Shown in pieces: positions 1 to 44,414 of a stretch of DNA of 44,414 nucleotides. The notes beneath the pieces were generated by a model, which did no database searches, was not told the origin of the DNA, and worked only from the letters and a program-made list of their open reading frames with translations. Location of the stretch: the IMG/VR virus record IMGVR_UViG_3300036860_000262, positions 1 to 44,414 of that record; one strand, given 5' to 3'. The stretch is from a virus. The translations under genes were made by a program, and so were the position numbers. Numbering within the stretch: the first letter of the stretch is position 1; every line of letters starts with the position of its first letter.

Positions 1-127
1 GGAGTGCCGCGCGGATCCGGGCGGCGCCGCCGCGGGCCTGCGCCTGCAGCTGCTGCACCTCCGCGGTGAGCGCATCAATCTCGACCTGTTGGCGCCCTTC
101 CGCGATTGCGATCCGGAGTCGCGCCTC
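1..127. repeat. Terminal overlap, left copy (circular closure)
   Basis: These 127 bases are repeated exactly at 44288-44414. The giant minus-strand reading frame runs through both copies in the same phase, so joining the ends gives one continuous gene. An exact overlap of 127 bases is the usual assembly k-mer length, so it most likely marks a circular or circularly permuted molecule rather than a biological terminal repeat. Unique length is 44,287 bp. Confidence 0.95.
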
Positions 128-3100
128 CGCTTCGAGCCAGCGCCGTTCGTAGTCCCGCTCGCGCTGCGACTCCTGGGCCGCGGCCTCGGCTTGTGTCCGC
201 GCGGCCTCGCCCTCAGCCTGTGCCTCGCGCACCGCGGCCGCGCCCTCGGCACGGGTCGTCGCGCGGGCCACGCGTACCGACGGCGCCGCGGCGGCGCGCA
301 GCCGCTGCAGCATCCGGATCTCCGCACGCAGGACCTCGTCGCGATGCTCCGCGGTGACGGCGTCCCGCGCCTGCTCGGCGAGCTGCACGGGGTCGGTGAG
401 CAGCGACCCGCGGCGCTCGACCATGCGCCGATCGGTCTCCTGCTCGATGACGGTGTCAATCGGGACGGCGCCGCTGAGCGCGTCGACGAGCGCCCGGCCG
501 TCGGCGAAGCCGAACAGCTCGGCGACGACGTCGGCCGGCAGACCGCCCAGCACGCTGTAAAGCGGCGGGACGCCTTTCGGGAGCGTCGCGAGAATGCCCT
601 TACCGAATTGCGCGACGAGGGCGTCCTTGTTGAACGTGGGGCGTGGCTGGACGTCCGGGAGCGGCGTGCCGTCGGGCTGTTGGCCGCGGCGCATGGCCGC
701 GAGTGCGCGATACACCGGCTGCTGCCGGATCTCGGCGTCGACCTCGGCGTGCACGGCTTGGCGCTCCTGGGTCCACGCCTCGGTCTGCTCGCGCGCGAGC
801 TCGCGCATGATCTGCGCCTGCAGGCGACCACGGGCCTGCGCGGAGGCCGCGGCGACCTTTGCGCGATAGCCGGTGAACTCGGCCTCGGGGACGCCGGCGG
901 CCGCCGCGTCGAGGAAGAGCGGCCGCACCTGGGCGTCGGCCTCCGCCGCGGCGATCGCGTCCTCGGTGGCGACCATGCGGTCCATCACCGCGCGCACGTC
1001 GTCGGTGAGCGGCACGCGGCTGCGACGCAGCTGCCGGTAGATCGCGTCCAACCAACTCCAGAACCGCGCAAAGAGCGGCTGCAGCTCCGGCGTCGGGGCC
1101 TTCCCTTCGGCCAGATAGTCCTCGAACGCGTCCGCAAAATCTTCGTGATGGGTGCGGCGCTGCTCGTCGGTCAGCGCGCGCCACGCGGCGACATCGCCGT
1201 CGAAGCCAAACCGGCGCAGCAGCGTGGCCATGTCGGCCCGCTCTTGATCGGTGGCCTTCGGCTGGAGGGCGAGCTCGGAGCGCAGCTCGAGAAACAGGTG
1301 GGCGAGTTCGTGGAGGAACGTCGAGCGATTGGCGCGCGGAAGGAGCTTGATGAGGCGCGTCAGAGGATCGAACGCGCCGAAGGGCTGATCGTCGCCCTGG
1401 GTTAGCGGCTTGGGACCGGTGCCTCGCGCGGCGTCGGTTCCGCCGCCCGCTTGGCCCTCGCCTCTCTGATCCGCTGACGCATCGCTTCGTGCTTCGCCAC
1501 GACCTGTTCGTCCGTCAGGCCGTAATCCGTGTCGTCCTGCTCGGTCAAGAAGTCGCCGGAATCGTTCGGCATCGGGCAGTTCCTCCTGGAGTCTAGCCGC
1601 GGTGGCTTCGAGCGACTCTCCTGCTCTAGTGTATCGCAGTGCAACAAGTTGCTCGCGGGTGATCTCGTGCGGTGCTGATCCGGTGTTGTCGTACATGCGC
1701 ACGGTGACGCGCGAATCGTCGGCGTACTCCGCCGAAATGCGCAGGAACGTCTCCTGCGCGCCGACGTGGTCCTCAGCCACGCGTTCGAGCGGAACGGTCC
1801 GCCCAGTTTTCTGTGCACGGTCTGCGACGCGCGGGACCGCCTCGTGAAACGGCAGGTGCACGTACACCAACTGCAGGTCGCGGCCGGTGCCGAGCGCGTC
1901 TTCGATGCGCTGCTTGGTCGACGCATAGCGCCCATGGACCCCATCACGCACGACGTCGGCGGCGTCGACCTCGGGCCGCATCACGCCCTTCTGAATCGTG
2001 CTCTTCCCTGATCCACCGCCACCCGCGAACAGGAGGACCGGGCCGGTCGGCTGCGCGGTCAACCGCTCTTCCCAGAGCCGATCGATGAACGCGCTCGCGG
2101 GATCGTGTGTCGCATCGCCCCACGCGCCGCGATCGGTGACGTAGTCCTCAGAGAGCTCGCGGACGTCGTCGACGTTGAGGATCTTCCCGCCCTGCGTGTC
2201 GGCGATCGCCGCGTAGGCCGCTTCCGCATCCGGCTGTGCCAGCCGGTCCGTGAAGCGGTCGTGCACCGCCTGCTCCTCCGCCTCGAGCTCGGTGTAGGGT
2301 GGCGCCTGAAAGAACTCCGTGCGCGGTTCGCCAGGGCGGCGCGCCGCTGGCACGTTCGCGAGGGTGTCCTGCAGCTGTCGCTCGAGCGCGGCGACGTCGC
2401 CCGCGGTCGGCGCACGCTGGGGCGTCGTCGAGGGTTCGACGAGCTGCGGCTTGGGATAGCGGATGCTGATGATCTCGCCGGTCGGCAGCGTCGCCGGCAG
2501 CTGCGCGTAGTCCGGCGTGAACGTCTCGGGCGCCGCAGGTGTCTCGGGCACCGGGATCCCGCGCGCCTCGAGCGTGCCGGCGGTGACGGTGGATCGATCG
2601 AGCGCGCCGCCGTCGACGTTGTAGAGCGCCATCGGCGGGCCGTCTGGCGTCTCTTGCCACCCAAGGAACGTGGCCCCTTCGCCGGCGTCGTTCCTCGCCA
2701 CGACCGTCTCGGGACTGGCGCCGATCGTCTCGCTCCCGGCGCCGATCGTCTCGGCCGCCGTGACGGCGCCGCCGCTGCGCGCGGCCCAGGCGCGGAATCG
2801 ACTGAGGGCCGTCTCACCCTCGCGCGCGGGCAACGCCTCAAACATCGAGGCGACGAGCGCGCCCTGCGTCGCCGCATCCTGCGGGGTGTAGCGCCCCGTC
2901 GCGGTGAGCCGCGCGGTGACGTCCTGGACAATCGCCTGGCGGTCGGCCGCGGCCTGCACCGGTGCCGCGCTCTCCTCGCGTACAGCGTTTTGCTGTACGG
3001 CCGCGGCCTGCGCCTCGACCTGCGCCTGCGTCTCGCGGGCGTTGGCGTGATCCGGGGAGAGCCGCAACTCCTGCGCGAAGAACGCCTCGTGCCCCGTGCC

Positions 3101-4558
3101 GGCCATTTGGGTGAGATAGCGCGCGGTGGGGATGGCGAGATCGCTGCTCGCCGGCGAGGCCATCGCGAGGCGGTACGCGTCGGGATCGCCGGTGAGCGCG
3201 AACGCCACCTGCGCGGGGTTCTCGCCCTTGGATTGGAAGTACGCCGTGAAGGTGTCGGCGGGCGCATAGACGTGCGTGAGGCCATCCTTGGCCGCCTGCT
3301 CGACGAGGGCGTGAAAGGCCTCGGGCGCGCGCTCGCGCGTTTTCGACGCCGCCGCGGCCGCGTGCAGGTCCTCGAGGACTTGCTGCTGCGGCGAGCCACC
3401 AGCCACGCGATTGAGCCCGTGGATCGCCGACGTTTGCAGACCGGTGGCCACGATCGTGGCGACGAGCGTCTCGGCCGCCGCACTCGGGCGTTCCCTGAGA
3501 TACTCCGTGAACGGCTTCTGTGTGTTCTCAGGCAGCACGACCCAGTCCGCCAGGTCCTGGAACACCGTCGCGATCTCTTCGCCGAGCACCTCCTCCTTGA
3601 GTTGGTGCGTGAGGAGCCGCCGGAACCCTGCGTTGGTCGCCAGGTCGCCGAACAGCTTGTTGGCGGGCGTCAGCTCCGTCGCCACTTCGACGGCGGCCTG
3701 AAAGGAGCCGTAGCCGACGGCCGTTTCGACCGACAGGCCTTTGTTGCGCGCCGTGCCGTAGGCGCCACCGAACGACAGCGCGCCCATCCCCGTCAGCATC
3801 GGCGCGGGACTGCGCGTGAGGAGCGAGAGGGGCAAGAGCAGCGCGTTCTGCGTCAGCGACTGCACCCCGCCAAGGACGCCGCGCTCGATGAGGCCTTCCG
3901 CCCCGGTGCGTCGCTGTTGTTGTTGCGAGACGGCCTGGAGATGCTGGCGAATCCCGGCCACGATGTCCGCGCCTGGCGCGGGCTGGGTGAAGGCGGCCGC
4001 GCGCGCGGCGCGCGCCTCAGCACGGGACATCCCGCCCGCGATGAGCGCCTGCTCGGCCTCACGGCCGCCTTCATGTTGCGCGACTTCGAGGAACCCCTGC
4101 AGGGTGCCGTAGAAGTTCGCGGATGCGCCGTAGAAGCCGGCTTTCGTCTCGCCCACGAGCTTGCCGCCGAATTGCAGGGTGCGCTCGAGCATCGACAGGG
4201 GCTCGTGGTCGTCCTGCGCGATCGCGGCGTGGGTGGGCTGCGACAACCAGGTGGCGAGCGCCGGCGTGTCGCGGATCACCGCCTCGTAGTCGCGCCCGTC
4301 GATCGTCGCGCGCTTGCGCACGTCGTCGAGGTTGCGCAGCACGACGTCGTCGGGCAGTCCGGTCTGCTGCGAGAGGCGCTGGGCGGCGGCGGCCCGGTCG
4401 GGCGTCGTGTCGAGCGCGGTCCGCTCGCTGACGCGCAGCTGCGCTTCGCGATCGCGCGCCTGCTGCTGCAGGAGGGCGTCATACGGGTTTGCCGTCGGCG
4501 CCGCCGTCCGCTCACCCGCGAGCCCTTGGAGCAGCGCGTCGTATTGGTTCGCCGGCAT
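1..4558 (-). CDS. Giant polyvalent ejection protein, N-terminal 1,519 residues
   Basis: This is the first part of a 2,418-residue protein that runs off the left edge and continues at 44287-41589. The ATG at 4558 overlaps the TGA of the preceding gene (TGATG). Hand translation shows an open frame with strong G/C third positions. An Ala/Gln-rich N-terminus is followed by a hydrophobic, Gly-rich stretch (about residues 225-300). A P-loop GGGGSGKST at about 846-854 starts a zeta-toxin-like or small-kinase domain. HELAH at 1083-1087, followed by a conserved Glu in FEDYL, marks a zincin metallopeptidase. A coiled coil fills about 1380-1510. Phage large polyvalent proteins combine such domains and are injected with the DNA. 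Its place directly after two smaller ejection-type proteins fits a gp16-like role. Individual enzyme activities are inferred from motifs only. Confidence 0.9.
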   Translation of the reverse strand, partial: MPANQYDALLQGLAGERTAAPTANPYDALLQQQARDREAQLRVSERTALDTTPDRAAAAQRLSQQTGLPDDVVLRNLDDVRKRATIDGRDYEAVIRDTPALATWLSQPTHAAIAQDDHEPLSMLERTLQFGGKLVGETKAGFYGASANFYGTLQGFLEVAQHEGGREAEQALIAGGMSRAEARAARAAAFTQPAPGADIVAGIRQHLQAVSQQQQRRTGAEGLIERGVLGGVQSLTQNALLLPLSLLTRSPAPMLTGMGALSFGGAYGTARNKGLSVETAVGYGSFQAAVEVATELTPANKLFGDLATNAGFRRLLTHQLKEEVLGEEIATVFQDLADWVVLPENTQKPFTEYLRERPSAAAETLVATIVATGLQTSAIHGLNRVAGGSPQQQVLEDLHAAAAASKTRERAPEAFHALVEQAAKDGLTHVYAPADTFTAYFQSKGENPAQVAFALTGDPDAYRLAMASPASSDLAIPTARYLTQMAGTGHEAFFAQELRLSPDHANARETQAQVEAQAAAVQQNAVREESAAPVQAAADRQAIVQDVTARLTATGRYTPQDAATQGALVASMFEALPAREGETALSRFRAWAARSGGAVTAAETIGAGSETIGASPETVVARNDAGEGATFLGWQETPDGPPMALYNVDGGALDRSTVTAGTLEARGIPVPETPAAPETFTPDYAQLPATLPTGEIISIRYPKPQLVEPSTTPQRAPTAGDVAALERQLQDTLANVPAARRPGEPRTEFFQAPPYTELEAEEQAVHDRFTDRLAQPDAEAAYAAIADTQGGKILNVDDVRELSEDYVTDRGAWGDATHDPASAFIDRLWEERLTAQPTGPVLLFAGGGGSGKSTIQKGVMRPEVDAADVVRDGVHGRYASTKQRIEDALGTGRDLQLVYVHLPFHEAVPRVADRAQKTGRTVPLERVAEDHVGAQETFLRISAEYADDSRVTVRMYDNTGSAPHEITREQLVALRYTRAGESLEATAARLQEELPDAERFRRLLDRAGRHGLRPDGRTGRGEARSDASADQRGEGQAGGGTDAARGTGPKPLTQGDDQPFGAFDPLTRLIKLLPRANRSTFLHELAHLFLELRSELALQPKATDQERADMATLLRRFGFDGDVAAWRALTDEQRRTHHEDFADAFEDYLAEGKAPTPELQPLFARFWSWLDAIYRQLRRSRVPLTDDVRAVMDRMVATEDAIAAAEADAQVRPLFLDAAAAGVPEAEFTGYRAKVAAASAQARGRLQAQIMRELAREQTEAWTQERQAVHAEVDAEIRQQPVYRALAAMRRGQQPDGTPLPDVQPRPTFNKDALVAQFGKGILATLPKGVPPLYSVLGGLPADVVAELFGFADGRALVDALSGAVPIDTVIEQETDRRMVERRGSLLTDPVQLAEQARDAVTAEHRDEVLRAEIRMLQRLRAAAAPSVRVARATTRAEGAAAVREAQAEGEAARTQAEAAAQESQRERDYERRWLEAEARLRIAIAEGRQQVEIDALTAEVQQLQAQARGGAARIRAAL
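1402..1572 (-). CDS. Nested 56-residue acidic protein inside the giant gene
   Basis: A short frame sits entirely inside the giant gene, one reading frame away. Its ATG at 1572 follows a consensus Shine-Dalgarno (AGGAGGA) at good spacing, and it ends with TAA at 1402. In exactly this interval the G/C third-position bias is in the nested frame (47 of 56 codons), not in the giant frame, which becomes Arg/Gly-rich. The product begins MPNDSGDFLTEQDD, is acidic at the N-terminus and ends in a basic helix and a Pro-rich tail. I do not recognise it. It lies between the kinase-like and metallopeptidase domains. Either it is a true nested gene in an inter-domain linker, or the neighbouring frames were once separate genes. 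Confidence 0.6.
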   Translation of the reverse strand: MPNDSGDFLTEQDDTDYGLTDEQVVAKHEAMRQRIREARAKRAAEPTPREAPVPSR

Positions 4559-6366
4559 CAGCGCGCGCTCCCGGCGGCCAGCTTCTGGAGATACAGCTTC
4601 AAGCGCTCGACGTCGTTGACCGGCCGTCCCGCGCGGCGTAACGCGTCATCGATCTGGCGCCGGTCGGTGGCGGGGATCTCCGCGGCGGCGAGACGATGGC
4701 GTGCCCAGTCGGGGAGATCGCGCGGCGCGACGTCGAAGACGCGCTGCGGGTCCCCCCCGACGTGGACCTCGATCAGCAGCGCGTCGGCGAGCCGCTCGAT
4801 CTCCTCGTTGGTGACCTTCTTCCCCGTCTGGCCCTGCAGCGCCGCCACGCGCGTATCGAGCACCGACAGGAAGCGATCGGCGCGGGCGCGGTCGCCACTC
4901 TTCCGTGCGGCCTCGCTGTCGCTCGTGTTGATGCCGACCTTGCGCAGCGCGCCCTCCGCGATCTGCTGGTTGGTGCGGAATCCGTCGAGGGCGTCGGCCG
5001 TCTTACTCTTGAGCAGCTGCTCGCGCTCGTTGAGGATGCGATTGACGTTCGCCTGTCCGACGTCCGGGAGCATCTTCAGGATCTCGCCGTCCGTCATCGC
5101 CCTGAGTTTGGCGGGATCCGCCTTCAGCTCGAGATACGTGTCGTACCCGCGTTCCTCGAGCTCGCGCTCGGCGCGCTGCGCCTGGGTGTAGGCGCGCGAT
5201 TCGCGCGACGCCGCGAGCGATTCTTTGTGCTCCGCTTCTCTGCGGTAGTAGTCGATGACCTTCAGCTGCTCCTCGCCCGGTGCCAGGCGGAACTCGGGCA
5301 TCAGCCGCACCGCGGACAGGGATTTGTTCGACGCGACGGCCGACCACAGCGTCGAGTCGGTCGCGTTCTTCCGCTCGCGCCGGGCATCGTCGACGCCCTG
5401 CTTGCGATCGCGCAGGTACTGCACCGCGGCGCGCATGGCTTTCGGGTCCTTCTGGAACTTCGCGCGTGCGGCGGCCTCCATCTTGTCGAGTTGAATCGGC
5501 GAGATGTCGTCGCCGACGTCGGGCGCGCTCTTCGCCCAGATCGCATCGGCGGCCGCGAACGCGCGCGCGTCCCTCGAGCCGTTCTCGAGCTTCACTGCCA
5601 GGTCGGCCCGCTGCGGCGCGGCGATGTCGTCGCGAACCTCCGTGAAGTACTCCTCGGCGGCGAGGTCGTCCTGCTTCGCGATGAGCTGCTCGATCACGCC
5701 GACGTGTGTGGCGGAGGCGAGCTTCTGCATCAGCGCGGTGCCGCCCTCGGGTCCGAGCTTCAGGCGCTCGGCGTAGCGCTCGATCGTGCGGCGCTGCATC
5801 GCGAGCTGCTCGGCGATCGCCGCCACGCGTTGATCGCCCGGCAGGTTGACAGCATGCGACGCCGCCTGCACCGAGCTCTCGAGCGTCGCGTTCACCTCGC
5901 CGACCTCGTACTGCGCGAACTGGCTCGAGGCGTGGCTGTCGTACTGGTCGGTGAACGACGCGCGTCGGCGATCGCGCAGCCGCGTCAGCGCGAGCTGCTG
6001 CTCGGGGTTTTTGGCCGCCTTGAGGATCTCGTCGGCCGACGTATCCCACTCGGTCGTGTACTGCTCGCGCAGGTCCATCGGCTCGCGGCCGCCCTTGTTC
6101 AGAGCGCCGCGCTGCGCGTCGTGCAAGTAGAGCGTGTCCAGGTCGTTGAACTGCCGCTCGGCGGTGAGCTCGGTGAGCTCGTTGGCGCGCTGCCGCTCGG
6201 CCATCTGCCGCTTGCGGACCTCGTTGAGGCCGGCGGAGCCGAGCCGCGCGAGCGTCTCCCCGAACTGCCCGCCGGCCGCGTCGGGGGTGAGCGCCGCGTC
6301 CTTCTTTTGCCCGCTGATCGGGTCGGTGCCGACCCGCTGCTGGCCGTAGGCTTCAACGCGCGGCAT
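4558..6366 (-). CDS. Internal virion (ejection) protein, gp15-like
   Basis: 602 residues, starting MPRVEAYGQQRVGTDP. The ATG overlaps the TAA of the preceding gene (TAATG), which rules out the longer upstream start. It is almost entirely helical and charged, with no signal peptide, cysteine cluster or membrane segment. N-terminal features (Pro-rich start, then long helices with a small Gly-containing linker followed by LREQYTTEWDTSADEI) resemble the second internal core protein of podoviruses, which is ejected into the host and helps form the DNA conduit. It lies between a gp14-like protein and the giant gp16-like protein, the usual ejection-protein order. The assignment rests on composition and position, not on a catalytic motif. 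Confidence 0.75.
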   Translation of the reverse strand: MPRVEAYGQQRVGTDPISGQKKDAALTPDAAGGQFGETLARLGSAGLNEVRKRQMAERQRANELTELTAERQFNDLDTLYLHDAQRGALNKGGREPMDLREQYTTEWDTSADEILKAAKNPEQQLALTRLRDRRRASFTDQYDSHASSQFAQYEVGEVNATLESSVQAASHAVNLPGDQRVAAIAEQLAMQRRTIERYAERLKLGPEGGTALMQKLASATHVGVIEQLIAKQDDLAAEEYFTEVRDDIAAPQRADLAVKLENGSRDARAFAAADAIWAKSAPDVGDDISPIQLDKMEAAARAKFQKDPKAMRAAVQYLRDRKQGVDDARRERKNATDSTLWSAVASNKSLSAVRLMPEFRLAPGEEQLKVIDYYRREAEHKESLAASRESRAYTQAQRAERELEERGYDTYLELKADPAKLRAMTDGEILKMLPDVGQANVNRILNEREQLLKSKTADALDGFRTNQQIAEGALRKVGINTSDSEAARKSGDRARADRFLSVLDTRVAALQGQTGKKVTNEEIERLADALLIEVHVGGDPQRVFDVAPRDLPDWARHRLAAAEIPATDRRQIDDALRRAGRPVNDVERLKLYLQKLAAGSAR

Positions 6367-6866
6367 TACGCGACTCCCTTGTTCGGCACCTGCGTGGTGC
6401 CCCACCCATACCGATCGAGCAGGAGCGACCCCGCCCCGCCGAGCAGCGTCGAGGCCGCGCCCCACCGGCCGGCGCTCTTGGCGATCTGGCCGCCCCTGCG
6501 CGCGTTCTCCGCTTGCGTCTTGTAGCCCTGCGCCTCGCGCTCCGCATTACGGCGGATCCGCTCCATGTCCGAGGCCCCGAGCCGCTCGGCGTCCTGGCGC
6601 ACGTCGACCGCGCTGCCGACGTCGACGTCGACGTGCTGCCCGCTGAAGCCGGCGCGCTGCGTGCCGATGAGGCCGCGCACCTGGCGACGAAACGCGCTGA
6701 CCTCCTCCTCGCCGCGGCGCGTCGCGTCGACGGCCTGCTGCTCGGCGACGCCGGCGTTGAAGTCGGCGATCTTCTTCTGGTCGTTCCCTGCTTTGACCTG
6801 CGAGCGCGCGCTCATCACCGTGCCGGCGATGAGTGACCCGATCGCGAGTGCCGTGCCCACAGCCAT
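6366..6866 (-). CDS. Internal virion protein, gp14-like
   Basis: 166 residues. The ATG at 6866 follows GGGAGGGTAGCG, a good ribosome site. The frame stays open further upstream, but the extension has no ribosome site and overlaps the tail gene. The N-terminus is a hydrophobic small-residue segment (ALAIGSLIAGTVM), followed by a long amphipathic helix rich in Gln, Ala and Arg and a second hydrophobic patch near the end (AASTLLGGAGSLLL). This layout is typical of the smallest podovirus ejection protein, which associates with the outer membrane at infection. It is first of a three-gene ejection block with one-base stop/start overlaps. Confidence 0.75.
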   Translation of the reverse strand: MAVGTALAIGSLIAGTVMSARSQVKAGNDQKKIADFNAGVAEQQAVDATRRGEEEVSAFRRQVRGLIGTQRAGFSGQHVDVDVGSAVDVRQDAERLGASDMERIRRNAEREAQGYKTQAENARRGGQIAKSAGRWGAASTLLGGAGSLLLDRYGWGTTQVPNKGVA

Positions 6867-6868
6867 CG

Positions 6869-9076
6869 CTACCCTCCCAGCCCGTAGTGCGGCAGCAGCG
6901 CCAGCACCGTGAGCGGCGTCGGGTCGGTGTGGCGGATGCACACGCGCCCGTGTTCGGTGAAGTAGGTCTGCGGCGTGAGCTCGACGCGGCCGGTGAAGGG
7001 CGTGTCGTTGACGTTCCAGAGCCGCGCGTCGACGGTGCGCAGGTGCGCGAAGTCCGGTCCGACCTGGAACCCGCGATAACTCGCCTCGAGCTCGAGACCG
7101 ACGCGGATGATGCGCTTCTGCCGCTCGCGCAGCGCGGGATCGCCGTCGAGACTGAGGGACTCCAGGTCACACGTGATCGGGAGCCCGACGTGCACGACGG
7201 AGGCCGCGGCCGGCAGCGTGATCGCGCCGGACGCGCCGATCGTGAACGTGCCGGCGAGCGCGACGCCGTCGGCGAACACCCGGACGACCTTGTTACGGAG
7301 ATGCGAGAGGCCGGTGATCGTCCCGGTCGCGACGCCGTCGTAGGTGACCGACGCATCGAGGAAGCACGCGTCGACGACGTCGGCGTAGTCGCGCGACGTC
7401 AAACGCTCGATGTAGCGCACCGTGTCGAGGTCGCCATCGCCGTCGACGTCGATCGATCGGTTGACCACGACGTAGACCGCGTCTTCCTGGTCCTCGGGGA
7501 TCGCACACACCTGCTCGAACGATCCGTCGGTCGTGTGCCGGTGCCAGCCCCACACGTCCTCGTCGGGGATGTAGGTGAGCCCGAGCAGCGCGCCGTCGTT
7601 GCGCACGCACCACACGACGGCGTCCGGCACCATCGCGAAGTCCATGTCGACGATCGACTTACCCTGCTTGAACAGGTGGTCCGAGAAGATCGTCAGGTCC
7701 CGGCCACTGAGCCCCTGCGTGCGCTCCTGATAGGAGAGCTCGCGCAGCACGGTGCCGCGGCCCTGGACGAACAGCAGCTTCTCGCCGTAGACGACTGGTG
7801 TGACGAACGCGCTGCCGACAAAGCCCTGCTGCAGCGGGTTGATCGTGGTGGGCGTCAGCACGTCGTCGGCGTCGCCCTGAATCACCCACTCGCCCATGTC
7901 GGTGAGCATCACGAGCTGCTTGAGGCTCACCAGATGCACGACCGGCTGCAGGTACTGGCTCACGGTGCGCCAGGTGATCGCGTCGTCATCCTGGAGCGGC
8001 GATCGCCGCGAGAAGTTGCTCACCAGGCCGACGCGCGACGCGTGCACGATGTCGCGCGCGTTGTGCGTGCCGGCGAAGACGCGCCGCTGGTTGTGCGTGA
8101 CGCTGACGGCCGGATAGTCGTTGGCCGCGTTGAAGAGGATCCGCGGCTTGGGGGGCGTGAACGCCAGGTCCGGCACCTGGCCGATGTCGCGGAAGGTCAC
8201 AATGCCGGTCGCCGTGCCGATGTAGCCGAACGTGCCGTTCGCGAACGCGTCCTCGTACACGTTGTATTCGGCGGCGCCGGTGACGGCCGACCAGCTCACC
8301 ACATTCGGCGCCGCGGGCGTGCCCTCGGCGGCCCCGACGATCGTGGTGACGGACGACGCGACCGACTCCTCGAGGGTGGTGGCGTCGACGGCCGTGATCA
8401 CGTAGCTGAGCGTGCGCGTGCCCGCGGCGCCCGCCACCGAGCCCGGCCCCGCCGGCGCAGCGACCGTGGGCGCGGTGCTGATCGTGCGCAGCACCCACCG
8501 CTGTTGACCCTGATACACGAGCTCCATCGGCGGATAGTTCAGGTGCGTCAGCGTGACGACGGAGCCCTGCTGCGACCAGCAGAGCGGCGCCGGGTTCTGA
8601 AACGCGCCCGCGGGATAGGGCGTCGGGATCTCGAGAATGGTGCCGGTGAGCGGATACCAGAACGTCGCGTTTGGCGGCGCGTTGCCGGTGGTCGCCGCAA
8701 TGCAGTAGTAGTTGACGCCGGCGCTGACCACCAGGTCGCCCGGCACGTACGGCGTCGCGCCGTTGTACGCCGGGACGCCCGACACCGTGACGCGCGCGCC
8801 GCGGCGATAGAACCGGAAGTAGTTGTCGCTCGCCTCGATGATGAAATTCTGATCCGCGGCCGCGAACACGAACTTGAACAGGAACGTGACCCCGGCAGTC
8901 TTCGCGGTGGCCACGTAGCGGAACCCGGCCCGGTTCGCCGCGCCGCCGGTGCGACGCACGAGGAAATTCAGCAGCGTGCGCGCGGCCTGCTGATAGCGCT
9001 GGATGTCCCCGCGCGCGCTGAGGCCTGGCGCGAGCTCGCCGCCGGCGAACGCTCGAACGATGGCAGGCTCGCCCAT
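6869..9076 (-). CDS. Tail nozzle/tube protein with carbohydrate-binding-like module
   Basis: 735 residues. It starts two bases after the TGA of the preceding tail gene. The opening pattern (FAGGELAPGLSARGDIQRY, then a Leu-Asn-Phe and GGAANRAGFRYV) is the familiar start of podovirus tail nozzle or tubular proteins. It is followed by a beta-rich body with the typical propeller-like repeats of N-R-R-V-F-A and F-V-Q-G-R. Around residues 100-140, YVPGDLVV ... NYYCIAATTG ... FWYPL resembles a carbohydrate-binding family 5/12 fold. The stretch DVDGDGDLDTVRY is a calcium-loop-like motif, common before the TxRYIERL segment of this family. It should form the tail tube that carries DNA through the envelope. 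Confidence 0.8.
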   Translation of the reverse strand: MGEPAIVRAFAGGELAPGLSARGDIQRYQQAARTLLNFLVRRTGGAANRAGFRYVATAKTAGVTFLFKFVFAAADQNFIIEASDNYFRFYRRGARVTVSGVPAYNGATPYVPGDLVVSAGVNYYCIAATTGNAPPNATFWYPLTGTILEIPTPYPAGAFQNPAPLCWSQQGSVVTLTHLNYPPMELVYQGQQRWVLRTISTAPTVAAPAGPGSVAGAAGTRTLSYVITAVDATTLEESVASSVTTIVGAAEGTPAAPNVVSWSAVTGAAEYNVYEDAFANGTFGYIGTATGIVTFRDIGQVPDLAFTPPKPRILFNAANDYPAVSVTHNQRRVFAGTHNARDIVHASRVGLVSNFSRRSPLQDDDAITWRTVSQYLQPVVHLVSLKQLVMLTDMGEWVIQGDADDVLTPTTINPLQQGFVGSAFVTPVVYGEKLLFVQGRGTVLRELSYQERTQGLSGRDLTIFSDHLFKQGKSIVDMDFAMVPDAVVWCVRNDGALLGLTYIPDEDVWGWHRHTTDGSFEQVCAIPEDQEDAVYVVVNRSIDVDGDGDLDTVRYIERLTSRDYADVVDACFLDASVTYDGVATGTITGLSHLRNKVVRVFADGVALAGTFTIGASGAITLPAAASVVHVGLPITCDLESLSLDGDPALRERQKRIIRVGLELEASYRGFQVGPDFAHLRTVDARLWNVNDTPFTGRVELTPQTYFTEHGRVCIRHTDPTPLTVLALLPHYGLGG

Positions 9077-9078
9077 CG

Positions 9079-12000
9079 TCAGCGCCCCGTGATCCAGTCG
9101 GGCTCAGTGTCGGTCGGCCGTTGCCGCTCCTGCTCGTTGGCGTGCAGCACCTTGTCCTGCGGCAGCAGGTCGCGGTATTTCGCGAGCAGCGCGTCGGCGT
9201 CCTTCTGATCTTTCCCGAGCGGCTTCGCGATCGCCGCCGCCAGGCGATAGATCAGGCACTGCCGGAACACCGCGTCCGTCACGCGGCCCGGGCACGGCAC
9301 GCGTCGGAGGTATTCGACCCGCACCGGATCGGCCGCCTGCAGGAACTCCGCGGGCTCGTTCGTGTAGAGCAGGTCACGCGGCGTGTCGTCCTGCAGCACC
9401 TGGAACGCGATCGGCGTGAACGACGACTGCCGCGCGCGGCCGCCGGTGACGTCGAGCACGCGCAGGACGCGCAGGCAATCCGCCGGCAGCGCGTAGCTGT
9501 AGGTCCAGTCAGGATTGACCGGAGCGTCGGCCGTGCCGGCGACGAGCGTCAGCCCGGCGCTCGCGCTGTAGGTGCGCGCAAAGTTCCACGCGTACGCCCG
9601 CAGCACCGCGTCGACGATCGTCTTGTAGACCAGCCGGCACGTGAAGGCCTCCTGCGACGTGTCCGTCGACAGGTCGGCGAGCTGCACCGTGATGCCCGCT
9701 TCACTGAGCGCCAGGTTGCAGAGGCGCGTCGAGCTCGCGACGCAGTCCGCCGCGATGTCGGTGGTCAGGTCGCCCGGGTCGAGCGGGTTCGGTTCCGCCG
9801 GCTCCTCGACGTCGGGGTCGATCGTCGTCGGTTCGGTCCAGCCGGCCGGCTTGCGTGAATCAGCCGGGACCGGCACGAGCTCGGTGTTGATCGACCACCC
9901 GTTATTGCCCGCGGTCGCCGAGCCGTAGAACCCGAAGTACTGGTAGACCACGCCGTTCGCGTTGAGCGCCGTGCCGACCGTGAACGCGTCGACGCCGCCG
10001 GCGGTGAGGCCGAGCGTGGCATCGTTGGCGCCGCTCGAGGGGTTCTCGCTGTTGGTCCCGGTGTGACTCGGATCGCGGTGGCGCACGTTGCCCGAGCCGA
10101 CGCCGCCGACGATCGCCCACATGGGGCGCAGGCCCGTCGCGCCAATCGTGATCGTGCGGCTCCCGGACCCGTCGCCGGTGTAGGTGCCCTTGAACCACAC
10201 CTTGGCCTGGTCGGCGTAGCTGTTGCCGTCGTTCGTGCGGAACAAGAGAAACGGGTAGTTCGTGACGCTGTTGAAGAACGCGCTCGCGAGCGTCAGCAGC
10301 CCCGTGCCGAAGGTGATCGAGGCCGCGATCGTGGTCGCGCCAGAGATCAACGACATCGCGTCGGCGGCGTGCGCGGCTCCTTTCCAGTGCACGGCGTCCG
10401 TCGTGGTCGTGTCGTAGTTCTCGCGCCAGACGAGCGCGAACTCGGCGAGGAAGTCGACGTCGTCGAGCAGATGCGTCTGCGGCGCGTTGAGTGAGGTGCC
10501 GAGCGCGACGCCCGCGCGCGAGTAGCGCGCCGCGGGATCACAGAACGCGATGTACTGGTAGGTGGTGCCCGTCACGTTGTACTGCGCGCCGGCGCCGCCC
10601 AGGCGCACGCGGAACTGCATCTGCTGATCCGCGTTCGGGTCCGCCTGCGTGTACGTCAGGTCCTGATCGACGTCCGCAATGCCGATCTCGAAGGAGATGC
10701 CCTGGTTGTGCGAGATGTGTGACCCAAGCAGCGACGACCACACGAGCGGGCCGCCGGCCGACCCCGTCAGCGGCCGAATCAGGAGCAGGATCGGCGGCGC
10801 CTTGAACGTGATGTCCTGCCCGAGACTGTTGCCGGCGTACGTCCCGCCGACGATGATGACGGGCCCGATCGGCAGCGCCTGCATCGCCCACGGGGTGTAC
10901 GGCACCCACGCGCTATGCACGCCCCCGACCGGCTGCGGCGGCACGGGATCCGCGTCGGCCTCGGGGTCCTCGTTCGGAAAGACATCTTCCTCGCCGAACG
11001 TGCCGATCACTTCGACCGTCCCGACGAGGACCGCGAGGGTTGCCAGCGTCGCGTCCGCGGCTTTGGTGAATCGGAGCTCGACGCCGGTGCCGGCGGGAAT
11101 CGGCGCCGTCAACGCCGCCGGCGCGTAGATCACGCCCTTCCAAGCGAGCGTGCCCGTTTCGACGATCGTCGTGTCGACGGGTGCGCCGGCGCCGATCTTG
11201 TAGCCAAGCGCCCCGTTGACCACGCCCGCGCGTTTCGTGTAGGCATTGACCTGCAGGCCCACCCACCCGATCGCGCCCGGGAGCGCCTCGACCTGGCGCG
11301 GCACGTCCGTCGTCACGGCCGCCAGGGCGCCGCTCGTGCTGCTCGTGATGCCGGCAAACGCGATCCCGTCCGGGCGCTGCATCAGCACGCGGAAATCGCC
11401 TGTCCAGTTGCCCGAGTGACTCGACGCGAACGCGTTCGCCTTCAGGCGCACCAGACGCGAGCCGTGAATCCAGTCGATCGGGTCCGTCAGCCGGCGCCAG
11501 AACAGCGGCTCGAGGCCGGGGACGTGATTGGTGCCGTTCTGCAGCGCCTTGTAGCGCACGCCGGCGGCCGTCTTGACGACGTCGCCGGTGACGTAGGCGG
11601 TGATGCTGCTCCAGGTCGGCACCGCCGGGTCCTTGGTCGACGGGATCTTCGCGATGATGTAGTTGTCGAACGCGAGCGTGCCCGAGGTCGCGACCGCCTG
11701 CTCTTTGCCGATGCGCGACTCCGAGTGATAGCGGTTGCCGAGCACGCCGCCGGCGGCCCGCGAGCCCGCGCACAGGAGCGTGTGATTGAGATAGACCGAG
11801 CAGGTGATCAGGTCGTTGGTGCCGTCGACATCGAAGACCACGTCGACCAGGTACCGCTGCCCCACGACGAGCGTCGCGAACGTGCCCTGCAGCGTGTTCA
11901 CCGCCAGGGCCGACCAGTTGCGGAAAGCGATCTGCAGCGACGGGAGGACCTCGATTGAAAAGCCGGTGCCGTTGGTCGAGAAATTGAACCCGCGCCAGAG

Positions 12001-12705
12001 GCCGACGGCATCGCTCGGCGCGGCGCCGACCACCGTGAAGTAGAAGCGCTCCCAGTGCCCGCGCTGTGCGAGGGTCGAGAGCGCATACGCGGTGTACTGC
12101 GTGCCCGTGCCCGTCGCGCCGGTCGACCCCGCGTAGCCGTCGATGCCCGACGCGCCGCCGCGCGAGATGAGCAGGCTGTTAGCCGCCGACGCCAGGCCCT
12201 CGAGCGGATCGCCGGCGTTGCTCAGATCCCAGCCGGTCAGCGCGACGCGCTGCGGAATCAGCGCCGGTTCCGTTTCCTCGACGACGCCGGACGGGGGCAG
12301 GCTCTCGGGCAGCGGCGAGTAGGCGACCTGCGCGACCCAGTAGAACTTGGTGTTCGAGCCGAAGATCCACCAGCCGCTCGAGCGCGTGAACGTCGCGACG
12401 TCGCGCGGGAACGTGTTGCTCGTGGTGAGCCACGGGCTCGTGATGTAGCCGGCGCCGGTCGTCGGGACCGGATCGCCGACTTCCAGAATAGGGAGCGCTG
12501 GCGGATACGCCGCGGCGTCGATCGCGAACTCAATCGCGGCGCCCTCGGGCGCCCGCAGAATCCCGATCTTGCCGCCGCCCGGGTACACGAGCACCGCGCC
12601 GGTGAGCGTCGTCGGGGTCAGCGACGCCAGATCGGCGGCGAGCTGCTCCGCGAGCGCGCGGTCGCGCAGGTGGATCGTGTATTCGAGAATCTGCGTCTTC
12701 GCCAT
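9079..12705 (-). CDS. Tail protein: lectin-like N-terminal part fused to head-tail adaptor domain
   Basis: 1,208 residues. Residues from about 984 to the end form a complete podovirus head-tail adaptor (gp4/gp11-like). Visible marks are STRLCNLALSEAG, a Tyr and Leu-rich helix, AYAWNFART, then SYALPADCLRVLRV and a C-terminal FRQCLIYRLAAAIAKPL. This domain is normally a separate protein of about 200 residues that starts at the first motif. Here about 983 residues precede it without a stop or an internal start codon near the junction. The front part is beta-rich and holds a jelly-roll/LamG-like region (about 160-350), a CBM5/12-like module (SSITAYVTGDVV ... YKALQNGTN ... LFWRRL) and further beta domains. 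These suggest surface or polysaccharide binding. Both halves likely sit at the tail. Confidence 0.8.
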   Translation of the reverse strand: MAKTQILEYTIHLRDRALAEQLAADLASLTPTTLTGAVLVYPGGGKIGILRAPEGAAIEFAIDAAAYPPALPILEVGDPVPTTGAGYITSPWLTTSNTFPRDVATFTRSSGWWIFGSNTKFYWVAQVAYSPLPESLPPSGVVEETEPALIPQRVALTGWDLSNAGDPLEGLASAANSLLISRGGASGIDGYAGSTGATGTGTQYTAYALSTLAQRGHWERFYFTVVGAAPSDAVGLWRGFNFSTNGTGFSIEVLPSLQIAFRNWSALAVNTLQGTFATLVVGQRYLVDVVFDVDGTNDLITCSVYLNHTLLCAGSRAAGGVLGNRYHSESRIGKEQAVATSGTLAFDNYIIAKIPSTKDPAVPTWSSITAYVTGDVVKTAAGVRYKALQNGTNHVPGLEPLFWRRLTDPIDWIHGSRLVRLKANAFASSHSGNWTGDFRVLMQRPDGIAFAGITSSTSGALAAVTTDVPRQVEALPGAIGWVGLQVNAYTKRAGVVNGALGYKIGAGAPVDTTIVETGTLAWKGVIYAPAALTAPIPAGTGVELRFTKAADATLATLAVLVGTVEVIGTFGEEDVFPNEDPEADADPVPPQPVGGVHSAWVPYTPWAMQALPIGPVIIVGGTYAGNSLGQDITFKAPPILLLIRPLTGSAGGPLVWSSLLGSHISHNQGISFEIGIADVDQDLTYTQADPNADQQMQFRVRLGGAGAQYNVTGTTYQYIAFCDPAARYSRAGVALGTSLNAPQTHLLDDVDFLAEFALVWRENYDTTTTDAVHWKGAAHAADAMSLISGATTIAASITFGTGLLTLASAFFNSVTNYPFLLFRTNDGNSYADQAKVWFKGTYTGDGSGSRTITIGATGLRPMWAIVGGVGSGNVRHRDPSHTGTNSENPSSGANDATLGLTAGGVDAFTVGTALNANGVVYQYFGFYGSATAGNNGWSINTELVPVPADSRKPAGWTEPTTIDPDVEEPAEPNPLDPGDLTTDIAADCVASSTRLCNLALSEAGITVQLADLSTDTSQEAFTCRLVYKTIVDAVLRAYAWNFARTYSASAGLTLVAGTADAPVNPDWTYSYALPADCLRVLRVLDVTGGRARQSSFTPIAFQVLQDDTPRDLLYTNEPAEFLQAADPVRVEYLRRVPCPGRVTDAVFRQCLIYRLAAAIAKPLGKDQKDADALLAKYRDLLPQDKVLHANEQERQRPTDTEPDWITGR

Positions 12706-12714
12706 GCGTCGCCC

Positions 12715-13161
12715 TCAGCGTCGAATGCCGGTCAGGTACGGCGCGCGCGGCGCCAGCACCGGATCAACGACGGACAAGAGAAAAGGGGGCGACGCTGGAC
12801 TCTCCTGCACCAGCCCGTCGAGACTGCGGTTGTAGACCTTGAGGGTCACCGTGTAGGTGCCTTTGGCGAACTGGCCGATCGCGGCGCTGTACTGCACCCA
12901 TCCGGCCGCGTTGGGCGTCGGGGTCACCAGCACGACGGGCCCGAGCGGGGTGGGCTGGCCGCCGTTGATGATGATGGACACCGACTCGATCCGATCGCTG
13001 AGGAACGCGCAGAAGTACGCCGTTTGCGGCGCGCCGGTTTGCACCGTGCCGCCCGACGGCGCCGCCACGTCGCAGGGGTGCGACTGCGCGGACACGCTCG
13101 GCGCGAAGATCACATGTAGGGCCAGCGTGAGCAGCAACCCCACCAAACGAGACACTTTCAT
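12715..13161 (-). CDS. Secreted Ig-like small protein in the virion operon
   Basis: 148 residues. The ATG at 13161 follows GAGGAGTGACGTCA. It begins with a clear Sec signal peptide (positively charged start, LLLTLALHVIFA, cleavage after SVSA). The mature part has two cysteines and an Ig/fibronectin-like beta pattern (IESVSIIINGG ... GTYTVTLKVYNRS). Virion proteins normally lack signal peptides, so this product probably goes to the periplasm or cell surface of the infected cell. A possible role is superinfection exclusion or envelope modification late in infection. That is inference, and I do not recognise a named family. Confidence 0.75.
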   Translation of the reverse strand: MKVSRLVGLLLTLALHVIFAPSVSAQSHPCDVAAPSGGTVQTGAPQTAYFCAFLSDRIESVSIIINGGQPTPLGPVVLVTPTPNAAGWVQYSAAIGQFAKGTYTVTLKVYNRSLDGLVQESPASPPFLLSVVDPVLAPRAPYLTGIRR

Positions 13162-13218
13162 TGACGTCACTCCTCGAGAAACCGAATTGCGCGACACGAG
13201 AGCGCGACGGCTCTCGAC

Positions 13219-13713
13219 TTAGATGCCGTCGTCCGTGTTCGCGCCCGTCTCGAGCGCGCCGGAGCTCTGCGATCGCCGACCAGCGCCCTGGCGCGGGTTC
13301 TTCAGCACGACGCCGGCGCTGCCGCGCGTCTTCGGTGACGCCTCGCGCGCGAGCTCCAGGTCGTCCTTCTCGTTCGCGTCCACGGGTTCCATCCACGTGC
13401 CGATCACTTCGCCGGCCGGCAGCGTGAACGTCCGACCGGGTCGCACGCGTTGCCCGCGGAAGAATCCGAGCTGCTGGCTCACGTTGCGCACGCGGATCGC
13501 TGTCGTCGTGCGGACGTGCTTGCCGTCCCGCACGGTGTGCAGCGCGGTGCTCCGCAGCGCCTGCACGTCGGCCGACGACGGCCGATCGGGTGCCGGCGTC
13601 GCCGGCGTCGAGGCCTGCGCGCTCGCGGCGTCGCCCATGTCGGCGATCCCGGGCCCGGGCGCGTGCGGCGCGCTCGGCGCGGAGGCTTCTCTCTCTTGAT
13701 TGCGTGGTCCCAT
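13219..13713 (-). CDS. Unknown virion-region protein, 164 residues
   Basis: The ATG follows GAGGAGTGACCGTCG. The first 50 residues are low in structure and rich in Ala, Pro and Ser. A compact beta segment follows (RTTTAIRVRNVSQQLGFFRGQRVRPG, then FTLPAGEVIGTW), and the tail is charged. The gene sits between the cement protein and the secreted protein and uses the same strong type of ribosome site as the capsid genes. A minor structural or decoration role is plausible. I recognise no family. Confidence 0.75.
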   Translation of the reverse strand: MGPRNQEREASAPSAPHAPGPGIADMGDAASAQASTPATPAPDRPSSADVQALRSTALHTVRDGKHVRTTTAIRVRNVSQQLGFFRGQRVRPGRTFTLPAGEVIGTWMEPVDANEKDDLELAREASPKTRGSAGVVLKNPRQGAGRRSQSSGALETGANTDDGI

Positions 13714-13787
13714 CGACGGTCACTCCTCAACACGTGGGAGACGCGAGCTCGAGCCGCCCACCATGAGCGGCTCGAGCTCGACGTCGA

Positions 13788-14234
13788 CTAGATCGCGTCC
13801 GGCAGCGCCTTCCACTGCTTCGGGTCGTGCGTCAGGAACGCGTTCGCCTTGCCGCCGGTGAGGACGGAGGTCGTGACGTTCGAGATGACGCCGAGGAAGC
13901 GCTCGTACGCCGGCTGCTCGCCCGGCAGCGGGACGACGATGGTGAAGCCGGCGACCAGCGTCGCCTTCGGGAAGGCGAACGACTTGTAGTGCTGCGTCGC
14001 CGTGCCGTCCACCGCGATCGCGGCCTGCGCGTCCGAGACGAGCTCGAACGAGACTTCGGCCGCGCCGGCGGATGTGACGGCGGTGTCGATCTGGATCACC
14101 AGATACAACGGGAGGGGCGGCGAGCTGGCATTGCGCGCAATGCCCAGGTCGTACACGTCGCCAAGCAGCGAGCGTCCCGTTGCCGTCGGGATCGTCGTGG
14201 CGTCTGCGAACTCTGTTCGTTCGTCGAGAATCAT
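13788..14234 (-). CDS. Capsid cement protein, Bbp16-like
   Basis: 148 residues, starting MILDERTEFADATTIPTATG. The ATG at 14234 has AAGGAGACAGGACCC in front, so I prefer it to a longer upstream start. The opening (Met-Ile-Leu-Asp, acidic residues, Phe-Ala/Ser-Asp-Ala), an Asp-Leu-Gly, PLYLVIQIDTAVTSAGAAEVSF and a C-terminal R-F-L-G-V-I segment match the Bbp16 family. That family's member in phage BPP-1 bridges capsomers on the outside of the shell. It lies directly downstream of the capsid gene, the same order as in BPP-1. Expected to be made in amounts equal to the capsid protein. Confidence 0.75.
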   Translation of the reverse strand: MILDERTEFADATTIPTATGRSLLGDVYDLGIARNASSPPLPLYLVIQIDTAVTSAGAAEVSFELVSDAQAAIAVDGTATQHYKSFAFPKATLVAGFTIVVPLPGEQPAYERFLGVISNVTTSVLTGGKANAFLTHDPKQWKALPDAI

Positions 14235-14323
14235 GGGTCCTGTCTCCTTGAAAAAAGTCGGTGGCGCGTCACACGCGCGCGCCACCGTTCAACACTTGGG
14301 TGCACACCGGCACGTGAAACGAC

Positions 14324-15325
14324 CTAAGGGACGAGCGCCTCGTTGTTGACGAGGCCGTCGCAGCGTCGAACCGGGACGCCGTCGAACGTCATCACGTGCT
14401 TGCCGGCCACCTGCTCCATCTGCAACGTGGAGCTCGCGACCTTGTTGGTGATCTGGCGACGGAGGAAGGACTTGACCGTGCGGTTCGCGTAGAACGCGGG
14501 CTTGCCCATGTTCAGCGACTGCACGAGCTCGAGCGCCTGGGTCATCAGGTCGATCAGGTCCGCGCCGGTCGCGCCGGTCTTGGTGAGGTCGGACAGATCG
14601 ATGTTCGCGACGCGCACGACGTAGCGCCAGTCGCGCACCGTGAGGCCGCAGTCCCACCGGTAGTGGGTGCGGTACGCCTCCATGCGGCCGCCGTTGCCAT
14701 CGACGTTCTCGATGGTCACCTGGCCCTTGTCGTTCATCTGGAAGCCGCCCACGGAGCCCTTCGGGTAGATCCCGTGCACCGTGTTCTCGCCCCAGACCAC
14801 GAGCCAGACCGACGTGTTGTCGGCGCCCGCGCCGCCGGCCTTGATGATGTTCTGCGCGTTCTCGACGCCCGACGTGGTGTTGAAGCGCGGCGCCAGGCCG
14901 GTGAAGGCCTCGGGCTCCGTGTCTTCGTTCGCGTAGAACAGCGAGCTGACGATCTCCTGGTTGAAGCCCTCGAGGATCGGGCGGTTCTCCGAGAGGCGGA
15001 ACGCCGCGCTGTTGCCGTTCAGATCGGCGAGCGCCTTGTCGACCTCCGCGTAGTTCTCGCACATGCCGCACGAGTCGGTGACCTTCACCGACGTGCTCTT
15101 CGTGGGCTGGACGCCGCCGTACAACTTGCGCCAGGTCGGCGCCGGGATCCCCGTGCGCACCGTGGTCTGGTGCCCGGTGAGCAGGTTGCCCTCGATCATC
15201 ACGAAGTCGTCGAGGACCTCGTTGGTCTGATTGAGGATCTCGATGATCGCGGCGATCTTGTTGTCCGGGCCGAGCACCTGCGCCAGGTCCAGCAGCGTCG
15301 GGTGAATCGACGAAAGGGTTGCCAT
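14324..15325 (-). CDS. Major capsid protein, BPP-1-like
   Basis: 333 residues. A strong AAGGAGATACGCG site precedes the ATG. The sequence (MATLSSIHPTLLDLAQ, an E-x-L-N-Q-T-N-E-V-L-D-D motif, then GNLLTGHQTTVRTGIPAPTWRKLYGGVQP, read as overlapping pieces) is typical of the capsid family found in BPP-1-like podoviruses. The BPP-1 capsid protein has a rearranged HK97-type fold. There is no N-terminal delta domain or adjacent protease gene, so assembly probably relies on the separate scaffold gene upstream. The cement-protein gene follows after a gap of about 90 bases. Confidence 0.85.
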   Translation of the reverse strand: MATLSSIHPTLLDLAQVLGPDNKIAAIIEILNQTNEVLDDFVMIEGNLLTGHQTTVRTGIPAPTWRKLYGGVQPTKSTSVKVTDSCGMCENYAEVDKALADLNGNSAAFRLSENRPILEGFNQEIVSSLFYANEDTEPEAFTGLAPRFNTTSGVENAQNIIKAGGAGADNTSVWLVVWGENTVHGIYPKGSVGGFQMNDKGQVTIENVDGNGGRMEAYRTHYRWDCGLTVRDWRYVVRVANIDLSDLTKTGATGADLIDLMTQALELVQSLNMGKPAFYANRTVKSFLRRQITNKVASSTLQMEQVAGKHVMTFDGVPVRRCDGLVNNEALVP

Positions 15326-15358
15326 CGCGTATCTCCTTGGGGCGAGGCCTCAGCGCGC

Positions 15359-16105
15359 CTACGAGCCGCCGAACAGGACCTCGGCGTGCGACTTGCGCGC
15401 GCCTCCGCCTGCTCCGGCACCGCCGGCGCCTGGTTGGTCTTCGCCCATCGCTTTGCCAATGCGGGCCAGCAACTTCGCCAGAGGCGGGTAGTTGCCGTAG
15501 CCGCTTTTGATGAGTGCCGTGCGGAGTGCTTTGCCTTCGGGTGTGCTCTCGGGCAGGAAGCGATCGAGCGCGCGTTTGCCATCGAGCTGCGCGCGTTCGA
15601 GGTTGGCTCCGCCTATTTCGGTGTCTGCCTCGAGCTCGGTGCGGAAGCGCTGCGACTGCGCGCTCAGGTCGTCACTCATTTGTTTGAGCGCGGCCTGCGC
15701 GGCGTCCTGCGACCACTTGTTCGTCTTCGCGATCGCGGTGATCGCGTCGATGTCGGTGGCGTCGAGGGTCGAGCCGTCCGGGAGTGTGAGCTCGTAGCGC
15801 GCCGGGGCGGCCGCGGCCGCGGCGGCTGCCGCGGCTGCTGCTGCGTCCGAGGCACTGGCCGCCTGACCTGCGCCGGCACCACCGGGCGGGTTCGCTGCCG
15901 CTGCTCCTGCAGCTGCGGCGGCGGCCGCGGCTGCTGCGTCGGCACCAGGTGCTGCAGCGGCCGCGGCGGCTGCCGCCTGCGCTGCTGCATCTGGTGCGCC
16001 TGCGGCCGCCTGGCCCGGTGCGGCTCCACCGCCCGGGCTCGCTGCCGCTCCTGCCGCCGCGTCCGCGTTCATCAACAGACCCGCCGGCGTGTGTGGAAAT
16101 CGCAT
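15359..16105 (-). CDS. Putative head scaffolding protein, Ala-rich
   Basis: 248 residues from the ATG at 16105. An ATG at 16072 is possible, and neither has a strong ribosome site. The N-terminal half is almost pure Ala with Gly and Pro. The C-terminal half is helical and acidic (TDIDAITAIAKTNKW ... ELEADTEIGGANLERAQLDG) and ends in a basic, Gly-rich tail. Position between the Bbp19-like gene group and the capsid gene, together with helical charged composition, is typical of podovirus scaffolds. A hairpin with a T-run sits just upstream of the start. Confidence 0.65.
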   Translation of the reverse strand: MRFPHTPAGLLMNADAAAGAAASPGGGAAPGQAAAGAPDAAAQAAAAAAAAAPGADAAAAAAAAAAGAAAANPPGGAGAGQAASASDAAAAAAAAAAAAAPARYELTLPDGSTLDATDIDAITAIAKTNKWSQDAAQAALKQMSDDLSAQSQRFRTELEADTEIGGANLERAQLDGKRALDRFLPESTPEGKALRTALIKSGYGNYPPLAKLLARIGKAMGEDQPGAGGAGAGGGARKSHAEVLFGGS

Positions 16106-16130
16106 CGCGTCTCGCTTTCGTTCGGCCAAC

Positions 16131-16170
16131 AAAAAAGGCCCGCCCCCGCCGTGCACGGGAACGGGCCTTC
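16131..16170 (-). terminator. Rho-independent terminator-like hairpin before the scaffold gene
   Basis: On the minus strand AAGGCCCG and CGGGCCTT form an 8-bp stem around a GC-rich loop and are followed directly by six T residues. This is a textbook intrinsic terminator shape. It lies after the 16235-16465 gene and only about 25 bases before the scaffold start. It should end or attenuate transcripts from the portal side, unless antitermination or mRNA processing is at work. Confidence 0.7.
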
Positions 16171-16234
16171 TCTTTGCGTTGGCTGGCAGCCACCGGGGAT
16201 CAGCCGGGCCGCCAAGGTTGTCGACGCCTCGCGT

Positions 16235-16465
16235 CTACGAGGCTCGTGTGCTCACGTTGATTCGCACCGTCTTCTGTCGCACCATCGCGCGCAGCGCGAC
16301 CTCGTCGCCCTTGCGCTGCGGGTGCTTCCATGCGTCGTGCGCGTCGGCCGCCGACAGCAACCGGCGCTCACCGAGCGCGGAGAAGGGGTGTCCGCAGTCG
16401 ACGCAGTGCCCGACGAGCACCTTCACGTCCCGCTGTTCGACTCGCCGTTCTCTCGCGTCGTCCAC
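16235..16465 (-). CDS. Small zinc-ribbon protein
   Basis: 76 residues. ATG follows GAGGGCGAC. It contains one CxxC knuckle (HCVDCGHPFS) plus two downstream histidines (DAHDAWKHP) that could complete a metal site. The rest is short and basic. It overlaps the end of the Bbp19-like gene by 43 bases. A small conserved protein of this kind often lies beside the portal in phage genomes. Its function is unknown. Confidence 0.7.
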   Translation of the reverse strand: MDDARERRVEQRDVKVLVGHCVDCGHPFSALGERRLLSAADAHDAWKHPQRKGDEVALRAMVRQKTVRINVSTRAS

Positions 16466-16815
16466 GTCGCCCTCATTGCGTCGGCCTCGAGCCGCTCGGC
16501 CTCGCCGCGCTGCTGCGCCTCGTTCTGCATCTGCAGATAGAGCTCACGGTGCGGCATCACGTCGGTCGCCATCCACTTGCAGCACAGGTTATGGAGCGCC
16601 GCCTGCGCGTACACTTGCTCGACCGACCCGACGATCGCGTGCAGGTAGCCGAGCTCCGCGAGGATCACCTCGAAGAGCAGCTCGCGGCCCTCGCGCTTCG
16701 CCATCAGCCAGCGCCACAGCTCGCGACGTCTGGCCGCCCGCTGCTTGGCTTTCCGGTCGGCGAACGCGAGCTGCTCGGCGTCGATCGCGCTGTCCTGGCC
16801 GACGTCACCGTCCAC
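16423..16815 (-). CDS. Bbp19-like capsid-region protein
   Basis: 130 residues. The central pattern ELWRWLMAKREGRELLFEVI, followed by a helix and then PHRELYLQMQNEAQQRGE, matches the small Bbp19 family of BPP-1-like phages. In those phages the gene lies between portal and scaffold, as here. The family has no proven function. It is mostly helical, with two adjacent cysteines (LCCKW). It overlaps its upstream neighbour by 11 bases. Confidence 0.65.
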   Translation of the reverse strand: MDGDVGQDSAIDAEQLAFADRKAKQRAARRRELWRWLMAKREGRELLFEVILAELGYLHAIVGSVEQVYAQAALHNLCCKWMATDVMPHRELYLQMQNEAQQRGEAERLEADAMRATWTTRENGESNSGT

Positions 16816-16996
16816 GTGTCCCCCTGGTCTGCCGCCACCGCACGATCGCGCTTTCCTGCTCCGCTCGAATCTCGGCTTCGAGCCGCCCGTGCCAGTGCCG
16901 CTCGTGCGCCAGGCGCCGCGCGAGCTCGCGTTCCCAGTCGCTCACGACGGGCTGGCCGTCGTTCTCGGGCTTCCACCCGCGCGGCGCCCGCAGCAT
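16805..16996 (-). CDS. Small basic protein downstream of portal
   Basis: 63 residues. The ATG overlaps the portal stop (TGATG), implying coupled translation. Composition is Arg-, Trp- and Glu-rich with one predicted helix (DWERELARRLAHERHWHGRLEAEI). I recognise no domain. Its tight linkage suggests a structural or assembly accessory of the portal. Confidence 0.6.
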   Translation of the reverse strand: MLRAPRGWKPENDGQPVVSDWERELARRLAHERHWHGRLEAEIRAEQESAIVRWRQTRGTRGR

Positions 16997-18789
16997 CAGG
17001 CCGCCTGACTGCCCACGCTCCGCAGCATCGCGTCCAGCGCGGTGCCGCCGCCCTGCATGGGCGTCTTGCCCAACGACTGCGCCGCGGCCGCCGTGCTCTT
17101 CGCCTGCTCGGCCTGCTGCGCGGCCGCGGCCGCCTGTTGTTCGGCGTCAGCGAGTTGCTGCGCCTCGTCGTTCGTGCGCGTCAGCTTCGGGTTCGTACCG
17201 AGCATGTCGGCGTAGTCGTCGACCGCCTGGAAGGCGTTGACCTTGTGGCGCACCATCGGGAACGTCTCGGCGAGCGCGATCGTCGATTGCAGGAACCGGT
17301 CGTGTCCGACCACACCCACCAGCTTCTGCGCCTGGGCGAGGATCGAGACGTACTCGACCTTGAGCTCCATGTTGAGCAGCTCCTCGGGCGGCTCGGGAAT
17401 CGCGCCGGCGGCGAGCATGATCGCGAACGTGCGATCGATCAGCCGATCGAGCAGCTCGTCGTTCAAGCGCTCGAGCACCGGGCCGAGCGCGAGCAGCTTC
17501 TCTTCGTGGCGCTCCTCGACCTCCCGCGCGGTGATCGGTTGTCCGCCCCGCGCGGAGTACTCCGACATCGCGAGCATCAGAAACAAATCTTCGTAAAACG
17601 CGCGGCGCACGCGATCGCGCGTCTCGCCCATGTCCATCACCAGGTACTGCAGGCCCTCGAGCCGCACTTCGTGGATCGGGCTGAGGCCGCGACCCGTGCC
17701 GCCGCGTTCGTCCTGCACGTACGTGATGCCACCAGGCACCAGGCTCACCTTCTCGGTGCGGAGCTCGGGCGGCCCTTTGAGCGGCGGATCGATCGCTTTG
17801 GCGATGGCCTTGGCTTTCTGCCGCTGCTGCAGCTGCAGCCCCTTGGTGTCGCCGAGCGCGGTCATCCCCGGGCTGTCGGTGCCGTAGGTGTCTTCGCCCG
17901 TGACGTCCCACCGCGGCACGAGCACCGGGAAGGTGCGGAAGCCCCGCACGGCGAGCACCGCTTCGCTGTTGTGGAAGTCCGCGTCGGCCCGGCCCATCTC
18001 GTAGTGACACGAGTGAAACGGCATCGTGTAGCGCGCCTCGATCCGCGTGCGATCGAGCTCGCGGTTCGGGCTGACGAACCAGGTCACGTCGACGGGCGAC
18101 GTGTAGTTCGCCATCTCGTACTGGTTGCGCACCTGCGACGAGACGCGGGACCAGTCAATATCGCGCGGGTTGCCGTTCACCATCGCGAAGCGCTCGACCG
18201 CCTGCTCCACGGTGAGCTGATAGTCGCGCGAGAACGTGTTGGGGAGGCCGCGCTCGTCGAGACCGGCGACGAAGCTGCCGATCGGATAGCTGTAGAAGCG
18301 GACCAGGTCCTTCGCGTCCTCGAGCGCGCCGATCGCGCCCGTGCCGAACACGCCCATGTCGCCGTAGAGCGTGGGCAGAACGTTGTACAGGTTCGATTTC
18401 TGGAGCACGTCGAGCATCCGCCGCGTGACGGTGAAGAGCCACTCTTTGACCGGCGGGTAGTCGTTCAGCTCGCGGTCCGGCGTCGACAGCTTCATCCACG
18501 GTCGCGCCGGCGACGTCAGCCCGGCGTGCAGGCCGCTCGCGAGCGTGCGCGCGGCGAATCGCGGCGCCGAGTCGATGATGTTCTGCGAGCGCCGATCGCC
18601 GCGGTTGCGGTCGGTGATCATGAACCGCGTGCGCCGCGGGAAGAAGTAGTCGGCGAGCTCTTTCCAATGCGCGTCGAACGTCGAGCGCTCGGAGAGCAGC
18701 GCTTGCTTCTGCTGCTCGTAGCGCTGCCGCTTCGTCAACCCTGACGGGTGATTCGACACCGCCGCCGTCGCGCCGTAGCCCGCCGCCAT
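16996..18789 (-). CDS. Portal (head-to-tail connector) protein
   Basis: 597 residues. Its sequence is that of the podovirus head-tail connector family: LKELADYFFPRRTRF, SGLHAGLTSPARPWMKL, GDMGVFGTGAI and FYSYPIGSF in the N-terminal half, then DPPLKGPPEL and the helical EEPPEELL-type C-terminal region. The last 80 residues are Gln/Ala-rich, as in the barrel or crown of other portals. Twelve copies should form the DNA entry and exit ring, contacting terminase outside and the adaptor domain on the tail side. The start ATG overlaps the stop of the small gene before it. Confidence 0.93.
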   Translation of the reverse strand: MAAGYGATAAVSNHPSGLTKRQRYEQQKQALLSERSTFDAHWKELADYFFPRRTRFMITDRNRGDRRSQNIIDSAPRFAARTLASGLHAGLTSPARPWMKLSTPDRELNDYPPVKEWLFTVTRRMLDVLQKSNLYNVLPTLYGDMGVFGTGAIGALEDAKDLVRFYSYPIGSFVAGLDERGLPNTFSRDYQLTVEQAVERFAMVNGNPRDIDWSRVSSQVRNQYEMANYTSPVDVTWFVSPNRELDRTRIEARYTMPFHSCHYEMGRADADFHNSEAVLAVRGFRTFPVLVPRWDVTGEDTYGTDSPGMTALGDTKGLQLQQRQKAKAIAKAIDPPLKGPPELRTEKVSLVPGGITYVQDERGGTGRGLSPIHEVRLEGLQYLVMDMGETRDRVRRAFYEDLFLMLAMSEYSARGGQPITAREVEERHEEKLLALGPVLERLNDELLDRLIDRTFAIMLAAGAIPEPPEELLNMELKVEYVSILAQAQKLVGVVGHDRFLQSTIALAETFPMVRHKVNAFQAVDDYADMLGTNPKLTRTNDEAQQLADAEQQAAAAAQQAEQAKSTAAAAQSLGKTPMQGGGTALDAMLRSVGSQAA

Positions 18790-19073
18790 CAGTAGCCGCC
18801 CATGAACCCAGATCGGATCGGCTGAAACGCGGCACCCGCGGTGCCCGAGGCGACGCCGCGTTGCGTGCCGGCGATGGTCGTCGCCGGCGGCGTCGCGACC
18901 GTGGCCTGCTGCGCGCGCAGCTTCGCGACCAACTTGCCCATGAAGGGTCCACGGTCCTGGAGCCGCTTGAGCGCCTCGTCGAGCGGCAGACGCGTGCCGG
19001 CGCCGGCGTCAGCGCCAGGTGTGAGCCCCGTCGTTGCTTTCATCACGCCGAGTAAACTGCGTGCGCCGCCCAT
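18789..19073 (-). CDS. Small protein before portal, 94 residues
   Basis: Starts MGGARSLLG, one base after the neighbouring gene's stop, and ends in a stop overlapping the portal start. There is a helical middle (LPLDEALKRLQDRGPFMGKLVAKL) and a Gly/Ala/Thr-rich end finishing FMGGY. Similar small genes occur at this place in podovirus late operons. I cannot give a function. Confidence 0.7.
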   Translation of the reverse strand: MGGARSLLGVMKATTGLTPGADAGAGTRLPLDEALKRLQDRGPFMGKLVAKLRAQQATVATPPATTIAGTQRGVASGTAGAAFQPIRSGFMGGY

Positions 19074-19074
19074 G

Positions 19075-19272
19075 TCACTCTCCGTTCGCCAGTTTCTCGA
19101 TTTGCCTGGTGTTCAACGTGATCGTGTTCGGCCCGGTGTACGGCGGCATCGGCTCGACCGTGTGGAGCGTCACGTTGCAGTAGTCGGTGCCCGGCTGCAC
19201 GCTGTCGACGATGCACGGCACGTTGACGCGATCGCCCTCTTGCACCAGCTGTCCGTTCTTGTCGTGTGGCAC
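19075..19272 (-). CDS. Small beta-type protein, 65 residues
   Basis: GTG start with a strong AGGAGGGG site seven bases upstream. It reads MPHDKNGQLVQEGDRVNVPC, then a short beta sequence with two cysteines (VPCIVDSV ... DYCNVTLHTVE). The pattern G-D-x-V-x-V-P-x-x-V looks like a small SH3-like barrel, as in many short phage late genes. Function unknown. Confidence 0.75.
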   Translation of the reverse strand: MPHDKNGQLVQEGDRVNVPCIVDSVQPGTDYCNVTLHTVEPMPPYTGPNTITLNTRQIEKLANGE

Positions 19273-19285
19273 GTTCGGTCCCCTC

Positions 19286-19738
19286 CTACGCCGCGAGGCG
19301 CTTCTGCCAGGTCGACTCGATCGGCGCGTAGCCGCGGCGCCGGTAGAACTCTCCGAGCCGGACGTTGCCGACCGGCTGAATCATCTGCAGCCAGATCGCG
19401 CCCTGCGCGCACGCCCAGGCCTCGCCGACCTGCAGCAGCCGCACGCCCAACGTGCCCCGCCGCCACTGCGGATCGAGCCACCACATCAACTCGACGCCGG
19501 CGAGCTCACCACTCACCGGGAGCGGCGTGAGCGCGATCCCGAGCATTCCGACGATCGCGTCGGCGCCGGCGACGACGACCCAGCAGCCCCCCTGCTCGAG
19601 CAGCACCGCGATGCACGCGCCCTGCGCCTCCGGGTTCGGCGTCAGCAGGCCGCGGTAGCCGCTCTCGGCGATGAACTGCAGCCCCATCCGCACCAGGTCC
19701 GCCGTGTCGGCCGCCGTCGCCGGGCGAATGCGCGTCAC
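19286..19738 (-). CDS. GNAT-family acetyltransferase-like protein
   Basis: 150 residues from a GTG that overlaps the previous stop (GTGA). It opens with TRIRPATAADTADLVRMG, the first strand and helix of GNAT enzymes. Then come IVGMLGI, ELMWWLDPQWRRGTLGVRLL (the acetyl-CoA loop region, somewhat divergent from Q/RxxGxG/A) and a late GEFYRRRGYAPIE strand. Such proteins are common in podovirus late operons beside the portal. The substrate is unknown. Confidence 0.8.
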   Translation of the reverse strand: MTRIRPATAADTADLVRMGLQFIAESGYRGLLTPNPEAQGACIAVLLEQGGCWVVVAGADAIVGMLGIALTPLPVSGELAGVELMWWLDPQWRRGTLGVRLLQVGEAWACAQGAIWLQMIQPVGNVRLGEFYRRRGYAPIESTWQKRLAA

Positions 19739-19932
19739 ACACAGACCCACACGACAAACGCCGCGAGCGCGGCGACGGGGACGAACGGCGCCCACCAGGA
19801 GCCCAGGAGCCAGCCACAGAACGGCAGCCACACGCGCACCAGATAGGCGAACACGAGCTGCTCCAGGACCCAGCCAGCCCCGTGTCGCGGGGCCTCGTCC
19901 TCGAGCGCCTCGTCGACGTCCCAGCGATTCAC
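19735..19932 (-). CDS. Small membrane protein, possible holin
   Basis: 65 residues. GTG start overlapping the preceding stop (GTGA). A charged N-terminal 20 residues is followed by two hydrophobic segments (LVFAYLVRVWLPFCGWLLG and PFVPVAALAAFVVWVCV). Two membrane spans in a tiny protein would suit a holin, but it lies far from the lysis genes at 38.6-39.6 kb. I therefore call it only a small membrane protein. Confidence 0.65.
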   Translation of the reverse strand: MNRWDVDEALEDEAPRHGAGWVLEQLVFAYLVRVWLPFCGWLLGSWWAPFVPVAALAAFVVWVCV

Positions 19933-20333
19933 GCCTCGAGCTCCGCGCCCGCGAACATCTCGGTCGCGCGCTCCATCGCCTGTTCGAGACTCGGGCCCTC
20001 GGCCTCGACGCGTGCGCATCGCTGCTGCCGGCGCGCCTCGAGTCGTCCGTTGAGCTCGCGCGCGGCGCGCCGACGTCGCTTGTCGGCCGCGCGCGCCGCT
20101 TTGCCTTTGACCTTGGGAATCTCGCGGCGCAGCGTGAACCCGCCGCGGTTCATGTGCGCGATCACGTAGCGCGAGCCGTCGGAGCAACCGACCAGGGCGC
20201 CGTCGTGCAACGTGAAACTGCGCCCGTCCGCGGTGCGGACGACCTGCTGCACCTGGTGCCCCTTCGCGCGCGCCTCGGCGAGGATCGGCGTGAGCTCGTC
20301 GCGCGTGACCCGCCGCGGCATCGCGCCCGTCAC
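19929..20333 (-). CDS. Unknown basic protein, 134 residues
   Basis: GTG start overlapping the previous stop, with an alternative ATG four codons later. It begins with a small alpha/beta part (GHQVQQVVRTADGRSFTLHDG ... VIAHMNRGGFTLR, read in pieces), then a Lys/Arg-rich helix (RAADKRRRRAARELNGRLEARRQQR) that could bind nucleic acid. No known family recognised. Confidence 0.75.
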   Translation of the reverse strand: MTGAMPRRVTRDELTPILAEARAKGHQVQQVVRTADGRSFTLHDGALVGCSDGSRYVIAHMNRGGFTLRREIPKVKGKAARAADKRRRRAARELNGRLEARRQQRCARVEAEGPSLEQAMERATEMFAGAELEA

Positions 20334-20722
20334 GCGACCTCCGCGGGCTGCTCGATGACCCGCACGAGCTCGGTGCGCAGCTGTTGGATGCGCGCCATCT
20401 TCTCGACGGTGTTGTGCCCGGCCAGGCGCGCGGCCTTGTCGGCGGCGTCCTGCATCTCCAGCGCGGCGACATGCAGCCGGTGCGCCTCGAGCAACTCGTG
20501 CCGGATGGCGTCGATCGATCGCGCGCGTGGCACCAGGCGCAGATGCGCGCTGCCGCTGCCGCTGTTCTCTGTGGTGCCAGGCGGCTCGAGCTCGAACGTG
20601 CGCCCGTCGGTCACCGGTGCGGCGTCGCCGGCTTGCCCGGTCATCGCGAGCGGCACACGATCGGCGCGGTCGCCGAGCGTGATGGGCACGGGGTAATCAC
20701 ACTGCGGGCAATTCACGTGCAT
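20330..20722 (-). CDS. Unknown protein with N-terminal CPxC knuckle
   Basis: 130 residues. ATG with GTGAGG upstream. It opens MHVNCPQCDYPVPITLG, half of a zinc ribbon. A linker and a C-terminal helical half follow (IDAIRHELLEAHRLHVAALEM, then EKMARIQQLRTELVRV). It lies eleven bases after the terminase gene and heads the short-gene run leading to the portal. Function unknown. Confidence 0.75.
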   Translation of the reverse strand: MHVNCPQCDYPVPITLGDRADRVPLAMTGQAGDAAPVTDGRTFELEPPGTTENSGSGSAHLRLVPRARSIDAIRHELLEAHRLHVAALEMQDAADKAARLAGHNTVEKMARIQQLRTELVRVIEQPAEVA

Positions 20723-20733
20723 CAGTGGGCGCC

Positions 20734-22287
20734 TCACTTGAAGGGGTCGTACTCCGTCTCGACGCGCCCGCTCTGCTGCCCGGTCAGCTGCTCCATCACC
20801 TGGTTGGGCAGATCGGGCAGGGCGTACGTGCACGCGAGTCCGTCGGCGACGTCCGGCGAGCGGCCCAGACGTTTCTTGACCTGGTCCTTCTCCTCGAGCA
20901 GGAACACGCCGTTCACGAACGTGTAGGTCGGCGTGATCAACTCGGCGACGAGCTCGGGGACGTGCTCGGGGAGCGCGGTCGATCGCTTGACGGCTTTCGC
21001 CATCTCGATCCACATCTCGGCGCGCCGGTTCTTGTAGCGGGGGTTGATCGCTTTCCCGCTGAAGACGACCGCATGCGGCGACGTGCCGGCCGCGCGCAGG
21101 TTGTCTATACAGGAATGGCCCCAGTGCCCGGTGTCGTCGATCAGCTCGAGCTGTGAGCCCCACTTCTGTTTTGCGGTCCACACGCGCGCCGCGAGCTGCA
21201 CGCCGTCGACGCCGCGGAGGATCACGGGGCTGTTCTTGACGCGCGCGTTGGCGCCCTGGCGCGCGAAGATCACCGAGCGGTCGTCGCCGAATCGCGCGAC
21301 GTCGACGCCCAGACGCTTCTGTTGCCAGTCGTAGTCGGCGGGTGCGAGCTCGCGCGCCTGCGCGGCGAGGACCTCTTCGATCGTGAGGAGCGCGTTGATG
21401 GAGCTCGGGGGGAACTGGCCGAGGATGTAGGCCATGACCCAGGGGTTGTCGCGGCCGTACGTGGCGATCTGTTCCTGCGCCCACTCGAGCGGCGTCTGCT
21501 GGTCGCCGACCTTGACGTTAACGCGCGGTGAGTACACCCACGCCTTCGGATCGTCCGGATCGCCGGTGACCCGGATAATGCGCCACTGCTGCCGCAGCTT
21601 CGTCGCGGCCTCGTAGAGCATCCCCTCGAGGCTGATCGGGTTGCCGCCCTGCAGGACCTTGCCGAAGTGCGTATTCGGCAGCGCCTGCTCGGCCGCGCGC
21701 AGCACCGTGGTCGGAATCGCGCCGCTCTCGTCGACGAGCACCAGGACGTTCTTGCCGTGGAGGCCCGAGAACGTGCGGCCCTGTTCGTCGGCGCTGCCGC
21801 TCTTGGGCCACGCGCGCGCCGCGAGGAACCAGGTCGCCGGGTGGTCGACCTGGTGAATGCGATCGGACTGCCAGCGGAACCCGCGCGAGAGGTACTCGGA
21901 GCGCGCCTGCCACTTCGCGAACTCCGCCCACAGGTTGTCGCGCAGGTTGTCGCCGGTGATCGATGTCGCGAAGCCCTTGGGGTGCTCGTAGCCGCCGCCG
22001 TCCTGCGACACCTGCGTGCCGAGGAAATGCCACCCGCACACCGTTTCGATCGCCGTCTTGCCCGGGCCCGCGCAGGCCTGCAGCGAGAGGCGCTGCACCG
22101 CGGGGTCGGCGAACGCGACGAGGACCTCTTCCTGCCAGGGGTCGGGGGTGAACTGGAAATTGTCTTGGGCGAAGCGGCACGCGCCCCACGGGAGCTCGCG
22201 CCAGTAGGCGAGCTTCGCCGCCGCGGCGCGCTCCTCAGCGGGCGTCATCGAGCACAGGAGCGCCAGGACCAGGGCGACGCATGTCAC
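20734..22287 (-). CDS. Terminase large subunit
   Basis: 517 residues from a GTG overlapping the small-subunit stop (GTGA). An ATG at 22248 is an alternative that would drop a hydrophobic 13-residue start. The ATPase half has the Walker A ACAGPGKT at 71-78 and Walker B VLVLVDES at 181-188. The nuclease half has GVDVARFGDD (Asp 329), LIDDTGHWG and SPDVADG, the three acidic sites of the RNase H-like fold. The enzyme packages DNA through the portal and cuts it. Phage type and packaging mode (cos or headful) cannot be judged from the sequence, but the circular assembly favours permuted ends or cos. Confidence 0.93.
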   Translation of the reverse strand: MTCVALVLALLCSMTPAEERAAAAKLAYWRELPWGACRFAQDNFQFTPDPWQEEVLVAFADPAVQRLSLQACAGPGKTAIETVCGWHFLGTQVSQDGGGYEHPKGFATSITGDNLRDNLWAEFAKWQARSEYLSRGFRWQSDRIHQVDHPATWFLAARAWPKSGSADEQGRTFSGLHGKNVLVLVDESGAIPTTVLRAAEQALPNTHFGKVLQGGNPISLEGMLYEAATKLRQQWRIIRVTGDPDDPKAWVYSPRVNVKVGDQQTPLEWAQEQIATYGRDNPWVMAYILGQFPPSSINALLTIEEVLAAQARELAPADYDWQQKRLGVDVARFGDDRSVIFARQGANARVKNSPVILRGVDGVQLAARVWTAKQKWGSQLELIDDTGHWGHSCIDNLRAAGTSPHAVVFSGKAINPRYKNRRAEMWIEMAKAVKRSTALPEHVPELVAELITPTYTFVNGVFLLEEKDQVKKRLGRSPDVADGLACTYALPDLPNQVMEQLTGQQSGRVETEYDPFK

Positions 22288-22598
22288 GACGCGCCCTCGT
22301 CGTCATCGGGATCTGGAGTGTCGCTGGGCAGTGGGCCGGCGATGATGCGCGCGAGGTTCACGTCCACGGATCCGCTGTGGTCATGGGCCTGCGGCGGTTT
22401 CCCGGCGTAGTAGGCGAGCAGCGTCTGCAGCAATTTGGAATCGATTTGCAGCGTGACGATCTGGCGGATCAACAGGACGCGGAACGTCGGGTCTTCGAAC
22501 GCCTCCGTGAACACCCCCTCGAGGAAGTGCTTCACGTGCTTCGTTGCTTTGTTCTGAGTTCCGGCCGTGCGGCCGCCGGTCTTGCGTCCCGCCGCCAC
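22284..22598 (-). CDS. Probable terminase small subunit
   Basis: 104 residues. GTG start without a clear ribosome site. It opens AAGRKTGGRTAGTQNKAT, the basic 'G-R-K-x-G-x-x-N-K' start common to small DNA-binding proteins next to large terminase subunits. A helical middle (HFLEGVFTEAFEDPTFRVLLI) and an acidic end (DPDDDEGAS) follow. The stop overlaps the large-subunit GTG start. The call is mainly from position. Confidence 0.6.
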   Translation of the reverse strand: MAAGRKTGGRTAGTQNKATKHVKHFLEGVFTEAFEDPTFRVLLIRQIVTLQIDSKLLQTLLAYYAGKPPQAHDHSGSVDVNLARIIAGPLPSDTPDPDDDEGAS

Positions 22599-22641
22599 CT
22601 GGATCAGGTTGTCGGCCGAACCGCGGCGCGCGCCTGCGCTA

Positions 22642-22860
22642 TTAGTGCGGGGGCTTGTCGAAGCGACGGAGCCAGACGCGGAGCAGGAACTCGTGCGCCT
22701 CGACGTAGGCCACGAGCTCGCGCGTGGCCACGTACCCGCGCCACCCGCACAGATAGCAGGTCAATTCGTCAGAGGCGCTCACGGGAACCTCGCGCGACCA
22801 GAGCTCGTCGTCCCCGCACCGTGGGCAGAGCGGCCAGCCGTCGGCGCGGTACTCAGGCAT
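22642..22860 (-). CDS. Zinc-ribbon protein
   Basis: 72 residues. Two CxxC pairs (PLCPRCGDDELW and LTCYLCGWRG) make a compact zinc ribbon, followed by a helix (ELVAYVEAHEFLLRVWLRR). The gene overlaps the end of its upstream neighbour by 8 bases. The first knuckle has the look of small regulatory or nucleic acid-binding ribbons. Function unknown. Confidence 0.75.
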   Translation of the reverse strand: MPEYRADGWPLCPRCGDDELWSREVPVSASDELTCYLCGWRGYVATRELVAYVEAHEFLLRVWLRRFDKPPH

Positions 22861-23212
22861 CGACGTGCTCGATGAACCCCACGATCTTGCGCAGGTCCTC
22901 GAGCGACGTCTCTTCTGACTTGTAGGCGAGCCGCGTCTCGAGCTCCCCGTCGCCCCACTCGGCCATCCGTAGCGTGACGCGTCGCGCAGGAATGTGACGC
23001 ACCCGGCGCGGCAGATCGTCGAAGGCCGCATGTCCTCGGCTGAACGGTGAAAAGGATTCGAGCTCGACGCGCGCCTGGTCGACCAGGAACGTGACCTCGA
23101 CGCCCGGTCGCGGGTGCTGCACGTTCGACGGGACCGGCAGCCACCCGAGCAGCCTGCGCGGCTGACAGCAACACCGCACTTCGAGCACGCGATCGGGCCG
23201 CGTCGTGATCAT
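22853..23212 (-). CDS. Cys-rich small phage protein with RCCCQPRRLLG motif
   Basis: 119 residues from ATG 23212. Near the start, VLEVRCCCQPRRLLGWLPVP is a motif seen in many small phage proteins of unknown role. Beta strands follow (VEVTFLVDQARVELESF), then a helical end (EETSLEDLRKIVGFIEH). The C-x-Q-P-x-x-L-x-G element suggests metal binding. Confidence 0.75.
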   Translation of the reverse strand: MITTRPDRVLEVRCCCQPRRLLGWLPVPSNVQHPRPGVEVTFLVDQARVELESFSPFSRGHAAFDDLPRRVRHIPARRVTLRMAEWGDGELETRLAYKSEETSLEDLRKIVGFIEHVDA

Positions 23213-23223
23213 GGATGGGCGAA

Positions 23224-23496
23224 TTAGACCAGAAGTTGACGCAGGTCCATCCCACCGACGACGAGCTGAATCGGCTGCAGCGGGCCGTTGAAGGTGTACA
23301 GCACGAGCGTCACGGGCGCGCCGTTCTTGAGGAGCTCGAGCTCGTTCGCGTCCGGTTGCCACTGCGACAACACGCGCCCATCCGGCGTGACCAGCGTCGG
23401 CAACGGCAGGTACTGCGGCTGATCCTTCGCGTACACGACTTCCCGCGTGCCTGGCGGCACCAGGTGGTAGTCGGGCCGCACGTCGATCGGCGTCAC
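23224..23496 (-). CDS. Small beta-rich protein, 90 residues
   Basis: GTG start overlapping the upstream stop (GTGA). It reads TPIDVRPDYHLVPPGTREVVYAK in pieces, then short strands (TPDGRVLSQWQPDANELELLKNGA, PVTLVLYTF). This type of short protein, with a query-like ELELLKNGAPV turn, is common in phage early regions. No function known. Confidence 0.75.
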   Translation of the reverse strand: MTPIDVRPDYHLVPPGTREVVYAKDQPQYLPLPTLVTPDGRVLSQWQPDANELELLKNGAPVTLVLYTFNGPLQPIQLVVGGMDLRQLLV

Positions 23497-23981
23497 GCCC
23501 GCACCTTCGCGCCTTTCATCGGCTTGACCTCGGCCCACTTCGACGTGTCACCCTTCGAGCGGACCATCGCGATCATCTCCACGACAAACGTCTCTGCGCC
23601 CGGCACGTAGTCCGCGCTCGGCGGCGTCGGTGGGTCGCTCTTGGGATCGCCGGGTGTGCCGACGTCGTCGCGCGCCACGCCAAGCGCCACAAGCTTCTCG
23701 ACCAGAATCGACCCGAGCAGCACGACGTCGTACGACGTGTTGCCCTCGCGCTCGCGGTGCACGACGTCGTAGCCGAGACAGGTGACGCCCTCGCCCTTCG
23801 CGTACCCGCAGGCGGTGATGAGCGCGTCGATGTTCTTGCGAAGCGATTTGTCCTGCTCGATCAGGTCCTCGAGGGGCGCGAGCTTCGCTGCCAGGCGCCG
23901 CTGCTTCCGCACGAGCGGTGGGAGTGTGTCGACCAGGCGCGCGTGACGCCGGTAGGTGTTACTCAGGTCTGCGTGTGCCAT
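23493..23981 (-). CDS. Unknown early protein, 162 residues
   Basis: ATG with GAGGCGAGC upstream. The N-terminal half is a basic coiled coil (ARLVDTLPPLVRKQRRLAAKLAPLEDLIEQ in pieces). The middle has a small alpha/beta part with one cysteine pair (ITACGYAKGEGVTCLGYDVV), and the tail is Pro-rich. The sequence suggests a scaffold or DNA-associated protein. No family recognised. Confidence 0.75.
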   Translation of the reverse strand: MAHADLSNTYRRHARLVDTLPPLVRKQRRLAAKLAPLEDLIEQDKSLRKNIDALITACGYAKGEGVTCLGYDVVHREREGNTSYDVVLLGSILVEKLVALGVARDDVGTPGDPKSDPPTPPSADYVPGAETFVVEMIAMVRSKGDTSKWAEVKPMKGAKVRA

Positions 23982-24432
23982 CAGCTGCTCGCCTCTGCCC
24001 CTCGGGGACCTTCTCGGCTCCAGGATGCTCGAGGCCCAGGTCGGCCAAGGTCAGCCCCCGCGCCGCGAGCTCGCCGAGGAACAGGTCGACGTCGAGCTCC
24101 TCGGCCGTCGGGAAGTCCTCGCCGCAGTCCGCGCATTGCCGGCGGCGCCGGTACCGATCGCTGGTGAGGACGCCTTTCGATCGATAGACCGACGAGGTGC
24201 AGCCGCCGCACCAGGGGCAGGGTGGCTTCTTGGCGTCGCTCGCCCGCCGGCGCATCCCGCGGCGCTCGACGCCCCCGGGCGGCCCGAGCGCACGCACCCG
24301 TCGGTCGCCCTGGCGCCCCTCAGGCGGGCCCGGTGACCGGACGGTCTGGTCATCGAACCCGACGGTCCGCGCGTCACCAGGGGCCGCCTGGCGAGCCGGC
24401 ACGGGCTCCCCGGCCGGCGGGTCTATCCCCAT
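23959..24432 (-). CDS. NrdR-type zinc-ribbon protein
   Basis: 157 residues from the ATG directly after the previous TAG. An internal ATG at 24255 is possible. The conserved part is CPWCGGC ... VYRSKG ... SDRYRRRRQCADCGEDFPTAE, similar to the zinc ribbon of the NrdR repressor. The NrdR ATP-cone domain is missing. The Pro/Arg-rich N-terminal 60 residues may be poorly ordered or non-coding. It probably binds DNA. Confidence 0.65.
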   Translation of the reverse strand: MGIDPPAGEPVPARQAAPGDARTVGFDDQTVRSPGPPEGRQGDRRVRALGPPGGVERRGMRRRASDAKKPPCPWCGGCTSSVYRSKGVLTSDRYRRRRQCADCGEDFPTAEELDVDLFLGELAARGLTLADLGLEHPGAEKVPEGQRRAADGTRRPE

Positions 24433-24696
24433 CTACTTTTGACCCAGGCGGCCCCGCGCCGCGGCCAGCTGGAGGCCGATGACCAGCTGCCCGAACTTCG
24501 CTTTCTGCTGTCGATCGTAGGGTTTACCGGTTTTGGCGTCGCCCCAGAGCTCGTGCACCATGGCGACGCAGCCGTCGGGCCACGACGGCGCGTCGAGAGA
24601 CGTATCCGGTGCATGCCCTACAGGTTGGACCGTCACAGCTTGGCTCGGGGAGTGCCCGTAGTATCGACGGGAAATGGCTGAGCAGGCAGGGTCCAC
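24433..24696 (-). CDS. Small unknown protein, start uncertain
   Basis: Up to 87 residues from a GTG, or 42 residues from the ATG at 24561. Neither start has a clear ribosome site. The last 42 residues (MVHELWGDAKTGKPYDRQQK, then KFGQLVIGLQLAAARGRL) are convincingly coding. G/C third-position bias weakens upstream of about 24600, which favours the short form and leaves 24562-24735 as possible regulatory sequence. No family recognised. Confidence 0.5.
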   Translation of the reverse strand: MDPACSAISRRYYGHSPSQAVTVQPVGHAPDTSLDAPSWPDGCVAMVHELWGDAKTGKPYDRQQKAKFGQLVIGLQLAAARGRLGQK

Positions 24697-24735
24697 CCGA
24701 CACAGGGAGTGAACCCCCTCGCACGCCCGGGCAGG

Positions 24736-25041
24736 TTAGTGCAGCAGCTGGCTCTCGGCGCTCAGGAGCGGCACGGCCGCGCCGTCCTCCGCGCACATGG
24801 TACGGTGCCGGCGCGCTTCCTGAACGAACCGTTCCGCAAAATCGGCGACCGCCTGGGCGAACGGCTGATCGCCGGTGCCCCGCGCGCGGTGCGCGTGCCC
24901 GAAGACGACCGCCGCGACCTGGCCGGCGGCCTGCGCGTAGGCGAGCGGCTCGAGGTCGCGCCGGGCGCAGCTGTCCTCGAACTCGGCCTCGAGGACCTCC
25001 TGGACGTCGTCGACCTGCCGCAGGAACTCGCCGACCGTCAC
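24736..25041 (-). CDS. Unknown helical protein, 101 residues
   Basis: GTG start overlapping the upstream stop (GTGA). It is almost all helical and acidic: TVGEFLRQVDDVQEVLEAEFE, then QPFAQAVADFAERFVQEARRH. It contains two cysteines that do not form a CxxC. A bundle-like small protein of the accessory block. No function assigned. Confidence 0.7.
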   Translation of the reverse strand: MTVGEFLRQVDDVQEVLEAEFEDSCARRDLEPLAYAQAAGQVAAVVFGHAHRARGTGDQPFAQAVADFAERFVQEARRHRTMCAEDGAAVPLLSAESQLLH

Positions 25042-25619
25042 AGCCCGGCCCGCAGCAGCCCTTGCTCGAGCGGCGTGAGCGCCCACTGCGCTCGCACGAC
25101 ATAGAACGGGCCGCCGAGGTGCGAGAGCAGCAGCGGGTCGACCGGCGGGACCGGTTCCCACTTCGCCTCGAACAGGATGTGATAGCGCGACAGGCTGCCC
25201 CGCGGCCGCAGCGCCGGCGGCACACTCGGGACCTGCGCCTTGCCGTCCGTCTGCCGCCACGGCGGCTCCGAGAACAGCACCCGCGGGTTGTGCGTCTGCT
25301 GCTGGATCGCGCCGCGCGTCGACCAGCGCCTCGGCCCGCGCGTAAACGAGACGCGGCCATCGGACCACCAGGCGTGGACGAAGGGCCAGTGCGCGCGCGC
25401 GATCGCGAGCTTGGGCAACCCACTCTCGAACAGCCCGCCCGATTGAATCGCGAGCGTCAGGTCGATCACCGTGTGCGGCCGCGTCATCTCGCGGAACGCT
25501 GTCGCCGCGAGCGTTTCGGCGCTCGTGGCCTGGCCGCTCTTCACGAGCTGCCGGTACTCGGCCCACTTCTGGTGCGCCTCCATCACCGTCGTGTTCAGCA
25601 CCGCGGACTCGATATTCAT
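25038..25619 (-). CDS. Unknown accessory protein, 193 residues
   Basis: ATG with AGGAGTATGAGCC upstream. It starts with a helical part (MNIESAVLNTTVMEAHQKWAEY). A mixed region rich in Trp and Arg follows (ARAHWPFVHAWWSDGRVSF) and ends with a hydrophobic helix-strand. Not recognised. Tight coupling to both neighbours (GTGA overlap downstream, 3-base gap upstream) suggests a co-expressed group with the 138-residue gene before it. Confidence 0.7.
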   Translation of the reverse strand: MNIESAVLNTTVMEAHQKWAEYRQLVKSGQATSAETLAATAFREMTRPHTVIDLTLAIQSGGLFESGLPKLAIARAHWPFVHAWWSDGRVSFTRGPRRWSTRGAIQQQTHNPRVLFSEPPWRQTDGKAQVPSVPPALRPRGSLSRYHILFEAKWEPVPPVDPLLLSHLGGPFYVVRAQWALTPLEQGLLRAGL

Positions 25620-25622
25620 GGC

Positions 25623-26039
25623 TCATACTCCTGCTCCCTTGGGCGGCACCGGCAGCAGCCGCTGCGACGTGAACTCGCCGCTCTGCAGCCGCGGCGCCGC
25701 GAACTCGTAGATCGTTTGATTGGTGTCGGGGACGACGATGAACCCGAGGAACTCCTGCTCGAACACCGCGATGCCGGCACGCACGGCCTCGAGCTTCGCC
25801 TTCACCACGAGCAACAGCGCGCGCCACCGCTGGCGGTCGCCCTGCGCCGTGCTCGTCTTGCTGCGCGGCAAGACGAATCGGATCTGCTTGCCCTGCCACA
25901 GAAACTCGACGCGATCCTGGAACGCGTCCCACCCGGTCGCGAACCCTTCGGCGCCGTGCTTGCGCAGCAACTGCTCGAGCTCCTGCTTTGTGCGATCGAC
26001 CGGCACGCGCGTGTCCTCGGCGAAGCGTCGCGTCGTCAT
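25623..26039 (-). CDS. Conserved phage hypothetical protein
   Basis: 138 residues. The central QRWRALLLVVKAKLEAVRAG, followed by IAVFEQEFLGFIVVPD and the end part AAPRLQSG, is a widely occurring pattern in phage and prophage early regions, with no known role. The N-terminus (RTKQELEQLLRKHGAEGFATG) is helical. The gene overlaps its upstream neighbour by four bases (ATGA). Confidence 0.8.
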   Translation of the reverse strand: MTTRRFAEDTRVPVDRTKQELEQLLRKHGAEGFATGWDAFQDRVEFLWQGKQIRFVLPRSKTSTAQGDRQRWRALLLVVKAKLEAVRAGIAVFEQEFLGFIVVPDTNQTIYEFAAPRLQSGEFTSQRLLPVPPKGAGV

Positions 26040-26272
26040 TCCGCCACGTCCACCTTGAGCCGATGGAGCAATTGGGCGGCGTCGAAATCGGCGTACACCG
26101 CGTCGCTCACGTGGTCGGCGGGATCGTTGAAGACGTGATCGATCGCCGGCGTGAGCTCGAGCAACGTGAGCACCGACGCCTTGATGTCGTCGATCCGCGC
26201 GCTGTGGTGCTTCGCCAGCGCCAAGAGCCCGATCAATTGCCAGTGCTCGGCCTTCGTGATCGTGGGCTTCAT
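26036..26272 (-). CDS. Small acidic helical protein, 78 residues
   Basis: The ATG at 26272 begins MKPTITKAEHWQLIGLLALA. The frame is open to 26416, but the extra part has the low G/C third positions of a non-coding frame. Helical throughout, with AARIDDIKASVLTLLELTPA-like segments and an acidic end. Common type in phage early regions. No function known. Confidence 0.7.
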   Translation of the reverse strand: MKPTITKAEHWQLIGLLALAKHHSARIDDIKASVLTLLELTPAIDHVFNDPADHVSDAVYADFDAAQLLHRLKVDVAE

Positions 26273-26277
26273 GGCCG

Positions 26278-26416
26278 TCAGATCGCGCCCTTGAGTGCGA
26301 TCGCCGCGTTCGCCGTCATTACCGCCTCGCGCAGCAGCCGCAGCGAGGCCTGCTGGTCCGCGCAGATCAGTGTGTTGTCGAGAATCGTCCTCGCCAGGTC
26401 GCTCCGCGGGCGTCAT
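26278..26416 (-). pseudogene. Small gene with an apparent one-base frame disruption
   Basis: An ATG at 26416 (ATGA overlap with the preceding gene) starts MTPAER. Six codons on, the coding signal moves to the neighbouring frame, which reads DLARTILDNTLICADQQASL, then RLLREAVMTANAAIALKGAI, and stops at 26278. That frame has about 39 of 44 G/C third positions but no start codon of its own. A single added base near 26398 would give a 46-residue protein. This could be a real mutation or a sequencing error. Confidence 0.55.
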
Positions 26417-26922
26417 CGCAGCGCCTCGAGCTGCTGCAGCGCGTGCCGCAGCCGATCGAAGGCCTCGAGGACGTCCCCACGCGCCTCCCGATAGTCGCGC
26501 GCGAGCGCGTGGAACGTCTCCAGGCGATCGTCGATCTCGACGCCGCAGAACTGCACGTCGGAGTACTGGTCCTCGGTCGGCGCCGTCAACAGCCGCACGC
26601 ACTCCTGCAGGACCTCGACGCGCGCGCGCACCTTCGCCGCGTCGAACGCGCTGTCCATGTCGAACGTTGGATCGTCACCGCGCTCGAGCACCGTCACGCA
26701 GGCCACGTGCCCGCGATCGCGGAACCACTGCACGCAGACGTCGACGAACGACCGCGCGAACGACCCGGCGCCGCCGTTGTTGCCCGGGTGCCGCAGCGCG
26801 AGCTGCAGCTGCCCACAGAGCTGCAGCATCTGCTCGGGCTGCAGGACGAACGACACCTCCTGCCGCAAGCGCTTCGCGTCCGTGATCTCGATCGCCATCT
26901 GTGTGACTAACAGCTCGCTCAT
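26413..26922 (-). CDS. Unknown accessory protein, 169 residues
   Basis: ATG with AAGGAGAAGCC upstream, one of the clearest sites in the block. It begins with a short strand-helix region (MSELLVTQMAIEITDAKRLRQ). The middle is mixed, with several cysteines (VDVCVQWF, VACVTVLERG, LQECVRLL, VQFCGVEI), and the C-terminal 60 residues are helical. A globular enzyme-like or binding protein. No family recognised. Confidence 0.75.
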   Translation of the reverse strand: MSELLVTQMAIEITDAKRLRQEVSFVLQPEQMLQLCGQLQLALRHPGNNGGAGSFARSFVDVCVQWFRDRGHVACVTVLERGDDPTFDMDSAFDAAKVRARVEVLQECVRLLTAPTEDQYSDVQFCGVEIDDRLETFHALARDYREARGDVLEAFDRLRHALQQLEALR

Positions 26923-26932
26923 GGCTTCTCCT

Positions 26933-27163
26933 TCAGTCGACGCGGACCGCCGTCATGTGATCGCGATCGCACGGCGTCGAGCCGTAGTGCCTGATCGCGC
27001 GCTGCGCGCTCGCCCGCGAGCGGAAGACCCACACCGGCGGGTGCGCGCCGCCGTGCAGCACGTGGCGCACCGTGCACCAGGTCCAATCGCGCAAGAGCAG
27101 CAGCCGCCCGCCGCCGTCGACATTCGTCGAATGGCCGAAGACCACCCATCGCTGCAGCCTCAC
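26933..27163 (-). CDS. Small beta-type protein, 76 residues
   Basis: GTG start overlapping the upstream stop (GTGA). The sequence RLQRWVVFGHSTNVDGGGRL, LLLRDWTWCTVRHVL, VWVFRSRASAQRAIRHYG resembles small phage proteins of the accessory group with a strand-loop-strand fold and a terminal helix. Unknown function. Confidence 0.7.
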   Translation of the reverse strand: MRLQRWVVFGHSTNVDGGGRLLLLRDWTWCTVRHVLHGGAHPPVWVFRSRASAQRAIRHYGSTPCDRDHMTAVRVD

Positions 27164-27477
27164 ACGTGGTGCGGGTGTCTCGCCAGCGTCACGCCGAACG
27201 TGCGCGCGAGCTCGACCCACGCGATCGCCGCCAGGCCGTTGACCGGGTGCTGCGCCATCGACAGCACCGACAGCGCCTCGACGAGCAGCTCGGCGCTCAC
27301 CTGCGCGAGCGTCGGCTGCAGGATGTGAATCAGGACCACGACGCGCTCCTCGCGCGAGAGCTGGTCGGTCGCGGCCGCGACGTCGAAGGCGGCCTGCGCC
27401 AGGCGCGGCTCGTCGTAGATCCTGGCGACCGCCGCGAAGGCCTCGCGCTTCACCTGCTCGAGCTCGTCGCTGCTCAT
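27160..27477 (-). CDS. Helical unknown protein, 105 residues
   Basis: ATG overlapping the preceding stop (ATGA). All-helical composition: SSDELEQVKREAFAAVARIY, RLAQAAFDVAAATDQLSREE, ELLVEALSVLSMAQHP. No cysteine and no basic patch. A likely small structural or interaction module of the accessory block, not assignable to a family. Confidence 0.7.
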   Translation of the reverse strand: MSSDELEQVKREAFAAVARIYDEPRLAQAAFDVAAATDQLSREERVVVLIHILQPTLAQVSAELLVEALSVLSMAQHPVNGLAAIAWVELARTFGVTLARHPHHV

Positions 27478-27728
27478 GGGCTCACCGCCGCGGGCGTCGG
27501 CTCGGGCATCAACGAGGCCGCGTCGACGGCGCGCGTCACGATCCGATCGCCGCACCGGAACCGGATCCGCACGCGCTTCGGCGAGTGCCCGACGACGATC
27601 GCCGGGATCCGGCCGTCGTCTCTGTCGCGTCTGGCGTCCTCGTAGCCGTAGGTGCCCGTGCCCGGCAGATAGCGCACCATCTGGTGCGTCGCGAAATCCT
27701 GTGGACGTCCCTGCGGTGTGCGTGCCAT
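27474..27728 (-). CDS. Small basic protein, 84 residues
   Basis: ATG with GAGGAGGGCGGAG upstream. Reads MARTPQGRPQDFATHQMVRY, followed by a short beta part (IPAIVVGHSPKRVRIRFRCG, DRIVTRAVDAASLMP). The latter looks like a small oligonucleotide-binding or SH3-type barrel. The family is not recognised. Confidence 0.7.
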   Translation of the reverse strand: MARTPQGRPQDFATHQMVRYLPGTGTYGYEDARRDRDDGRIPAIVVGHSPKRVRIRFRCGDRIVTRAVDAASLMPEPTPAAVSP

Positions 27729-27739
27729 CTCCGCCCTCC

Positions 27740-28144
27740 TCAGTTGAGCGGCCGGCCGGCCGCATCGGTGTCGAACATGAACGTGAGCTCGCGCACCAGG
27801 CGTCGCGCTGCGCGGGCGAGCTCCCGAGCGCGCACCGCGTTGTTGTGGGCGACGTTTGCCTCGATGTGATCGATCGTCTGAATCACCTTCGACCGCGACG
27901 TCGGCCTCGCGTTGAGCGCGATCGCCGCGGCGGTCGACAGCGCGCGCGCCTCGAGCTCGAGCAGCGCGTAGTCGCGCGTCCAGTCGCCCTCGAGCGGCTC
28001 GCCGCAGCGGTCACACGCGACGCGCCCGTCGCGCAGCAGGCGCTCGAGCGTCTTGCGATCGCCGGCGCCGGGCAGCTCCCACTGGTGCGCGTGGTACTGC
28101 ATCAGCCGCCGACAGCGCACGCACGCGCCCATGATGAACGGCAC
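27740..28144 (-). CDS. Zinc-ribbon protein with helical tail
   Basis: 134 residues. Two CxxC knuckles (ACVRCRRLM and ACDRCGEPLEG) separated by about 29 residues form a zinc ribbon. The remaining 80 residues are helical and basic. One of several zinc-ribbon proteins in this block. A DNA- or RNA-binding role is possible but not demonstrated. Confidence 0.75.
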   Translation of the reverse strand: MPFIMGACVRCRRLMQYHAHQWELPGAGDRKTLERLLRDGRVACDRCGEPLEGDWTRDYALLELEARALSTAAAIALNARPTSRSKVIQTIDHIEANVAHNNAVRARELARAARRLVRELTFMFDTDAAGRPLN

Positions 28145-28147
28145 GTG

Positions 28148-28312
28148 TCACCGCCCAGGTTTTTTGTATTGGTCGAGGCACCGCTTGCAGGCCGTACGGC
28201 CCGCGATCGCCGGCCGCGCCAGGCACCGCAGACACGTCCCGGTCGTGCGGGCCCGCGCCCGTCGACGTCGATTGTGCGCGCGCCACTCGGCGCGCTGCGC
28301 CTCACTGTGCAT
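28148..28312 (-). CDS. Small Arg-rich zinc-knuckle protein
   Basis: 54 residues from the ATG at 28312, which has GAGGAGGAGCG directly before it. A longer start at 28339 has none. An Arg-rich helix (RAEWRAHNRRRRARARTTG) is followed by CLRCLARPAIAGRTACKRCL, two CxxC pairs. The layout suits a small nucleic acid-binding protein. Confidence 0.75.
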   Translation of the reverse strand: MHSEAQRAEWRAHNRRRRARARTTGTCLRCLARPAIAGRTACKRCLDQYKKPGR

Positions 28313-28517
28313 CGCTCCTCCTCTCTCGCTCGTCGTCATCCTGTGCGCGCCACCGTGCGAGCGCCAGGAGCTCCGCGAGCGTCAGCTTGCGCACATGGCT
28401 GCAGTTGAAACACAGGTCAACGTCGACGGTCAGCACCCCCGTCGACCTCGCGATCGTGAACGTGACCAGGAGCTCGACGCCCTCAACGGTGTCGCTGCAG
28501 AGCAGGCAGCGCCTCAC
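28302..28517 (-). CDS. Zinc-ribbon protein, 71 residues
   Basis: GTG start overlapping the stop of the acidic-protein gene (GTGA). It starts MRRCLLCSDTVEGVELLV, has strands, and then LCFNCSHVRKLTLAELLAL: a complete two-knuckle ribbon with a C-terminal helix and an acidic/basic tail. Paired by coupling with the acidic gene. Confidence 0.75.
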   Translation of the reverse strand: MRRCLLCSDTVEGVELLVTFTIARSTGVLTVDVDLCFNCSHVRKLTLAELLALARWRAQDDDERERRSDAQ

Positions 28518-28723
28518 ACGCCCACGAGCGCGTCGACGTCGTCGACGACGTCGTCGAACTCGTCCTCCTCGTCGTCGCCGTTGTCGTCGTCGGGGTCGTC
28601 GTCATCGTCGTCGGGGTCGACCTCGTCGGGGTCGTCGTCGTCGTCATCACCACCAAGCCGCACGGGGCGGCCGCCGATCTCGTCGTCGTCGTCGTCGTCG
28701 TGTCGCAGGAACGGTGCGTCCAT
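28514..28723 (-). CDS. Extremely acidic Asp-rich protein
   Basis: 69 residues from the ATG at 28723, with GGAGGG five bases before it. About 37 of 70 codons (counting the GTG before the ATG) are Asp or Glu, mostly in runs of Asp, with only three Arg and one His. Calculated net charge is about minus 34. The DNA is a (GTC) trinucleotide repeat, so the Asp runs arise from a microsatellite. The sequence looks disordered. The charge would suit a DNA mimic of the Ocr/ArdA sort or a metal-binding linker protein. The role is inferred only. Confidence 0.7.
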   Translation of the reverse strand: MDAPFLRHDDDDDDEIGGRPVRLGGDDDDDDPDEVDPDDDDDDPDDDNGDDEEDEFDDVVDDVDALVGV

Positions 28724-28738
28724 CACAGCCCTCCGTTG

Positions 28739-28951
28739 TCAGTGCCCAATCGGTTGCACGTCGCGCGGTGTGAGCGCCCGCACCGCGCGCGCCGCCTCCT
28801 CGAGCGTCGCGATCGCGGCCAGACGCGCGGCCGCGAAGGTGTCCCCGCGGCCGACGCTGGCCAGGTCGGCGGAGCCCGGCCCGCTGAACCGGACGTGCAC
28901 TTCGTACGCGGGTTGCCGACCATCACGCCACTCGATCGCGATCGCCCTCAC
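28739..28951 (-). CDS. Small alpha/beta protein, 70 residues
   Basis: GTG start shortly after the previous stop. RAIAIEWRDGRQPAYEVHVR, then FSGPGSADLASVGRGDTFAA and a helix (ARLAAIATLEEAARAVRAL). A two-strand plus helix pattern common to short phage proteins resembling double-stranded RNA-binding folds. Unknown function. Confidence 0.7.
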   Translation of the reverse strand: MRAIAIEWRDGRQPAYEVHVRFSGPGSADLASVGRGDTFAAARLAAIATLEEAARAVRALTPRDVQPIGH

Positions 28952-28958
28952 GGCCCGA

Positions 28959-29129
28959 TCACCACGGGTCGTCGGGGTGCCGCCGGTGCGTGCGCAGCGC
29001 GTCGAGCTCTCGACCGATCGCGCGGCGCCGACGCCAGCGCAGTACCCGTCCCGTGAGCCACCAGGCGATCGGGAAGGTCACGGCGAACCCGGCGACCAGG
29101 CCGCCGATGAGTCGGATGGCTTCACACAT
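28959..29129 (-). CDS. Small single-span membrane protein
   Basis: 56 residues. ATG with GAGGGCGCG upstream. A hydrophobic segment (LIGGLVAGFAVTFPIAWWL) is followed by a strongly basic helix (RVLRWRRRRAIGRELDALR), so the C-terminus is predicted in the cytoplasm. Size fits small holin- or toxin-like phage membrane proteins. Place in the early block argues for membrane-targeted regulation rather than lysis. Confidence 0.7.
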   Translation of the reverse strand: MCEAIRLIGGLVAGFAVTFPIAWWLTGRVLRWRRRRAIGRELDALRTHRRHPDDPW

Positions 29130-29337
29130 CGCGCCCTCGAGCCACGATGAGCGCGGCGTCCTCGGTCGCTGCGGCCTCGGAGCGATACGGGCGACCGACC
29201 GTGAAGCTGTAGACCCACACGACACCGTCCGGTCCTCGGTCCGCACCGCGGAACGGAATCGCGATGCGCCAGGTATCGCCGACCTTGATCACGATCGCCG
29301 CCGGCGGTTCCGACCCCGAGAGTCGTGTGATGTCCAT
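29122..29337 (-). CDS. Small beta-type protein, 71 residues
   Basis: The ATG at 29337 overlaps the stop before it. The sequence MDITRLSGSEPPAAIVIKVG, DTWRIAIPFRGADRGPDGVV, WVYSFTVGRPYRSEAAATED shows five or so short strands with a final helix. No cysteine. Unknown. Confidence 0.7.
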   Translation of the reverse strand: MDITRLSGSEPPAAIVIKVGDTWRIAIPFRGADRGPDGVVWVYSFTVGRPYRSEAAATEDAALIVARGRDV

Positions 29338-29657
29338 CACCGCCCCGGGATCGCACCGGCGCCCGCCTCCTGCCCGCGCCGCCACCAGCCCCACTGCACC
29401 GCGCCCTTCGAGTACGGGTTCAGCCCGTTGCTCTCGTCGCGTGCGTCGCGCGCGCCGACCAGGAACCCGGTGAAGAACGCGCGCCGCATGTTCGGCGGCC
29501 GCGCGCCTCCGCGCGAGGTCTTCTCGTCCTTCCAGGCGACGTTGATCGGCTCACACGCCGAGCACAGCGTGCACGCGGAATCGACCCACGCGCAGCCGCC
29601 CGGGCAGGCGTCGACGTCGGTGCACTTGCACCATCGACAGGTGCCTCGCTTCAGCAT
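29337..29657 (-). CDS. Cys-rich phage protein with CPGGCAW motif
   Basis: 106 residues. ATG with GGAGCTGAC upstream. TCRWCKCTDVDACPGGCAWV, then CTLCSAC, is a motif shared by many small phage proteins of unknown role. At least eight cysteines in the first 35 residues suggest a double metal site. The C-terminal part (RAFFTGFLVGARDARDESNG, then NPYSKGAVQWGWWRRG) ends in a Trp-rich basic region, also seen in phage-borne short proteins. Confidence 0.8.
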   Translation of the reverse strand: MLKRGTCRWCKCTDVDACPGGCAWVDSACTLCSACEPINVAWKDEKTSRGGARPPNMRRAFFTGFLVGARDARDESNGLNPYSKGAVQWGWWRRGQEAGAGAIPGR

Positions 29658-29720
29658 GTCAGCTCCGTTCTCGTTGGCATGACACCTCCCAGGTAACCGT
29701 AACCAGCCTTATGCGATCCG

Positions 29721-30410
29721 TCAGGAAACCCGGTGTTTCCTGGCGGGGTGTGCTGCACGATCGTGGAGTGCCGCTTTCGCCATCTTCAACATGCGCGGGC
29801 CGTGCACCGCGAGCTGCTCGGCGACGACGCGGTCGATCGCGGTGTGGTCCGGCTCTTCGTAGCGCAGTGTCGTCGCGACGTTCCGATGGCCGGCGAACGT
29901 CTGCGCGTTGCGGATGCCGACGGCGCGCGACATCAACGTGATCGCCGTGCGCCGCCCGCTGTGCGAGCTCGCCTCGTCGAGCCCGATCGCGTCGAAGCCG
30001 AATCGGAAGACCGCCTGCACCGCCTTTGATCGCATGACTGCCTCCGTTGATTGCTTGCGGAAGTGGACGACGAAGAGATGCTCGTGGTGTGGCCGGGCCA
30101 CTGCGCGCAGCTGCTCGAGCGCCAAGCCGAGCGCGTTGGGGACGATGCGCAGGTCGCGGCCGCCGTAGCCGCCCTTCGACGCGGTGGCATGCAACTGCAG
30201 CCGCGGTCGCAGCTGCCACTCGGGCCCGTAGGCCATCTCCCAGCGCACGTTCCCGATCTCGACGGCGCGCAGCCCACACTCGAACGAAAGGCGCGCGATC
30301 ACTTCGTTGCGCTCCGGGTACGCCGTCGACGCGCACCAGGCGATGAACGCGCGCATGTCGGCGCGCTCGAGGATCGGCGCCTGGCCCTGCTTGGTGCGGC
30401 CGCCGTTCAT
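29721..30410 (-). CDS. Compact tyrosine recombinase, complete catalytic set
   Basis: 229 residues. ATG with GGAGACGAG upstream. It has the full set of tyrosine recombinase residues: R48 (GLRAVEI), K79 (TASKGG), H150 and R153 (SHSGRRT), H175 (FAGHRN) and Y184 (TTLRYEE). Only about 35 residues precede the catalytic domain, so the usual N-terminal arm- and core-binding domains are missing or very short. It is coded in the early lytic-direction block, not with the repressor. Dimer resolution, inversion or an alternative integrase role are possible. A perfect 8-bp inverted repeat overlaps its stop codon. Confidence 0.85.
   Translation of the reverse strand: MNGGRTKQGQAPILERADMRAFIAWCASTAYPERNEVIARLSFECGLRAVEIGNVRWEMAYGPEWQLRPRLQLHATASKGGYGGRDLRIVPNALGLALEQLRAVARPHHEHLFVVHFRKQSTEAVMRSKAVQAVFRFGFDAIGLDEASSHSGRRTAITLMSRAVGIRNAQTFAGHRNVATTLRYEEPDHTAIDRVVAEQLAVHGPRMLKMAKAALHDRAAHPARKHRVS
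29722..29742. repeat. Inverted repeat at the end of the compact recombinase gene
   Basis: CAGGAAAC, five bases, GTTTCCTG: a perfect 8-bp dyad that starts within the recombinase stop codon. No T-run follows on either strand, so it is not a standard intrinsic terminator. Size and spacing would also fit a crossover site for a tyrosine recombinase (two half-sites and a 5-base spacer), which is speculative. Confidence 0.5.
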
Positions 30411-30670
30411 GACGGCTCGTCTCCATGCCGGCCGGTGCGCGGCGTGGCAATCACCTTGGTTTCGTCAGAAATCGCATCAATCGAATGAAACAGCTCGACG
30501 ATGTGCCGCTCCGTCTCGCCGACAAAAATGCCGATCCGCCCGATCGGTTCGGTGAAGACGCCGATGTGCGTCTCGGAACCCAGGCTGATCGGTTCCCCGG
30601 CCTCGAGCCGGCGCACGTTCTCTGTCGTGAGGCCGATCAGCAGTAGCTCGCCGGCGCGCGCGATGATCAC
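30407..30670 (-). CDS. Small protein, 87 residues, carbon storage regulator-like
   Basis: GTG start overlapping the upstream stop (GTGA). The sequence IIARAGELLLIGLTTENVRR, LEAGEPISLGSE and a final IVELFHSIDAISDETK reads as short strands and a helix. The N-terminal strand pattern and 'L-x-L-x-x-G-E-x-I-x-L' resemble small regulatory phage proteins with a CsrA-like or other beta sandwich. It overlaps the recombinase start by four bases, so the two are co-translated. Function not assigned. Confidence 0.65.
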   Translation of the reverse strand: MIIARAGELLLIGLTTENVRRLEAGEPISLGSETHIGVFTEPIGRIGIFVGETERHIVELFHSIDAISDETKVIATPRTGRHGDEPS

Positions 30671-30918
30671 AGTGACTCCAGCGCGCGGTTACACGCGAAC
30701 CGAATGATGCGGAGCTCACGCCGACTGAAGGTGACCTTCGACACAATGTCGAGACGCACGTCGTCGTCGCTGTGGACGACCTCGAGAATCTGCATCAGCG
30801 TCGGCCCGAGCTCGACACCGATGCGATCAACGACGTGCTGGATCGCGTCGTGGACGTCCTGCGCGTTCGCGCTCGTCCCGAACTCGGGGTCGTAGCTATC
30901 GCTGACCGGACCTGGCAT
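30667..30918 (-). CDS. Helical unknown protein, 83 residues
   Basis: ATG with GGGAGGTCGTG upstream, so I prefer this start to the longer frame that runs to 31080. Helical and acidic: SANAQDVHDAIQHVVDRIGV, TLMQILEVVHSDDDVRLDIV, then a basic end (SRRELRIIRFACNRALESL). No domain recognised. It is coupled downstream to the 87-residue gene. Confidence 0.7.
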   Translation of the reverse strand: MPGPVSDSYDPEFGTSANAQDVHDAIQHVVDRIGVELGPTLMQILEVVHSDDDVRLDIVSKVTFSRRELRIIRFACNRALESL

Positions 30919-31090
30919 CACGACCTCCCTTCGCGTCACCGTCACACCCTTCCAGGCACCGCAGCTCTCTCGGGACGTGGCCGTGTGCGACGCGCTGCAC
31001 GTGGCCACACTCGAGCACCGCCAGATGCACGATCTGCTCGCCAGGCCTCGCGGCCGCGTCACGCTCCGTCCGAAACCCAATCACTGTCAT
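30896..31090 (-). CDS. Small Cys/His protein, 64 residues
   Basis: ATG with GAGGCCCCG upstream. IVHLAVLECGHVQRVAHGHV, then LRCLEGCDGDAKGG gives a likely zinc site (Cys, His and two later Cys). Its stop lies 23 bases inside the next gene. A frequent small-protein type in phage early regions. No function known. Confidence 0.7.
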   Translation of the reverse strand: MTVIGFRTERDAAARPGEQIVHLAVLECGHVQRVAHGHVPRELRCLEGCDGDAKGGRDARSGQR

Positions 31091-31338
31091 CGGGGCCTCG
31101 CTGTTGACGTGGAGCGGAGCCCGGGGATCGAACCCGGTTCGTCACCGTGGACCGGTGACTGCGCACCTTTCGCGCTCCGCGCGTGTATGGCATCCAGGCG
31201 CTGGCGTCGCTCTGCGTCCAGGTTGACGCCGCAGCAGCGGAAGGCCACGGCCTCGAGCTCGATCGCCAGTTGCGCCTCGTTCGCGCCCCAGGCCCGCTGC
31301 GAGAGGCGTCTGAGCTCGTCACCAAAGTCGGTAGTCAC
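31087..31338 (-). CDS. Small helical protein overlapping a tRNA-like element
   Basis: 83 residues from a GTG overlapping the previous stop. The first 55 residues are clearly coding (TTDFGDELRRLSQRAWGANE, LAIELEAVAFRCCGVNLDAE). The last 28 (SPVHGDEPGSIPGLRSTSTA) are what a tRNA gene looks like when translated, so the 3' end of the gene has been replaced by or has grown into the tRNA-like element. Function unknown. Confidence 0.6.
   Translation of the reverse strand: MTTDFGDELRRLSQRAWGANEAQLAIELEAVAFRCCGVNLDAERRQRLDAIHARSAKGAQSPVHGDEPGSIPGLRSTSTARPR
31110..31180 (-). tRNA. tRNA-like element with encoded CCA, atypical
   Basis: On the minus strand a 71-base cloverleaf can be drawn. Acceptor GCGGAGC pairs with GCTCCGC (7 bp). 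The T-arm is CCGGG-TTCGATC-CCCGG. The anticodon stem has 6 bp (GTCACC/GGTGAC) around the loop GGTCCAC. There is a minimal D-arm (GCG/CGC), then discriminator T and an encoded CCA. The middle bases would read UCC (Gly). However, position 33 is G instead of U, the D-arm is tiny and the usual 8-9 linker is absent. The 3' half is convincing. A functional tRNA, a degenerate one or a second tRNA-derived attachment site are all possible. Confidence 0.5.
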
Positions 31339-31589
31339 TTCGGCCCTCCGATCGTCGAATCTGTGCTTTTCGGCAAAAGCACCGATTGAGGCGCTTTCGG
31401 GCGCGATCGACGAACGCCCCTCAGCGCGGCTCTTGCTTCGCCGAGGACGTTCTCGTACGCCATCTCGAGCGCCTCGTCATACTTCAGGCCGTACGATCGC
31501 CATGAGCTCCGGCGTAGCTGCGCCGGCGTCATGTAGGCGCGGATGCGTTCGAGCGCCAGCCGGAACCGTTCCTCGCGCGATTCCCTCAT
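31335..31589 (-). CDS. Small basic protein, 84 residues
   Basis: ATG overlapping the stop before it. Helical and basic: RESREERFRLALERIRAYMT, then YGLKYDEALEMAYENVLGEA and an Arg/Lys-rich end. It lies between the HTH/zinc regulator and the tRNA-overlapping gene. No domain recognised. Confidence 0.7.
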   Translation of the reverse strand: MRESREERFRLALERIRAYMTPAQLRRSSWRSYGLKYDEALEMAYENVLGEARAALRGVRRSRPKAPQSVLLPKSTDSTIGGPK

Positions 31590-32320
31590 AGCTCGCCGCA
31601 CTCCCGTTGAAAGAGCTGCTCGACTTTCATGGCCGTGCGCGCGGTGATGCGCGGCCGCTTGCCGATCTGTAGGCCGGTCGTCTTCGGGCCGGCGCCGAGC
31701 TTGCGGGCCAGGTGCACCGCGGCGTAGCCCTCGTCGCGCAGGCGCCGGAGATGGCGAAGCGTGGCGCCCTTCGCGACGAGATGCCCATCGCTCCGCGCGG
31801 CGTCGACGGTGACGTCGACGACGCGGCGCAGGGCCTGCGCGCGCATCCGTGGCCGCGTGCCTTGTCTCACGCCCCACAGAATCGACTGCGCGACGCTGGC
31901 GACCGCGGCGATGGACTTCCAGCCAATACCTTTCGTGGCCAGCGCGAGGATGTGCGCGCGCGCCGGCGCGCTCGAGACGATCCCGTTCCACACCTCCGGG
32001 AGCTGTAAGCGGCAATCACCGCACACGCCGCCCTTCGAGTCCTTCCGGAGATGTCGCTTCCAGCGGCACGGCGCGCCGTTGACGCCTGGGCAGGCGCGTG
32101 CGTACACGCGGGTCTTCACGTGACCACCTGGCGCGGTCCATAACTGCGGCGCGGGGCCTCCCTCTGACACGATGACGTGCTGCGCGATCGACACCGCGCG
32201 ATCGGCGCGACGCTGCGCGGCCGCGCGATTCGCCGCGCGGCACGCCTCACACCGACAGCCGGTCACGTAGCGGGCCGCGGTGCCGTGTGGGTGGTTCCTG
32301 CGGATGGTGTCGATGCTCAT
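31586..32320 (-). CDS. Zinc-finger plus double helix-turn-helix regulator
   Basis: 244 residues. The ATG at 32320 follows GGAGGTCCCGGCG, so I reject the upstream extension. The start HPHGTAARYVTGCRCEACRAAN is a small zinc motif known from phage regulators. A Cys cluster follows (ACPGVNGAPC ... GVCGDC). Two helix-turn-helix segments come next: AHILALATKGIGWKSIAAVA with SVAQSILWGVRQG, and LRRLRDEGYAAVHLARKLGA. The C-terminal half thus looks like a two-headed DNA-binding protein. A late-gene or middle-gene activator is a reasonable guess. Confidence 0.75.
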   Translation of the reverse strand: MSIDTIRRNHPHGTAARYVTGCRCEACRAANRAAAQRRADRAVSIAQHVIVSEGGPAPQLWTAPGGHVKTRVYARACPGVNGAPCRWKRHLRKDSKGGVCGDCRLQLPEVWNGIVSSAPARAHILALATKGIGWKSIAAVASVAQSILWGVRQGTRPRMRAQALRRVVDVTVDAARSDGHLVAKGATLRHLRRLRDEGYAAVHLARKLGAGPKTTGLQIGKRPRITARTAMKVEQLFQRECGEL

Positions 32321-32334
32321 CGCCGGGACCTCCG

Positions 32335-32484
32335 CTACGTGTTCGCCGCCGCCGACACGACCGTGATCTCCAGGACGAAGCACGCGAGCGTGAGCGCCAG
32401 CACGACGTCGTCGTTGGGTTCGAAGCAGATCCAGATCGCAAGGCCGAACGTGTGGCTGTCGCACAGGAACCGCACGCGGTGCAT
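32335..32484 (-). CDS. Tiny protein with hydrophobic segment
   Basis: 49 residues. The ATG overlaps the stop of the replication gene (TGATG), and TAG ends it at 32335. It starts MHRVRFLCDSHTFGLAIWIC, then FEPNDDVVLALTLACFVLEI. G/C third-position bias is strong. The start 'R-F-x-C-D-x-H-T-F-G-L-A-I-W' resembles small conserved phage proteins. One strand-rich or membrane-associated segment. Function unknown. Confidence 0.7.
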   Translation of the reverse strand: MHRVRFLCDSHTFGLAIWICFEPNDDVVLALTLACFVLEITVVSAAANT

Positions 32485-33131
32485 CACCGACGGTGCCTCC
32501 GACGCGCCGGCGCCGGCGTCGTCTCGAGCGTCACCTTGAGCATCCGAGCACGCGTGAGTGCCTCCTGAAAGGCGGGGTCGTCCTCGACGTGTTTGTGGGC
32601 CTTCTGTACCTGGGGATCGATCTGTTCTTGTAGTACTGAGGGGTACGTACTTGGGATCGGGGCGTTTTCCACAGGCGACAGCGTTGCACCGTCGTCACTT
32701 AGGGCAGGTGCTTTGGTGATCGAAAGATCAGGGTAGAGGGATCGATCGATCAGGGTACCTACCCTGATCGAAAGATCAGGGTTGTGCAAAACCTGTGGAA
32801 AAGTCTGTGGAAAACCCGGTAACTCACGCTGCGTCTGGAGGTTGTCGGCAAGTGTGAGGTGATACACGTTTCGACGGCCGCGGCCACCCTGATAAGTGCC
32901 GCCGCCCTCGCGTTCGACGCGGAGCCACCCACGTGATCGCAACTTCGCGAGTACGACGCGCACCCATCGCGGCGTCAGCGACATCCGACGCGCGAGGTAG
33001 TCGATCGACGGGAAGATGCGCTTCCCGTCGTCGTCGCCAATCTCGGCCAGCTCCTTCAACATGTGTCGCTCCGCGCGCGAGCACGCGCCCTTCGGCAACT
33101 CGCGGACCTTCCGACTTTGTTTGAACGACAA
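32484..33131 (-). CDS. Winged-helix replication initiator-like protein
   Basis: 215 residues. TTG start after CAGGGCGGTAACC, with an ATG at 33062 as alternative. The N-terminal 90 residues are a winged-helix domain (KGACSRAERHMLKELAEIGD, FPSIDYLARRMSLTPRWVRV, VLAKLRSRGWLRVEREGGGT). The middle encodes iteron-derived repeats (HNPDLSI, YPDLSI), and the C-terminus is a helical basic region. Arrangement and embedded origin repeats mirror lambda O-type initiators, which bind origin repeats within their own gene. It would recruit a host or phage helicase, but no phage helicase gene is visible. Confidence 0.75.
   Translation of the reverse strand: MSFKQSRKVRELPKGACSRAERHMLKELAEIGDDDGKRIFPSIDYLARRMSLTPRWVRVVLAKLRSRGWLRVEREGGGTYQGGRGRRNVYHLTLADNLQTQRELPGFPQTFPQVLHNPDLSIRVGTLIDRSLYPDLSITKAPALSDDGATLSPVENAPIPSTYPSVLQEQIDPQVQKAHKHVEDDPAFQEALTRARMLKVTLETTPAPARRRHRR
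32665..32814. other. Predicted replication origin: iterons and DnaA-like boxes
   Basis: Inside the initiator gene, the 18-base sequence TGATCGAAAGATCAGGGT occurs twice exactly (32717-32734 and 32765-32782). Between them lie a partial copy (GATCAGGGTA at 32748-32757) and an inverted TACCCTG, forming the dyad CAGGGTACCTACCCTG. Three copies of TTTTCCACA, which fits the relaxed DnaA-box consensus TTWTNCACA, lie at 32665-32673 (plus), and at 32794-32802 and 32806-32814 (both as TGTGGAAAA). The combination is typical of an iteron origin. Confidence 0.7.
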
Positions 33132-33154
33132 CGCGGGTTACCGCCCTGGGCGAG

Positions 33155-33562
33155 TCATACGCGCGCGCCGGTGTTCCACGGATGACACGTGCACGGGCAG
33201 TTCTGCCCGCAGTAGTCGGCGCAGTGACCGCACGGCACGATGTCGGCCGGCGGCCTCGTGCTCGGCGCTGTCGATTGCGGCGCGCTCGAGGAACTCCACG
33301 CGCGCGACTTGCGACGCGCACCGGTGCCGCCGCTGTTCTTGAAGCTTCGGCCCGGCAGCTGACTGCGCATCGTCGATGCCGACGGCGCGGCCGCCGGCGC
33401 CGCCGGGAGTTGCTTGAGCCGTCGCTCGAACGCGTCGATGAGCCCGCGCATCTGGTTGAGGACATCCGCCACGTCCTGGCGAGTGATGGTCGAAGGGGGG
33501 TTGCCCTGTTGGGCCGGTAGAGTTCGTCCAACGGGCCGGCGTGAGGTCGTAGGGACAGCCAT
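33155..33562 (-). CDS. Cys-rich protein with coiled-coil middle
   Basis: 135 residues. ATG with AAGGAG at 11 bases. The first 30 residues are Pro/Thr/Arg-rich, then a helix (TRQDVADVLNQMRGLIDAFE), a disordered Pro/Ser linker and a C-terminal cysteine cluster (CGHCADYCGQNCPCTC). It sits between the exonuclease and the initiator, the usual place of single-strand annealing or replication accessory genes. No fold can be assigned. Confidence 0.7.
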   Translation of the reverse strand: MAVPTTSRRPVGRTLPAQQGNPPSTITRQDVADVLNQMRGLIDAFERRLKQLPAAPAAAPSASTMRSQLPGRSFKNSGGTGARRKSRAWSSSSAPQSTAPSTRPPADIVPCGHCADYCGQNCPCTCHPWNTGARV

Positions 33563-33584
33563 CAGCGTGCAACTCCTTCGCGCG

Positions 33585-34364
33585 CTACGCGCGCAGCGCA
33601 CTCGGCACGGCCCACGTCGTCGGCCGTGTGCTCGAGGCGCGGGTGGTGGTGATGCGGGTGTGCACAGTGGTGGTGCACAGCGCGAGGACGGCGCGCGCCA
33701 GGTCGAGCGGCGCGTGGTGAAAGAAATCGACCGGGCGCAGCGTCTCGAGTGGGGTGACCTGTGCGGCGACGTCCGCGAGAAACTGGCGCGCGGCCTGGTC
33801 GTAGGCGGCGATGTCGATGTCCTCACGCGGGACGCGTACGATCAGCAGCTGCAGCCGCGCCGGCAGGCGATCGTCGAAGCTGACGAAGTCGCACCAGGCG
33901 GCGCCGGTGATCCACAAGTGATGCGTGATTTGCGACAGGTAGCGCCGCGGCACGCGACGCTGCGCCAGGTACCGCAGATGCGTGAGCGTGTTCGGCGCCT
34001 TGATCTCGACCACGCCGGCGAACGATCCGACGTGCCCGTCGAGTGAGCAGCCCGCGAGCAGCTCGTCATGCGCGACAAAGCCCGACGTCTGCACGGACTG
34101 GCCGGTGCGTGCGGCGTACGCGGCGCGCGCCGCCGCTTCCTTCTCGCGTCCCCGCAGCATCGCGCGGGACACGAACGCGCGCGCGTGGGGTAAGCCAGTG
34201 AGCTGCTCGAGGACGAGCTGTCGGCGGTAGGTGCGACGCGCCGCGGATTCGACATCACCGCGGCGCGGCCGCGCGAGGATGTCGTGGGCGCGCGATGCCG
34301 TCAGGCGGCCGCGGCGCGCCTGCCACCACGCGTCCGAGCGTTGGGCGCAGTCGAGGACGATCAT
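33585..34364 (-). CDS. YqaJ/lambda-type exonuclease
   Basis: 259 residues. ATG overlapping the previous stop (ATGA). It carries the motifs of the YqaJ-like viral recombinase family: RRGRLTAS (19-24), a GREKEAAAR helix, AGCSLDG with Asp 109, and VVEIKAP with Glu 120 and Lys 122, forming the metal-dependent nuclease core. The final 40 residues are Thr/Arg-rich and not part of the fold. It should resect double-stranded ends for recombination-dependent replication or repair, normally with an annealing protein. None is recognised here. Confidence 0.85.
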   Translation of the reverse strand: MIVLDCAQRSDAWWQARRGRLTASRAHDILARPRRGDVESAARRTYRRQLVLEQLTGLPHARAFVSRAMLRGREKEAAARAAYAARTGQSVQTSGFVAHDELLAGCSLDGHVGSFAGVVEIKAPNTLTHLRYLAQRRVPRRYLSQITHHLWITGAAWCDFVSFDDRLPARLQLLIVRVPREDIDIAAYDQAARQFLADVAAQVTPLETLRPVDFFHHAPLDLARAVLALCTTTVHTRITTTRASSTRPTTWAVPSALRA

Positions 34365-34642
34365 GGCTGTCGTCGCGCCGCCGGCACCTGCGCGAGTGTC
34401 TGCTGCAGCTGCTGCTCGAGGGCGGCGACGTCGGCGGCGGTGGGTGCGACCTGCGCGACGTCGACGTCCGCGCGCAGCTGAATGGGACCGACGAAGCCGC
34501 CGGGGCCCAGGAGGTCACGACCGCTCTCGTCGACGGCCGACGTCGTCCGCGGGGGCACCGGGACCCGCAGGGACAGCCAGACTGCTGTATCAGGGGAAGG
34601 AACAGGCTCGATCGCGACGACACACCGCTCTGGTACACTCAT
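34361..34642 (-). CDS. Early protein with tail peptide shared with the giant virion protein
   Basis: 93 residues. The ATG at 34642 has AGGAG seven bases before it. The N-terminus is beta-type (RCVVAIEPVPSPDTAVWLSL). The C-terminal 28 residues include TAADVAALEQQLQQTLAQVP and match a segment of the giant ejection protein (TAGDVAALERQLQDTLANVP, about residues 715-740) at about 23 of 30 positions. It lies directly upstream of the exonuclease with overlapping stop and start, so it may be its partner. No known annealase motif is seen. Confidence 0.7.
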   Translation of the reverse strand: MSVPERCVVAIEPVPSPDTAVWLSLRVPVPPRTTSAVDESGRDLLGPGGFVGPIQLRADVDVAQVAPTAADVAALEQQLQQTLAQVPAARRQP

Positions 34643-34715
34643 CACAGCTCCTGTGCGCGCCCACTAGGACCAACGGTGTTGACTGCACCGCCTGGTCGGG
34701 CGCGCGGTTTTCCCG

Positions 34716-34919
34716 CTAGCTAGTTCCCCACTGACGATTCAACCGCTCGAGCACCGTGCGCCGGCGCAGGCGCGCGCGTACGCGGTGCCAACTGTTCGAG
34801 CACGCGAGCGTCACGACATCCGCCATCACGCGCGGACCAGCGCCGACCACCGCGTAGCCGCGCTGCAGGCGCGGCCACACGCGGAGACGCACGTTCGACA
34901 CGAAGATCGACTCACGCAC
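34716..34919 (-). CDS. Small basic protein, 67 residues
   Basis: GTG start eight bases inside the preceding gene. Reads RESIFVSNVRLRVWPRLQRG, then a middle helix (VMADVVTLACSNSWHRVRAR) and a basic end. It is the last of four tightly spaced early regulatory-type genes below the operator. About 70 bases without a gene follow. I recognise no family. Confidence 0.65.
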   Translation of the reverse strand: MRESIFVSNVRLRVWPRLQRGYAVVGAGPRVMADVVTLACSNSWHRVRARLRRRTVLERLNRQWGTS

Positions 34920-35136
34920 GACGGAGCTCCTGTCTGGCGAGCGCGCGGCCCGCCTGTTCGAAATCGGTGACGACCGCAGCGCGGGGGCGCAGGAGCGCGC
35001 CGCGCGTGAAGCGCATATGGCCGTCGCGCTTCTCGCTGGCGATCGCATTGCGACGCACGTAGCGGTAGAAGCCGCTCACCGTGCGATAGCCGAGCAGGGC
35101 CGCGCCCTCGGCGGCGGTCAGCAGGACGTCGCTCAT
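34912..35136 (-). CDS. Small helix-turn-helix protein, MerR/excisionase-like
   Basis: 74 residues. ATG overlapping the preceding stop (ATGA). LLTAAEGAALLGYRTVSGFY, RYVRRNAIASEKRDGHMRFT is the common pattern of excisionase/MerR-like winged helices: a helix-turn-helix with a wing. It could act as excisionase for one of the recombinases or as an early regulator. Confidence 0.75.
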   Translation of the reverse strand: MSDVLLTAAEGAALLGYRTVSGFYRYVRRNAIASEKRDGHMRFTRGALLRPRAAVVTDFEQAGRALARQELRRA

Positions 35137-35510
35137 CGCGCCGGCACCTCGATCACGATGCGGCGCTGCACGTGCGCCAACTTGCGGCGCTCGGCGAGCA
35201 GCACCAACAGCTCGAGCCAGAACCCATCCGGCAGACGAAACAGCCGCTGCAGCGAGGTGTGCTGGTTGTCGTGGTTCTCGAGCTGCCGCAGGAACAGGCT
35301 CAGGCTGATGCCCATCTTCGCGGCGGCCTGCAGCGGCGTGATGTGCGCCGCGTCGAGCGCGAGCGTCACGAGCTCGCGCACCTCACCGGACGACACCATC
35401 TGTCGTGCGGCCTCGTCGTGCGGCAGGCCTCGCTTCAGCGACTGCACTTCCGCTGCGGGGTCGCCCTGCGACACCCTGGGACCACGCTGGAAAAATTGAA
35501 CGGCGCTCAC
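35133..35510 (-). CDS. Early regulatory HTH-like protein, 125 residues
   Basis: GTG start four bases after the previous stop. The first 40 residues are mixed, then ELVTLALDAAHITPLQAAAK, MGISLSLFLRQLENHDNQHT, SLQRLFRLPDGFWLELLVLL. The middle and end match short phage regulators of the type 'M-G-x-S-x-S-L-x-x-R-Q-L-E' followed by 'F-W-x-E-L'. It is second in the early operon, the usual place of a CII-like activator. The functional role is inferred. Confidence 0.7.
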   Translation of the reverse strand: MSAVQFFQRGPRVSQGDPAAEVQSLKRGLPHDEAARQMVSSGEVRELVTLALDAAHITPLQAAAKMGISLSLFLRQLENHDNQHTSLQRLFRLPDGFWLELLVLLAERRKLAHVQRRIVIEVPAR

Positions 35511-35514
35511 GGGG

Positions 35515-35733
35515 TTACGCCGTGGCCTCGAGCGGACGCAGATACCGGCGCACCGAGTAGCCGAGGGCGGTGGCCAACTTCTTCGCGGTGCGGGGGGTTT
35601 GAAACGATCCGTCGAAGAAGCGCGAGACGGTCGCTCTGTCCACGCGCGCCTTGCGAGCGAGATCGGTTGACTGCCACCCCTTCGCAGCCATGTCGTGCTG
35701 CATTTGCGCAACGTCGTAAGCAATCTGTTGCAT
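35515..35733 (-). CDS. Cro-like helix-turn-helix repressor
   Basis: 72 residues. ATG at 35733 (a GTG lies one codon earlier). KGWQSTDLARKARVDRATVS and RFFDGSFQTPRTAKKLATAL form an XRE-type helix-turn-helix. It is the first gene on the minus side and divergent from the CI-like gene. Operator O1 overlaps its start codon and O2 covers the -35 of its likely promoter. It should repress the CI-like gene and its own promoter, as lambda Cro does. Confidence 0.8.
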   Translation of the reverse strand: MQQIAYDVAQMQHDMAAKGWQSTDLARKARVDRATVSRFFDGSFQTPRTAKKLATALGYSVRRYLRPLEATA

Positions 35734-35804
35734 CACAACAACTATCTTCCGATCAGATCTGTTGCGATGTCAACGGCAAACTATTGCGTCGTGTTGCAGC
35801 ACAC
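35727..35804. promoter_or_regulatory. Divergent operator region with three dyads
   Basis: Three dyad sites of related form stand between the divergent regulators: O1 GTTGCATCACAAC (35727-35739), O2 GTTGCGATGTCAAC (35761-35774) and O3 GTGTTGCAGCACAC (35791-35804). They match GTTGC-N-CAAC with decreasing quality. O2 carries the TTGACA -35 of the leftward promoter (minus strand 35773-35768, with weak -10 candidates near 35749-35744). O3 overlaps the -35 of the rightward one. The layout resembles a lambda OR switch. Confidence 0.7.
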
Positions 35805-35823
35805 CAATGGCAGTCCCGATACT
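35794..35823 (+). promoter_or_regulatory. CI promoter giving a leaderless transcript
   Basis: TTGCAG (35794-35799), 18-base spacer, GATACT (35818-35823). The ATG follows only eight bases after the -10 box, so transcription should begin at or within a base or two of the start codon, and no ribosome site is present. Lambda cI expressed from PRM is also leaderless. O3 overlaps the -35. Confidence 0.6.
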
Positions 35824-35831
35824 GCTCGTGA

Positions 35832-36317
35832 ATGCCCAGGAAGTGGACGGTGTTCCTGCCGAAATTCGGGGCGTTCCTCAGGGCTCTGCGTCGCGCCCGC
35901 CGCTGGAACAGCCGCGCGCAGGCGATCAGCATGGGCGAGCGTCGCGGCATCGCTGTGAGTTACCAGGCGCTGCGACAACTCGAAGAGGGCATTACGAAAA
36001 GCCCAGATCCGAAGGTGCTGAAAGCGCTCGCCACGCTCTACGACGTCCCGTACGAAGACCTCGTGCGGCGGTGCATCGAGGAAGGCTACGGCGTGACTTT
36101 GAGCGACGTGGCATCGATCCCGCACAGCCCCGGGCATGTCGCGGATGCGGCTCGTGTACGTGAACTCGAGCGCCGGGCCGAGCAATACGAACAGACGCTC
36201 GGCGAGCTCTCGGCCGTCGCCGCGAAGTTGGTCCAACTTGCCGCCCGTGGCGCGGAAGATCGTGCGCCTGCACGCCGTCCGTCCGCTCGCGGCCGCCGTC
36301 ATCGAACGGGTAGTTGA
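35832..36317 (+). CDS. CI-like repressor (XRE family)
   Basis: 161 residues. The first 80 residues hold an XRE helix-turn-helix (FGAFLRALRRARRWNSRAQA, VSYQALRQLEEGITKSPDPK, VLKALATLYDVPYEDLVRRC). A helical linker follows. There is no LexA-type peptidase domain, so induction must work without RecA-promoted self-cleavage. The last about 30 residues become Arg-rich (RAPARRPSARGRRHRTGS), while the G/C third-position signal moves to another frame at about 36245. The true C-terminus may therefore lie in that frame. Confidence 0.8.
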   Translation: MPRKWTVFLPKFGAFLRALRRARRWNSRAQAISMGERRGIAVSYQALRQLEEGITKSPDPKVLKALATLYDVPYEDLVRRCIEEGYGVTLSDVASIPHSPGHVADAARVRELERRAEQYEQTLGELSAVAAKLVQLAARGAEDRAPARRPSARGRRHRTGS

Positions 36318-36396
36318 TGCGCTGCTCGCGGAGGAGACCGTGAACCAGGACGTAACAAACTCGGCGGCTGGTGTGCTAGGTCGAGACGCGACCTGA
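36247..36396 (+). CDS. Overlapping small frame at the end of the repressor gene
   Basis: 49 residues from GTG 36247 to TGA 36396, in another frame from the repressor it overlaps. It reads ARKIVRLHAVRPLAAAVIER, VVDALLAEETVNQDVTNSAA. The G/C third-position bias in this stretch belongs to this frame, not to the repressor frame. No ribosome site precedes the GTG. It is either an independent small gene or the real C-terminus of the repressor after a one-base frame change. Confidence 0.5.
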   Translation: MARKIVRLHAVRPLAAAVIERVVDALLAEETVNQDVTNSAAGVLGRDAT

Positions 36397-36415
36397 GAGA
36401 CCTCTCATGTTTTCA
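36394..36415 (+). terminator. Weak terminator-like dyad after repressor gene
   Basis: TGAGAG, two bases, CTCTCA, then TGTTTTC. A short 6-bp dyad with a T-rich end could stop repressor transcripts. The loop is too small for a stable standard hairpin, so it could also be an operator. Confidence 0.3.
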
Positions 36416-36429
36416 AACGGAGAAAACCT

Positions 36430-36669
36430 GTGGCTGATCGAACAACGAAACTCCTATTAGCGGCGATCGCACTTGGCCTCTGGCTGCAGATGGGCGCCAA
36501 CGTCCTCACGCCAGTGCCGGCACACGCGCAGAGCGCAGTCCGCGACATCCTGGGCGATCAGAGCTGCCGCGAGATCGCATCACAGCTTGGACAGATCAAT
36601 GTTGGGGTCCGCGGCATCGAGCGCGGCCTCTCCTACGCGCAGGCGACGGACTCACTGAAACGCCGATAG
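36430..36669 (+). CDS. Secreted small protein of the lysogeny region
   Basis: 79 residues. GTG start with GGAGAAAACC upstream. A signal peptide is clear: a basic start, LLLAAIALGLWLQMGANVL, then a probable cut after PVPAHAQ. The mature part (about 44 residues) has a single cysteine and a helical end. Encoded between repressor and integrase, it is likely expressed in the lysogen and could alter the host envelope or block superinfection. That role is inferred. Confidence 0.75.
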   Translation: MADRTTKLLLAAIALGLWLQMGANVLTPVPAHAQSAVRDILGDQSCREIASQLGQINVGVRGIERGLSYAQATDSLKRR

Positions 36670-36701
36670 CGAACAACGAATCCCTCGCACGTCGAAGGTC
36701 C

Positions 36702-37850
36702 ATGAGCCGGAAATCGGCAGGTCCCGAGGTCCGCGTCGCCCCCAACATCTACCGCACGCCACACGGCTGGCGTGTGTACGTGAAGCGCGACGGCGTGCAG
36801 CAGTCGCGGCGGTTCCCGCCTGACACGTCGCTCGAGGATCTGCAGCGCTACGTGCGCGGGTTCAAGGAGGAGAGCGATCGAATCCATGAGGAACGCCGAC
36901 GGCAGAAGGCCGACGACGCCGGCACCCTCGCCGCCGACGCCGCGCGCTACCTGCAGCTCAAGACCGTCCGCGCAATGCCGAGTTATCTCGATCGGACGCG
37001 GGAGATTCAGCGATGGATCGCCGCGTTCGGGACACGCGCGCGCAGTTCGATCACCGCGCGCGACATCGACGAGCAGCTGCAGGCCTTCGTCGACGCGGGC
37101 CTGTCAGGGTCGACCGTCAACAAACTCCGTACGGCCCTGATGTCACTGTGGACGCGCCTCGACGGGCGCGGCGCCGCCAACCCGGTGCGCGAGACGCGTG
37201 AGTTTCCCGAAGCCGGCGAGGAAGCCCGCGGCCAGGCGTACACGCTGCTGGTGCGCATCCTCGACGCGATCCCCAATCGGTCGCGGCCGATCACGGGCGT
37301 GAAGGGCTCGACGAAACGCGGGTCGCTGTCGAAGGTGCGGATCGAACTCATGTTGTGGACCGGGATGACGCCGAAGCAGATCGGCCTGCTGACGCCGGCC
37401 CACTTCTCGATCCCTGGCCAGTGGTACACGTCGCCCCGTCGCCTCAAAGGAAAGCTGGCGCGTTTTCCGCGCCCGACCATCCGCAAACCGATGACGGCCG
37501 ACGCGCGGGAGGCCTTCACACGCTTCGTGAGACTCAAGGCGTTCGGCCCGTTCGATCGCCGCTCGCTCCGTCACACCTGGCTGCGCGCCGTCGCGAACGT
37601 CGAGAAGCAGGTGCGCAAGGACCTCAAGGACCCGACGTTCACGCTCCCCTGGATCCGTCTCTACGACATCCGCCACTCGTTCGGGACGGAGCTGTTCAAA
37701 CGGACGAAGAACCTGACGCTCGTCGGCGAGATGCTCGATCACAGCTCGACGCGGACGTCGCTCCGCTACTCCCGCGGCGCCGTACCGACGCTGCTGAAGA
37801 CCGCGATGCGCGCGTTCGAACGTGCGACGACACGAGGGCGGAACAGATAG
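36702..37850 (+). CDS. int: Tyrosine integrase with atypical first catalytic position
   Basis: 382 residues. The N-terminal 60 residues read as an arm-type binding domain (IYRTPHGWRVYVKRDGVQQS). A SAM-like core domain spans about 75-165, and the catalytic domain follows. Visible catalytic residues are R324 and H325 (LYDIRHSFGT), H347 (LDHSS) and Y356 (SLRYSRG), with Lys candidates at 249-251. The position where most enzymes have Arg I (T-G-x-R) is Thr 223 (WTGMTPKQIGLL). Some divergent integrases deviate there too. It should mediate integration at the tRNA-Pro site about 400 bases downstream. Confidence 0.88.
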   Translation: MSRKSAGPEVRVAPNIYRTPHGWRVYVKRDGVQQSRRFPPDTSLEDLQRYVRGFKEESDRIHEERRRQKADDAGTLAADAARYLQLKTVRAMPSYLDRTREIQRWIAAFGTRARSSITARDIDEQLQAFVDAGLSGSTVNKLRTALMSLWTRLDGRGAANPVRETREFPEAGEEARGQAYTLLVRILDAIPNRSRPITGVKGSTKRGSLSKVRIELMLWTGMTPKQIGLLTPAHFSIPGQWYTSPRRLKGKLARFPRPTIRKPMTADAREAFTRFVRLKAFGPFDRRSLRHTWLRAVANVEKQVRKDLKDPTFTLPWIRLYDIRHSFGTELFKRTKNLTLVGEMLDHSSTRTSLRYSRGAVPTLLKTAMRAFERATTRGRNR

Positions 37851-37861
37851 GATTGCGGGCG

Positions 37862-38107
37862 ATGCCGTCGGCCCACGTGAGTGCTCGAACCGCCGCCGAC
37901 TTAGCCCGCGTCATTCGCGGCGGCGGCGGGACCACCTGCTGCTGCCACATCTGCGTCGACGATCCGAACTACGACGACGCGCACGTCGCGTTCTGCATCA
38001 TGACAGCCGCGCGGATGGAGCACGCCACGTGCCTCCGGCTCGCGCTGACGCTCGCTCGGTGTTCGTACACCCAACGACGGAAGGTCAACCGGCTGGCGTG
38101 GGAATAG
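37862..38107 (+). CDS. Small Cys-rich protein after integrase
   Basis: 81 residues. ATG with AGGATTGCGGGCG upstream, eleven bases after the integrase stop. SARTAADLARVIRGGGGTTC, CCHICVDDPNYDDAHVAFCI, then a helix and a basic end. The CCxxC cluster with later Cys/His suggests metal binding. Place beside integrase would suit a directionality factor, but the sequence does not show a helix-turn-helix. Confidence 0.65.
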   Translation: MPSAHVSARTAADLARVIRGGGGTTCCCHICVDDPNYDDAHVAFCIMTAARMEHATCLRLALTLARCSYTQRRKVNRLAWE

Positions 38108-38223
38108 AGCCGTTCAGGCAGGGAGCCCCTTTCGCCGGCTCCCACCCCGCCAATTCAGGCCACAACGCACCACGCGGAGCCATCCGCGGCCACGGACAGC
38201 GGCCACTCTATAGGCAGAAAAGC

Positions 38224-38240
38224 CTAGGAAACGCTAGGAA
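38224..38240. repeat. Two CTAGGAA direct repeats beside attP
   Basis: CTAGGAA occurs twice with a 10-base period just outside the tRNA fragment. One helical turn of spacing next to the core is typical of arm-type integrase or accessory-factor sites. This is suggestive only. Confidence 0.4.
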
Positions 38241-38246
38241 TTGAAC

Positions 38247-38290
38247 TGGTCGGGGCGACTGGATTCGAACCAGCGACCCCCTGCGCCCAA
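38247..38290 (-). other. attP: attP core: 3' half of a tRNA-Pro gene
   Basis: On the minus strand this 44-base stretch reads as tRNA from the anticodon loop (TTGGGC) through variable region, T-arm GCTGG-TTCGAAT-CCAGT and acceptor 3' strand CGCCCCG to A-CCA. The 5' half of the tRNA is absent: bases beyond 38290 do not pair. Integrases commonly recombine at the 3' end of a host tRNA, leaving this identity block in attP. The order TTGGG in the loop indicates tRNA-Pro (UGG). Confidence 0.8.

Positions 38291-44414: not shown

What the first reader, a model, noticed from the sequence alone, without database searches (positions are those of the whole stretch)
1..4558. 2,418-residue ejection protein joining a P-loop kinase and a HELAH metallopeptidase
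One open frame from 4558 across the circular join to 41589 carries GGGGSGKST at about 846-854 and HELAH at 1083-1087, plus a coiled coil and hydrophobic segments. Phage polyvalent proteins with zeta-like and zincin domains are thought to act in the host right after injection. Both domains in the ejection slot suggest an injected effector.
Basis: partly seen in the sequence, partly recalled or inferred. Interest (0 to 1): 0.8.

Follow-up and report, generated by a model that had tools for sequence, protein, structure and literature searches.

The report
Phage ejection protein carrying zeta-type kinase
This phage encodes a giant protein, probably injected with its DNA, in which a kinase resembling bacterial toxins that poison cell-wall building blocks sits in a slot where related phages carry other enzymes; the protein class is known, but this cargo in this kind of ejection protein appears to be new.

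Summary
The circular 44,287-bp podovirus encodes one 2,418-residue frame with GGGGSGKST at 846-854 and HELAH at 1083-1087. It is the Bbp10/PHROG 9880 giant protein of Bordetella phage BPP-1-like podoviruses. It lies between nozzle/internal-virion genes and a tail fibre, where T7 has gp16. HELAH is not special to this protein: the zincin (CLCA_X type) is kept in all 53 aligned relatives. The kinase is the unusual part. It is a zeta-type kinase of the gonococcal ng_zeta1 subclass (pLDDT 90.6; Z 22.8 over 222 residues to 6eph) and keeps the residues aligned with the base Asp56, Walker Lys115, Arg175 and Arg181. It sits in a hypervariable slot between an LPD22 N-terminal block and the zincin, where relatives carry ADP-ribosyltransferases, PBECR nucleases, GNATs, RadC or GGDEF. 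Only one relative (L108) has the same kinase in the same place. The C-terminal domain weakly resembles T7 gp16-C. Best reading: a polyvalent ejection protein that delivers a UDP-sugar kinase into the host. Injection, substrate and processing are inferred. The class is described (Iyer 2017), so this is a new variant of a known kind.

The parts
1..4558 (-). giant ejection protein, residues 1-1519 (of 2,418)
   Evidence: PHROG 9880 E 3e-165
41589..44414 (-). giant ejection protein, remainder to the stop; 44288-44414 repeats 1-127, so residue 1478 onwards reads from 44414
   Evidence: PHROG 9880 E 2e-198
4172..4420 (-). LPD22 domain, residues 47-129
   Evidence: Pfam PF18834 E 5e-20; also in most named relatives
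2717..4501 (-). conserved N-terminal block, about residues 20-614
   Evidence: profile found in 83 of 97 relatives
1559..2251 (-). zeta-type kinase domain, residues 770-1000 (cargo)
   Evidence: Pfam Zeta_toxin 2.5e-5; AF2 pLDDT 90.6; 6eph Z 22.8
2168..2170 (-). Asp797, predicted catalytic base (ng_zeta1 Asp56)
   Evidence: 41/41 Asp in A5; profile alignment to 6eph
1997..2023 (-). Walker A GGGGSGKST, residues 846-854 (Lys852 = ng_zeta1 Lys115)
1817..1819 (-). Arg914 (ng_zeta1 Arg175)
   Evidence: 41/41 Arg
1799..1801 (-). Arg920 (ng_zeta1 Arg181)
   Evidence: 40/41 Arg
1373..1546 (-). Gly/Arg/Asp-rich linker, residues 1005-1062
   Evidence: composition
869..1375 (-). zincin-type metallopeptidase domain, about residues 1062-1230
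   Evidence: alignments A1 and A7; homologous to the Bbp10 700-1000 seed of CLCA_X (PMC3650047)
1298..1312 (-). HELAH, residues 1083-1087
   Evidence: HExxH in 53/53
1142..1147 (-). His-Glu 1138-1139, second conserved helix, candidate third zinc ligand
   Evidence: invariant in 53/53
41589..44258 (-). C-terminal domain, residues 1530-2418, T7 gp16-C-like
43050..43064 (-). GGYVP motif, residues 1928-1932, aligned with the GxYVPxVYD motif of gp16
4558..6465 (-). upstream internal virion protein gene, PHROG 10475 'endolysin', start/stop overlap with the giant gene
   Evidence: no Pfam domain
6869..9076 (-). nozzle-type tail protein (PHROG 376)
   Evidence: homologue upstream of the giant gene in L108 and L003
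40768..41589 (-). collagen-repeat fibre-like protein directly downstream

Best explanation
The protein is a gp16-like ejection protein of a BPP-1-type podovirus built as a polyvalent protein. An N-terminal LPD22 block, an invariant zincin and a C-terminal gp16-C-like hub form the fixed delivery chassis (homology shown; function inferred). A zeta-type kinase of the ng_zeta1 subclass is inserted in the chassis's swappable cargo slot (shown by comparison). The protein is packaged and ejected ahead of or with the DNA (inferred from gene order and family). The kinase, in place or freed from its linkers by the zincin, phosphorylates UDP-activated cell-wall sugars in the infected cell (inferred from conserved catalytic residues and fold), halting new peptidoglycan synthesis early in infection.
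For: Kinase: Pfam Zeta_toxin above its cut-off. Profile match to ng_zeta1 6eph at 8e-23, with the next PDB hit at 1e-3. AF2 pLDDT 90.6; Foldseek E 3e-11; Z 22.8, 2.5 A over 222 of 231 residues. Asp797, Lys852, Arg914 and Arg920 align with ng_zeta1 Asp56, Lys115, Arg175 and Arg181. Slot: gap of 21 to 2,038 residues between fixed blocks, filled by ART, PBECR, GNAT, RadC, GGDEF or LPD domains in relatives. L108 has the same kinase in the same slot; L151 has it after the zincin. Chassis: PHROG 9880; HExxH in 53/53. Ejection slot: nozzle, internal virion protein, giant, fibre, as in T7 gp12-gp17. CTD: top two rows of the structural second look are a core protein of mature T7 (Z 7.0) and a phiM1 ejectosome protein (Z 6.8); hhalign P 0.003 versus 0.6-0.8 for reversed controls. 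Feasibility: from published kinetics (kcat 200/s, KM 0.23 mM) and a 30-60 uM UNAM pool (PMC5923241), about four injected molecules would turn over the standing pool in minutes.
Against: No proteomics or activity data for any member were found. The CTD/gp16 match is below the Z at which chance arrangements are excluded. No PDB zincin appeared in the structural search. In T7 the part of gp16 N-terminal to its membrane segments is periplasmic; a kinase there would lack ATP and UDP-sugars, so cytosolic delivery is an extra assumption. ng_zeta1 Lys59 is Arg800 here and Asn75 has no clear counterpart, so substrate choice may differ. The kinase is very rare in the family.
Confidence: 0.58

Rival explanations
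1. An ejected zeta-fold kinase, but acting on another small molecule (for example NAD, as the zeta-fold effector AvrRxo1 does, or a nucleotide), so it rewires metabolism or signalling rather than wall synthesis.
For: AvrRxo1 is the second structural family in the list (Z 11.8). Lys59 and Asn75 of the UNAM-binding site are not kept as such. A NAD role for AvrRxo1 is from general knowledge.
Against: ng_zeta1 is far closer (Z 22.8, profile E 8e-23), and the Asp/Arg/Arg site and the upstream catalytic Asp are shared with it.
Confidence: 0.17
2. The kinase acts late, in the producing cell, where this late structural protein is made in bulk, and helps lysis by starving wall synthesis; injection is incidental.
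For: The gene sits in the structural block with an overlapping start; ng_zeta1 expression lyses E. coli (PMC5923241).
Against: The kinase is fused to the virion-type chassis, and relatives place unrelated effectors in the same slot, which fits delivery rather than lysis.
Confidence: 0.12
3. The giant protein is a lysin, as several annotations say ('crystallin beta/gamma motif', 'lysis protein').
For: Annotations in related records and PMC9239159.
Against: No muralytic Pfam domain in the window protein; separate lysis genes in relatives; gene order and CTD point to ejection.
Confidence: 0.05
4. The inserted kinase is an inert or decaying passenger.
For: Rare within the family.
Against: All seven invariant and the near-invariant catalytic positions are intact despite about 30-40% identity to relatives.
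Confidence: 0.08

Closest known systems
Bbp10 of Bordetella phage BPP-1 and PHROG 9880 ('crystallin beta/gamma motif' giant proteins)
   Same: LPD22 N-terminus, HExxH zincin, long C-terminal domain, position after nozzle/internal virion genes and before tail-fibre genes
   Different: Bbp10 carries a PBECR1 nuclease in the slot; the window carries a zeta-type kinase
Polyvalent proteins (Iyer et al. 2017, PMC5512222)
   Same: Several unrelated enzymatic domains in one phage polypeptide with an LPD and a zincin, encoded among virion genes
ng_zeta1 toxin of Neisseria gonorrhoeae (6epg, 6eph, 6epi; PMC5923241)
   Same: Kinase fold, catalytic Asp upstream of the P-loop, Walker Lys and the Arg pair
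   Different: Embedded in a virion-type protein; kinase model spans ng_zeta1 27-266 only, so no OB domain; Lys59 is Arg; about 20% identity
CLCA_X zincins (Lenart et al. 2013, PMC3650047)
   Same: Window zincin is homologous to the Bbp10 700-1000 stretch used to define CLCA_X
   Different: HExxHxxxE instead of the stated HExxHxxxD consensus, as also in Bbp10 itself
T7 gp16 internal virion protein
   Same: Same gene slot; weak structural and profile similarity of the C-terminal domain to gp16-C
   Different: No N-terminal transglycosylase found; about 1,100 residues longer with kinase and zincin
N4 virion RNA polymerase
   Same: Giant ejected protein with a zincin domain and a C-terminal region needed for packaging (PMC5512222); weak CTD alignment Z 4.3
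   Different: Cargo is an RNA polymerase

Membership tests
Bbp10 / PHROG 9880 giant protein | significant match over most of the length | tested here: met
   E 3e-165 and 2e-198
Polyvalent proteins | unrelated enzymatic domains plus LPD in one polypeptide | tested here: met
   LPD22 and Zeta_toxin, zincin
Polyvalent proteins | encoded among virion genes | tested here: met
Polyvalent proteins | packaged in the virion and delivered to the host | not testable with these tools
   needs virion proteomics and delivery assays
ng_zeta1-type zeta kinase | Pfam Zeta_toxin above gathering score | tested here: met
   24.2 bits against 22.3
ng_zeta1-type zeta kinase | fold | tested here: met
   Z 22.8, 2.5 A, 222 residues
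ng_zeta1-type zeta kinase | base Asp N-terminal to the P-loop, Walker Lys, two active-site Arg | tested here: met
   Asp797, Lys852, Arg914, Arg920
ng_zeta1-type zeta kinase | phosphorylates UDP-sugars | not testable with these tools
   needs enzyme assay
epsilon/zeta toxin-antitoxin system | adjacent antitoxin gene | not tested
   no antitoxin search was made; not filed as a TA system
CLCA_X zincin | homology to the defining seed | tested here: met
   40% identity to the Bbp10 stretch in A1
CLCA_X zincin | HExxHxxxD consensus | tested here: inconclusive
   HExxH met; the D position is E here, but also in the seed Bbp10
CLCA_X zincin | zincin fold | tested here: inconclusive
   On relative L108, three strands then HExxH helix then HE helix as expected; no zincin row in the structural search of the 1,195-residue model
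T7 gp16-type ejection protein | gene slot between nozzle/internal virion genes and tail fibre | tested here: met
T7 gp16-type ejection protein | gp16-C fold | tested here: inconclusive
   Z 7.0 and 6.8 as the top two rows; hhalign P 0.0028 against 0.6-0.8 reversed

The most novel reading that the evidence does not exclude
The virion injects a handful of active UDP-MurNAc/UDP-GlcNAc 4'-kinases fused to the DNA-ejection hub, shutting off peptidoglycan precursor supply within minutes of entry. The slot that carries it is a general cargo bay that podoviruses of this type reload with different effectors.
Probability: 0.35. Interest if true: 0.75.

Novelty: new variant of a known kind. Interest (0 to 1): 0.55.

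Why it matters
If right, it is a virion-borne enzyme that attacks cell-wall precursors from inside at the start of infection. I found no earlier report of a zeta-type kinase in a podoviral ejection protein in the papers searched. It also shows a fixed ejection chassis with one hypervariable slot. That makes it possible to test, with cultured relatives, whether ejection proteins deliver enzymes to the cytosol and whether the conserved zincin frees them.

Tried and rejected
Single-sequence searches with the kinase found nothing in IMG/VR or genome contigs, and nothing at E 0.01 in phages or plasmids. One phage hit from a wider query allowed an alignment that then reached 47 relatives. A combined kinase-plus-zincin alignment misaligned the two domains and was dropped. 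A profile of the zincin against PDB sequences gave only a non-significant Spartan match (E 0.6); the CTD profile gave nothing. Foldseek of the 1,195-residue model against PDB gave no significant match; no zincin was listed, but a single domain can be missed in so large a model. The lysin annotation was considered and rejected. The idea that HELAH marks this protein as special was rejected because it is family-wide. Searches for published virion proteomics of Bbp10 relatives found none in the library.

Full report
OBSERVATION. The window is an IMG/VR virus record. Its two ends are the same 127 bases, the mark of a circular assembly, so the genome is 44,287 bp. Removing one copy joins the minus-strand frame from 4558 across the ends to 41589: 2,418 codons and a stop. 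GGGGSGKST lies at 846-854 and HELAH at 1083-1087. The frame starts inside the stop of the upstream gene (TGATG). In this GC-rich genome long chance frames abound on both strands, but this one is supported by PHROG 9880 (E 3e-165 and 2e-198) and by 43 homologous phage records.

WHAT THE PROTEIN IS. It is the giant protein of BPP-1-like podoviruses, called Bbp10 in BPP-1 and annotated elsewhere as 'crystallin beta/gamma motif', 'lysis protein' or hypothetical. Upstream in the window lie TerL, portal, protease, capsid, adaptor, nozzle and a 635-residue protein of PHROG 10475. Downstream lies a collagen-repeat fibre-like protein. In T7 the same positions hold gp12 to gp17, with the giant protein in the place of gp16 (gp12 and gp13 from general knowledge). 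In relatives, neighbouring genes are annotated internal virion proteins and structural lysozyme.

THE ZINCIN IS FAMILY-WIDE. All 18 named relatives have an HExxH in the same domain. In an alignment of 53 sequences the HExxH residues and a His-Glu pair about 50 residues later are invariant. Lenart et al. 2013 (PMC3650047) used Bbp10 residues 700-1000 as one seed of the CLCA_X zincin family; the window aligns with that stretch at 40% identity. In the AlphaFold2 model of the relative L108, three strands precede the HExxH helix and a second helix carries the His-Glu pair. This matches the zincin layout described for polyvalent proteins (PMC5512222). A PDB fold search of that large model listed no zincin, so the fold is supported by family and layout, not by a structural hit.

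THE KINASE. Residues 868-958 pass the Pfam Zeta_toxin cut-off, and 778-950 match the gonococcal ng_zeta1 toxin (6eph) at 1e-4 by sequence alone. Iterative searching gave 47 viral relatives. Forty-one aligned sequences share seven invariant positions. A profile of them matches 6eph at 8e-23, while the next PDB sequence outside that toxin is at 1e-3. The AlphaFold2 model (pLDDT 90.6, pTM 0.88) matches 6eph with Z 22.8 at 2.5 A over 222 of 231 residues. Rocker et al. 2018 (PMC5923241) name Asp56 as the likely base, Lys115 as the catalytic P-loop lysine, and Arg175 and Arg181 as the positive patch facing the phosphates. These align with Asp797, Lys852, Arg914 and Arg920 of the window protein. The base lies N-terminal to the P-loop, as in that rewired subclass. 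Lys59, which touches UNAM, is Arg800 here, and Asn75 has no clear partner, so the exact sugar is open.

A SWAPPABLE SLOT. A conserved N-terminal block (LPD22 and about 570 residues) was found in 83 of 97 relatives. The distance from its end to the zincin varies from 21 to 2,038 residues. Pfam scans of the slot found PBECR1 (BPP-1), ART-PolyVal, PBECR5 with or without a GNAT, GNAT and LPD23 in named phages. In 60 slots from IMG/VR they found ART-PolyVal 18 times, PBECR5 7, GNAT 6, LPD3 4, LPD23 3, RadC 3, PBECR3 2, GGDEF 1 and Zeta_toxin 1. The one zeta hit is L108, a 2,285-residue relative collinear with the window along its length, with nozzle and adaptor genes upstream. L151, same family, carries the kinase after the zincin at a contig end. 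None of 78 other relatives has it. Elsewhere the kinase occurs in other polyvalent proteins (L107, L112, L114, L115, L137) and as short genes just before terminase and portal (L110, L120, L145).

THE C-TERMINAL DOMAIN. Residues 1530-2418 have no PDB relative by sequence. In the structural second look at the L108 model, the two best rows of 285 chains were core proteins of mature T7 (9jyy chain I, Z 7.0, 222 residues) and the phiM1 ejectosome (8vb2, Z 6.8, 229 residues). The T7 chain's length and numbering fit gp16. Z below 8 can be chance, so a second test was made: hhalign against a T7-type gp16 alignment gave P 0.0028, centred on a shared GGYVP / GxYVPxVYD motif, against 0.82 and 0.61 for reversed controls. 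I read this as suggestive of distant homology to gp16-C, the cytoplasmic DNA-binding hub of the T7 ejectosome (PMC8954989).

MECHANISM. Shown: the domains, their conservation, the slot and the gene order. Inferred: packaging, ejection, cytosolic location, UDP-sugar phosphorylation and zincin processing. In PMC5512222 the MPTase domains are proposed to release the other domains of polyvalent proteins, and N4 virion RNA polymerase is a precedent for a giant ejected enzyme with a zincin. With ng_zeta1 kinetics (kcat 200 per second, KM 0.23 mM) and 30-60 uM UNAM, about four molecules in a 1-fL cell would handle roughly 130 UNAM per second, so a pool of roughly 18,000-36,000 molecules would turn over in a few minutes. 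This is my own estimate; it assumes the same kinetics and a gp16-like copy number. A topology problem remains: gp16 residues before its membrane segments are periplasmic in T7, where a kinase would have no ATP.

VERDICT. Polyvalent proteins, CLCA_X zincins and zeta-type kinases in mobile-element and MuF proteins are all described (PMC5512222, PMC3650047). An ng_zeta1-type kinase in a BPP-1-type ejection protein was not found in the papers searched. New variant of a known kind.

Noticed in passing
window 9079-12705 (-): 1,208-residue adaptor-type protein: only residues 990-1208 match the usual tail protein PHROG 394, leaving a 990-residue N-terminal extension of unknown nature.
   Followed up: no
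window 29724-30410 and 33588-34364 (-): Phage integrase and YqaJ recombinase, so the virus is probably temperate.
   Followed up: no
L151 1539-1650 (protein residues): Same giant-protein family, but the kinase lies after the zincin, at a contig end: the cargo seems able to change slot.
   Followed up: partly
L107 3897-9134: 1,746-residue polyvalent protein of a proteobacterial contig with zincin-like HEALH before a related kinase, the reverse order.
   Followed up: partly
L022 (Xanthomonas phage Soumapaz), giant protein just after residue 1125: Extra sequence inserted between the HExxH helix and the second zincin helix, absent from the near relative CP2; looks ADP-ribosyltransferase-like by eye, no Pfam match.
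   Followed up: no
L023 6231-7967: A GGDEF (diguanylate cyclase) domain in the cargo slot of a relative.
   Followed up: no
L110, L120, L145: Short stand-alone genes for the same kinase family sit just before terminase and portal genes.
   Followed up: partly
L004, record PQ492659.1: Limnohabitans phage DC33 is filed under Inoviridae, yet encodes this podoviral giant protein in the usual gene order; likely a taxonomy slip.
   Followed up: no
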